64,000 nt of DNA from Eudorina sp. 2006-703-Eu-15 (taxonomy: Eukaryota > Chlorophyta > Chlorophyceae > Chlamydomonadales > Volvocaceae): contig BDSI01000067.1 of the NCBI GenBank assembly GCA_003117195.1, forward strand, positions 299,680 through 363,679, read 5' to 3'. A program made the position numbers and the translations under genes. This document shows positions 1 to 64,000 of this stretch, in pieces. The number at the start of each line of letters is the position of its first letter. The stretch's first letter is position 1. Under the pieces are notes generated by a model that was not told where the DNA came from, ran no database searches, and was given only the letters and a program-made list of their open reading frames with translations.

Positions 1-293
1 ACCTGGAATGCACAGCCAGCAGCCCTAGCTACCCTTGCCGCTGCAACACCTTTTTCGTTGTTTAGCGCCGGCTGTTGTTGCGTTTTTCGTGCCTCTTCCG
101 TGCGTGCCGTGCTAATTACGGTAATGATCGTTGTGAGCGGCAACACAGCTGAGGGTGCGTAGCTGTGGTGGTCGGGGGTGAACGGATGATCAGTGCTCGG
201 CGGTCTGGTGGTTCTGAGTCCTGGGCTGGTGGGGGTGGGGTGGGGTGGAGTTGCAACTAGCGAGTATGTTTCGACAGTGGTGGCGCAGTTTAG
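1..293. other. Left flank, probable intron of the P450 remnant
   Basis: No coding exon is visible. The stretch ends in a plausible splice acceptor (AG at 292-293) directly before the first P450 segment, so it may be intron belonging to a gene that starts left of the window. Confidence 0.35.
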
Positions 294-864
294 GACCTGG
301 TCTTCTTTAATGAGACAGATGCACGGGGAGCTGGGCGGTTAGACGGTTACACAATCCCAACTGCCCAACCGGTGGCGGTTTCCCTCTCAACTACCTCATC
401 CGGAATGACCCGCGATGGGCTTCGGCGACAGACGCGCTCAGCCCGGTGGCGTTTAACCGGGACCGCTTCCTTGATCCTCAATTTGCGAAGCGGAGGCAGT
501 GGTGGTGGCCCCAGCAGCGGGTCCCAGCTGGTGTTCGGGGCTGGTGAGTGCGCACACCGTCTCATTCGCGGAAGAAACCCTAGGAAATGAGCGAAGTCTG
601 GTTCGAGTGCTCAATGCCACGCACGGCCCTCCAGGGTTGAATTATGGCAGGCGTGGATGACCGTTGTCGCAACTCCATGATACCGTATCGCAGGCAAGCG
701 CTATTGCCTGGGCGCGGCGCTGGCGACAGCGGAGATCAAGGTCCTGCTGCGCGACGTTGCTGCGCCGGTGTAGCCGCTACGACCTGGTCGCTCCAGTCAG
801 CCAGGACGTCTTTCCCATGCCTGTCGCGCGCATGGATGCCCGCTTTGAACCCGCTTGTCACTGA
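294..864 (+). pseudogene. Cytochrome P450, C-terminal part, frame-disrupted
   Basis: Cytochrome P450s are haem-thiolate monooxygenases. Three conserved C-terminal landmarks occur in the right order. First is LDGYTIP (about 333-353), the usual strand before the meander. Second is the NDPRW ... FNRDRFLD segment (about 404-470), the ERF-type meander motif. Third is the haem loop, FGAG joined across an intron to KRYCLGAALATAE. That intron runs 544-693 (GTGAGT donor, GCAG acceptor, phase 1) and splits the haem signature at FGAG; the cysteine is the expected haem ligand. The tail LLRR..RYDLV ... ends at TGA 862-864. The reading frame changes three times: near 386-390 (a TC duplication), between about 475 and 520, and near 757 (one extra base). 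The N-terminal two thirds lie outside the window. The breaks favour a decayed gene, but clustered sequencing errors would look the same. Family assignment is firm; functional status is not. Confidence 0.75.
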
Positions 865-2119
865 GCCAAGGCGGAGGCCTCTTCAGTGAGCCATGCAATT
901 TTGCAGGACGCGGTGTATCAGCTGTGAAGGTGAATGCACTTGCTGGTTGTGCTCAGCTGGTTGGTACTTGGCGAATGTCCTTGAACGGGCTGAAATTAAA
1001 ATCATGCTGATTAAGCACACTGTTTGGTTGGACCACAAACATGCGGTGATGGGTGTAGCGATGGTTCGGTAGGTCCGATGGGGTACGGCTCGTTCGGCAT
1101 TCTGAGTCACAATGGGTGTTGAACTAAAATTACTTTTTAGGTACATTTGTTGATCAGGTGACAGATAACACGATCGTATGTTGGGCGACAGGGCAACGTC
1201 TATCCGAAATCTAACTTTTGACATTCCTGTCTTAGCTGCCACCCCGACGGCATTACCCCAAACAAACCCCAACCCAGTGCTGTTGCCGCATATTGTTTAG
1301 TTGTTTTTGAGTGATATTAGCTTCAATTTGATACAGCTGCTATTTTAACTCAGGACCCATTACCTAGGCAGTCGAATTGGGCTCCTCGGAGCTGCTTACA
1401 AGTACAAAACGCAGCGGCTTCAACGCCCGCCTGGTATGTGGCTGTGGCTCATTTGCTGATCAAAGAGATGACGAGCGCCGGCGCGGGAGGGAATTGAGTC
1501 TGAGGCGTTGCAAGCTGGCTGGCATCTTCGTTGTGAGGGGCAGATGTACAGACTTGTGCTCTTGTGCGCCATAATCACCCGAAAAGCAATTAGCAGCTGT
1601 TGCATTGCTGTATGCTGAGAAGAGTCGCAGACGGTTGGGATTGGGGCTCCGACACGCTCTCTTGCATCCTAATATCCCCCTTTGGCGCTGGAATAATATA
1701 TAATTTTAGAACTCTTAAATCGCGTCCAGTTGATCCTACCGCGAGCGCACCGACAGTTGGGCTGGCGCACTACGGCACGTCAGCACTAAGTTTGACAGCT
1801 CCAGCATTCGCCTCAATGTAGGGGACAGCTGTTGTCGCTGCCTTCGGCTTGGTTTGCGCATGCAGGTAAGGTTACAACGCTGTCCCACGCGCCGGGAACG
1901 CGACGTCTCAAGCTCTCGACGCCCGACGGCGTTTGGGTCTTCAGCCCAAGAACAGCTCGACAAGGCCGCAGCGCTCCTGAGGGAAGCCCCGATCGCCGGG
2001 CAACTTGGAGCGAGGAGCGCTGTCAGCGCCGCTCCTCTGCGCCGCTGAGCCGCGATGCGTGGCGGCGCCCTTGTCCTCCGCCTGAGCCCTAGTTGACGGC
2101 AGGAACAGAGCCACACGCT
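865..2119. other. Spacer and probable 5' region of the RS-rich gene
   Basis: The part at 900-1380 is AT-richer than the surroundings and shows no supported exon on either strand. A TATA-like box sits at 1697-1703. A good donor (CAG|GTAAGG at 1865) and an acceptor at 2099-2100 would make a 5' UTR intron just before the start codon chosen at 2120. This is inference from splice signals only. Confidence 0.35.
1697..1703 (+). promoter_or_regulatory. Possible TATA box of the RS-rich gene
   Basis: TATATAA in an AT-rich stretch about 160 bases before a strong splice donor and 417 bases before the proposed ATG. It fits a spliced 5' leader. No transcript evidence is available. Confidence 0.3.
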
Positions 2120-5100
2120 ATGCAAGACAGTCGGGATTGCACAACCGGTGGTGGTGGTGGTGGTGGTGGTGGTGGTGGTGGTGGTGGTGGTGGTCGTGGT
2201 GGTGGTGGTGGTGGTGGTGGTGGTGTGACTGCGGCAGTTGCCGCGGTGCCGGGCGCCTGCTGTCCTGCCATGGATGCAGACGTCCCCCAGGGTGCGCCCC
2301 GAGGTGCGGCCCTGGGCAAAGTAGCGGAGACCAATCACCACCGCCACCGCCACCACCACCGCGGTAACCATCACCATGCGCACCAACAACGGCAACATCC
2401 GCCCACGGACACGCGCCAAGCCCCGCGCTGTGGCCAGCAGCAGCAACAGCAGCAGCAGCCGGAGCGGGAGCGGGAGCGGAGCCAGCCTGGGCGGCATGCA
2501 GTCGCCAGCAACGCTGAGGCGAGGGCTGCACTTGCGGTGGTGGTAGAGGCCGCGGCGCTGCCCGCCGACAGCCCTCGGCGGCGCGATCTGTTGGCGGGTG
2601 CGGTGCGGGGCATAGCGCAGCGGCGGGAGCAGCAATGGCTCTGGCCGGACGAGGGCAGCGAGGCGGAGGCGGCGGGGCTGCTGGAGGTGCGCCTTGGGCG
2701 CGGGTTGGGGGCTGTGGGAGGAGGGGCCTGGGGATATGCCAAGTTCGGCGCGTCTCCCAAGGGTCGGTCGCAGTGCGGGTCGGGGCCTGATGCGCTTTCG
2801 GTAGGTGCAAGGGTCGCCGCCGGCCTGGTCCGCGTCATGTCATGGCCCGATCCAGTCGCAGGAAACCATCTCCCAGAGCCCCGGGAAGCGTGCTTGTACG
2901 GTTACCGTTACGGTTACCGTTACGGTTACCGTTACGGTTACCGTTACGGTTACGGCCGTTGAGATCCGCGGGACCCCCCTGTGATGGGCCACCGCACCTT
3001 CTCGTCCACGTCCCTGGGTCGGGTACTCCCCCCGGACACACACCCGCGCAGCTCTGACCTTGCGCCTCCCCCCTCCCCGCCCCGTACTTCGCCCTGCTGC
3101 CGTCTGGCTCGCTCCCCCGCTCCCATCCGCCGAGCAGCCCGCGCAGCCGGTGCCCCCCAGCGCGGCGCTGCTGCGGCACCTGCTGCCCCCCAGGTCCCTG
3201 CTGGCCCAGCTGATGGAGGCCCAGATCCTGTGGCGGGAGCAGCTGGACGTGGAGGTGCAGCCACTGCGCGGTCTGGTGGTGCTCACGTCGCTGTCGTCAG
3301 GGGCGGGCGCGGGGGCACCACCCGGGGCTGTGTCGGGGTGTGAGGGGGTGGAGGCGCGGCGCATACACCGCGTGGTGCTGCCGCCTGCGTCCGCCGCCGC
3401 CGAGGCCCCCGCTTCCGTACCCCGGAGCGGGGGCCTACCCCCGGGCGGCTGCGGCCCGGTGCCCCGGGTGGTTCTGGAGCAGCTGTGTCCTCGAGGGTCC
3501 GACACGGGGACCTGCGGCGATGAATCGGCCCTGCGTCAGCCGGAGCTGTCGCCTTCGTGCCAGCACAGCGGACCCGGACCCGGACCCAGATCCGGATCCA
3601 GATCCGGATCCGGAACTGGACCCGCGGGAGCGCCTGCCTCAGGACCGGCAGTGGACCACCAGCCGCAGCTGGGGAGCGTCTTGGCCCCCCGGGGGGGGAG
3701 CCAGCGCGGGGCAGCCGAGTCGCACCCCAGTGGCGGCGCGGGGAGCCGCGTGGGGGACCCGGGAGTCCAGGACGCAGCCGGAAGGCGGAGCGAGGGGCGG
3801 GACGGCGGCGTTGGTGTTGATGGTGGAGGTGGTGGTGGTGGTGGTGGTGGTGGCGGCTGGGAGCTGCAGGAGGTGCTGGAGACGCTGGCGAGGCGCCTGG
3901 GCCCCGTGCCGTTGCGCGAGGTGGGAGCGGAGGCGTTGCGGGAGGGTCGCACTCCCCTTGGGTCCCCGCACTGACTTGGGAGGATGCGGGGCGGGACATA
4001 ATTATCACAGGACTCCGTCCCTTCGTCTGCCGGTCCGTTACTGGGATTCGTGGGGGCAGAGGGGGTGTAGGGACTGAGTAGACTTGGTAGACGTGTCCAA
4101 ACTGCGGGGGACAGGGGGGAGTTGCTGGGTCGTCCTCTGGGATCCGATCCCATCCCATCCCACCTCGTCGCGCGTGTGCACCATCCCTCTCGAACCCTGC
4201 CCCTTGCCTCCGGACTGCTCGTGCTCGCTCGCAAACGGGTCACTCCGCGCGGTCCCCCGGATGGCCTGGCATGGCCCGCCTTTCTGAACCATCCGCCCGC
4301 GCCGCCCTGGCCTCGGCTCCTGCCCTACTCCTTGGCCCGGTACGGCACCTGCATACCCTGGCTGCTGCTGGACAGCTGCTGGCCGCCGCGGACCGCCTGG
4401 CCCTCCACACCGCCTGCGCCCGGCACATCCGGGCGCTCCGCAGCATCGCCAGGCGCCAACAGCAGCAGCAGCAACGACGAAACGGGAGAAATGGTGGCGA
4501 GCAGCGCCCGCCGGAGCGCGTCGCTGAGGAGGCATGGGAGGTGCAGCCGGGCCGGCGGCGGCCGCGCGGCGGCGAGGCGAAGGAGGAGGAGGAGCAGCAG
4601 CAGGAGGAGGGGCCGGAGCATGGGCGGGACAGCAAGCGCCAGCGGGTCGAGCAGCCGGGAGACGAGTTCGTGCAGCTGGTGCGTCGCGGCGGCGGAGCTG
4701 CGGTCCCGTGGGTCCGTTCCTGGGTCGTGGCTGCGCGGCATTACTTGGCCTCCCTTCACAAGTCGCCCTCACCACGTCACCAGTACCGGTATTACAGCCT
4801 CGGCCAGGTGGTCATTGACCCACCCACCACCCTTTGCTGTCGAAGCAGCTCAGTTTCCATGTGACTACCGCTTTCCTCCACCCATCACCCACCACCCACT
4901 GCCTGCAGCTCTCACTGTCCCCCTCCTGGGAGGCCTTGCCCGCTCGCGCCGCAACGCTGTGTCCCCACCGCCGGCTGCAGCGGTGTCGCGGCGGCGTCGC
5001 TGTGTCGCGGCTGTCTCCATTTCGATCCGGTCCGCTGTCTCTCCACACCCTGCTGGCCGCACCCCCCCGCCGCCCTTGCCACCCACGCGTCTACCAACCT

Positions 5101-7728
5101 CTTCTACCCACCCCGTGTGCCACGCAGGGCATCGAGGCGGAGAAGCACTACCTGGCCCTCTTGGGGCTGCTGCAGCGCCCCTCGCGCACCTGGACCACGG
5201 TGCGGAGCGTGGCGGCGGAGGCGGCGGTGGCGACGGCGAAGGCGGAGGCAGCCGCGCGGCCGCTACCGCCGCCGGAGCCGTCGCTGACAGCCAGCCGTTG
5301 CCGGAGCGCCGAAGAGGCGGAGGCTGCGGGGCCGGCGGCAGCGGGCGCGGTGTGCCGCGGGCCGCCGTGCTCTGGGGCTGTGGCGGCAGGTCAGGGAGCA
5401 GCCGTCGCTGGGGCGGCCGCCGGGGATGTGGCGGCGGAGGTGGAGATGCGGGATACGGGGCAGGCGGCGGCCAGGGACACCACCACGCATGGAGGCGACC
5501 GCCCAGGGGCCGCGGCTGTGGACTTGAGTTGGTGCCCCGGGCCCGAGGTCCGGGTGGCCTTGGATGCGGTGAGTGGCATGCAGCGGAGAACCGCAGGTTG
5601 CGGTGTGGTGGCTGGCGACGGCGCGCATCGACGTCATCGCTCCCGTGCTCCTCGGCGACCTCCGCGCCGCCACTGTTGTAACTTACGACAGCGCCCCCTC
5701 GTCGCCGCCGCTTTCGCCGCCACGTCCCTGCCTTTCGCCTTTCCCGCCAATCCTGCCGCCACTGACCCTCTCCCCGCCGGTCGCCCTCCCGCCCTGCCCG
5801 TCCCCGCGTCGCCAGCCGCCGTCGCCTTCGCTCGTTTCGGCGCGTCCGCCCTCGCCGACACCGCGCCTTTCGCCGTTCTCGCCACCGCCGCCGCCGCCGT
5901 CACGGTGTTCGCCACCACAGCTGCCGCCGGAGCTGTCGAATACGCGTCTGCGCTTTTCCCCAAGTGTCGCAGGCGCCAAGACTGCGACGCTTCCAGCCTA
6001 CCTGCAGCCGCAGCAAGAGCAAGAGCTGCCGCCATCACCGAAGCCAGCTCTCGCGGCACCGTGGGCACCGAAGGCCGAGCCGCCCTGGGACCAGGGTCAC
6101 GGAGCTGTGCGGTTCGATGCCCCGGCACTGACCCACGGGTCACGCGCGGAGTTAAGTGAGGAGAAGTCCCAGGAAGTCCATCGGATGGCCGCTGGCGCGC
6201 TCAGCGAGGCGGAGGCTCCGCCCCCCCTGCTGGCTGCCCTGCCCTGCGCAGACAGAACTTGTCCTGAGTGGGCGGCTGTGCCGAAAGGTGCTGCTGCTAC
6301 TGCTGCTACTGCTGCTGCTACTGCTGCTGTTGCGGTTGCATCAGCGACGGCGGCAGCGGCGGCGCAGCCCTGGGGTCCGGCGTCGGGCCGTCCGCCGGCG
6401 GGCGAACGGCTGGCGTCGCAGCGCGAGGAGGAGGGGCACCCGGGGTGGCCGAAGGTGCCCTCGGGTGTGGGCGCGGGGGCGATGAAGGCGTCCAAGGAGG
6501 CGGCGACGGCGCACCAGACGGTTTCCGTGGGGGCAACAGCGGCGCAGGCCGCTGCCATCGAGCCGCAGTTGGGGCGGGAGCTGCCGCTGACCGCCGTGTC
6601 GCCCTTCGCGACCCCGGCTGCTCCTCCTTCACCCCACGGGGTAGGGTCAGGCTGCGCCGTCACGCGCTGGCAGATGTCAGCCGTAGGGCGCGGAAGGGGA
6701 GATGGGCATGGTGGGGGTACCTCCCTCGGGCCGGCACCTAGCGGTGGCGGCTACGCAGCAGATGGGGCCGATGCAGCCGCGGCAGCAGCCGCAGCAGATC
6801 GCCACGCGGTGGCAGTGGAGGCGACTGCCAGCACTAAAGATGAGGTTCTACCGGACCGCGCAATCGGTGAGGACAACCGTCACGCCGCCGTCCGCGCAGC
6901 GGCAGCCGCGGGCGCGGTCCGGGGGGATGCAGCGGCGGCGGCGGCGGCGGCGGCGGCGGCAGGGCCCCCGGCGGCAGGCCCCCCGGCGCACTCGCCGTCC
7001 CCGCGGCAGCCGCCTCTCGCGCTGCAAGGGGCGCTCCTCCTTCTGTCGCAGCAGGGCTCAGGCGCCGCCAGTTTGGGGGCCAGCGACCTCACGCGGGGGA
7101 GCTGGGGGTCCGAGACCCGGCTCGAGGGGGAGGAGGAGGAGGCGGAGCGTTGCCGGATGCGGGCGCAGCGGCGCGCGCAGCGGCGGATGCGCTTCAGCCC
7201 GGACGGCGAGGTGCTCAAGGCCGCGCCATCGCCACTCGGCCCGGCGCGGGGTGGTGGTGGTGGTGGTGCGGCGGCGGCGGTGAGATGCAGTAGCGGACAG
7301 GGCATTGCAGACCGCGCGGCGTCCGCAGTCGCTGCGCTGTTGGATGCGGCAGCGGCCGCAGTCGCTGCCACGGAGGCGGGCGCCACTGCGCCGCTCCATG
7401 GCCCGACGCTGTCGGCGGCGCCGCCCCTCGGGTCGCCGTCGGCGGCGCCGCCGGCGGACCTGTCCTCCCTGGCGCTGCGGCCCGCGCAGTCGGAGCAATC
7501 GCAGTCTCGGGGAAGCAACCCCAGGTCGCCGACGCCGACACGGCCGCCGTTTAAGACCAGCCGCCCGCGCTCACCCGCCCTGGAGCTGGAACGTCCTGCA
7601 GAGCCGCAGCCGCAGCTGACGTGGCGGCCGCCGCCGCCATCAGCAGCATCACCGTCATCACCACCGCCGCCGCTGTCGCTGCCGCTGCTACAGGTGTTGG
7701 CCCCGATGCCCCCGGTAGCAGCTTCAGC

Positions 7729-7778
<50 letters not shown>

Positions 7779-10700
7779 ACCCTGTACTCGGCACACGTCG
7801 GCGGACGACGCAGTCGCAGGGGCTGCTACCCCCCCTACCCACGGAGTGGGACACGGAGGGGGTGAACCGACCCACGGCAGGAGCACGGCCGTCAGAGGAG
7901 CAGGCCGCGGCAGCAGGGCCACCTTCACCCCAGCCCCAGCCAACGCGTCCTCCTCAGCAGCAGAGAGAGGCGTCACCCCCGCCGGACTCACCGCCGCCAC
8001 CGCCACCACCACCCCCGCCATCGCCCCCGCCGTCACCCCCGCCCGACTCTTCGCCACCGCCGCCGTTACCCCCGCCGGACACTGGGCCCTTACCGCCGCC
8101 GTCGCCCCCGCGGTCAAACTGCCCGCAAGCGCGCCCTCAGGTCCAGCCAGTCTCCCCTCTGCCGCCAGTGGTGCTGTCCCCGCAGCGAACGGCCGCGGCG
8201 TCCCGAGCAGCGACGCGGCAGCTCAAGACGCTCAAGATCTCTCTGCTGACGTCGCTGCCCTCCCCCGCGGCGGTCCTTCCCGCTCCGCAGCTCGCCCCGT
8301 CGGCCCCGCCGGCGCCTCGGCCGCTGAGCCCGCCACGGCAGGCCCCGCCGGCCGTGCTGCCGGCGTCGGCCCCTCAGCTGCTGCCCCGCGCTGCCCTGCA
8401 CGAAGATTCCACCCACGACCCAGGAGCCAGCCCCGGTTCTCCTCCTCAAGCGCAGGCGCCGGGCGCACAGCCGTCGGCCCCAGGTGCGGGCGGCCGACGC
8501 CGGGCCCTGCGGTGGTCGCGGTGGGAAGCAGCCCCCGCGGACGTCGCCGGCACCGGCAACGATGCCGGCGTCGACCCCGGTGGACCGGACCCGGCAGTGC
8601 CCGATGGAGGCGCAACGGAGGCAGCCCCCGGGATCGGGGAAGAGACGAGCGCGGGGCGTCGCGGGCTGGCGGCGCAGTCCGGGGCCGCCGGCGCCGCGGG
8701 GCCTCGTCGTCTGGGCACCTCCGCGCCCATCTCGTCGCACGATGCAGCATCGGGCGATGCCGCTTCCGCGGGTGTACGCGAGGGGCCCGGGGGCGAGGGC
8801 GCAACCTGGGGGGCCGCCGAGGCACCGGCAGACCCTCCGCCGCTGGACCCGGCGGGGCCTGCAGCTGCTGCCGGCGCCTTCGAGGCCCAGCTGGTCGGGG
8901 ACATCGCGCGGCGGCAGAGCGCCCTGTCAATCGGTGCCCGGGCCGCCGGCCCGACGTCGGGCGAAGGGCCGTCGTCGCGGGACGTGTCCGCCGGGCCCGG
9001 CGCGGCTGCGCCGCCTTTGTTCGGGGCCAGCATGCGGGGACGTCATGCTGAGCAGCAGGGCCCGGAAGCCGACGACGAGGGACGGGGGGCCGTGGTTGCG
9101 GCGATGGCGGCCGGCGCCTCCGCCGCCGCAGGCACTGCGGCAAGGGGGGATTCAGCCCGAGGTCGGGGCGCCGACGCCGATCAATCCGAGGCCGGGTTGC
9201 CGTCGGCGGCGGCTGCGGCGGACAGGGTCGAAACAACGTGTGGCGGCGGCGCCGCCGCCGCCGCTGCCGCCCCTGGGCGACCCGGTGAGCGAAGTTCGAA
9301 GCGCAGGCGGACAGCTGCGTCCGATGCCGCCGGCGGAAATGGGGTGGGCGGGGAGGGACCTCCCTCTTTGCGGCCTCCGTCCGCAGCAGAGGCCGGAGGT
9401 GAGGCGGCGCAGGGCGAGCTGCGGCAGGTGCTGCCGCCGGAGGGCCCGGAGCCTGCGGATCAGCCGCCCCGGCCGCCGCCTCCTGGGGGTTCGCAGGCCG
9501 AGGAGCAGCAGCCGCGTCGACAGCACCTCCCTGGGCAGAACAGCCCCGGCCCCAGCCCCAGGCCCCAAGGTACCCCAGTAGCAGCGCCGGAGCGGCCGAC
9601 CGGAAGGCGCGCACCCGGGAGGGGGCAGCAGCAGCAGCAGGTTCGCGGGCTGGACAGCCCTGCGGCCCCGGGCCCACAGCCGAGTCCTCACAAGCACGGA
9701 GATACCAGTCGAGGCAGACAGCGGCGGAGCCGCAGCCGCAGCCGCAGCCGCAGCCGCAACCGCGACCGCAATCGCAACCGCAACCGCAACCGCAGTTGGA
9801 GTCGCAGTCCCCCGAGGCGCATCAGCCCCCCTGGTCGCCCGACCCGCCGCGTCAGCCCGCCAGGAACTCGGGCTGGGTGGCCGGGCAGCCCCGCGGGTGG
9901 GAGGAGCGTGTCCCCGTACGGCAGCGGCACCAGCCCGCGGCGCAGGCAGTCTAGCCCACTGCGACGCGGCCGCAGCCCACATCCTGACCCATGTGCGGGC
10001 AGCCGCCGCTGCAGCCCCCCGTCAAGGAGGCACAGCCCCGGCTCCCCCCAGCAGCCGCGGAGGAGCCGCAGCCCCCCTGCTGGCGACGCTGTCCGCCAAG
10101 CCGCTGGCGCGGCGGGGCTGGTTGCCGCGTCGGAGGAGTACGACATGGCGCTGTACGATCTCCTGGAGCGCACCAACGGCCTCAAAGTGGACGAGATCGC
10201 GCACGTCCTGCGCATCCCAGGCAGCGTGTTGGCGGGGGTGCGGCCCATGGCCTACCTCCGCCGCCGCGCCGCCATATTCATCGAGGTAGGGTTTGGCATG
10301 TGTATTTCGACGCCTCGCCTAATTAGGATGGCGCTGCAAGCATGTGCTGAGACGCATTAGCGAAGCGTCGGTGGTGCGGCTGACAAGGGCCGGCCGACAG
10401 ACCACTGCATCCACGGGGCATCCAGGGCAGCTGTGTCCTTGCGCGCCCTGGGCTGTGCCGCTGCTGGCAGCGTTTTCAGGCGTTGTCCTTCGCGCCCCGC
10501 TGTCTCCGTTGCGCCGTTGGGGACCTGTGAACGGGGCTCTCCCGGCCCCCTCGGTTCGCCCACTCTTCCCCGCTTGCCTCCGGCGCTCTGGCAGTCAGCG
10601 CAGTTTGAAATTGTCTACGAATGCCCTGTACCTCCGGGCAGCTGTCGACCACTGCCCCTGATTCCCCCCGCCGCCCTCCTGCGCCCCCATTGTCTGCTGA

Positions 10701-11869
10701 TGCAGCGGGATGGGGTGTTCATAGCCAACCCCGACTGGCGGCGACGGCGGCCGCCCCCACCTCGCGGGCCGTCTCCTCCCATCCAGCGCCGCAGCGGCAT
10801 CACCGACGCGGGCCGCGGCGCCAGTCCACCGCCGCCACGACGCCGCTCCCCGGGTCCGTCGGCGCCCCATGGCGCGATCGGCAGCCCGCGCGGCCGCAGT
10901 CCTAGTCCTCCGACCAGACCCTGCGGTGCCCCGGGAGGCCTCCGTAGCGATGAGGACCCACCCGCCTGCTTCCTTGGGGAGAGCCCGCGAGGACGGGGAG
11001 CGGTTGGGAGGTCTCCGGTGCGGCCCGGCCGCAGCCGCAGCAGGGGCCGGAGCCGCAGCCACAGCCGCAGCCGGAGCCGCAGCCGGAGCCGGAGCCGCAG
11101 CCGGGGCCGGGGTCGGGGCCGAAGTCCGCAGGTTGGTGGCAGGCGCGGCCACCCGCCGCCAACCGCGCATCGCGGGCCGGCCGGAGGAGACAGACCCCGG
11201 AGCGGCGGGCGGCCGCGTGGGGACATGTCGCCGGAGGCCGCAGCGGGATCGGAGACCTCGCCTCAAGTGCAGGCGTACGAGGAGGCCCTGTACGAGCTCC
11301 TGCGGGAGAGGGGCGGCCTCACCTTGACGGAAATCCGGGTGCTGCTGCCGATGCCGCCGAGGGCGCTGCTGGCTGCCGGCCCCATGGAGTTTTTGCTGCA
11401 CCGCCCTCACATGTTCGGTCAGGTGGGTACCGAAGGGGGTTGGTCGCAGAACGGCGCAGAAGGCATGCCGGGCGTGCACGTACGGCGGCACGGGGCGGGG
11501 AAGGGCAGGACCGGGGACTCGGGTCGCGTGCATGGTGTGCGGGAGCACGGGTTGGTGCGGCCCCGGGCCCCGGGGCTTGAGTCAGACTCCTCGCGGGCGC
11601 ATTCCCTGGTGTTGGACCCTCGCGCGCCTGCTCGGCCACACACCCACGCCCACGAGGGCTTCGTCGTCCCGGGTTCCCGCCCCGTCCCGCCCGGCAGACG
11701 AAGACGGGCGTCTTCACGGCGAATCCGGGCTGGCGACCTGCGCCGGAAAGCGGTCTGCAGCAGGGGCGCCGGGAGCCGGAGCCGGAGGAACGAACAGAGG
11801 AGGAGGAGGAGGAGGGCTGCTGTGGCAGCCTTGGGCCAGAGCGGGTGCTGGGTAAGGGCACCATGCTTG

Positions 11870-11903
<34 letters not shown>

Positions 11904-13171
11904 CAAGGAGGAAGAGGAGGAGGAGGAAGAGGAGGGGGTTGTGGGATACCGCCGCTGCGTGCCCAGCCCGGAGACCCCCCGGGGAGATTCGCGCCTGGAG
12001 CTGCAACGCGTTGACGGCGGCACCAGCCCCGGTGCCCGGAGGCAGCACGGCGGGGGCGAGCGGGCGGAGGAGCCGGCGTTTGAAGGTGACGGCACGACCG
12101 CGATGGCGGGGGCCGCTGTCAAGACAGGCGGCGGCAGTGGCGGCGGTGGCAGTGCAGCAGTCACCGCTGTGGAGGCGTACGAATGGGACTTGTACTGTCT
12201 CCTCTCGGAACCCCGGCATGAGCGGGGGCTGCTGATGAAGGACATCCGCCGGCTGCTGCCCATCCCGCAGTCCTTGCTGCGGGGCTGCAGCCCCTACGTC
12301 TTCCTGCGGGCCCGTCCGCACCTGTTCCGTCAGGTGGGTGGGCGTGTGTGTAAGTGTAAGTGTGTCTCTTCGTGTGTCTGTGTGGTTAGCGAGTAACCCG
12401 CCCAACCCGAACCAATCACCAACATGTACGCGAGGAAAAGAACCCCCCTGACCGCATATCTCTGTGTAAAAGAAAACTGCGCTGCGAGAAGTGAATATGT
12501 GTGTGTGCGTCTTGCATAGGGGAGATTAATAGGGGATTAACCGGAGTGGGCGGAAGGTGAAGAGCTAGGTGCGGGCGATGACCGACAAGTCCGGGGGGTT
12601 CGCTTTTGTGGGTGTGCGCGTGGCGGGGTGGCGCGGGTTGGCCCGGACCCGGGCCCGCGACTGTGCCTCTGCCTGGGCGTGTGCCTGGGCCCGGGCACGG
12701 GCGCGGGCCTGGGCCTGGGCCTGCGCCCGGGCTTCTACCAGGGCCGCTACCCGGGCCTGGGCGAGGGCCTGGGCCCGGGCTTCTACCAGGGCGTCTACCT
12801 GGGCCTGGGCCTGGGCCCAGGCGGCGACCTGGGCCTGGGCCTCCGACAGCCAGCACAGGCACAGGCACATCGCGGGCAGGTACGCGGCGTGGGTACCGCG
12901 GCCCGACCGGGTGAGTGCGCCCTTGCGCAGCTGCGGCGCACAACGTGCCCGTCAGCCGTGATACGGTCGTCCTTATACGCCAGGGGGGCAGGAGGGCGCG
13001 CCTCGTCACGCGCCACCAGGCGTCCTGGCCGCCCCGGAGCCTCAGTGCTGACGCCCTGCCCCTCCCGCACACGGTACCTGCATGCATGCGTGCTGTTGCC
13101 AGCTGCCGGGGGCGCGCTTCACGGCCAATCCAGGCGCGTCATTCAACACGGAGGCGCCTGCGGCTCGATGA
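2120..13171 (+). CDS. Very large RS-rich low-complexity protein with three C-terminal winged-helix-like modules
   Basis: Function unknown. My model has 8 exons, about 2,620 residues: 2120-2686, 3147-3920, 4376-4678, 5128-5568, about 5921-10285, 10706-11422, 11698-12333, 13103-13171. Every modelled intron is phase 0 with GT-AG ends. Most of the protein is Gly, Gln, Ala and Pro runs plus acidic runs. Arg-Ser stretches like those of splicing or RNA-processing factors lie at about 9715-9830 and 11030-11120. Three copies of a module of about 60 residues (YE..LY.LL ... L..EI..LLPIP ... FL..RP.LF | ..F.ANPGW) occupy the end and are annotated separately. A weak extra copy may span the 3920/4376 junction (LQEVLETLARRLGPVPLRE). 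The protein ends 14 codons after the last ANPG. The start (first ATG before the poly-Gly run), the left edge of the 4.4-kb exon and possible hidden introns in it are uncertain. An RNA-related nuclear role is a guess from RS content and module shape. Confidence 0.65.
2148..2224 (+). repeat. GGT trinucleotide microsatellite coding poly-Gly
   Basis: About 25 GGT units with one interruption near 2195, in frame with the proposed first exon of the RS-rich gene, giving a poly-glycine tract close to the N-terminus. On the other strand it would read poly-Thr, His or Pro, which explains the spurious antisense reading frames here. Confidence 0.9.
2895..2953 (+). repeat. 12-bp tandem repeat (GTTACGGTTACC)
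   Basis: About four to five perfect copies of a 12-base unit alternating GTTACC and GTTACG, lying in the proposed first coding intron (2687-3146) of the RS-rich gene. Confidence 0.85.
7732..7775 (+). repeat. AGC/GCA trinucleotide run
   Basis: Nearly uninterrupted CAG-type triplets in the 4.4-kb exon. In the frame that reaches the first winged-helix-like module they read poly-alanine. Confidence 0.85.
9715..9830 (+). repeat. RS/RN dipeptide-coding tract 1
   Basis: Tandem CGCAGC and CGCAAC hexamers encode (Arg-Ser)n followed by (Arg-Asn)n and SPPRR, just before the first winged-helix-like module. RS-rich regions are typical of splicing factors and are usually phosphorylated by SR kinases; that role is inferred from composition only. 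Confidence 0.75.
10133..10738 (+). other. Winged-helix-like module copy 1 (split by an intron)
   Basis: Coding part 10133-10285 reads EEYDMALYDLLER ... LKVDEI ... LRIPGSVL ... FIE, then a phase-0 intron (10286-10705), then RDGVFIANPDW to 10738. The helix-turn-helix-wing spacing recalls OST-HTH/LOTUS domains (known RNA or protein binders), but I cannot confirm that family by eye. Copies 2 and 3 share the same internal intron position. Confidence 0.6.
11030..11120 (+). repeat. RS dipeptide-coding tract 2
   Basis: Repeats of CCGCAGC and CCGGAGC code for an Arg-Ser/Arg-Gly stretch between module copies 1 and 2, mirroring tract 1 upstream of copy 1. This suggests the linker and the module were duplicated together. 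Confidence 0.7.
11273..11733 (+). other. Winged-helix-like module copy 2 (split by an intron)
   Basis: Coding part 11273-11422 reads AYEEALYELLRERGGLTL, then EIRVLLPMP and HMFGQ; a phase-0 intron follows (11423-11697), then TKTGVFTANPGW. This is the cleanest copy. Its split point matches copy 1 exactly, between the last helix and the wing-like F.ANP strand. Confidence 0.65.
11874..11936 (+). repeat. GAC/GAG run coding poly-Asp and poly-Glu
   Basis: Nine or so GAC triplets followed by GAG/GAA triplets give an acidic DDDDD...EEEEE tract between module copies 2 and 3. It is in frame with both neighbouring modules, which supports the exon 11698-12333. Confidence 0.85.
12172..13141 (+). other. 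Winged-helix-like module copy 3 (split by an intron)
   Basis: Coding part 12172-12333 reads EAYEWDLYCLLSE, then IRRLLPIPQ and HLFRQ; a phase-0 intron follows (12334-13102), then LPGARFTANPG in the final exon. The intron is longer than in copies 1 and 2 because it holds a hexamer minisatellite. The copy carries a 4-residue insertion (EPRHER region) in the turn. Confidence 0.6.
12660..12850 (+). repeat. GGGCCT-type hexamer minisatellite
   Basis: Degenerate tandem hexamers (GGGCCT, GGCCCG) fill the middle of the last intron of the RS-rich gene. The repeat is open in several frames but has no conserved protein signal, so I treat it as intronic. Confidence 0.8.
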
Positions 13172-13611
13172 AGGGCTCCCGCCGCCTGTGGCGCGAAGAA
13201 GGAAGGGCTCTCGCCGCCCACCCTGCAGTCTCTCTCCACCGGCGGGCTGCTGGGGTCAGGCGCGCGCGGGTGCATGGCGGCCTGGTGAACGCCTTCCCAC
13301 AGGCCCGCAGGAAGCAGGCTGAGAAAGAGATGCGGCATCGCTCAGAACGACAGCCCGCGTGAGGGCTTGCGAGTGCGGCCAGAGATGTGCGCCGCGGTCT
13401 TCGATGTGGAGATGATGCTGTTGGAAACCGTAGAATCACGAATCGCACTTCAGGGTCAGGGATTCAAACCGGGCAGCCGACTCCATCGCGGACCTGCGTC
13501 GTGTCGGGCCTGCCGTATTGCACGAACTGAACGTTTCAGCGGACCCAACAAAGGGTTCGTCGGTCTAGACTGTTTTGTGCTACCGCGGGGCGCAGGATGT
13601 GCTTGTGTCCT

Positions 13612-13616
13612 TGTAA
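13612..13616 (+). terminator. TGTAA poly(A) signal, RS-rich gene
   Basis: TGTAA, the usual green-algal polyadenylation signal, is the first clear one found after the stop at 13171; it would give a 3' UTR of about 440 bases. Confidence 0.4.
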
Positions 13617-13983
13617 GTTGTGACCGAGGCGGTGCGCTGGCGCTGTCCCATTCTTTTGATCGTTGGCGGAGTCAGTGCGCGGCCGCAGCTGCCTCTTTCG
13701 TCTGCATTTTCCTGCACAGATCCGTCGGGCGCTGGGATGGGATGGAGGGGAGGGCTGCGGCGCCCTTGCACGCGCTCATCACCGCTGGAGGTGCAGGACT
13801 GCTTGGGGGCAATGCCCTTGAGGAGGAGGTGGAGGGGAATGCCTTCGAGCAGGAGGCTTACGGCGCTGTGAGTGGCGCGGAAGGAGTCTCAGCGGGGGGT
13901 GTGAGGACAGCCATCTCCCCGCTGAGAGAAGATGGTGAGGACACAATCGTCCGGTGGCACTGCAGCAAGAGCCGGCTCCCTCC

Positions 13984-14077
13984 CCGCCATGTGATTCGAC
14001 GGGTCTGGTGCGGTTTCCAGGAGAGGGAATCCTGGCGCATCGGTAACCTGGTGTGTTGGCCGGTATGGCTGCACGAC
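13984..14077 (+). repeat. Dispersed repeat, copy A
   Basis: 94 bases that match the reverse complement of 63576-63669 with about 12 mismatches and no gaps. Both contain a hairpin (CCAGGA ... TCCTGG) and a stretch resembling a tRNA A-box (CCTGGTGTGTTGG here, CCTGGTGTAGTGG in the other copy). Likely a short interspersed element. Confidence 0.75.
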
Positions 14078-14802
14078 CCGGTATGGCTGGGAGAGGATTT
14101 GATGGACAGGCTGCGGCGACGGACCGTGGTTTTGGAGCATGCTGCTGTACGTCTGGCAATTGGCATACCGTGCAGACGTGGAATTGAGGGTTATAGAGAC
14201 CCCGCAAGGGGAAGTGCTTGCATGGTGGGGTTTTAGGAAGGAGACTGGCCTTCTGGGCTGGAGGAGTCGTGTGCGCATAGCACCCGGCGACGGGTAGCAG
14301 GGGTAGCTAACAGCCATTGGTTTGGCCATCACGTATCGTTTCGGGTGGGATGTGCGCACTTCATTTCAACCTGTGGTGGCCATGCGTGGTCTGGTGCGAC
14401 GTCCGAGCTGGGGAATGGCAACCGCCGGCGAGCTTGCCGGCGTGTACCACTGATAAGAATGACGTTCCTTGAGCGGCAAGGGTGCCCAAGGGTGAGTGAC
14501 TCGCTGCCACGGATGAACGGGGAAGAGGGCGTAACGCATTTCTATCCAATTCGGCCACCAGTTTCCTCTGCGCAGCGCACACCTCCAGAACTATCCAATA
14601 CGGAGGTCAAACGGTAGCTCTCTTTGGGCTCAGCTCCCCTCTCAGTGAAGGGAGGCCCCTTTTGGGTTTTATGGGTTTCACTCGGACTCTGTGAACGACA
14701 CGGTGCGGCCTGGATACGTGTTCGTGAGTTAGTCCGGAATCGAAGCCGGACGTACCCCATATCCAGCCGGTGCATAGTATGCTCAACCGTGTCGGACTAG
14801 GT

Positions 14803-14941
14803 AGGGGAGTTAGCTTCAAACTCCATCATCCCTACCTAATCGTTATGGACCAAGCGGGATTCTTAAAGATTGACACACTTTCCTTGTACCCGGTGTATCT
14901 AGCCTATGGTAGGGGTGATGGAGTTTGAAGCTAACTCCCCT
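14803..14941. mobile_element. MITE-like foldback element
   Basis: Two 34-base arms (14803-14836 and 14908-14941) are inverted copies with one mismatch, separated by 71 bases. Each arm also holds a nested palindrome (GGAGTT ... AACTCC). There is no coding capacity and no obvious target-site duplication. Size and structure fit a small non-autonomous DNA element or a strong foldback; the family is unknown. Confidence 0.7.
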
Positions 14942-15550
14942 TGAAGCATGTATACGGCACCAGCCCCTGGGACCGTTTTCGATCTTGCAAATGACCGACA
15001 CTCGAATAATTCTTTGCCCACTGCTGAGGCCTACAGAACCGCCTGTCGCGTACGCTGGACAGGTGCGGCGCAGGCCTCCAAGGTCACACTACCGTAGTGC
15101 CATTGCCCACTTTCCTCTTCCCTCAGATCTGATAAATTTCTGCCCAAGTAAACTTGCCGGCAATTACATATGGACAGATTCGAGAATGCTCACAAGAGAG
15201 CAGAGCAGAAAGTGAGACGGTGAAAATCAGTATAGATCACAATGACATGGCATGTATATTGCAGAGCACAAACTCATAAAGTTCAGAGAAGTAGCGAGTT
15301 GGGATTGACACAACGACTTTCAACCGTCAAGGAACGACAGGAAGGTGAGCGACGACTTCTCTGCTACTACGTTCGAAGATGTTGTTACAACCAGGAACCA
15401 GCTAGTCGTTTCAAGAACGTCACCCAACATTTACGATGGCACATTATCTCGCTGTTTGCGAGTCTTGACCGGGACGTGACTGAGGACAACGACCGCCATT
15501 TCATAACGGCATTCTTTCATTAACTCATCCAGGATCATTCAGACATTGAC

Positions 15551-15560
15551 TATATATAAG
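15551..15560 (+). promoter_or_regulatory. TATA-like box just before the prominin-like ATG
   Basis: TATATATAAG lies only 8 bases upstream of the ATG at 15569. That is too close for a normal TATA to start-site distance, so either the leader is extremely short or transcription starts elsewhere and the box is not functional. Confidence 0.35.
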
Positions 15561-15568
15561 AAGGAGCT

Positions 15569-18500
15569 ATGGGGGGAAGGTTTTCCCCGGCCCAGGTTCT
15601 CCTTGCTCTCGCGCTACTTGGCTGTATCTTTGGCGCTGGTGCCGAGGACATTAGCGTCAGCTTCAATTCCACATCGGTTGTTATTCAAACTATCACCGAA
15701 AACTCAACTACCGACTTGACAATTTATCCGCCGGTGAATGGTCAGCCGGTTGATACGTGCCCGGACGCGCCTTGGAAGGTCAGCATGGAAAACATTAATC
15801 GAACGACCTCGGCTGTCATATACGTATTGGGCAAATCGATCCTTGGCTCCTGAAGGCTGCCTTCAAGCGTTGACTTTCTTGGTGTTGGCGCTGCTCGATA
15901 TCGTGATTGCCACCGCTAACATGATTGATCAAAGGCCGCATGTTGAGCAAGTCGCGGTTATGGTTCGGCCTTTTGATACTGAACAGCTCAGCTTCACGTG
16001 TCCGCGTCGAGATGGACACCCGGCTTTGCCCTACCTTCAACAATGCCTTCGCCCCGCTTGCTGGTAACCCCAGGGCTGGGATCTCCATCGAACTCCCCCT
16101 GAGTATAACCCGCTGAACTGGAACTCACAGGAATGGCGGCAGTACATCTTGGTGGGTATCCGATGCTGGTGACGGGGCACGGCTGCCCGGGCACTTACAC
16201 CTGCGGGGCGACTGGGGAACTTGCAGCCATTCGCATGCATCCTGCCGTTGCGGCCCCACACCTGACAAGCTCCTGCACCGCCAGAAACCATCACCTGGAA
16301 CCAGTAGGATCCGATGCAGGGGATCTCTCGAAGCGAGGGCATCGGAGGACCCAGCTTCTGACTTTCCGACCGCGTGCAACGTCATAGCAGCGTTTTGAGG
16401 GGCGTGCGGCAGATGAGTCCACGGTGTTATAGTGGTATATAATGGTATGAGGCTGCATCGCCGTATGGTACACCCGCGGGCGGAATAGGCCTGGCTGGGA
16501 GTCGCGACCCGCACGTTTACCAGGTCGGCTGCCTTGGAATTGATGAAGCACCGTTGGTGGTTGGGTTCCCTGCAGAACTACCCGCTTCGGTCGGCCGGTC
16601 TGTCGATCGCCTTCCTCCTCATCGGCATCCTCACGTTGATGCTGACAGTTGTATGGTGGGTGGGGCCCGGAGGGCGGGCCGGGAACAAGGGACCTTGACG
16701 GGACTAAGCTGAGAGCCCGCCAAAGGGGAACTTGATGAATTCATGGATCATGTCACAGGGTCGGTCCACAGGGCGCCGCTGCACCACGTGCAGCGGACCG
16801 GGCGCTGGGGTGCTTGAACCATTGGTTTCTTGCCGGCCCTGGACGGAAGCTGCGTGGGGTCGCCCCTGCTTGGCTTCTCGCGGAGTCGAAGGCATAGCAT
16901 GCCAGCAGAAATACCGTACGTGACACCGCTCGGAGGTGGATGACCTGAGAAAAGCGGAGGTGGCCTACCTGAAACGAAGTACCTGCAGCTTGGCGCTGCA
17001 GACTCAAAAGGCACTGTGGGGGGAGGGAATACGAAGCTGCCAGGGCTTCCGAGTTCCCCAGGGTTGACCCCAGGGTTCCCCAGGACCTTGACTTGACAAC
17101 CAACTTTGCCCTGCGCAAAGGAGTGGGGGACTGTGCGTGCTTCACTCCCCATTTTTTGTTCCAATGCCGTGTGTTTAGATATTAAGCCGTGTGTGTGTGT
17201 GGATTTCCCCTCCCCGCCTGGCGGGCGCTGACTCTCCGAACCATGACTATGATGCAGGCGCCTGGTGCAGTGGTGCGTCAGCTGTGGTCACTGTCAGCGG
17301 GGCTGGGCGGTGGGCTCTGAGGACACCCACTTCCTGGGCGACACAAAGCACGGGTACCTGAAGGTAGGAGTCGTGTTGCAGGTATAGGGGCGTCCAAGGC
17401 TGTTGACCGCGGCGTTGTGAGAGCCAGAGTCCGTCTCCAGTAATCGCTGTGCTTGCAAGGACCGCCTATTTATCAGCGCGGTGGCATCGGCAAGCATGGC
17501 TGTAGCTCGCCGATCCCTGTATGGCCAGATTGTGTGAGCTCAGCCGCCCATCATGAATGATTTGGTCGGGTGGGCTTGCTGGAAAAGACGCTGACTTGGT
17601 GTTGGGTTATTGAAGAAAACAGGTCCACAACGAGTCAGAGTGGGGCCTTTTCTTGATGCAGCGGGTGTGCCGGATGATGCAGCCAGGGGATGTGGCTCAA
17701 ATGGGTCCGTGCGCTCTGAATATGATTGGGCACCCATTCGCACGCAGCGAGTGTCAGCCGCGGTGGCCGCCGCCGAACAACCGCGGTTCTTTGCCTGTAC
17801 GACTGGGGCTCCCGGCCGCAGGCCTGGATCTACCTGTTGATCACCGCGGCGATCGCAATGGTCATATGGGGAATGCTGGCCATGGACCGCGGATTGCTGA
17901 CCGACTTCTGGGCGGCTTTCCTGGATGTCATGGACTACGGCAAATCCATCACCACCAGCCTTCAGGAGCTAGAGGTGCGGGTCGGACCATGAGGCGCGCC
18001 AGCTGTGTGGCGCGGTCTTGCACGTGGTATCGATGTGCAGCGACCTGACCGTGACCGCGACCTGCAGGGCCGTGAGCCTTCCCGACTGAAGCGGGACGGC
18101 CGTGTCGTACCTGCCCAGTGCATCCACCCAAATTTGAGCTGTGCACGTGCACAATGCGCTGTGATGGTACATACCATTGCATCTTCAGGCCAACCTTACA
18201 GTCGGGGTTCCGACTCTGATGCGCAACATCGTGGAGAGCGTCAACGACACCATCCATGCCGATCGGCTTGGCATCCTCGTGCAGGTGCGTGGCGGGGATC
18301 AGGCCACTGGCGCAGCAACAGGCTGGGCGTGCAATCAACTGCAGATTGCTCGTCAGCTTTCACAACGCGCAACCAACCCACACCGCATAACATCTAATCT
18401 GTCCGTGCATCAGCCGTACGGATATCCACGCCGCCGCACGCAACCCTCTTTGCGGCTGCGCGGTTCCTGAAAGTCCACCTTGCATGACACCCAGTTGTGC

Positions 18501-21500
18501 ACGAGGCATGTATCCCTGCCGGTGCCCACCGCTTGGACGTGCACGAAACCGCTACGGTAGCTGCTGACTCCTGCGTCGATCGCATGCAGGCAAGCGTGGA
18601 CTTCAACAATGCAACGCTGGTGACGACCGCAAGGTGTGTCCTGGATGGCGAGGGGCGCGGAGCGAACCGGGCGGATAGCATCTGCTTGGTCTGGGGACGA
18701 GCGGCCGCCGGCATGGAAAAGGGGTTCCGCGGGATTTCTAGTGAGGACAGCCCTGGGTTGGGACCGCGTGTCGAGGTTTGGGGCTAGGGTCTTTGGGGCC
18801 GGTTTGCCTGCTGGTGCATGCGGTCCATGAACGCGCGGCTCCAGAGGGCCCGGGGGCATGTGCCCAGGTCCACAGGCATAGCGTGCTGCTTGTTCCAGCT
18901 GTAGCTCTCATTTGAATCTAGGTGCGCACCAGGGCTGTCCCCAGGTGTATCCGACGAGCATATCCCTGACCGGCTCCCCCGGTCCCCGCAGCCTGCTGGC
19001 GAATGTGACTGCGATCCAGGCGGCGATGTCAACCCAGGTCATTCCGGGCGTGGAGACGTTGGGAGTGCAGTTTGGCAGCCCCGTCGTGGCGGCAACGACA
19101 GCGGCGATGGCAGCGCCAAGTACCTCCAGCTCAGGCTCAACCAGTGCCAGGTGTGCAGGACCTAGGAGAGCGTTCTGTCAGTTCTCATTTCTTGGTGTGT
19201 TGCCGAGCAAAGGCGTGACCAAAGGCTGGAGCCTGACGAGCGTGGTCTTCTCTGAAACATTCCCACGGCCAGAGTGGCGACATCTACTTCACCACATCTC
19301 CGGCACGTTTGTCGGAGGCCGAGCGCCACTGAACATAATTAGGAAGTTAGCCCCACACTCTCCATGTGGCGCGTCGTTGCTAGAGGTGGCCGGCCGGGTG
19401 CCGCGTGTGTCGCAGGCGCCACCTGGCCCAGTCGGGGTCCCCGGCCCAGTCCTCCGACACGTTGTACAAGCAGCTGCCGGCGCTGCGCGCGTCACTGCCG
19501 GTGATTCAGGCCGCGGACGACAACCGGTCCAACATACTTGGACGACTCAAGGTATGACGTGGGCAGCCCCGGAAGTCCCCTGAGAAACTTCGTAGCCCTC
19601 CGGAGGGACACGCATCCGGCAAGGAGGATGCACAGGAGATGCACAGGACCTGTGTCACACCACCACTGTTGATGTGGCAACTCAGGCGCTGTCATCGGCG
19701 CGAATCTCTGGACGGGCCCCCTTTACCCTGTTGCTTCGCTCAGCCGGGCTGCGTGGCTGGTCTGGATTCTGCATTTTCCTATAACCCCGCACGAGGCACA
19801 CCGTCCTCTGCCTGCCTTCATCCATGCCCACGCCCTCACGCCCAATGGCTGCACCTCAGTCACTGGGAGACGCTCTAGCGGCCGCTCAGTCCGCGACCTC
19901 GCCTGATTCTCCTGAGCTGGCTGCTCTGGACAATGCGCTTCGCCAGACGTCGCTGACCACCTGGGACAACCAGCTCGGCCAGGCAGTGGCAGCACTGCAG
20001 GTGTGGCAGGGCGTGGCGCGGCGGATGCTCTATATAGTTGTGTGGGACAGTGGCAGGGCGTATGGAAGTTCCCTCCAGTGCGTGATCGGTCATATATATG
20101 CCAGCTCATGGAGGACGGCGTTGCCTATGACACTGCTCGGACAAAAACAGAGTCATGTCCTCGGATCGGAACTAGGCGGCATCTGGCTCATCGTTATAAA
20201 ATCTAACCGCTTGGTGCGTACCGCCTCTTGGGTTCCAGTGCTCAATCTCTGGCCCCGCCACACACCCACAGGCCTACAACATTTCCCGGAACGGACCTGC
20301 CCTGCCCGCCACCAAGGCTGCAGCGGACCAGGTGCTCAGCGGCGGTGCTGCAGTGTCGCCCACGCAGCTGAGTCAGGTGATGGCACAGCTGGACCGCACG
20401 CAGCGCGACGTCACCGGCGGATATGCGTATACAGCCCTGCGGGTGCGTGCCGATGTGTGGAGCTAGCCAGCCAGCCGTTGCGGCTGGCGGGTTGCGTGTG
20501 GGGTCATGCCGGGCAGTGGGAAAACGACGTGTCCCCTTGAGACGGACGTATACGTAAGCACGGATAGTTTGGATAGGGGTTCGATATGTGCTGGGAAGGT
20601 GCATGTTTCGTTTCTCTTTGTGGAGCGGCGGTAGTTTCCATGAGGCCGCACGAGCTAGTGTGTTACTCGTGGATGCGTCCGCCTGCGTCCCCGGCCACCC
20701 ATGTCCGACCGCGTCGCTCCCTGCAGGAGCTCGTGGTGCATCTGACCAACATCAGCAACGAGGTCCTGGACATCAGCAACTGGACCGTCCCTCTGCAGAA
20801 CGGGACGCGCGTTCCGGTGGGTGGGGACGGGGTCGCGGTGGGACCTGAGCGGCCGCTGGACGGCAGGAGGTCCCGGCGAATCGCCATGCTGATTGCTGCG
20901 GAAGAGGGTCTGAAACGAACGTTGTGCCAACAACCTCTCGGGGCATTGAGACCAGAGCACGCGCGATCGCCCGTGTCTGCCGGGGTTGCGGTCCGAGCAC
21001 AACGCTAATGCTAAGTGGTTGCCGAGGTTGAGAGCCGGAGGGGGTCGGATGCTCGGGACGTGCTAGGATTGAGACCGACTGGTGCGTGTGCTCGTAAGTG
21101 TCGCACCCTCTGGCCCCACTTGATCTTTGGCTAACACACGTTATAACACAGCACATGTGACATGCCCCGCGCGTCAAATGTCAACGCCCGCGGCCTTTCG
21201 GTGGGCACCCACGTCGCCTGCTCCGTTAGCTCCTGATGGCCGCGAGCACCATGTTGAAAGCGCTGACGGAGTGCATCACTGGCAACACGACCAACGGCGC
21301 CGCCGCCGTCGACGACTTCGTAAAGGTAAGCCGTGCGGGGCGGAGCGAGGCAATGGGGTGGGCCCGTGGTGGGGGCGGACCCTCAGGCAGAGCGGGTCGA
21401 GTTCTGCGCACGTGGTCATTCTGTAGTCAGACCGGGCCAGACCAACATGACTGCTGCTCGGAAACTTGCCCAGTACAGAGCGGGTACCAGAGCGTGGCCC

Positions 21501-24500
21501 AGGGGCTGGTTGGGAGCAATGCACCGCGGGCTTTGTTTATAATCACAGAAGAGGTGACCTCAGCACTGGCGAGTCAAGAGCAATGTTCTCTGTGTTCAGC
21601 GTGCTGCTGGAACACCAGCTGGATACAGATTGGTCCCTCCTGGCGTCGATGACGCGGACACCGGACAGCTTCCTCCTAACGCCCTATGGATCTCGGCACC
21701 TGCCTGTGCTCTGCGACTGGCCGATGCCTCCAGGCAACCAGTGACGCGGGAGACGCCGTGGCACGTATCAACGCCACCAACCTCTCCAACCTCACCACAT
21801 CGGCGCTCAACCTGGTCAGGGGCGGCCCCGACCCCTCCCCCGCCGCGAGCCAGGTCAACGCCACGCTGCGGCCCGCACTGTTGACCCTCAACAGCCCCGT
21901 CGCATCCGTCTCGGCGTTGCTGGCCACGTACCGCGCCGACCCCACAGCCACCAATCTGGCGTCTCTCAACAGCGCAATCACGGTTGCCAGGGCGTCAGTC
22001 GCCAACTGTTCCGCGCTCTTCACACCGCCGCTGGTCAACGCGAGCGCGCTGCAGTCGACGGCCCAGTCGCTAACGCCCGTGCTGGGCGGGCTGTCGGATG
22101 CGGGTGCTGCCTTCCAGCGCGCGTCAGCTGAGCTGTACTCCGAACTCAACGGCGCAAACGCGGACATCACCGGCTACCTGACGAACCTGCAGCAGCTGAC
22201 ACTGCTTCTGCAAAACGTATGGAGGGAGCTTGTCTTGGGTGGCTGTGCGTCTTGCTAGTTTGCAACGGGGACATGTGCTGGGTTATTGAGTTCGCAGCAC
22301 CACTTTGCGACCGTGTAGTCCTTCCATGCGGCGCTTGAACATACCTTTGCGCTCAGGAGAGGTACAGCGGTTGGCCGCTAGTCATGCACCATTAGGGGCA
22401 CCAGAGTGGGCCCTGCATGGTGCCAGGCCTCGGGCGTCATGCCTTGACTGGAGGAGGCTGGGCAGCGCCTGCCTGCTCTGCCAACAGGCGCGTGTCGGGA
22501 TGGCGGCGCATATCGACTTGACAAGGACGCTCTTCTGCGCGTTTTCTCCAGCGTCCGCTAGAGCCGCCTTCCTACGCTTGCCCTATCCCATGCACATGTC
22601 CGCTAGCCTTGTCCGGTAATCTCTCTGTCCGACAATATCTGGTTCACCTCTGGTCAGGATTCCGATGGGCTCCAGTTGTTGTAGGACCCCCAGTCCAGCT
22701 ACCCTGATCCCTTGTCCCGCCTTTGGCTGCATCCAACAGCTGCCGAATGGGACACTGGCCAAGAAGGAGGTGGCGCAAGTCGCGGGAGGTGTACAAGACA
22801 AGGTGCGATCAGGCATGGCACTACACCCTGGGCACAGCAAACCACGGGCATGCACCCGCGAGGGCCAAGGCATGTTACACCTGGTGTATGGGGCGTGGTT
22901 TGCGGATTACTAGCGTTGCAGGGCCCACCCAGCTGCGTGCGGGATGAGCATGGGGAAATATGCCCCCTTGACTTAGTTGTGGCTGTCAACAGTCATTCAA
23001 AAGGTTGCTTGGTAGCCTTCTACAGCCGCTGTCGCCTGGACTCTTGCCGTAGGAAATTTATGTCGGAGCGTGCACATGTTTGCCACATGAACCGCTTTAG
23101 CAGTATTCCACGCGCTCCCACGCCCGCGTTTTGAACACGCCTCGGCCCGGCCCCCGTCTGTGACCCCGCCAGCTGAGCACCGTATCTCAAAGTCTGACAG
23201 ATTCGCTTGGCAGCGCCGCATCCAGCCTCAACAACACCGTGAACCAGATCGAGGTGGGTGGGGTGGGGCGAGATAGCGTGGTGTGACGTGGATTTGATTG
23301 GGCTTTGATAGGCCCCGCAGTGAGGGCGGGGACGCGGAATGGATGTGTTGTATACTCTGAGGCGAAGTTGGGTTGTGCACTGCAGCATTGCAGCGTTGCT
23401 AGCCGCGCGCACACAGGTGTGAAGGAGTGGGACAACAATAGGTAATAGGCGCTAACGGATATGGGCGGGCGCTAGGCACAAACGAGACGCGCCGCTTCAA
23501 GCTGACCGCATTTGCGCTTCCAGGCCTGTAGCCGTAACCAGATCATTCCGCCCGCCCAACACAATTATCGTAGCACCCAACGACACGCTTCCCCACGCCT
23601 GAACCCCACACGTCCCCTGACACCACCTCATCCCTACCCAGAGCCGCGTGCTGTACCCCGCCAACAATTTCATCAACAAGAACCGGCAGCGGACCGAGGC
23701 CATTGTGAATATTGTGTACCCGGTGCGTGTGGTGTGCCCGCAGCTGGGGTGGACAGGGGTGTCCAGCTTCGCACGGGTCCTTTTAAGCGCGTGTCGCTGG
23801 AGGTCCGATTTTTCACGAAATGCGTTCTAATGGCGCCTGGCGAAGACTGGGATGGCGGTATCGAGAGTGCGTTTACCGACATGGATCGACCCGGGTCGAG
23901 CCATGACCCCTCTTGTTGGCTCAATTGCCAAAGCCTGCAGCCATGCAGCCAAGGTAGCAGGCCACGGGATTCATGATGAGTCTGTGCGGCTCTGTTTTTC
24001 GATGACCGATCCCGTCACGTAGCTGATCTGCGGCCGCAATCAGCAATGTCGGTTCTCCTTACTGGACCGCGCCCTTACCTTGTTTGTTTGGTATGGTGCA
24101 GGTGATCATGGCTTGTTGGGCCCTGGGCGCACTGCTGCTGTTGCTGCTGGCGCTGTCGGTGGCCCGCAACTGGCCTGCGGGGCTGGTCACCATCGGGCTG
24201 ACGCTTCTGATCTACATCATCCTCAGCCAGGTGGGGGCCTTGTGCGGTTGATGGTGGGCGGATGAGTACTGCCACGGGCTACTCGGCGTTGAAAAAGAAA
24301 AACCGAAACCCAGAGACGAAACGTCAGTGTTGGGGTCTAACTATGACCGTTGGGCGGATTTCTTTTTAAACACAGCCTCCACTCTTTACCGACTGCTCCA
24401 CAACGATACGTCCCGGTATAGGATGCCATGCTTCCTGACTCCGATTCCTGGTTGGCTTATGGCATGGATGGATTCGCGATACCCCGCTGCCCCCGGCTTG

Positions 24501-27500
24501 CTCTCTGTTTCCCAGGCGGTGACGGCGGTGGTTGCTTTCGCCATGGGGGCGGTGGACGACGCCTGCAACGACGCGGAGACCGTGGTGATGCGCCAGTCAG
24601 TCAGGGTAAGGGCCGCGGGGTTAAGGGTGTATGGGTGTTCAGCGGGAAACCAGCTCGAACTTTCCGCCCCTTTCTGGGTGTAGACGCAGCTGCGCGGTCG
24701 TCTCTTGAAGTAACCAAGCGACGTCTTTCACCAGCGCCCAAACCCCCTGCCGTGCCCCCTGTGACTCCTGGAGGAAATGCCGTCCACAGCATCCTCCAGC
24801 TGGGCATGTTGGTTACGACTTGCCCCGGGCAGCTCTGCGCGTCCGAATGCGCCGACGTTGAACCTTGGCGCGTGACCGCCCTCTTATCGCCTCAGCTACG
24901 TTTCCCGCATGGATGCAGTAGTTTCCCCAATTCTATTCGTTCGGCCCCGCTCCCCCGCTTTCCCGCCATCGCAGAAAGCAAGCGACCCCGCGGGCGCCAT
25001 TCTCCTGTCGTTCTACATGTACCACGTTCCCGACACCCCAAGTATCATGCTGCAGGTGAGCGGGGGCGAGGGGAGGGGGCATTGGGTGCAGAGATGTTAA
25101 ATGTGCCGGTGACAGGTGACAGGACGGATACCTGTTTGGTCGGGTAGGGTGTGTCAAGTCCTGGAGGGACGCCGTGCTGTACTCCACGTGCGACTTTACC
25201 CGGGGCTTTTAAACTCATTTTCGTCGTCCTCCGATCCGGAACCCGCACAGGCTGCCGTTGGGCTGAATGTGACGAACGTCCGTGCGGTACTCAACTCGGT
25301 CAACGAGACGTTGTACGACAAAATAGAAAGCCTGTACCGCCTCAAGGGCACGGTGAGTGCTTGCTGATGGCCATGATTTGATTGGTGGAGAAGCGTGTGT
25401 GCGTTTGTGTAAAGCACCCCCGCGTAGCTAGTGCACATGCAGGTCAACTGGTCTGTGGATGCCGCGCACATTCTGGAACAGAAGCACCCGAGGTGCAAGT
25501 TTCCAAAAACGATTGGGTTGATGGTCCCTGTGGGCGCCATATTCCGTGTGCCCGCACCACCAGAGGGTTGTTCGCCCGTAGAATTGCCGTGTACTCGGGC
25601 ACCTGACCTGTCCCGATGGCTTGCATGCCGGTGCGATGCATGAAAGACAGCCTGTTGGTTGACCCAGGCCCGAACTCGCCCTCGTCCCGGTGCCCTCCAT
25701 CCATCAGACGCTGACCGGTTTGGGCCTCCTGCGCACGCTGGGCAACGCGGCTTTCAGCATGTTCGAGGATATCATGCGAATGGTAGGAGCCGGCCAGTTG
25801 TGTTCGGGCTGGGATGGGATGGGATGGCAGGGTCTGCGCCGCTGACATCGGGGTGTGTTGATGCGGGTTGGTCAGGACAGCGTGACGGAATTCGCAGTGC
25901 GCGGGCCGCGGGTGCGCCCTCGTGGTGCTCGCAGCCCTGCTCCCAAAACAGCAGATGCCGCCCCGTCTTGCCTCGGGCCACTGCTGCCCTGTTCAGGCGT
26001 TCCGCCGCCATGCGCCTCCGGCATCTCTGTGCATGTAAACAGCTTCCCGTCGGTTTGCCTCGGTCGCGCCTGCACTGCTTGCCTTGCTTTAACGTCCTTC
26101 GAAGCCGCAGTGCACTGGTTGCTTCCCCCATGCATCTCCGAGCGTCGGAGCTGCTGCCATATCCACCCGTCTGCACGACGTGCTGCGTTAAATTCACCGC
26201 GCAGATGGCGTACGAAACCATACACGGGCTGTATGCGCATACTAAAGCCGTCGTGTGCTGCTCGGCCGGTAACTTCGTCTACTGGGAGTGGTGTGCTATA
26301 ACGGCCATGGGTGAGTGGCATTGTTGAGGCCGCAACTGCGCTGATGTTACAGTAATTCGTCGGGAAAGGGCGCGCGATGAATTTAATGTTTGCGGAAGCG
26401 GGAAGTGATTATTGTTTACGGTCAATGGAGCAACTTGATGCGGCGCAGGCAGTCGTAAAATGCATGACGACTGGGCACAGCGCATGAAAGCCTGGGCCAG
26501 GAGGGCTGCCACCGCATGCGGATCGCAAGAACGGTCCGCCTCCAAACCTGCCCTGAGCCAACAGTGCCCCGGGCCCCCTTTTGTCGTCCTGGCGCCTGGT
26601 TCGCCCCCAGCCACGATCACGTTCGGCGCCCTCGTCCCCGTCGGCTACCTGCTTGCGCGCATGGACATGGTGCGCCAGCGCAGGCGGGCATGCTGCTCCT
26701 GCTGCGCCTGCGTCTGCTACCGGCCATACAATCGATATCAGGTTGACCTTGAGGATGCCTCCAAGGCAGACCAGGTACATTTGGGGTCGGGGACGGGGTT
26801 TGGGGGCGGCAATGGGGTGTGGGCCATGACGCATGGGGGCCGCACAGAGAGTCCGTTCTGGCACGTGCTCTCGGCACAGGTGGCTCGGGAAGCAGGTACC
26901 GTGCATGTTGGCATTCGATGTGGGTTCTAGGAGCGGGCCAAACCACCCATTGGCTCAGGTGTCCAGGGATGGTGAGTCGCGCGGTATGTGAGTGCGCCTG
27001 CAGTGGGGATGTGGGTGTCACCGCTCGCATTTGTATGTGAGCGGGCATGATGGTGTCGGTTGGTGCGGTAGCCGGGTTCACTTTTGGAGCAACATGGATT
27101 GGCAATAACTTCCTGTGAACGAGTAACAAATGCACAGTGAAACATCGGAAGCGTTGTGATACTTGAGGGACAGGCAGCGATTGCCTCGGCCCCGTGCTTT
27201 CTGATCGCCTGCCTGTGCTTTACGGTGGGCAGCTGAATCACAGTGCCTGACGAAACACCCTGGCACTGACAGGTTTTGCACAGCGCCCGTAAGTCCGGTG
27301 TGTTCCCCGGGAGCGTCATAACCTTCATAAGTGCATGCCGTGTTGGACCCCGCCGATCCCTCTCTTTGTCCGATCTGTGTCCCTCCCCAACGCTTCGCCC
27401 CTTGATGACGCCGGCACCCCTCAAACGTGTTCCAGTTCGCCGAGGAGGCGAAAAAGCAACATGAGCTGCAGCACCTGGCCCAGGCGCAGCGACAGCTTCC

Positions 27501-27786
27501 GCCGGGCCAGACAGTGAAGCCAGCGGATGGGAACGGTGTCCACCAACACCACGAGTCGGAAGTTGAGAGCTCTGGCCCGCCGTCAAACAGAACGAATGAG
27601 CCGCCCTCGATCCCGGACGGTGAGCCTGGCGCGGCGGGTGCGGGGGCGGACATGGCAGAGGAGGGGAAGGCACAAACAGGGCAACCACAAGTTATGGAGA
27701 CCCGGGATTGTGCGGTTGGAGCGGTTGGGTGCATCACCGGGACAGCAGCTAGCTGCTTTGTGACGGTCTCCTCTGCTCAGTTGTAA
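15569..27786 (+). CDS. Prominin-like pentaspan membrane glycoprotein
   Basis: Prominins (CD133 family) mark plasma-membrane protrusions and cilia. My joined model has 25 exons and 1,144 residues, all GT-AG: 15569-15778, 16074-16168, 16524-16655, 17258-17363, 17822-17974, 18189-18284, 18590-18633, 18992-19150, 19416-19551, 19860-20000, 20272-20442, 20727-20816, 21230-21325, 21734-22216, 22740-22802, 23173-23253, 23642-23722, 24102-24230, 24516-24605, 24975-25055, 25251-25352, 25708-25782, 26205-26310, 26611-26774, 27436-27786. Visible features: signal peptide (residues 1-25); TM1 (about 16585-16655); a short loop with WCVSCGHC; TM2 (17822-17890); a large helical loop with many N-X-S/T sequons; TM3 and TM4 back to back (24102-24230); a second glycosylated loop; TM5 (about 26280-26660); a Cys cluster ACCSCCACVC; and a hydrophilic tail. 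This five-pass, two-loop plan is that of prominins. Exon 2's end (16151 or 16168) and the last exon are least sure. Family membership rests on topology, not on a search. Confidence 0.65.
24102..24230 (+). other. Tandem TM3-TM4 exon of the prominin-like gene
   Basis: One exon codes two hydrophobic helices (ACWALGALLLLLLALSVA and GLVTIGLTLLIYIILS) joined by the short polar turn RNWPAG. Such a tight pair separating two large extracellular loops is the defining middle of the prominin fold. Confidence 0.7.
27782..27786 (+). terminator. TGTAA overlapping the stop of the prominin-like gene
   Basis: TTGTAAATT places a TGTAA across the stop codon, and no other TGTAA was noticed for about 1 kb. Either the 3' UTR is unusually short or the final exon is spliced further on (a possible donor is GGTGAGCC near 27621). 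Confidence 0.3.
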
Positions 27787-30338
27787 ATTATTTCACCGAT
27801 GTGCTGGGCGCCGTCTCGGTCGGCGCGGAAAAATCCGCTGACGGAGAAATGGTGGGTGTTCATCCAGGATGACGCAACTGCATGCATGCCAAGCGATCGC
27901 GAGAGCTCCATGCCTTGTGAACTGCTGTGAACTGCATGCTGCATGTCGGGCGATGGCTGGAGGTTCACAGCCTGCGCATTGCTGTGCGTGTCCCTAGTTT
28001 TCGAATAACAGTGTGCAACGCCATCGCTGTCCGCACAGGAACCGTGGCGGGCAGCGCGGCCCCCTACCCGCAGGTCCCAGGCCAGGACCCGTACTTGGCA
28101 CCGTCGGCCGCGTACATCGGCCGACAGGGGGAAAGCATGACAAGCATACCATGAGCGGTCCGTGTCCGGTCTTTTTTGTCCGTCCAAGTGCCACACATGC
28201 TCCAGCCGCCTAGTTAGCAGTGGTTATGGTCGAAAGCATCAATTAAGACGTAATGCCCCATTGTACACGTACAAGTTGCATGCGTCGTAGGGTTGGTAGC
28301 GTAGAAGGGCTAGAAGCGATGCCCGGGATGTCCCGTCCTAGTATATGGGTACTCCCCCTCGGCTTCACCGGAGGTTGTGCAGCCGACTGACTGTACGTCT
28401 TAATGATTCATGACAGGCGTCTAGATGGGGGCATAGTTGTTCAAGGACACTGACGGGTAGGAGGCAGGGCGCTTCCCTAGCACGACCGAAAGGCATGCCA
28501 AGACATTGTTTTTCATTGACGGATGCTGAAACTGCTTACCGCTTGACTTGCGTAGTACTACGGCGTGTGCGGGGTGTATTAGGTCAGCGGACGGGGGGAG
28601 GCTGCTTGCAGCAGCCGACCGCAGATCTGACAGGCCAGCCAGGGGAGCCGGAGGGTGGTTGCTGGTTAGTGACCTGGGCCGGAGCAGAACCACCACTAGG
28701 GCCGAATGGCACTTCACTCCATCGATGACGGACCGACCTATTTGCCTATTACGACCTGACCCTGACTTGATGGGCACACAGCCCTGTTGCATTCTTTCAT
28801 ATCACACCGTTTGAGCACAACCCTGATGTTTTCTCATGAGTCGGTGCTGTCGAGGGTGATGACATGTGCTTGATTTGTCGACGTGCCTCCTTCATGTGTT
28901 AAGAGGTACCTGGTTGAACTTTGCGTGTGTCCTGTTGCAAGACTCACCATCGCAGCGGGGTCGAGGATGTCCGTGAGCGCGGGGCGGAGGCAATTGGCGG
29001 GTCAGTGGCATAATGACGGGGTCGGGAGTGGATGGGGTGGTACATAGGGACAGATGGTTTCAGGCAAACTGAGGCTACGCCGGGTGTGTTGTGATGGGTT
29101 CCGATAGGATGGCGATCATCAGCGTCTTGTCTGCATGAGGGTGGTTACGTCAGTCAGTAGTAGCATCAGGTAGTGGTAGTGGTCACTGATGGTTCCTCAG
29201 ACTGGCACACTGTCCCGTGGCGCTGGTTGGGCGCTGGTGGCATTACCATGGTTTGCAGGCCTATTGTTGACGGGGTCGATCTGCAGAACGAGGAGGCGAC
29301 ACCGGCTGATAGAAACAAAGCGTCCTGTCGAAATTGTTCACAGGAGCTTAGGACCAACTATAACCGCAACAACTTTCGCGATTATCGTGCATGAGGAGGG
29401 AACTCACTCAATGCACGGTGGATGTGGCAATTGGCTTCAGGAAGCGGCTCCGTCCAAGCACCCACGAGCGGGAAGGGGGATGAGGTGGTCCTTGTAATAC
29501 AAGTCCATCTGCTTGATGTATTAGCATCTGCGGCCTGACAAGGCCATTGCCTGCGATGTCGTACGCACATGATCTTCTGGCTGCATTGGCGCATGAATGG
29601 GCGCGATACGACCGACTGATGCGATTCACTGGCGATGTGGGCTTCCCATCCCACATGCTTTCAGAGCGGCATCTGTCAGCAGCTGCGCTGCGCTGCTATC
29701 GCTGCTGGAAACACACGAACCATGTTCCAAGCCGCGTCCGTCTCTGCATACAGGACGTCGGCCTATACGACTGTTGCCAGGTGCGTGAGCATAAATGACG
29801 ACCCTCCGCAACTCAATCATTCCCTTTGGACGGTAGTCGTCTCCTTTTTTCTGCTAGTGCATCGTCATGCGCGTGTTTTGGGGCGCTCTTTGCGTGCCCT
29901 TGGGCCTGCGGCTCGTATGGTAGCTGTACAGGTATGGGGTTATGCACCCCTGTAACACACAGACATAAATGACGTCATGTCATCCCCGGTAAGGAGCTTC
30001 AGGAATGACACCTCAATTTGGCGCACAAAGGTGACAGCTAACGGCGAAGGACTTTCCCCGGGAAGGTACCGTAAGCACTACACGGTGCACCACACTTCGC
30101 TGCCGAATACTGCGCGTTGTGTCATCCATGAACCCATATCGACGTGATATCTTTGAAAAAACCTCTTAATCACGCCACTTCGTAGGATCGCACCCATATG
30201 AATGGAAGGCCGGTCGGGCTGTGGCCAACTGTCATAACTGCTGGATCCTAATCTAACTGCGCTGTCCTTTTTGTCCAGTTGTCACATGCACGTCATTGCA
30301 CATACATCCGGCAGGAAAAAGATTGCAAAAAGTACACA
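27787..30338. other. Spacer between prominin-like and eIF5A-like genes
   Basis: No supported gene. One open stretch, 29556-29780, ends in a good donor (CAG|GTGCGT) in phase 0, and an acceptor at 30277-30278 opens in the same phase into the eIF5A-like frame, so it could be an upstream coding exon. Codon use there is not distinctive, so I left it out of the gene. Confidence 0.4.
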
Positions 30339-31230
30339 ATGGAAGATCGCGTGCAGCAGTTCCACAACGACGCACAGCGCCCGCGCGACGCAAAAACTCC
30401 CAAGGAGATCGAGCGCCTCCGTAAATTCCTCTTCAAAAATCAAGAGTACAGGTTTACAGAACGCGAACAGTCTCATCTGTTCGGTGCCATTCAGTCTCAC
30501 TACGCCGCGCACTGTGACTTGCCCGATGCGACCGCAAGAGAGCCAGTTTTAGAGCTGGTTGAGGATGCATTGAAAATGCCTTTCACGGTTTTCACATCAA
30601 GTCAAAAAAAAACTTTGCTTAAGTGGCACGCAAAGTTGACGGGCGACGGCGAAGGCTCGGCGAGAGCTGCAGCTACCATCAAACAGGTGGAGTATCAAGT
30701 AATTGACATGAATGAAACATCCATCAGCTGCATGACTGACGACGGCGATGTGGTCGAGGTCGAGGTTTCAAGCAGCGACACGAGTGTCATCAAGCAGGTG
30801 AGAAGGGTTGAGGCAGACCGCAGACCGCAGATGTCCCCGACCCGAGCCTGTTGGGTTCGACAGCTGCTGTACTCTCGTCCAGACCATTCGGTTCGGTGCA
30901 AGGCTTTGCCACCCTGAACCACCGGATGGGTCTACAAACGCTACGGAGCACTCTATGAGATTAAATTACCATTCGCAGTCCGCTGATTGGTGACGTCAGG
31001 GGTTGGGTACGTCTGCATGATAGGCTAAGCCGCTGTCCTGTGCCATACCCTCACGTACCCTCCCAGCTCCCACCCTCAGCGACGCGCTCATCCTGTCGTC
31101 GTTTCTGACACCGCGATTCTGTCCCCAATTGCAGCTCCGCGACAAATTCGACGCGGGTGCATCCATCTCCGTGACGTTGGACCCCGGGCGCAAGACGGTG
31201 CTGTGCATCCGAGCCGAGGACGCGGTCTGA
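30339..31230 (+). CDS. Protein with an eIF5A C-terminal-like (OB-fold) domain
   Basis: Two exons, 30339-30797 and 31135-31230, phase-0 GT-AG intron, 184 residues. Residues about 118-180 read VEYQVIDM ... CMTDDGDVVEVEV ... LRDKFDAGASISVTLD. This matches the eIF5A C-terminal OB fold: the EYQ-I-D entry strand, the L-M-DDGD turn, and the FD.G....VT segment. Genuine eIF5A carries an N-terminal SH3-like domain with the hypusinated lysine loop; it is absent here and replaced by a charged helical region (ERLRKFLFKNQEYRFTERE ...) that I do not recognise. The protein therefore cannot be a canonical translation factor and may use the domain for RNA or ribosome binding (inference). The start is the ATG in context ACAATGG. 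The frame is open a further 20 codons to a possible acceptor at 30277-30278, so an upstream exon is possible. TGTAA follows the stop by 75 bases. Confidence 0.65.
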
Positions 31231-33753
31231 GGACGGTCATCACCGCGCGGCCTGGCTGGGGTCGGGGGCCGCGCGCAGGAGGCGCGACACAACTTGTTCC
31301 ACCTTGTAACGGTTACAACATTGCAACTCGCGGACAGCAGGGGACGCTGCTCCACCCGGTTAACGGAATGGCGTGCAATGGTGTGGGGCCCGACTGACTG
31401 ACTGCACCGGCCGGCAACCGTGCCAACGACACCGCGCACTCACTGAACCTGACTCATGCGCCTCAGTCGAGATTAGAAACGCAGGCATGCTAGCACACGT
31501 GAATGGTTGGCAGGCGGCACTAGAGCTTTCCTGGCAAATGGAGTTATGAGTTTTAGGGTGCTGGGAGGTTTGGCAGGCCCGTATTGAGAACAGCGCTGGC
31601 GGCAGCTGAGGTTGAGCATTAGTGGAGATGAAGTCTTTCTCCTGAGTAGACGGTCCCCACCGTTGGCGCTCGACTCGCGAGTTTGCGGGTGTGGAATTTC
31701 AGGCCACGTTCCGATGTATTGCGGGGGGTCATTTGCATGCGTGATCGGGGCAGGCTGCTCCGATACCGGGCTGACCGGATGGTGGACGAATGAAGGCGCG
31801 TCCGGGGCCGCTGTCCGCACCGGCCCTTCACGCAACGTCTCTGCGATCAGCGCGCGTATAATGCGATAATGGACTTGCATTAAATATATTTTCATTATGC
31901 TGCGCAATAACATAAGGTAAGGAAGCTAGGGGCCGTGTCGGGTTGGCCGGACATAAGCACGCATACGTCTACTACCTCACATCGTTCGCAGGACCCTAGA
32001 CGTGCTCCGAGCAAAGGCCGCTGGTGCACATTCCACGGATCATGTTACAGCGAACCCCGCGTGGACGCACACGGCCGGGCAAACGCCGTGAAGTACACGG
32101 CCCACGCAAATCAATATGCCAACGGCTTCCGCAGCCGGTATTCTACCCTGCGGCCAGCGGCATCGCGCATCTCCGTGCCTCGGTCCTGTCCATGTCACGG
32201 CGGACCCGGGGGTTCCACCACTGCCCAGCCCTACCAAGCCGAGCACAACGGGGTCATGAGAATGCGGACCCTCCGGCAAACAGGCATCTCAACACACGAT
32301 GCGGCCCGGGGGCGTGTCTTTGGACGGAGTCTACCCAGCGCCGCACGACCTCCCCTCCTGTGGCTCCGCGCGCGGTAGCTCCAGAGCCGCCAGCCTCCCT
32401 CCCTCCCTCCCTCCCTCTGCATTCGCCTGCCTGCCGCCTGCCTCTCCACTCGCCTACCTAGCCCCCCGTAGTACCTACCCATTCACTGAACCCCACCCGC
32501 TCACAGCCGGGAGCGCAAGCCCGCGGAGGTGGGCCGCGGGGCCACCCGCACGCAGCACGCGTCCAGCTGGCTCCGAAACCCGCCCCAACCCACCGCCGCG
32601 TCCGAGTGGGCCTCAGCGGATCCCCCGCGTGCCGCGACCCAGCAGCCGTACCACGGCTACGGAGCTGCCGCCCTCGCCGCCGGCGCCTGCCGCCACCGCG
32701 GCCCGCTCTGGGCCCGCAGATGTTCGGCCGTGGAGTTTACCGGAGAGATGATGGGAGGTGCGGCGCCGGGCACACCCAGCGCGGTGTTGCGAACCTGCCT
32801 GCCTGTCCGGAGTGTGTTGGGCGCTGAGGTCCGACACATCCCAACCACCAAGCGCAGCAGGTGACACTGGGCGTGATTGCGGTCGCGCATTGGGTCTGAG
32901 CCTTCACCACGAGTGCGCGATTTCTTTGGATGCATGGAAGGGAAATGAGCCATACCCAACCTTCCATGTCCTGCATGCACGTCCTTACCTGCGGCGCAAT
33001 AACGGACCAAACCTGCTCCGGGACCACGCAAAAGGGGGAGCCAATCCTGGCTGTACTCAGAGCCGGTGTGCAATGGGCACACAGGCGTGACCACGACTTC
33101 AATGCGATCTTTGCCTCCTGCTTGACGTAGTCGTTCCGCTATCCCTGGTCCCTCTCCGCCGGGCCAATTTCTTCAATCTATTTGGCAGCAACATCCTTCC
33201 GGAATCATAATTAATCTGTCATTTGTCATGCCGGGCATAAGGCACGGACGCAAATGGCACGCTTAAACTGCAAGGAACCCTCACCCGCTTTCCGTCGCCT
33301 GGCCACCCGGACACATATGCTCAGTTTTGGCCAGATTGGCTGGTCGAAGCCAAGGACCAAGGACTTTCAAGGCTGCAACGATTGATGGACCTTGGTCACG
33401 CACAGAGGATCGACATAGGCGTGTATGAAATTACGAGCGCAGCAACAGAGCTTCTGTCAACCCACAGGTATGGTTCCGCAGTCCTTGCAGGCTACAGCTT
33501 CCAGGCGCTTGACGTACGGTCTCGTCCGCGCAAGCTCACTCAATCACACATTACGGCCTTAGGCATCCTGCGTCAATTTGGGCTATGTTTCCACACATGC
33601 GACATAGCAATAATCAAAATTTGATTAGCAATTTTTTTGCAACAGGCAGCCTCAGGTCTTTCGCGCAGTCGTCGCCAGCTAAGAAGTTCTGCTTCTATGG
33701 GGGCTCATTGAGTCATTCAAAACAATCGTATTGCGTGCTGTTGGTCCGTAAGG
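31231..33753. other. Spacer between eIF5A-like and STRA6-like genes
   Basis: No convincing exon. A CCCT tandem run lies at 32396-32416. The GC-rich block 32500-32760 is open on both strands but shows no recognisable protein. The stretch 33180-33700 is AT-richer and likely holds the promoter of the next gene; I see no clear TATA box. Confidence 0.5.
31305..31309 (+). terminator. TGTAA poly(A) signal, eIF5A-like gene
   Basis: TGTAA 75 bases after the TGA at 31228-31230, a compact and normal spacing for an algal gene. It supports the stop codon and exon 2. Confidence 0.55.
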
Positions 33754-36700
33754 ATGGCTAAAGCTGCGCTCTTGGGTTTTAGAGGAGGTGGAGGATTGCA
33801 GTTCGTTTGCCTGCTTGCCCTGTTGGGCATGCCGGTGTTCATTTATGGCAGTCCCTATGAGGGCACATCCTGGTACGTCAAAAGTATGCTGAGCGGTCGC
33901 GTGGGCATTCTGGGCCAGTCCGTCCGAGTTCCAAGCAGTGTGTTCGCGAAGTCGGCTTGTCAGCTGATCTACATGGCCAGTCCAGACTGGGCTACATCTC
34001 AAGTGTATGTGGACTTTGGCAGCGCGCCGCCTGAAAAAGGCTGCACGCGGCAAGCATACTTAGTGTATGTAGATGGCTACAACACTCCTGACGGCATCAC
34101 CGGCATCGGCTCCAAGGCGGACGTGCCTTGGGCATCGCTGCTAACTGCGCCAGGAGAGTTCCCAGACCAGAGCGCCAACCCCAGCCCCAGCCCCAGCCCT
34201 AGCAGCGCGCCCGACGCTACCTCGCCGAAAGCCGCACCGTCCTCATCCCGTCAGCCCTCGCCCTCCTCGAACTCCGGAGCCCCTCCGAGGCGGGAGCTCT
34301 CAGCGATCGACATGCCTTTGGACAGGTGCGGTGGCGTGCGATGCCGTGCCATGGTCGCGGCCAGGTCGCGACCCTGACCTGGCGCTTCCCCCCTATTTCC
34401 TTTCTCGCTGCTTTCCGCGTCGCTATCACCCATCTGTCTAACTGCAAATCCATTATTCCTAAATTCATTAACTCATTCATTCATTCATTTCTTCATTGAC
34501 ACATTCATCCTCACCAATCGTTGTGCCCTCGCATCGGTCTGCCCGGGTCCTACGGCTGCCGACGCCGTGTCTGTTTGCGACCGCAGGCAACGGTTCGAAA
34601 CACTGTACGACGGCTTCCGCGACCGTTTGGGCGAGCTGAATGACGTGCTGACGTCGGATGATGACCTGATCCCGGAGGTGGGCGGCCCTCTGTCGTACCC
34701 CATCCTGGCGGCAGGGTACTTCCAGAGGGAAGGTGCCGTACCCAAGAACCCTAGGCCCTACCTGGACTACGTGGAACGGCAGCAGCTGCTGGAGGCCGCC
34801 GGTGGGAAACGGGGAGGGTGGAGAGGGGGAGAGGGGAGGGAGGGCGGAGAGGGCGGGAAGGTAAGGACGGAGGATGAAGGAGGTCTGAGACCGGCCGGTT
34901 ATCGAGACTGGATGTGGGCTGCGAGCGTTACCGGAACCTACTGCGTCGTGGCATTTGGCACCTTGGCCAGCCCGTTAGCACGCGGCACTGTACCTTGGGC
35001 CCCTTGATGGCGCCTTGGTCTGCAAGCTACCGCCACTGCTACCGCCACTGCTACCGCCACTGCTACTGCCACTGCTACTGCCACTACCAATGCCACCTCA
35101 TGCAACGCACTGCGTTACCGGGTTTCTTGTGCGCTGCGCTGGGTTGCTTCGTTTCCCCTGCCCTCCCCTCCTTCCCTCCCCTCCCTTCCCCCCACAGGCC
35201 AGCAGTCCACCACCACGGGGGACCCGCCCGCGGGCACCCTGGCGGGCCCTCTGCGCATCTACTCCCCCATCCCCCAGGAGTGCAGGGACGTGTTGCGCCG
35301 CCACCCCAAGCTCGTCGTGAACGCCTTGGGGATTGGCGGCAGCAGCAGCAACAGCAACAACAGCCGTGGCTTCACCTTGGTCAGCCGGATTGCAGCCGCC
35401 CGAAGCGCCGCTGCCAGCGCGGCTGCTGCTGCTACTGCTGCCGGCGACGACGACGAAGCCAGTGATCTGGGCTCTTTCATGTGGAACCCCTTCATCGGAG
35501 GCGCTCAGGACTCGTGCTTTGTGACGCAGCAGGCGGTGCTGATCTACAACGACTGCCCTGCGCATGCCGCACCCGCACCCGCACCTGCCAGCAGCGGGAC
35601 CCGCGCCAGCGCCGGTGCTGGTGCGGGGGCGGGTGGTGCGGCCGGCAACAGCACCACCCCGCGGTGGTTCAACTGCAGCGAGGCGGCGGGGGACCTGCCG
35701 TCGGAGATCGCTTGTGTGCTGGAGGCGCCGCTGCTGCAGCAGGCGACCCAGATGGCGTACGTACCGGATGAGTCAGATGTACGGGTCATGTTTGTGTACA
35801 AGTCGTACACGAGGTGCGTGAGGGCCAAAGGTGGAATTTCGAGGTCGTCCGGGACAAGGGGGAAGGGGCAGTGGGGGCGGGGGTGAAATTGAGGTGTATC
35901 AAACCCAGCAACGGAATCGGTGTGTGTGGTGGCCCCGCGCAGGTGGGTCAAGGAAGAAACAACTCGTCAGATGTCGTCGCACCGCATTTGGATCCCCTTG
36001 ACAATCAATTAATGTCCCACGGGCAGGATCTCTTCCCTTTCTTCCCTCCCTTTCCGCTGAGTATGTCTGCCAATTTCCGATACGCCTCCCCTTCCCGCTG
36101 CTGCTGCGGACTTGCCCCCCCCCCGGACCCCCCGGACCCCGGACCCTGGACCCCGCCCGCTTGGGTGGTCATCCGAGTGCGCTGCCCGGTGTCCCTCCGC
36201 CGCCCCTGGAAACCCCCCCCGCCCCCGGGGAGTACATGCCCACCCCGCGCCTGTACATGTGTGTGTGGATGGGACAGCATTGTCATACAGGGGGCCCCCA
36301 GTTTCCGTACTAAACCTCGGTTTTGTTAACCCCTTGCCGTACGCCGTCCCCCCACCCTGCCAACCGGCCACCCCTCCGTTCCCCCAGTTGCTACCGGCCC
36401 ACGGCGCAGGCTCTGGGGCAGACGGGTATCCAGGTGCGCTCAGCGGCAGGGAGGGGAAGGGGGCGGGAGGTGTGTGTGGGGGGGGGTGTGTGGTAGGGCG
36501 GGGGAATGAGGGGAAGTAACGATAACCAACGGGGGTCAGGGAGGGGACGAGATAACGGAGAGGCGTACGGGGAAGGCGTGCCGGGCGCCCTTCCAGCGGC
36601 ACCGACGTACTCCACAGGAGGATTAGGGCTGCAGGAGGGGGGGAGGGGGACACGGGTGTCGCTGCCTTAATGACGTGCGGGAGGGGGACACGGGCCCCGG

Positions 36701-39700
36701 AAGCTCCCGGAGGGATGTCTCACACGGCCATAGACGGAGGGGTGTGTAAGGGGCCAGGTGTGGGGCTGGGCGAGTTTGGGCCAGGTCCGGCTGCCCCTCA
36801 GAAACTGAGTGTACGGCTGGTAAGAAAGGAGGTTGTTGCGTTTGGAGGTGCGGACTATCGACAGGACCACGGCGGTTACTCCAACCATGCCTCGAACCGA
36901 ACCGAACCGAACCGCCCTCCGCCCCCCCTTCTCCCCCCGCTTGTCTCCGCCCCGCTCCCCCCCTCTCTCCCCGCCCCGCTCCCCGTCCCCGCAGCTGATT
37001 CTCTTCACGGCGGGCATCATCGTGATCCTGACCTTCACGCTGCTGACCCCCACCTTCTTCCGCCTCTTCATCAGCTTCCCCTGCCGCTGCATCGCCTACG
37101 GCATCAAGTGGGTGGAGCCGCCGGTTGGGTCGGTTGCGTCGGTTGGGTCGGTTGGGTCGGTCGCGTCGGTTGGGTCGGTTGCGTCGGTTGGGAGAAGATC
37201 GTGGGATGCGCGCCGGCATGTCCCTCCCCCTTTCCCCCTCCCGTGTTGCCGTCCGCGACTAGGAAAGCCCCCCACTGCGCTCGGGCGGGGCCTTGGAGGA
37301 CATACGTTGTGATGTCGAAACCCTTGTTTGTATATGAAGAAAACCGAGCCGTATGTGTGTTTCTTAGGCGGGCAGAACAGGAGTGTGTGACATGCGAGGG
37401 GCCGAGTGAGCCGTGTCTGTGTTTGTGTTTGTATTGCCCCCCCCCCTCTCCGCAGGAAGGTGTTCAGCCGCGGCCGGGTGAACGACCTGCCGTTCAAGTC
37501 GGGTCTGCACTCGTACAAGGAGGCCATGCACCCTCGCTGCTACAACCTGCCCGTCATCCGTCAGCTGCTAGGGGCCCGCAAGCACCTGCTGTACGCCATG
37601 TGCACCATCCACTCGGCGGATGGACAGTACCGGGCGCTGCAGGTGGGACCCACCATCGGGGGCGCCGAGGGGTTGGGGGGTGGGGTTGGGTTGGGATGAA
37701 AAAGAAAAACAGTCCAGACACACCCAGCCCGGGTTGGAGCGGGGGAGGGGTTCGGGTCGGATTGTTCTCCCCTCCCCCCCTCCCCCAATGGCCATCGTAT
37801 CGCCGGAGATCCTGCAGTACAGTCGATTCTCCACGGCACCTCGGTTCTCTGGCAGTCAGCGCAGTTTAGATGCCGTATGTCCCCCGATGTGATGTCCTCT
37901 ACCCCACCACCACCCCATGGCCCCGTTGCCGCAAGGGGTTCCCGTTGCGCCCTGGCAAACACACACACCGCGGGCGGGCGGGCGGGCGGGTTTCATTTCT
38001 AAGCACACCCCGTATCGCGTTCGGGCTGATCTGGGCGGGTTCCTCTGAAACGCCCCCACGCGCATGCCTTATACTCAATGTCGTACTATGCCGTACCAAA
38101 ATCCATCCGGACGTCCCCCCTTCACCCGGCCGCCGCCGCCCCGGGGTCTTAGCAGTCGGGCAATCGCCGCAATCCATGTATGTCCTTCAGTTTGCCGTAA
38201 CCTGCCCGCCCCCGGCCCCGCACCCCGGCCCCGCCCCGCACCCCCTGTCCGTTTCCCCCCCGCCCCCGCCCCCCTCAGGTCTCTGTGACCAGCTCCGTGG
38301 CTTTGATGATCTGCATGATGTCCTTCTCCCCCGACATCATCCCCCCCCTGGAGTTCTACATCCCGCCCCTCACCTTCAAGATCGAGCGCATGTCCGGCAG
38401 CCCGCTGTCCTCCGTCTGGTACTTCCTGACCATCCTGGCCTACTCGCTCTACCTGGGCTTCATCGGCTACCTGGCCATGCTCTGCAACTACAACCGGCCC
38501 AGGAACAGGCGGGGCCCGCGACCGCGAATGCGTGCATGCGTGCTTGTGGAACGGACCCGCCTGCGGGCAAGACGTGGGGTTGAGCATGGGGGGCGGTGTG
38601 TTGTATTTAAGCAGGCAGAACAGGAGTGCGTGACCTGCGAGGGGCCAAGTGGCGCCCAATAGTTTGCCCGTATGCGCATGTAATATACCCATTGCCCGAC
38701 CCGTATAATAAACAAAAAGGCTGCGGTGTCGGAAGAACGCTGTCGATTTGGCGCGCTGTTAGTTGTTGTCGCGGCGTCGCGGAAGACGACCAGCTGGTGC
38801 GGGTCGGCTGCCTTGGCCACGCAGACTCACGCCACAATGCCGTGCGTGCGTGCGATCCTCGCGTTTTTACCGCAATGTACCCACCTGCAAGCAAAACGCC
38901 GTGTAGTCAGCACCGCCGAAGACGATCTGGAACGATGCGAAATAACGTAATCATGTGTGCGAGCGAAAGAGCGTGTGCGAGCGAAAGAGCATGGGGGGCG
39001 GTGTGTGTGCGTGTGTGTATGTGCTTCTCCACAAACCCCCTCCATCCTCCCATCTCTCTCGCCTGCCATCCGCCCCGCTCCTCCCTCACCCCTCCCCTCC
39101 TCACCCCTCCCTCCTCACCCCCTATAACTGGGTCCGGTTCTTCCTTAATGAACCTCCCTCCCCTCTCTCCTCCCCCCTGCCTATCCTTCTCTCCTCCCCC
39201 TCCCCCCCTCCCCCTTCCCCTTCCCCTAGGTACTACGTCACCCAGTGCGTCCTGTCCGTGCTGTTCATGCTGGTGCTGGACGCCCTGGTCCTCATGCACG
39301 TCTGCTCCATCCTCGTCTACTGGGACCGCCTGGACCCCGCCTGGCCCTGGCTGCCCATGACCGCCTTCCAGCTGATCAATCTGGCGGTGGCCAATGTACT
39401 GCAGCTCGTCATCCTGTTCAGCCGGGAGGACCGCCGTACGTACCGGCGCCACCAGCAGTACCTGGCCCTCATGGACGAGCTGAAGCTGCGGGAGGCCCAC
39501 CTGGCGCAGGTGCGGGCGGCGCAGCGGGCAGCGGCGGCCCGAAAGAAGCAGGCGGAGGCGGAGGCGGCCGGCTCCGCCGCCGCCGCCGTCGTCGTCACGG
39601 CGGCCGCCGCCGCCGCTGCCGCCCCTGGCGGCAGCGGAGGCGGCAGCGGAGGCGGACTGTCACCGAATGAGTCGGCGACGGGGTCTTCTCTGCGACGTCG

Positions 39701-42700
39701 GGCGACGTTGACGTCCAGGGAGGGTGAGCCGGCCGCTGCTGCCGGAGGCTCCTCCCCATCGGCCTCACCGCAGCAGCAGCAGCAGCCCGCCTCCGAGTCC
39801 CCCACTCGGTCTGAGGGCGAGTTCGATGACCTGGCGACCCTTGGCGGGGGGGACGTCGCCTCCGCCGGTGGTCCGGTGGCGGAGGCGGCGGAGGGCGGCA
39901 GCGGCGGCGGCGGCGGAGGCGGCGGCGGCGGGTCCGGGGGAACGGGCTGGGTCCGTGTCCCGCGGGCGGGGCGGAGCGCCTCAAGTGACAGCTCGTCCTC
40001 GCCGCCCCTGTCGGCCGCCGCCGCCGCTGCTGCCGATGTCGGCGGCGCCGTCGCGGCGGACACGACCACTTCCGCGGCGAGAGGGTTTCCGAGCCGCGGC
40101 CGCCGCGCCGGCGGCAGCGGCAGCAACAGCGGCGCCGGCTCGGACGACAGCAGCAGCGGCGCCGCCGCCGCCGCCGCCGCCGGCGGCGGCGGCAGCAAGC
40201 GCAGCAGCACGGGCGTGGCGGCGGCGGCGGTGGCGCCGCTGCCGGTACCGCCGGCCGCGGCGAGGACGGCATCCTTCGGAGTGGGCTCCTTCGCGGCGGG
40301 GCGCTCCATCTCTTTCGCCAATCTGAGGAGCCTGCGGCGGCGGTGGCGCGAGAAGCAGGCGCCGGGGTGGCTGCTGGCGGCCTGGCACAAGGTGGCGCGG
40401 CCGCTGCGCGAGGACGCGGCGTTCCGCTACCCGGCCTGGCTGCTGGCTGCGCTGCTGGTGTCCGCCTACATGTTGATCTTCACGTACGCCCGGGCCATGT
40501 GCTGGGCACGTGTGATCGGGGAGTGCATGACGGACCCGGCGGAGTGTGTCAACAACAACGTCGCGCGGTGAGGGCGAAGGGGGGCGGGGGCTTGAACCAA
40601 GGGGGTTCACGCGGCGGGGGAGGGGTGGGGGATGAAAAAGAAAAAACCCCAAACCTAGAAACGAAAAAAGGGAGGGGTGTTGGGATTAAATTGAAAGGGA
40701 GGGGTGGGGAGGTTCGGGCGCTGGGGATTAGGACGACACCGTTGGGGTGGTGGTGTAAAGGAAAACTGAGGTGGTAGGGGTGGTGGTGTGTGTTTAATGA
40801 AAAGCCCACCCAGAACCGTCCGGGGTGGTGATGTGTGTGTGTGTGTGTGGAAAAGATAACTGAGATAACTGGGGTGTGTGTGTGTGGGGGGGGGGGGAGG
40901 GGGTGTATATCCTGTGGGGGTAAGGGTGGGGGTAAGGGTGTCAGGGAGGGGGGGGGGACGTACCCCGAAGCCGTAACCCTGTTCCTCTGTTGGCACTCCT
41001 AAGCGCATCACCCGGCGCCCGGCCACCAATTGCCGCCCCATCCCCACCCTCCCGCCCATCCCTCCCCACCCCACCCTCCCCACCCCGTCCCGCAGCTACA
41101 TCGTGTTCACCACCCGGCTGGCGGGCCGCGACTTGCAAGTGCGCGTGCGGGACACCCTGGCCGCAGTGGCCGCCTCGCAGGGCTCCTTGCAGGCGCTGGT
41201 GAACGGAGCCCCGGGGGGGAACGGCACGGTGGGTTGGGTTGGGAGGGGGAAGGAGAGGTGGGGGGTGGGGTGGGGGGAGGTAGTGTGTGTATGGGGGGGA
41301 TGGGAGATGGCTGGATGGGCGGGAATCGCCGGCGCAGGGGCACCGAGGGACGGCAGGGGCCACTGCCCGCCGTCCTGCCACGGGCGGGTGGGGGCATTGG
41401 GAGGTCCTCCGACCTGGTCTTAACGTCTCCTCCTCCCCCTTGGCCCCTTGGGCCCCCCTCAGGGGCCCCTCCTGGACGGCGCCATCGAGGGCCTTGCGGT
41501 CAACCTGACCGACTCGGTGGCGGGGGCGGCCACCGACCAGATCTCGGGGCTGCTGGCCACGGACGTGACCGCACTGCTGAATGACACCCTGGGGCCGGAT
41601 GTGGCGGCCCTGCTGCCCGCGAGTGAGAGGGTGGCGGCCGCGAGTGGGAGGGGGTGAATCAGAAGGCCGGGGGGAGGGAGGGGGGAACGGAGGGGGGGAA
41701 GCGACGGAGCGGGGGTCGGGGTCGGATGGGGGCAGTGGAGGTCAAGGAAGTGGCCCAGGCCATGAAGGGCGGGGCGGCCGCTCTGCAGGGGGCGCTGCTG
41801 AGCCCCTCGGTGCGCCGCTGTCGAGAGGGGGCAACCCAACCCGAGGCAACTCAACCCTCCCCTGGCAACTCAACCCCCCCCCCAATTCGTCTTTGCCATC
41901 GCCCCCGCCCCCCGTTTCCCCCGCAGACCAAACCGCCGCCTTCCAGGCTCGCATGCAGGCGCTGGTGGCCGCCCGGCTGGCGCAGATCAACCTGACCTCC
42001 TTGGTGCAGCCCATGGCTCAGGGGGCGGAGTCGGGCCTCATCCGGGCGCTCAATGCGACCATGACCCAGTTCTTTGGCGTCGTCACCGCCACGTCCGACG
42101 CGTTGTCCTTCTCCATCAACGTGACGAATCAGGTACGGCGGAAAAGCGGTCGTACACGCATATGTACGGCACATGGCTGGGTCGGTGGGAAAGGAGCGGG
42201 CCCCAAAAGGGGGTGTTCGAGGGGCCGCTGGGTGCGTGTTCGGTCCAGAGGGGGGTTGCAATGTGTGTGTGTGTTTAGAATTGCAACCCGCCCGCCCGCC
42301 CGATCCCAGGTGGCAATATACTTACCATAGAACCTGCGAGGAAAAACTTGCCATATGCAGGCGCGCGGACAAGGCAGCCGCGCCACCACCGCAAGGCAAA
42401 TCATACCGCAAATACTAAATACGGAGATGCACGACGCACGCAAACGGATTGGTTACCGACCTGTAAAATTTATGACGAATATATGGTGACGGTCCCCACG
42501 GAAGCAGCGTCGGTCGTCCATCATGCGGGAACGCGGAAGGAAGCAAGTTATGAGGCAAAGCGGAAGGGAGCAAGACAAAATACAGTAACTAGGCAAGGTG
42601 AAAGCAAACAGGATGAAAGCAAACAGGTTACTATGGTGGTGGCGCGGCTACGGGTGAGAATCGCGGAAGGAGGGATTTGTAGGCAGGGACGCGTACGAAC

Positions 42701-45700
42701 GCGGCATGGGTGCACGGTGTGTGTGTGTGTGTGCGTGGGGGGGGGGGGGGGGTAAATTGAAAAAAGAAATAAACGGGGGGGGGGTAAGCGAAGGTGCTCT
42801 GGCCCCGAGGGTTGGAACATGTGCACGTGTGTGGAATGCTGTTCTCACGTTGTGGCCCTGCTGTGCTGTACTGTATCGGATTCCTGGATCTATATCAGCC
42901 ATCGTTGCCTCTCATCGCCCCTTGGCGAGGTGGGGAGGGGGGAGGGGGGAGTTGAAGGGGTATCCTGCGCCGCTGACGTGCGCCGTACCGCCGGCGCCAC
43001 GTGCACCGCCGGCGCCACGTGCACCGCTGACCTGCGCCGTACCCCCCTCCCCCCTCAACCTCCCGGTCCCTCCGTCCGCTGCTGAATCGATCAGCTGGAG
43101 GGCTGGGCCTCGGAGCTGGAGGCCCGGTTCTTCTGGTGCTCGCTGGCGGGCTTCACGTTGGGGCTGCTGCTGGGGCTGTCGTCGCTGGTCCGGGTGGGTG
43201 GGTGGGTGGGTGGCGGGGGACTGGGTGGGGGTTGGGTCGGGCTGGGGGTGGGGGGGATGGGGAGGAGTTGGGGTGGGTGTTACTGCATGACACTGTGCTG
43301 TAAGCCTGTAACGATTACATGAGGTGGTTCGGTACGTGGCAATCGGGTTAGCGCTCCTCCTGTGCGGGGGAAGGGGGGGGCCCGGCGGGGCGGCCACCAC
43401 CACCACGTTGGGTGATTCCTCGCGATTTCGCTGTGGGCGGGATGGGGTGGGCGGAGCGGCAGCCCGGCAGTGCAGAACCTGGCACCTGGCACCTGGGAGC
43501 TGGGAGCTGGGACGGCGGCAGCGGCCGGGGGCTGGTAACCGTGGCTGTGTTGCGCTGTTGCCTTCCTGGCAGAGCTCCCCTCTGAGCTGATCTGGCGGCC
43601 CCCGCTCCCGTCGCCTCTCCCCCATCGCCTCTGGCGCCACGTGCAGACGGCCATCTCCTTCCGCAGTGTGGCGAGGAAGATGCGCCTCGCCCGCATCGCC
43701 CGCCGCGTCCTCGCCACAACGTACGACACGGAGGACGACGGTGGGCGGTGGGCGATGTCGAATTTTCAGTCCATCTACGACGAGGAGGATTCGGTTGTAC
43801 GGCGCTCCGAAACCACGTCCATCACACTGGTGGTGTTCTTTTTCGGAGTGCTGGTGTCCACTGCCATCGTACAGCTGTACGCGGTGCGTGTACGGTACCA
43901 CACGGCGGCTCCCGCTATTTCCTTCCCTTGCCTTCCCTTCCCTCTACCTGACCTGACCTGTCCTGACTCGACAGGACACGATTTGGCGGCTGGCGGCTGG
44001 GTCTGCCAGGTCCGGATGCGTGCCGCCGCCGCCGCGGCAGAGGTTCCGGCGCCTCCCTGTCCTCCATCCCTTCAGCTGACTGACCCGCGGGTCGGTCGTT
44101 TCGGGGCCTCAGGATTTTCCACCCCATCGAAGATGCCGTTGCGCTGTCTCCGAGCTTTGGCAGCCTCCCCCGCCCTGCTGACAAGGCCCCCTCTGCCACC
44201 CCCCCCTCTGCCACCCACCCCTCTGCCACCCACCCCCTCCTCTTCCGGTGTGCAGGTGGGTGTGCTGCTGAGCGCCGGCCTGGCCGTGGTGACCCACCCG
44301 TGGACCTGGACGTGGTTCCTGCCCCGCTACTACATGTGGCTGGTGGCCATCATCATCGGTGTCGTACTCAACAAGGTGCGGGAACAGGGAGGGGGTGGGG
44401 GGAGGTGGGGCGGACGGGTGGCAGGGTCCCGAGGGGAAAGGGCGCACCATGTCGTACGATATGGCGCCGTACCTTACCATATGGCGGGCGTTTGTAGCCC
44501 CCTTTCATACTTGACTTTGACAAACATCTCCCGACTTTGTTGCCCCTCCCTGTTTGATGGACCAGCTATCTGCCGTCCTTGTGAATCCTTGACGCGCTAT
44601 GCCCCGCTTCCATCCAATCCCCCTTCTCTTCCGAGTCTATCGAAAGTGCGGAGAAGGACGCTCCCCCCCTCGGCCGTCTACAGTTTTCCTACACCCTCCC
44701 TTCCTCCCTCCAGCCTGAATACGTCTACCAAGTTCCTATACCCTCCCTCCCTCCCCCCTCCTCTCCCCCCTGCCCCCCCAAGGTGATCTTGATCAGCTTC
44801 ATCGGCGACACCTGGCTCTCCAACGGCAACCACATCTACCGCCCCGCCGCCTGGCTGGCCTTCCTCGTCATCGCCTCCGCCACCAACCTGGTCATCGGTC
44901 TGCTGCTGGCGGTCTACCGCATCGTGCTGCTGCTGCTCATCAGCATCTTCGCACTGGGCAAGCTGGACGTGAGTGCACCTCACCGCCCCCGCCTCCCCCT
45001 GGGGACGCGCCCCGCCGGCCTCAACTCAAGCAACTTTCCCTCCTCCTCCTCCTCCTCCTCCCTCCTCCCTTGTTCGTTTTTACCCTCCCTCCCTCCCCCC
45101 TCCCCCCTCCAAACCCCGCCTCCCCCCAGGTGACAATCTTCACGATGATGGCCAGGCTGGATCTGCCCCACCAGACCTTCCTGGCGGGTCTGCATCTGCA
45201 GGTGGGGGCGGGGGCAGGGGTAGCTGCAAGTGCAGCTGCAGGGGGAGCCAGGGGCAGCTGCCCTATCGGCGACTTTTTGCGGCTTCGCTGTCGTGATTGA
45301 CGTGAGGGGCAGGGGCAGCTGGTGGCGCAAGTGGGCAGGGGGAGGGGAGACGGCGGAAGCAGGAAGTGGTGAGTGCCGTACTGGCGCTTGGTATGTACAT
45401 GGAGTCCACATGGGGGAGGGCCGGTGGCTGGGCAGCTGGGCAGGTGGGTCCCCGGGGAGGTGTGGCTGTCTGGCGCCTGTGCAACCCGTCCCGACCCGAC
45501 CCGACCCGACCCGACCCGACCCGACCCGACCCGACCTGACGCAACCCGACAAGACTGGCCCCACCACTTCCTCCGCCCGGTGCCCGGTCCCCCCTCCCCC
45601 CTCCCCCCCCAGGAGTCCATGTCCCATTTCGATGACCCCATCTACCTGCCGGGTCCGAGGGGCCGAGCCAACCGCCGCTGGAGGAAGATCAAGGAATTTG

Positions 45701-47726
45701 TGAGTGCTGGTACCGCATCTTGCACAGCACCGTCGGGCCGTCCATCCGTCGGGCCGTGGGGCCGTCCGTCGGGCCGTCCATCCGTCGGGCCGTCGGGCCG
45801 TCCGTCGGGCCGTCCATCCGTCGGGCCGTCGGGCCGTCCATCCGTCGGGCCGTCGGGCCGTCCGTCGGGCCGTCCATCCGTCGGGCCGTCGGGCCGTCCA
45901 TCCGTCGGGCCGTCGGGCCGTCCAGGCGTCCGCGACGCTCCACCCTGGAGCGGTCGTCGGCTTGTACCGTCCCTTCCGGCCCCTCTCTGGCCCCTCGGCT
46001 TCCTCCTACCCTCCTCCCTGTCGGCCGGTATGCCGGTGTGCGTACCTCCCTGCCTCGGATTGCACGTGCTCGCCCTACGTGATGCCGTACACGTACCGTT
46101 GGGGCTTGGGGGTGGCCCCTGCGGCGGCGAGGGAGCGCGTGGGTGCGTGGGTGAGCATGGGGGGGGAGGCAATCGGCACCCGTTCGGGTCGCCAACGAAG
46201 TGCGGTGTGACGACGACGACGACGAGGACGACGACCACGTGGAGAGGTGGGGGCGAACACCGGAACTGAGTGCTGCACGAGCTCCAGGACCTACACCGCG
46301 GGCGCGCCAACCCCCTCCTCCCTCTGCCCTTCGGTTGTGCCCGGGTTCGTTTCTGGGTTGGATTTTTCTTTTGTCCCCTCTGCCCTACTCTGCCACGGGC
46401 ACGTTCTCCCAACCCGCCGGGTGTGCCCCTCCTCCTCGTCCCCCCCTCCCCCCCTCTGTGGGACTTAGGTGACCACTCACAAGGCGGCCCGGCTCCGCGA
46501 GCTCGCATTTGGCAAAGAGGGTGAGTCTGGGGCGGGTGGTGTTCAGGGTGTCTGCGGGTCCACCGTTGTCGCTTCGAGGCTGGATGCGTCCCTGTGGATG
46601 GACTGCCGTGGACTGCCCTCCGGCGGACGGAGTTAGCACCGGCCCCCCTTCCTCCCTGTGGGCTGTGTCCCTCCTCCCTCGTGAGAGGAGTGTTTGGGGA
46701 GTGTTTGGGGTGCGGGGGTTGTTTGTGGTTGGTTGGGCAGGTGGGTGGGTGGTGGTCGTTGGGTGTTGGGCGGTGTGTCACAGTCGATGGCCTTCCGACG
46801 GCAAGGTCGGGCCTCGGCCGGGGACGTCTCCTCGGTGGCCCGTCAGGTCTGGGTGGGTGGGTGGGTGGGTGGGTGGGTGGGTGGGTGCCGAGGGGGCCGG
46901 TCCATGTGCGGCCACATCCGACGGCCTGCGCGGGACCCGCCTGGGGCCACCATCCAAGTCCTTCCCGCCCCTACATCCTCCAGTCAGCGCAGCAATGGAC
47001 TTGGTTCCGCAATGGATTGTGCTCATGTTCCCTCCCTTCCCCCTTCCACACACACCCCGGCCCCCTCCCTCCCCCGGCCCCCTCCCTCCCCCCGGCCCCC
47101 TCCCCCGGCCCCCTCCCTCCCCCGGCCCCCTCCCCCGCCCGCAGGCCGCAAGTCGGTCGAGGACCAGGTTCTAGTGGTGGTGCCCGGCCCCGCGTCCTCC
47201 CTGCCGCTGAGCTACGGACCGGGGGGCCCCGCCGGGCCCGGAATCGGCCCCGCGCCGCCGCCGCCCCGCCACCCCCGCCACCCCCGCCGCCCCCGCCACC
47301 CCCGCCACCCCCGCCACCCCCGCCGCGAGCTCCTTGAGCGGCCGACGAGAGTGTGTGTGTGTGTGTGGGGGGGGGGGGGTTGCCTCTGGATGGCGCCCGG
47401 GCGACTCCGCGTCCCCCTTCCCCCCCTTGGGGAGAGCGGGGGCCAGGTTGCAGCGGATATTGCACAGCTTTGTCCTTTGTCCGGAGGGAGGGAGAGGGAG
47501 TTTTGAGGGGTGGCTCGGAGGGGGCCCGAGGGCGACGAGCTGCCTTTTCCGAGAACTCAAGCCGCGGGCAGCGGGAGCGCAAGGGCCCTGGGCGCTGGAG
47601 GGAATCCTTGGACGGCATATCATGGAGGGGAGAGAGAGAGACGTTGACAGAGATGGATTGCCCTATGCGCCCAGCTGCTTCGCGTCCGAGCCCGGGTGGG
47701 GCCGGAGGCCGCGGGGCTTGGGGTAA
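33754..47726 (+). CDS. STRA6/RBP-receptor-like multi-pass membrane protein
   Basis: Joined model: 21 exons, about 1,733 residues: 33754-34325, 34587-34801, 35198-35813, 36388-36433, 36995-37107, 37456-37642, 38279-38508, 39230-40567, 41096-41228, 41463-41622, 41736-41809, 41947-42132, 43095-43193, 43647-43883, 44256-44375, 44783-44968, 45130-45201, 45613-45699, 46469-46520, 47145-47350, 47454-47726. Visible: signal peptide; Ser/Pro- and Ala-rich ectodomain; hydrophobic segments at 36995, 38279, 38410, 39230, 39357 and 40430; a 300-residue Ala/Gly/Ser insert (39550-40300); a glycosylated loop (41096-43120); more membrane segments at 43127, 43820, 44256, 44316, 44835 and 44900. The last part (WL.....VVLNK ... 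NLVIG ... YRIVL ... ALGKLD ... RLDLPHQTFLAGL ... SHFDDP) follows the final membrane helices and juxtamembrane region of STRA6, the vertebrate retinol-uptake receptor. The intron 38509-39229 has a GC donor. The C-terminal tail is His/Arg/Pro-rich. Substrate is unknown; retinoid transport is only a hypothesis. Gene structure is surer than the name. Confidence 0.6.
35018..35096 (+). repeat. 12-bp tandem repeat (CTGCTACCGCCA)
   Basis: Five to six imperfect copies in intron 2 of the STRA6-like gene, between the exons 34587-34801 and 35198-35813. Confidence 0.75.
37110..37195 (+). repeat. GGTTGGGTC/GGTTGCGTC tandem repeat
   Basis: About nine copies of a 9-10 base unit directly after the donor of the exon 36995-37107. 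It stays open in the frame of the exon, giving a false extension of Val-Gly-Ser repeats; splice phase to the next exon shows it is intronic. Confidence 0.7.
37366..37408 (+). repeat. Intronic dispersed repeat, copy 1
   Basis: GGCAGAACAGGAGTGTGTGA and the following GCGAGGGGCC.AGTG recur, nearly identical, at about 38611-38652 in another intron of the same gene. Confidence 0.7.
38509..39229 (+). other. Probable GC-AG intron of the STRA6-like gene
   Basis: The upstream exon ends AACAG and the downstream one opens with G-TAC-TAC after TTCCCCTAG. Frame and phase 2 fit only if the donor is AG|GCGGGG; no GT nearby gives the right phase. GC donors occur naturally at low frequency. Confidence 0.5.
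38611..38652 (+). repeat. Intronic dispersed repeat, copy 2
   Basis: Second copy of the sequence at 37366-37408, in the same orientation and also intronic, preceded by GTATTTAAGCA instead of TTTCTTAGGCG. Confidence 0.7.
45487..45545 (+). repeat. CGACC pentamer microsatellite
   Basis: About ten CGACC/CGACCT units in the intron between exons 45130-45201 and 45613-45699 of the STRA6-like gene. Confidence 0.85.
45731..45927 (+). repeat. Minisatellite of CGTCGGGCCGTCCATC units
   Basis: Nested tandem units built from GTCGGGCC and GTCCATCC fill about 200 bases right after the donor at 45700. The unit boundary varies, as expected from unequal crossing over or slippage. Intronic. Confidence 0.85.
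47351..47453 (+). other. Short GT-repeat intron near the 3' end of the STRA6-like gene
   Basis: Starts in GTGTGTGTGTGT and poly-G and ends in GTTGCAG. Removing it (phase 0) avoids translating the GT run and gives a 90-codon final exon with stop at 47726. Without it the frame would end at 47506. I prefer the spliced form. Confidence 0.45.
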
Positions 47727-49139
47727 GGAGGACGACTTGATGATTCATTCCATAGGTGGCGCAGCGTATATCTTCCGATGCGAAGATCGGTTCGAAAGTA
47801 TTGTCTTCACTTTCCATATCGTTGATTTTGGTGTATGTTGGTTTGGTGAGTGTGCTCCGGCGTGCGCTGTTCGGAAGAGAAAGTTCCGCGCTTTGGTTGG
47901 TACGTGCATCTCTCGGGGAGGATTCCCCCGGGGAGTGCGGGGTAGGAGGGGGGGACGGGGGGTGGGAAAGGGGTGGGAAGGGGGAGAGGTCGCGACTCCG
48001 TCTTGGAGGAGGCAACTGTAGCTCGACTGAATGTGGCTGGATGCCGGGTCTATGATTGTTCCAATCCTGGCGCGGCCCCGGCTCGAAAGCTCGCGCGCTG
48101 CTGCATACCGTATCTCATTTTGATATCACTAGAGACCATGAATCGACACATATCTTTTATACCCTGTTTGTACACATCTGTGTGCCGTTGCACGTTGTGT
48201 GTGGTTTGACTGTTGGCGTCCGAGTCCGGGGTGCGATGGGTGGAGGCCTGGTTGGGCGGGCGGGCGGGCGGGCGGGCGTGGGTGGGGGTGGGGGTGGGGG
48301 TGGGGGTCTGAGAGGTCCGGAGGAGGGCTTTGGCGCCCGTTCGGCGTTTGTGGGGGTAAGGGCGACTGGGCGGGTAGGCTGGGCCCGAACCTGCGCCGGG
48401 GCGGGCCGGGGGCGCCGTCCACCCCAGTTGCAGTTGAAGATGTGCAGCTTTGGACGTGCCGCACTGCCGCTCCGCGCAGCCTTGGCAGCCCTCAGCGCGC
48501 TTGCTGGTTTTGGTTGGTGTAGCATATCCTCTGGCTGTGCTGAGGCCCATGTTGGTGGGCGTTTATTTTCCTTGTTGCCCCAAATATATATGCCGTTGTA
48601 TACCATGGGTCGTTCTCCATAACAGCGGCCCCGAAGGCCGCTTCCCTGCTGTGCATAGCGAAGACCCACTGTTGAGGGACCTAGCAAGCCGTCGGCCACC
48701 TCCCCTGGGGGCCCTTCAGAAATGCTGCCCGCGTTTATTATGTTGCGCCCGTTATTGATCACATCTTTGCCTGAATACGATTTGGGAGCTAGTGCCGCGT
48801 GTCAGACGTGTGTGGGCCCGCTCCTTCATGTCGTGAGCCGTACTATCCGTACTTTCCGTACTGAGTATTTCATGGTTCGCTTCGTGTCATCCCTCTCATC
48901 GGTCGTCGGGTTTCGTGCGCATGAGCTCATGTGCTGCCTCCTTCACCCTTGATGCATGGCCGGGTGGCTCGACTGGAATGATGTGGGACTGCTGTGGGGC
49001 TGCTGCGGCGCGAGGTGGGTGGGTGGGTGGATGGTGGGTGCAAGGCAAGCAAGGAGCCCAGCGGTGATGCAAGGACGTGCCGTGCGAGCGGGCAGGAGGG
49101 CAGAGGTGGGAGTACCCGGGGAGGTTAGCAAGGAAGAAT

Positions 49140-49262
49140 CATGGGGAGAGGGAGGGAGGGTGGGGGGAAGGGAGGGTTGGAGGAGGGAGGGAGGGTGGCA
49201 GGGAGGGAGGGAGGGAGGGAGGGAGGGAGGGTGGCAGGGAGGGAGGGAGGGGGGAGGGAGGG
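49140..49262 (+). repeat. GGGA tetranucleotide microsatellite
   Basis: Long purine tract of GGGA units interrupted by GGTGGCA. Intergenic. Confidence 0.9.
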
Positions 49263-50410
49263 AGCCTCGCTGGCGCTCGAGCGAGGCCGGAGGGACCGGG
49301 GCCGGCCCAGGTGGCCCTGCGGGGATACCTGCATCTGTCGGTACCCGGGCCGCGGTCTCGCTGCATCGCATCGCATCGCATCCCTTTCGCGGGGTCAGTG
49401 GGTCTGGACGGGGCCCGCCTTGGCGGCCGAGCTTCGCAGTTTCGCTGTCTTGCTGGGGTTTTGGAATGTTTACCTGGTAGAGGCGGGACGTCGGGTCTGC
49501 CGCTGCTGGGGTGTCGATGATCAGGTCAGGTCGAGGACGGAACGCGGAGTTTGTGTGTCACCGTTTGCAGGTCACCGGCAGTCGTTAACCGTTGACGCTT
49601 GTTCCAAGTCGCGGCGCAGCGGTGGGTTGATCAGTGCGGGAACATGCCCGGGTGCGGTGCCAACTGCCGGCAGGTGAAGTGGTGACGGGTGGTCGCGGGG
49701 GGTCGCAAACTCGCAGTGACCACATGGATGTCGGTCAGGGTCGGTCCCCTCCGGCGCTTTCGTCAGTGAGGTCAGTGAGTGTGCGCCGGGGGGGGGGGAC
49801 ATGCTGGTAGGGGAGGACCTCCCGGCCGGCATCAGGCGTGCACCGTCACCAGCCAAGCGCGGGCCTCCGGCCGGCACGGGGACGGCGCGGGGTCCGGGGC
49901 GGTTCTGTGGCGGTGCTTGACAGTGGTGGCTGGCCTATGGGATAATACCAGTGTGGGCGAGTTACCCCGTGGTCGGCTTTTGCCGCCTCCGACGCGCCCT
50001 TTGTGTGGCACGGTGTGCCTCTATTGCGGAGGCCTGAACAACCTGAATTCCGCTGAGTGCCTCCATACTACATGACGCTGTTGACCTTAGAAAATTTATA
50101 ATGACCAATAGACGTTTTAACAAATTTTCTGTTAAACAAAAAATGGGGGTTTCCGGAGGCCCTTTCTTGTAAGTAAGTGCTTCATCCGGCATTCACGCGT
50201 TATACATAGAGCGTGCTACATCGCTCGATGTCCCAGTCGCACCGCAATACGTGGAGGGAAGCTCGGAAGCAATCGCACCGATGGGCCGCCCCTGGCCGGC
50301 AGCGAGCCGGCCGAGCGCTGCTGGATGCGATGCGACTTAACATCAAGACACAAAGATAATGGGAAATATTTATACAATGCAATGGTGACAAAATTCAAGA
50401 AACGCCTTTA

Positions 50411-50525
50411 CTAAGGTCCAAAAACTGCCGTGCTGCTAAAAATCACTATAATTGCCGTACTGCGCATAAAAATTCAGCAGGCTTCGGCCAAGTAAGTAAC
50501 GGCAGCTACAGTGTTTGGACCTTAG
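50411..50525. mobile_element. Small inverted-repeat (MITE-like) element
   Basis: CTAAGGTCCAAA at 50411 is mirrored by TTTGGACCTTAG ending at 50525, with a second inner pair (CTGCCGT / ACGGCAG). AT-rich compared with its flanks and non-coding. No clear target duplication. Confidence 0.5.
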
Positions 50526-51378
50526 TGGGGGGGGGCCCGTCCAAAAATGCAAAAATGATTTTTTTACAAAATTTGTCTAGTCGTACGCCGCGGTGTGAAA
50601 GGCTCCGCAAATGGAGCAATTGTGCAACGCTGTGGTAGTTTTCGAGAAGGTAATGCACGTTCGCGGACACGCGGAACCCAGAAGGAGCCATGCCGTCTGA
50701 AAGTAACCGCGGCGCGGCGCGCGCGCGCTCCGCTCAGCGAAAACAGCTTTGTAGAGTTGTGAAAGTAAACAGAGCAATGTGGTTGAACGGAAACATGGAA
50801 ATCTAAACAGGCAGGGGCTCCATTCGACCGTCAATACCGCAGGAAAGCCCCTAGGAAACAGTCGACCCTGTCGTGCATGAATGGCCGCCTTCATTAATGT
50901 TTGAAGCGGTGCCATCCGTGCCGGGCATCTCCGAAAGGTCGGACAGCTTCGGTCGTTGCAGTGATGGCGGTTGCGCGTCACCTGGCTGTAGGCTTGTAAC
51001 CGCATCACTTTTGTCGTGGTCCACAGCGTCCAATGCATGAAGTTCCGTATCTCCGTCTTCAATAACGCCAACAATTGGGTCCTCCAGCCCGGTTGCAGTG
51101 CCTCGATTGCGACTTACGAATCACCGCCCGTCTGAACCAATAGCTCGAAAGCTAAGGCAATTTGCGCCGTATGAGGCGCTAATTCCCCGCCGCACTAATT
51201 CACCCTATTTCATGCGAAAAGCCCTGTATGACTAGTGTACGCTAGTGTAACCAAAGCGTGACCGTTAGCTGTGCTGTAATGGTTCATTCAACATCCAATT
51301 TCTGTAACAAGCAACAAACGCATACGTCAACTCTTAGTCCAGACGCGAAGTACCGTATGCTTGTCACACGGTGCGTGT

Positions 51379-51385
51379 TATATAA
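51379..51385 (+). promoter_or_regulatory. TATA box of the receptor kinase gene
   Basis: TATATAA 58 bases before the ATG at 51443; spacing is compatible with a start site about 30 bases downstream and a short leader. Confidence 0.5.
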
Positions 51386-51442
51386 TGGCGCCACGAAGTA
51401 AACATCGCACTATCACACGGAAATGCGTTATGATTTTCAATT

Positions 51443-54400
51443 ATGGTTCGAGATGGACATAGTGGTCTGGCAGCGGACTCCTTGTGCAGCTTTTCTGTCT
51501 GGATGAGTATTGACAGCCAGGTTACTGGAGTCTGCTCTGGCGACAGGCAGAAGGGGATATCCCCCTTGACATATATTGTCACAGCCATTGCAGTTATTTA
51601 TGTGTACTTGCCTTGGAATGGGAGTTTCGCACAATCGGCCAGCATTGTGCAGCCCGGGACGTGGCTACTCAGCTGCGCAACGCTCCCTGCTGGCACCGCA
51701 ACGCGCTGCGCTGTGCAAGAAAATATCAGCTTCGCCACTCCAGTCCTAGATTCGACGCCTGCCATAATAAGCGTGCCGCTTGTCATTGAGAGCCAGCAGG
51801 ACGAGCAGCAGCAGCTCACGCCAGCAGTCAGCTTTGCTAACGGCGTTGGGCAATTTGTAGTTGCACAAAATGCGACGGTCTCCATTCGTCGTCTGAATCT
51901 GGTGGATGTCCCCCTTGACGGTGGGCCTGTGACGAGCCCGGACGACACATTCCTCATCCCGCTTGCCTTCAGCTTGGAGCCCAGCTCACGGCCGTCCCAG
52001 GGCCAGCAGCAGCAATTGTGCTTGGAGGGCGTTACCATCACCACGTCTTCCACCAACGCCTTGTACTTCCACCAGGCCTTCGCCTGTGATGCCTCGCCGT
52101 CGCCCAACTTCACGGTCACGCCCGACTCCTTGGTCGTACATTCGTACACGTCTCGCAGCCTACGCGCAGTCAATGTGACATTGCGGTGCAGCGCTCCCGC
52201 CGTCGTCCCACACCCCTGCTGGGCCGCATCGGTCAGCAGCGGCGGTGAACTGCTGTCGCTGTTGGAGGCAGCTGCCAATCCCGACCTGGCCCCGGGCATC
52301 AAAGGGAACGTGGAGTTGCTGAGCTTGCCCGTCAAGGTTCTGCTCACAAACAGTTTCGCCCTGAGGGACGCCTGGGGTCAGCGGCCGGCGGCCCCACCGC
52401 AACAGGAGCCCCTCGCACCGCCTGCAGGACAGCTGCTGCCGGTCGCCGCGCCCGCACAGGCAGGGTCTCAGCCTTCCGCCCCACCGGCTGTTCAGCGGCG
52501 GTGGCCAGTCACCCTCTACCCCAGGCCGCTGATACTGTCAGGCGGACCCTGGACGGCCACAGCCGAGAGGCCGACACCGCCGGTCGCACTGGATCTGAGC
52601 GACACGGCCGGAATGTTCTCAATCCCGCGCAGCAGCGGCGGCCGGCTGGAGCTGTGCAACTTGACATTGTTGGACCCACCATTTGGAACCGCTACCCCCA
52701 AGAGCGCCCGCAGGTTGATCCCGCGCACCTGGTTGAAGCTGTTGCTGTGGACGTTCGACACGGGAGATGCCATCTTGACGAAGGATCAGTCGTACAGACT
52801 GGTTCTGAACGGCACCGCAGTGCAGCTTCCGCCGTCTGAGCTGGCGCTATGGCACTGGGATGTGTTGGGCGCTGTTCCCCCCGAGCTGCTGAGCTGCTGG
52901 TGCGCTGCCGGCAACGGAGCGCTGCAACCCGGCACGGGGTATACCTATGCCGAGAACAGCACTGGAGACCCGGCGGTGAGTGATGAACCGAGGCGGCCGG
53001 CGGGCGGGTGGGAGGGGACACCCGACGCCTCCATGCATAGCCGTCCGTCAGCGCATGGTTCCCCGACATCGCCCGTGCGTGAGACGCGGCTGGCAGCAAG
53101 TTTGTCTCCCCAAGTCAGGAGACCATGTTGTCGGTGTCCCGCCATGCTCTCAATGTTGCACGCTGCGGCTGCACACGCTGTTTGCTGTGTGGTGTGTCCG
53201 TTTGGCTGGCTGCAGTGGGGCACTCCGATGCCCGGCGGCAGCCTCCTCGTCCGCGTCATGCGCTCCTTGTTCCGGAATGTGCAGTGGCTGGAGAGGGTCC
53301 TGCTGTTCCCCGGCTCCAGCGCAGACCAGTGCCAGCTGTACGGGCAGCAGCTGCCACCCGAGCCCACCTGCCAGGTGGCGGCCCCCAAGGACAAAACGCC
53401 CCTAATGATCGGCACAATAAACCAGTTTACTGCTGGCCAGATCGACGCCTGCAGTTTCGGGAGCCCCAACATAATCCTAGACTATACCAAAAACAAAACC
53501 ACTGATTACGGCATTTTCGCAATGCTTCAAGATGCGGCCTTGGACACCATGGGAGGCTCGTCGCCCGCCTGCTCGCACCGGTGCACCCAGACGCGAATCC
53601 CCCCGCAGCGGTTTGTGTTGCTGGGGGATCCGCTGGGCCCGCGGCTGCTGCACATGGCATACGCCCAGGCGGCGGTGAACGTGCGGGCGGGCAATGCGAG
53701 CCTCGTACTGCGACAGGCGGTGCTGTCGGGCCTGCCCGCGGCTGGGCTGCACCCCAGCGCGGCAGCGAGGGGGGACGTGGCGGGCCGGAACGCAGCGGCG
53801 GCAGCGTACGGCGATGGCGGATGGCCGTATTTCTTACCGCAGACGACCGTTTCCGACACGACGTGGCCCCCAGCAGGGCCCATAACCAGCAATGCAAGCT
53901 GCATCGGCACCCCGGGGGTGCTGGCAGCCGGGCAGGACCCCACGGGGGGTCTGAGCCCGGCGCTGACCAACTTCACGTCGTGCCTGTGGCCCCTGGACTT
54001 TGACCGCGCGGCGTGGGAGGCGTCATCGTCGTCGTCGTCGTCGTACCGGGTGTTCCTGGACTCCGTGGTGCTGCTGGTGCCGCCGGGGGAGCTGGCGCTG
54101 ATGGCGTGGGCGGTGGCGGAGCGCTTGGCTGCGGGGGCTGCTGCGGCTGCTGCTGTCGCCGATGATGGTGCGGTGGACCCGACACCTGCCGCCATCGGGA
54201 AACATGATTACGAGTTTGTGATGATGCCGGACGGGACCGGAGCGGGCGGCGACAGTGCAGCGCTGCTGCAAACCCTCCGCGCTCTGCCCCAGACCAGCCA
54301 ACTGGTGATGATGTCGGGCGCGGGTGGGGTTGCGGCCACTGCGGCTTCCTTGCAGCGCCTGACCAGCCGACTTTTGGAGATGGAGGCGGTCCGGAGGCGG

Positions 54401-57400
54401 CAGATGACGCAGGGGGAGGAGGCGCAGGTGGCGGCCGACGGCACCGGCAGCAGCGCCTGGTGGCGGCGGGAAACGGACGGGGCGGATGAGGGCAACGGCA
54501 CTGTCATCTCCGGCGGCGGCGGCAGCCGCAGCAACAGCAACAGCTCCCTTCCCGCGGCCTACCTGGCCTTCTCGGTGTTCTCCTGGTGCGGTCTGCGGGG
54601 TCGCAATGTCACCCTGGCCGCGGAGCCGCTGCCGGGGCCTGGCTCCGACATAACGAGCGACCCGCGACTCTGGTCCCGTAAGCCGATGGACATTCCGCTG
54701 CGGCTGGCTCGGCCGGTTGAGGCAGAAACGACAGACCGCAGTGTGGCCCCGCCGTCAGAGCAGCCGGCCAGCAGCCGGCCGTCAGAGCCGCAGGCCAGCA
54801 GCCGGCCGTCAGAGCCGCAGGCCAGCAGCCGGCCGTCAGAGCCGCAGGCCAGCAGCCGGCCGTCAGAGCCGCAGGCCAGCAGCCGGCCGTCAGCCTCCCC
54901 AGGGCCTGCCGAGCAGCCCCCCTCTGGGCAGCCCCCCATTCCCCAGGCACACGAGGACGCCCCTTGGCCGCGCACCGGCACAGGACCCACCACGTCCGCT
55001 TCAGTCGACACGACGCCCTCAGAAGGCCAGGCCGAGGGGGGCCAGGCGGGGATCACCACCACAACAGCACCTGCCAGATTCACAGCGCCGGTTGTCGCGG
55101 GGGCGGTCACAGCGGCCTGCGGGACACTGTGCTTGCTCCTGTGTGTGATGGCCGTGGTGGCGTGGCGCCTGCGCCGGCGGAGGCAGCACCCGAACTCGGC
55201 GCGCTGTGACCCGGAGGCGGGCAGTCCTCCTGGGTGCGGCGCGGACGTCAAGCTGCGGGCCCTGTCCTCCGCAACCCCAACCCAACTCTCGGCGGCGCCG
55301 GACCGGGCACCTTCGTCGAACACAGCGGCGTTAGCATCGGGATCTCCTTCCGAGTGGCGAGGCAGTCCCGCTGCGTCGGGGCCGCAGGGGTCAACCCTGG
55401 TCAGCAAGCCGGCCGCCGCGGCCATGTCCTCCTACCTGTGCGCCATCAGCGCACTCCGGGAGCGAATGATGGCGCCAGATGCGGAGGGGAGGGGACAGCT
55501 GGGGGTGGTCGAGCTGGAACAGCTGGCTGCCGGCGGGCTGCAGTCGAACTACACCTTGTCGAGAGGAGACACCTTCAGCGGGGTGCATAGCAGTGCATCG
55601 GACGTATCCGGGGGGATGCGGCGCCGGGGCCCAGCAGCTGGTTCCGCTGCAGGCGGCACCATCAGCAGTCTCACGGGGCCCATCAGTGCCGGCGGGTCGG
55701 AGCTGGTGTTGCTGGGGGAGCTGGGCCGCGGGGCGCAGGGGGTGGTGTACCGCGGGATGTGGCGCGAGCTGGAGGTTGCGGTCAAGAGCGTGCTGTTCCA
55801 ACAGGTGAGCAGAGGGGGCGGAGAGGGGCCGGCGGCATTTGCAATCAATCAGTTGACTGTCGTACACAAATAACAAATAAGCCTGGGTGTGAGCGGCAGT
55901 CAGTCTCCAGATCGTTGGTGGACCTCATCGCTCTCGCCCCCCGCCCCGGCTCACTACGTGTCGCCATCGGATGGGTCTGTGCTTTGTTGCCCCGCCCGGA
56001 CCGCTGCCGTGCCAGAGTGCGGGTCAACCCCGCTCGCACAGCCCAGTGCAGGAGGCCGCCATCGCTGCCGCCCTTGATCACCCCAATGTGGTCGTCACCT
56101 ACACTCACCAGCTGGACCGCCTGGAGACGCCGATGCCGAGCCCAGCAAAGCCCAAGACCCCAACCCCGCAAAAGGAGTTCTCCGAGGAAGCTGGAAATCC
56201 GACGTCATCCGATGTCCAGGCGCAGTCGCCGTCGGCGCAGCAACAGGACGCCGCCGGGACTTCCACGGCACCGACACCCCAGCCCCAACCACACATCAAG
56301 GGGGCCTCAAAGCAGCAGCCGCAGTCTGGAACAGACGACTGTTCAGCGCAGATGTGGAAACCCCCAGCATCAGGGTCCGACGGCGGACGGCGGACAACAT
56401 CCTCCTCCAGCAGCAGCGCGGCTGTCAGCAGCAGCGCCGAGACGGTGGTGTGGCGTCTGACCCTGATCCAGGAGCTGTGCAGCGGGGGCAGCCTTCGCCA
56501 CTGCCTGGACACCGGGCTGCTTGCGGGGTGCAGCCTGGGGATGGGAGCCGAGTGCGATAGGGAACTGGGCAACTCCTCCAGAGGTTCGACCCTCGCGCGC
56601 CACCAGCACCAGCAGCACCAGCAGCACCAGCACCAGCAGTCTGAAGCCCCCAACGAGCTGCGGCCGCAAGCGCCCTCCACCACCAGGAGCACCTCCCCAC
56701 CGACACCCGCGGATCACTTCTGCACTGGCAGCACCAGTGGCAGCACCAGTGGCAGCAGCAGCAGCCGCATCACCGCCCAGCCGGACGGCCCGCGTGCTTT
56801 GCCGGCAGCCCACGCACCGCCCGCCGGCAGCCCGCCACACCCAGCCTCCTCCACCCCGCCCGGCGCCCCGGCGCCCTCCCCGGCCCCGGCGGTGGCCCTG
56901 GCGGTGGCCCTGCAGGTGGCCCGCGGCATGGAGTACCTGCACTCCAGGGGGGTGCTGCACGGCGACCTCTCCTCCGCCAACGTGCTGCTGCAGAGCTGCC
57001 GCAAGCCGCCTGGGCTTTCGTCTCCCCACGCATCCTCATCAGCAGCCCCAGGACCGTCGGGCGCGCCGCCGGCATCTCATCGGACTGGGACGACGCACGA
57101 CGTGCAGCATTACTGGAGCAAGCTCATGGTCATCAAGGCCCCGCCGCCGCCGCCTCCCGTCATCGCTACATCACCCGGCAGCGGTGCGACCTCTTCCAGT
57201 GGGGGCAGCTGCCCTCCGGGCGCCAGGGCTGGCCGGCAGGAAGCAGCGGCGGGCGACAGCAGCAGGCCGTTGGGCAGCTCAGAGGGGCGCGGCCGCGTTT
57301 CCACCGCGGCCGGCCTGGGCTGGATCTCACACCACGGGTGCCTGTACGGATATGGCTACGTCGCCAAGGTGGCGGATTTTGGGCTCAGTGGTCGGCTGGA

Positions 57401-58181
57401 CGGCAGCGCAACGCACTTCAGCGGAGATGCAAGGTGGGAGGGGGGCGTGTGGCAGGATGAAGGGGGCACGGGGCGTGTGGGCATGTGGAGGAGCAGGTTG
57501 CGGGCGCCGGGGCCGTTGATTCCACCGTCCGCCCGGGCCGTTATCGATAGGCGGCTCAACGCTGCTGCGTGTGCCACTGTGCATGGCATGAACAGCTAGC
57601 ATATCTGGCTTGCTGACTCCTAAATGCCAGGGGCTATTTGTGTCAGGACCCCGGTTATTCGTCCCTTCCGACCTCCGTTAGCTCCCTTTGTCCTTCTTTC
57701 AGTCCGAGGTCCTTCCAATCATCGGGTCCACTGCCCCTCGTGGGCCTTGGCACCCCCTTGACCCACACACAGGCACTCGTCGCTATACAGCGCCCCAGAG
57801 CTCATTCTGTACGGCACCAGCAACAAGGGTACGGATGTGTACGCTTTCGCCGTACTGATGTACGAGCTAGTCGTGGGCAAATCGCTTGCAGCGCTGCTTC
57901 AGGACGCCCAGCTGGGACCCGAGCTACGGAGCTGGATGCGGCAGCAGCTGCTGATTGCCAGGGCGGCGGGCGGCGCGCAAGCGGATGTGGAGGCGATGGG
58001 GAGGGCGGCGCTGCCGCCCTCGCTGCTGGTGTGGCCTGATCAAGCTCCCCCGGGCATCGCGGCCCTGGCGGCGGAGTGCCTGGCCGCGGACCCCGCTGCG
58101 AGGCCGACCTTCGCGGCCGTCATCACCCGCCTGCAACAGCTGATGGAGTCGTTGCCAGTGCCGCGGTCGCCGTCTGAGTGA
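51443..58181 (+). CDS. Receptor-like protein kinase (TKL type) with large ectodomain
   Basis: Four exons: 51443-52975, 53216-55804, 56052-57433, 57773-58181; introns of 240, 247 and 339 bases (phases 0, 0, 2); about 1,970 residues. A hydrophobic segment ISPLTYIVTAIAVIYVYL (residues about 40-57; a later in-frame ATG at residue 22 is also possible) targets the protein to the membrane. A large ectodomain with N-glycosylation sites and beta-helix-like strands follows, then a Ser/Pro-rich minisatellite stalk, one TM (VVAGAVTAACGTLCLLLCVM) with the basic stop RLRRRR, and the kinase: glycine loop GELGRGAQGVVYRG, lysine in EVAVKSV, catalytic loop HGDLSSANVLL, DFG, SAPE, and the F-helix region DVYAFAVLMYEL. 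The conserved HRD arginine is Gly, and Lys of HRDLK is Ser. Long low-complexity inserts interrupt the N-lobe/C-lobe region (56110-56440 and 56580-56880) and the segment before DFG. The first intron has no stop and a length divisible by three, so retention would keep frame. Confidence 0.85.
54763..54890 (+). repeat. 27-bp coding minisatellite (SSRPSEPQA repeats)
   Basis: About five near-identical 27-base units in frame encode a Ser/Pro/Glu-rich stalk between the ectodomain and the membrane helix of the receptor kinase. Whole-codon units keep the frame when copy number changes. Confidence 0.9.
55693..58160 (+). other. Protein kinase domain, split over three exons
   Basis: Exon 2 ends after the catalytic lysine (VKSVLFQQ), exon 3 opens at the C-helix glutamate (EAAIAAALDHPNVV) and runs through DFG, and exon 4 begins just before the APE motif. 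Conserved Gly-loop, Lys, Asp, Asn and DFG residues are present; HRD reads HGD, which usually means a non-RD kinase. Confidence 0.85.
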
Positions 58182-59021
58182 GCATCGACGGAGGACGCTA
58201 CGCGACGGCGGCGGTGGCGACCGCTGTCCCGATCTGGCTGGCGGGTGGTGGCCAGCCCCCCTCGCCGCCTCCCCCTCCTCCCCGCCCGCCGGGCGCCGAC
58301 TGTCGCCCACCGTGGAATTGTCCCCCTCGGTGTCCTCACCGCCGTCAGGGCTGCTGCTGCTGAGCAGCTCGTACACCTCAACGGCCTCCGCAACCCCCTC
58401 CTCCGCCGCCGTCGAGGCCGCAGACGCCGACGGCTCCGGCAAGCTCTCGCGCGCGGCGGCGGCAGTCGCGGGCGGCTCGACGTCCGCCGCCGCCGCCGCC
58501 GGCGACGCGGCCTGCGCTGCCGCCGGCTGACGACGTGTGAGTCCTGCCGCCGCCGGCGCCGGCGCCGTCGCCGCCCCCGGGCCGGCAGTTGAGGGTCGCT
58601 GCTGCCGCGGCGGCGGCGGCGGCACGAGCCCTGCCGCGTCGGGCCCTATGCCAGCCGCCAGGAGCAGCTGCTGCAGGTCCATCTGCAAGGGAGGTCGCTG
58701 TGGGCCGTCGCGCATTCGGATCCGGCCTGCGCGGCGCCAGCAGCCGCTTCTACGTCCCCGGTCGTCGTTCTCGGTGGTGGGCAGATGGGCGGACGGGTCG
58801 TTGGGCTGTGTGAACTACGTGTTGCTCACGTGGCCGTACGCGTGCCGTACACGCGGAAACGACATTGTGGACGGCGCGTTCTGCGCCACTCGCACGACTG
58901 CACCCAGGTAAACGGTTACGAAGTAGCTGGTAAACCTATATTTCTTCGTTTGTCTTCCGGGATACGCAGCTTCGTTGCGGCCGCGACTGACGTCGCTCGG
59001 GTGGTTGGGGATGGTGTGTAA
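58182..59021. other. 3' region of the receptor kinase, with an ambiguous antisense open frame
   Basis: GC-rich Ala/Pro-coding low complexity. A TGTAA at 59017-59021 could end the kinase transcript. On the minus strand an open frame runs from 58715 leftward with a splice-acceptor-like CTTGCAG before an ATG near 58681, reading MDLQQLLLAAGIGPDAAGL; it enters the kinase exon in antisense. I found no partner exons for it. Confidence 0.35.
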
Positions 59022-59857
59022 AAGAAAACTGAGCCACTGAGAAGGGGTGTGCGTGTGTGTAAAACTGTGTGTGTGTGCGCATGCGTGTATTCTGGAGTCA
59101 TTGCACTGCGATTTAACGACAGCTTGCGATAGGCGGATGTTCGTTGTTGCTGGCGGTTACGTTAAGGCGCCTCGCCGGTACGTAGTGCAGCGAGCGAGCG
59201 AGTCGAACTCCGATCGCGTCGGCTTACGTAGGGCTGGCGCGGGATTTCTACGTCGTCTGTAGTGCGCATCTTTGGCTTGGGCCTGCGTGGGCTGCATCGC
59301 CAAGGAAATGTTAACTTGGTACCACCCAACGGAGGAGCAGTCACCGTGTATGCGAGACGCTCATCGTCTGGTCAGGATCGGCCAGATCGGCCGGCTGGCT
59401 GGTGGGTGGGCGGTAGAAAGCGTTATTCTTGGACCTTCGATCACGATGTCCGTACCACAATAGATAGACACGATTACCTGTACAGCTGTACTGCAGGCGC
59501 GGCCGGCCGCCTTACTCCAGTGCTTTTTATTATCGGGTGGTTTGTGTGCACTCCCGCCCGCGGCGGCTGGCGGATATTTGCACAGCAAGCTTCCGCGGTG
59601 GAGAACGAATGCGTGCGCGCTGCTGATTGGCGTCTTTGCAGTGATAAGTTCAGGCGTCTTGTCGATTGATGATGCATTGTGATCATGTGCATGCGGTTCG
59701 TTCATGCACAGTCTTGCTTGGACACTACTCATCACGCGCGTGCACATACACAGTCCGCGCAGCGACTTTTGTTTTGGACTACCAGCTATAGCAGTGGTGG
59801 GCCGGGCGTGTACGGTAGCACCAGCCACGCACACGAACCCTTCACACATGACGACGG

Positions 59858-59893
<36 letters not shown>
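59858..59893 (+). repeat. CT dinucleotide microsatellite
   Basis: Uninterrupted CT run of about 17 units in the spacer. Confidence 0.95.
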
Positions 59894-59897
<4 letters not shown>

Positions 59898-60667
59898 ACA
59901 CCCACACACGGCATTGCTACCCTACTTCTCGCGGCTCAGTTGCCTTTTATACACTGTAGTAGTAGGTGAGAGCTGGCAAAGGCTTCTCGAGATGCTGGGA
60001 CAGTGCTTCGCGCTGTATCTGAGGTGTAGGGCCGACCAATGTACGACACCTACTACACACACACCGACGAAGATCACGCATTCCGGCTTTCTTTCACACA
60101 CACGTACACATATATTTACTCACTTCACCATGATTTCTCGCGAAACACACTTCTTCATTATCCCTTTGTTGTCGGCTGAAGGGCGTCGGAGCGGCCACGT
60201 GCGCGCGGGGTACGTACGTAGCGGGGAATGAACCCCCCACCTTTTGTCCCAACTTGCTGCCCGCTGCTGCCCGCCGCTCCTCCTACTCCTCCTCACACAG
60301 CTTACACACGTGTGACTGACGTGGATCGTTCGGCTGCTGCGGTGGCGACAGAGCCACTACTTGCTGTGTGCAGTTGGTAGATGGGTGTGTCGATCACGGC
60401 GGTTCGATCGCTGTTAGTTGGTGACATTTTTCATAAACAGCAGCGAGACCAGCTGTCTGTCTGCTGCCTGCTTGATTTTTGCTGCCTGCTGCCTGCTTGA
60501 CTGGTTGATAGGCTGGTCGGTCGGTTGATTGGTTCGTCGGTCGACGAGCGGTCGGTATTGCTGGCTGGCGCGTACGTACGGAAGGCGCAAGCCGTGCCAC
60601 GACGCGATATGCGCGGCTGGATGGATGGGGGGAGACGAAACGTCACGCGCCCACTCTCACTCTTTTT

Positions 60668-60709
60668 GGGCGGGGCCCCAGCGCGAAGCGCGTTCGGGGG
60701 GCCCCGCCC
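60668..60709. repeat. GC-rich palindrome
   Basis: Arms GGGCGGGGCCCC and GGGGCCCCGCCC surround an 18-base loop containing GCGCGAAGCGC, itself partly palindromic. It is followed by TCCG tandem units (60734-60750). The GGGGCCCCGCCC core recurs at about 61588 and 63094, so this is probably a dispersed hairpin family. Confidence 0.7.
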
Positions 60710-62837
60710 CTTAGGATTGCCCCTGTCCGTGTGTCCGTCCGTCCGTCCGTGGGTAACGGCAAAACGTTCATTATCCGCTAAACTAATTCGCAATGTTTGT
60801 CATATTATTTGTCCTCTATTGCAAGGTATTCTTGGTTTGGCTGAAAAAAATTCTTTGCGCACAAACGGTCAAAGTAAAGCTCCGCGGTCTCCATGGACCC
60901 AGGTCAACGTCCACCCAACGCCTCTCGCGCTCATGTTTGTTGCAACGGGTGCCGCGTGATAAATACTTGGATTAAGAATGGGCGGCGTGTGCTAAATTGA
61001 ACTTCCATAGTGTCCTGATGTTTGAACATCAAGATGCCACCAACACCAAGATTTGCCTTTCTGTTTTGCCAGATGAACACAATTCAACATTATGTATTGA
61101 ATCAAAGTTTCAAGATGCAAAGGGATAGCATACCGAGTACCAACGCCAGTTCCGATGGCCGAAGTCCGGGTCTCTTTTCGCACCCTGTTCTTGCCTTATA
61201 TTTGCTATGTAATTATTGATCGCAAACTTTAGAGGTTCACGTCTGCTGCGGGCGTGCAACTGAAGGGCTGCATTCTTGCCGACGGAACAAACAACTACAG
61301 TTTCAGGGCAAAACAAGAATGCTTCAAGCTTGCTATGTGATCATCTGCTTGACAGACGGATGTGGTAGTGCAGAGGCGTCTAGCGTTACGATACGGTGAC
61401 CGCCGTCGCCGGCGGCGCGTACTGCAGGATGGTTTCGGGGCTGCCGACGTGTTTGGGCTTGGTGAATCTATGCACGCCAATCCACCTTCAACATCAACGA
61501 CACCCCCAATGGTAACCTTTCACTCTCTCACACTGTTGCGCGGTAATAGAGTTTTCGTTCTAAAGCAAGCGGCCTGTACGGATTATAGGGGGCCCCGCCC
61601 TTTTCCGGCTTCGAGGAAGCCGACCCCTACTTGTTCTCACGCTTGCACAAGTTGGTGGTTGGTGGCTGGCTTGCCGCGTGTTAGGATGCTCAGACGATGT
61701 TTGAATGAATGAATGTTACAGCGGACCCCAATGGGATCATCGGTGTATACCAGAGCAAGCAAGATGTTTGTAGGACAGGACAGGACAGGTCAGGACAAGG
61801 AGATCGATATTTAGGACCCATGCACAGCACAGCATAGCATGGTAACCACATATGCATGCCTGGTAGGTGTGGGGGTTCGTTGCTCAGCGTAGCAACGTGC
61901 GGCCGGCACACTCCTCCTCCCTCCGCAGCAGTAGCCGACCGGGGGGCCGGGCACGGCTGGCCAGGACTCGGCGCGTATGACTGGGCGCGCGGGCGGTGCA
62001 CGCGACTCGTCTTGCACCGCATTATTGGGTTGGCGAGCAACTAACGACGGCGGGCCTGTCACCCGATCTCTCGCCCGGCGGAGTCCAGACGGCCAGATAG
62101 ACGTACGTACTTACGTCAACATCCATGTGCGCGTGTGCGTGCGACTTTTCTTTGACTCGGGGGATGTGAAGGGATAGGTGCGGTTGTGGTTTGGACACGC
62201 GCACCGGGCGTGCGCGTGGGGGCACACACATGTAACGTTCATTCATTCATTCATGTATGGGGGCACCTACCTGTTGATGACGCCGACGTACAGCGAGGCA
62301 GACGCACAGGCAGACGTACAGACGTGTGCGACACGCCAATCGAGGCTCCTTGGATGATTTCATGGGCCGCCAGCCATACGTACGTCACAGGGCGCCGGAG
62401 GTTGTTGATTGGATTCCCAAGAGTCCCGAGCAAGCTCGCGGGCGCGGCTGGGAAGCAAGCAAGCGCGCACGAAATCCAAAGATCGATCGATGTTGGCAGC
62501 GTGCGTGCTGCACCTTGACAGCACACAAGTAAGGGACCCCGGGTCGGTACCCGGGGCGTTCAACAACGCCAACCTGATAGCCCCTATTCGAATTCGACTG
62601 GGCGGAACCCGCAGGCACGCACGGCACGGCACACGGCACGGCACAAGATGTCGTTTAACTGGCGCGTGTCAGCTATGAGCTGGGTGATCGATGGTCATGA
62701 AGCCCCGCCCGGGAACGTTTACGTATGTAAACACAGGGGCTGCTGCTGACAGGTTTCGTGCAGGCTGCTGGTTGGGTTTGCCATAAGACGCCAAGGAAGG
62801 AAACACAAGCCGTCACAGCCCACCCTGAGTTACTATT

Positions 62838-62903
62838 GCGGCATTGGCATTGGAATTAAAATTGGCATTGGAATTGGATTCGGATTTGGAATTGGAATTG
62901 GCA
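62838..62903 (+). repeat. GGAATT/GGCATT hexamer satellite
   Basis: About eleven hexamers of the form GG(A/C)ATT with small variants. AT-richer than its surroundings; intergenic. Confidence 0.85.
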
Positions 62904-63575
62904 GTGGCGGCGGCGTCGTTCCGGCGGGGTTCTGATGACGGTTGGTGGAGGGCCTGGGGCGGCCACGTCAGCACTAGTAGTCATACATCTGTATGTGTTG
63001 CGCACTGATGGGTGCCCCATGAGGCACCCGGGGGACCACCCGGGGGACCACCCGGGTCCCCCGGGATTCCCGAACAGAGAGGGGAGAGCCGCCGCGGGGC
63101 CCCGCCCGGGGTCCACGTCATTAGGTTACATCATACATTGCCAGGGCGAAACCTTCTGAGCGAAACGCCACCCATACATGCACGCAACCGTGCGTGACAC
63201 CGAGTCAGTTGTCTGCGTGCTAACGGAAATGCCTGGCTCTGCCTGGTTACTGGTTGCTGGCCCAGGGCTGGCCGAGAAAAAAATGTTTCAACCACAACGG
63301 ATTGCACATGCGGCCAGCGGGCGAGGCACAAGTCTGCTTTTGCCCGCCTGCCTGCCTACCTGCCTGCCTGTCGGTCGGGTTGTCGGCCAGTCGCTTGGTC
63401 AGTCGGTTGGTCAGTCCGTCGGTGTGCCGTGGGCAGCTGTATAACGTAACCGTTACAAGGTGGACCCGTATCCCGACCGGGTGTTCCAACGGGCCCAGAT
63501 AGCTCGCAGGTGCCTCGTCTCACCAACGAGACCCCTACCAAGCACTGCGCACCCATCCTCCATCACCCGCGGGGG

Positions 63576-63691
63576 GTCACGCAGCCATACCGGCCACTAC
63601 ACCAGGTTACCAGCGCGCCAGGATTGCCTCTCCTGGAAACCGCGCCAGACCCGCCTAATCACACGGCGGTGAGGGGAAGGGGATTCGAACC
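63576..63691 (-). repeat. Dispersed repeat, copy B, with a tRNA-like B box
   Basis: 63576-63669 is the inverted partner of 13984-14077. On the minus strand it is immediately preceded by GGTTCGAATCC (63681-63691), a perfect tRNA B-box/T-loop sequence, inside a segment whose ends (GTGAGG ... CCTCAC) can pair like an acceptor stem although the T stem is poor. This suggests a tRNA-derived SINE. Confidence 0.6.
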
Positions 63692-64000
63692 GACGATCTC
63701 TCGACAAATTCCTGTGTCTTTCTCACAAGCAGTGCCTCACGGCACGGGTAGCTTACTCCCATCAGGAGGTTGAAATGTTGTTATTGTGCAGCGGTGTGGG
63801 GTGGGAGGGTGAGGAGGAGGAAGGAATGCAGGTGACAGTTACAAGAGCGTTCCCTGCAGCGGGTAGCGACGCACGCAGGCACGCACACGCACACACGCAC
63901 ACGGCAGCAGCCCCATACCCACACGTACGCGTGGACCCACTGTGCCCATACCCACACGCACACCCACCCATCCCACACCGATAGCCACAGCAGCACAGCC

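Follow-up and report, generated by a model that had tools for sequence, protein, structure and literature searches.

The window, a stretch of 64,000 nucleotides from the volvocine alga Eudorina sp. 2006-703-Eu-15 (contig BDSI01000067.1, positions 299,680 to 363,679), carries a gene for a large membrane protein. From TM8 to the juxtamembrane stretch, the final ∼150 residues of its membrane part are, judged from sequence, probably remotely homologous to STRA6. STRA6 is the animal receptor for vitamin A uptake, in which RBP is bound between TM6 and TM7. The best explanation, which we hold to be reasonably probable, is that the gene encodes a protein of the secretory pathway, probably of the plasma membrane, and that its membrane core is a remote STRA6 homologue with a lipophile-handling mechanism. 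We infer a common ancestry with STRA6, the fold, the location in the cell, and transport; the gene model, the sequence comparisons, and the aligned residues are set out below.

The gene reads on the + strand from 33754 to 47506 as an open reading frame of 19 exons, joined by splice sites and reading frame, with a predicted product of 1,676 amino acids. Seventeen of its 18 introns are of the GT-AG type and one is GC-AG; the GC-AG intron (38509-39229) separates exons 7 and 8. The last exon (47145-47506) and the stop are the least certain parts of the model, for which no supporting relative was found. The exons are as follows.

Exons 1-5, + strand: 33754-34325, 34587-34801, 35198-35813, 36388-36433, 36995-37107
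Exons 6-10, + strand: 37456-37642, 38279-38508, 39230-40567, 41096-41228, 41463-41622
Exons 11-15, + strand: 41927-42132, 43095-43193, 43647-43883, 44256-44375, 44783-44968
Exons 16-19, + strand: 45130-45201, 45613-45699, 46469-46520, 47145-47506

The earlier note had listed NLVIG, YRIVL, ALGKLD, RLDLPHQTFLAGL, and SHFDDP in this order, and the + strand indeed encodes them as described. Its five consecutive exons between 44256 and 45699 are four inside this range (44256-44375, 44783-44968, 45130-45201, and 45613-45699, each preceded by AG and trailed by GT), whereas a fifth (43647-43883, with TM8) lies directly before it. The core of the window protein (loops cut out) shares 64% identity with Volvox carteri VOLCADRAFT_105298 (P0001), and its TM8-juxtamembrane segment shares 59-79% identity with six of the seven other algal segments (P0004 was left out of this alignment), which indicates that the coding of this stretch is beyond chance. 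Tandem CGTCGGGCCGTCC-type repeats were spotted by eye at about 45730-45930, in the intron 3′ of exon 17.

Other genes in the window were noted as well. Upstream, a small gene at about 30339-31230 (+ strand; two exons, joined by eye) encodes an unfamiliar N-terminal part followed by a C-terminal OB fold of the eIF5A type (Pfam eIF-5a, E = 1.5e-7). Downstream, a receptor-kinase-like gene occupies 51434-57599 (+ strand). It comprises a long open frame at 51434-55873 that contains a membrane-like segment and resembles a kinase at its end, without a Pfam match at E ≤ 0.01, and kinase pieces at 55893-57596 (PK_Tyr_Ser-Thr, E = 1.2e-10). A 1,595-residue stop-to-stop frame at 5573-10360 (+ strand), rich in Ser, Pro, and Ala and with Arg-Ser repeats, is putatively coding; it has no Pfam match at E ≤ 0.01.

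The protein has at least six relatives, all volvocine (from Volvox, Gonium, and Edaphochlamys), found in three protein database searches. These are P0001, Gonium GPECTOR_1g94, Volvox africanus Vafri_1885 and VaNZ11_009156, V. reticuliferus Vretifemale_20370, and Edaphochlamys HYH03_000514. Each search scored ∼8,000 candidates within length bounds, so that Chlamydomonas reinhardtii, other protists, and animals may still have relatives. Among short-pattern matches in prokaryote and viral contigs (206 viral and 121 prokaryote stretches), none was a relative. The P0001 gene model in Volvox carteri is without the TM7 exon. Databases label the relatives as hypothetical, uncharacterized, TRP, or polycystin; the UniRef names of P0001 (‘TRP C-terminal do’) and P0005 (‘Polycystin cation channel PKD1/PKD’) are without Pfam support, and both proteins are possibly misnamed.

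In the alga's own genome (181 Mb, 3,033 contigs; the window is C67:299680-363679), the family has one clear paralogue, on contig C35 at 964500-984300. Across the genome, the Gonium protein gives 21 exon matches, of which 20 fall on C67 or C35; the remaining one, on C60, has E = 0.005 and two stops. By identity, the C35 copy groups with Gonium GPECTOR_1g94 and the V. reticuliferus protein, and the window gene with VOLCADRAFT_105298. Because the C35 paralogue is closer to the Gonium and V. reticuliferus proteins, the family probably consists of two old copies in volvocine algae.

The predicted protein is organized as follows, with the inside and outside assignments inferred from charge and glycosylation sites.

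33787-33843, + strand: signal-peptide-like hydrophobic stretch (hydropathy)
33844-36427, + strand: N-terminal part of ∼450 residues with cysteines, presumed extracellular
36428-39419, + strand: TM1-TM5, five hydrophobic segments (hydropathy)
39420-40433, + strand: presumed cytosolic loop of ∼338 residues, basic at its start, then of low complexity
40422-40490, + strand: FRYPAW motif and TM6 (Pro codon 40431-40433)
40491-43133, + strand: presumed extracellular TM6-TM7 loop of ∼205 residues with seven N-x-S/T sites
43134-43190, + strand: TM7 (hydropathy)
43821-43877, + strand: TM8, where the STRA6-alignable stretch begins
44256-44968, + strand: hydrophobic segments aligned to the last STRA6 membrane segments, LVAIIIGVVLNKVILISFI and PAAWLAF...LLLLISIFAL (two exons)
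44918-44920, + strand: Arg1470, aligned with zebrafish STRA6 R511
45160-45162, + strand: Asp1497, aligned with zebrafish STRA6 D539
45616-45627, + strand: SMSH, paired in the alignment with SQSH in the juxtamembrane stretch of STRA6, equally far from the Asp
45649-45699, + strand: PGPRGRANRRWRKIKEF, basic stretch, a candidate calmodulin site (lead only)

The N-terminal ∼450 residues gave only a chance-level match (E = 2) in the Pfam scan and hence no known family. The TM7-TM8 loop contains 11 basic residues, and TM8 is followed by three further hydrophobic windows, the conserved juxtamembrane stretch, and the basic tail. STRA6 is a protein with an intramembrane helix in addition to nine transmembrane ones. 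The same hydropathy script yields 13 hydrophobic windows for the window protein, 12 for zebrafish STRA6, and 11 for human STRA6. In zebrafish STRA6, five windows are followed by a basic loop (67 residues), TM6, a loop of 48 residues, TM7, and another basic loop; two adjacent windows (391-409 and 414-432) come next, and then three windows preceded by loops of 18, 14, and 4 residues, respectively. The window protein has its hydrophobic segments in a similar order, provided that one disregards its signal peptide and an Ala run and treats zebrafish windows 391-409 and 414-432 as a single TM8. Human STRA6 is without two of the zebrafish windows and has one additional window in the TM6-TM7 loop; relatives P0005 and P0006 also have extra hydrophobic windows.

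We aligned the TM8-juxtamembrane segment of the window directly with STRA6. It reaches a score of 98 with both zebrafish STRA6 (39 identities over 141 aligned residues) and human STRA6 (39 over 137), a score attained by none of 2,000 local shuffles that keep hydropathy in either case (maxima 86 and 93, respectively). Against zebrafish STRA6, none of 500 shuffles reaches the score of five relatives, and two of 500 reach that of P0003; against human STRA6, the corresponding counts for P0001 to P0006 are 1, 0, 4, 5, 6, and 0 of 500. As a further control, we took from three 50-kb stretches of E. coli all frames of at least 180 residues with at least four hydrophobic windows, starting at the first Met. 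The best of these 24 multi-pass frames scores 64 in the comparison with the window segment (98 for STRA6). All seven algal segments beat the best E. coli frame when compared with zebrafish STRA6 (90-98 versus 63-70), whereas with human STRA6 one ties with it and two exceed it by 1-2 points.

Profile comparison points the same way in part. With hhalign, the algal C-terminal and core profiles score 32.9 and 40.3, respectively, against a two-row STRA6 alignment, and these alignments fall on the end of the STRA6 membrane part (78 columns). The maxima for 300 column-shuffled decoys are 24.95 and 32.57, reversed profiles score 22.1 and 21.4, and none of the 24 E. coli frames exceeds 18.7 and 21.7. 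Taken singly, zebrafish STRA6 scores 34.1 and 41.4, and human STRA6 24.2 and 25.0. A two-row STRA6 HMM fails to separate the algal cores from shuffles, the top hit being a shuffle at 11.2 bits (P0006 9.9, window 8.3), and in the reverse test the algal HMM fails to set STRA6 apart from shuffles. The more N-terminal blocks give no signal of their own: for TM1-5, TM6, and TM7 alone, 44, 209, and 23 of 300 shuffles reach the score with zebrafish STRA6, and 92, 72, and 42 of 300 that with human STRA6. PDB sequence searches with the single core, a five-row profile, and the window TM8-juxtamembrane segment did not list 5sy1 among their matches; the last returned weak matches to 1t06 and 3zbo (E = 0.93 and 0.97) over 50 residues.

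The earlier note had proposed an HMM search against the RBP_receptor family (Pfam PF14752). For the 176-residue TM8-juxtamembrane segment of the window, no family other than RBP_receptor appears at E ≤ 10; the match covers profile positions 431-531 with 15.7 bits and E = 0.0062. RBP_receptor is also the best Pfam family for all eight algal TM8-juxtamembrane segments (E 0.0062 to 4.5). The algal matches all lie inside profile positions 384-531, most of them starting at 384-390 (the window at 431 and P0001 at 467), and the corresponding human STRA6 piece lies at 393-537. Local shuffling of the window, P0001, and P0006 segments, 12 times each, produced no RBP_receptor match in 36 cases, the best E-value to any family being 0.051. 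That RBP_receptor should rank top among 24,736 models seems unlikely by chance, because the earlier note had named this family before any testing. The curated RBP_receptor cut-off of 25 bits is missed by all algal segments, and because the best of them reaches only 15.7 bits, we do not file the window protein as a Pfam member; it is probably just a distant STRA6 relative.

The E-values have to be read beside those seen at chance level, which include 0.0065 for human STRA6 with DUF443 and 0.05 for an algal piece with Sema4F_C. A longer window piece of 433 residues matches RBP_receptor with E = 0.31, and the Pfam scan of the 882-residue window core gives no RBP_receptor match. Among the six full-length relatives, three match the family (best E 0.018, P0001), and in two longer algal pieces Sema4F_C ranks above it (0.47 versus 0.51 and 0.05 versus 2.2). 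Searching the alga's own genome with PF14752 gave no candidates, and 14 control genomes were equally empty, so this test is uninformative. A solute carrier screen dropped matches confined to RBP_receptor positions >400 as non-membrane (PMC9333335). Profile positions 393-537 correspond in human STRA6 to residues of about 439-583, and because that region contains three hydrophobic windows, we set this rule aside.

The aligned stretch includes residues with a proposed role in STRA6. A modeling study of cryo-EM data describes an R511-D539 salt bridge (JML-IM) that stabilizes the retinol site of STRA6 (PMC5954442). In the chain numbering of zebrafish STRA6, R511 lies in GIWRVV and D539 in AFDPGY. 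All eight algal sequences have aligned counterparts, the Arg in [YF]RI[VI] and the Asp in [LM]DL[PA]H, which may likewise form a bridge. The Arg and the Asp are 27 residues apart in the algae and 28 in zebrafish STRA6. Counted from the Asp, position +10 is L and positions +15 to +18 read S-x-S-H in both zebrafish STRA6 and the window protein, so the D-x9-L-x4-S-x-S-H spacing is identical in the two; S-x-S-H varies in the other algal sequences, and P0002 stops short of the motif. In TM6, the proline of RYP[AS]W, kept in all seven algal sequences that have the block, aligns with residue 293 of human STRA6, a proline in the human sequence used here, in a block whose alignment is weak by itself. 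P293L is among five human STRA6 disease mutations listed in PMC4177561.

For the basic tail, PMC7154012 describes a calmodulin-binding peptide of STRA6, CaMBP2, which looks alike by eye (RGRA, RARAH). In the shuffle test of the window tail, 536 (zebrafish) and 233 (human) of 1,000 shuffles reach the similarity score, and for the tails of P0001, P0003, and P0006 between 8 and 811 of 1,000 do so. The calmodulin-site likeness of the window tail failed this test, and a calmodulin site there is at most a lead.

Taken with these results, the STRA6 homology raised by the earlier note stands as a remote one: the algal TM8-juxtamembrane stretch aligns with STRA6's own TM8-juxtamembrane stretch above several controls and keeps the R-D pair, but it misses the Pfam cut-off. 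The likeness to STRA6 (zebrafish, 5SY1; human) extends to the TM8-intramembrane-juxtamembrane sequence, the similar order of hydrophobic segments, and the presence of a loop between TM6 and TM7. In contrast, only ∼140 residues are alignable, at about 28% identity; the window protein possesses an extra N-terminal part of ∼450 residues that has no counterpart in STRA6, and its loops are far longer (TM5-6, 338 residues versus 67 in zebrafish; TM6-7, 205 versus 48). By its sequence, the window protein is not an RBP receptor, because the RBP-binding loop is not recognizable: the TM6-7 loop falls outside the STRA6 alignments, divergence beyond recognition being conceivable. RBPR2/STRA6L, the second vertebrate RBP receptor, is described as STRA6-like, with 9-11 transmembrane domains (PMC11050646). 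One paper states that STRA6 is animal-specific (PMC5977736), and among the matches listed in searches of open-licence PubMed Central papers there was no report of algal STRA6 relatives.

Structure prediction adds little to either side. Two AlphaFold2 runs, each with six whole sequences (P0002 first or P0003 first), gave models with a mean pLDDT of 38.7 and 47.8. In fold searches with these low-pLDDT models, VIA-align gave mainly matches to residues 1-85 and Foldseek returned one match (E = 9.6); STRA6 is in neither list, and the models are too poor for this to be evidence either way.

Could the resemblance be generic, with hydrophobic helices alike in composition and a handful of common motifs but no common descent, in a volvocine membrane protein whose fold need not be that of STRA6? 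In favor of this are the missed Pfam cut-off, the PDB sequence searches without a STRA6 match, the two-row HMMs not separated from shuffles, the dissimilar TM1-7 blocks, and the AlphaFold2 models without a usable fold. However, the algal sequences fit STRA6 in register, in spacing, and in the R-D pair. Whether algal profiles or the window segment are compared, shuffles and E. coli membrane proteins score below STRA6, and RBP_receptor, named before the tests, is best for every real segment and for no shuffle; we therefore consider a generic resemblance quite unlikely. Going by the UniRef names of P0001 and P0005, the protein could instead be a divergent channel of the TRP/polycystin type that carries an outer domain; this appears very improbable. 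Channels of this type can have large extracellular parts, but no TRP or PKD Pfam family appears at E ≤ 10 in the six relatives or the scanned window pieces, with the proviso that the scanner filters drop most matches above about E 0.1 and very weak TRP/PKD matches could escape.

A further alternative accepts the homology to STRA6 and differs in function: the protein would be an adhesion or signaling receptor, in which the core anchors an outer ligand-binding part and couples it to the cytosolic loop. The large outer part, the glycosylation sites, and the ∼338-residue loop are in line with this, and STRA6 itself is discussed as a signaling receptor in PMC12953553. Yet the strongest conservation seen is in the membrane and juxtamembrane region, where the R-D pair of the retinol pocket lies, and a mere anchor would not need this, which leaves this alternative unlikely in our judgment.

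Under the preferred reading, a remote STRA6 homologue with a lipophile-handling core, the algal protein probably handles a lipophilic ligand with outside parts that have been rebuilt relative to STRA6. As proposed for STRA6, an in-membrane pocket for this ligand would be formed by the juxtamembrane loop together with the intramembrane helices, and the conserved Arg-Asp pair would clamp the pocket. The outer parts (the N-terminal part and the TM6-7 loop) may capture the ligand or its carrier, whereas the juxtamembrane helix and the basic tail may regulate ligand release inward. As to the ligand, we would guess at a retinoid or some other apocarotenoid before a sterol.

In the same genome, microbial-type rhodopsins have seven exon matches, spread over five contigs, and the carotenoid-oxygenase family has 32, so a retinoid role of the window protein is possible, and a retinoid ligand is plausible in a rhodopsin-bearing organism. 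No lipocalin match was found in the genome, in a weak test that can miss small domains split by introns.

A more far-reaching reading, which we offer tentatively and regard as rather doubtful, is that the two-gene volvocine family is built on an RBP-free, STRA6-type lipophile-translocating core that moves retinal or another apocarotenoid for the retinal-based photoreceptors of these algae, the core then not being an animal invention. If this were true, RBP binding would be a later animal addition. An algal relative that has the retinol-pocket pair and is without a recognizable RBP loop would separate the old core from the carrier-binding part. In Volvox, an experimentally tractable organism, such a relative would also make it possible to ask how retinal reaches rhodopsins.
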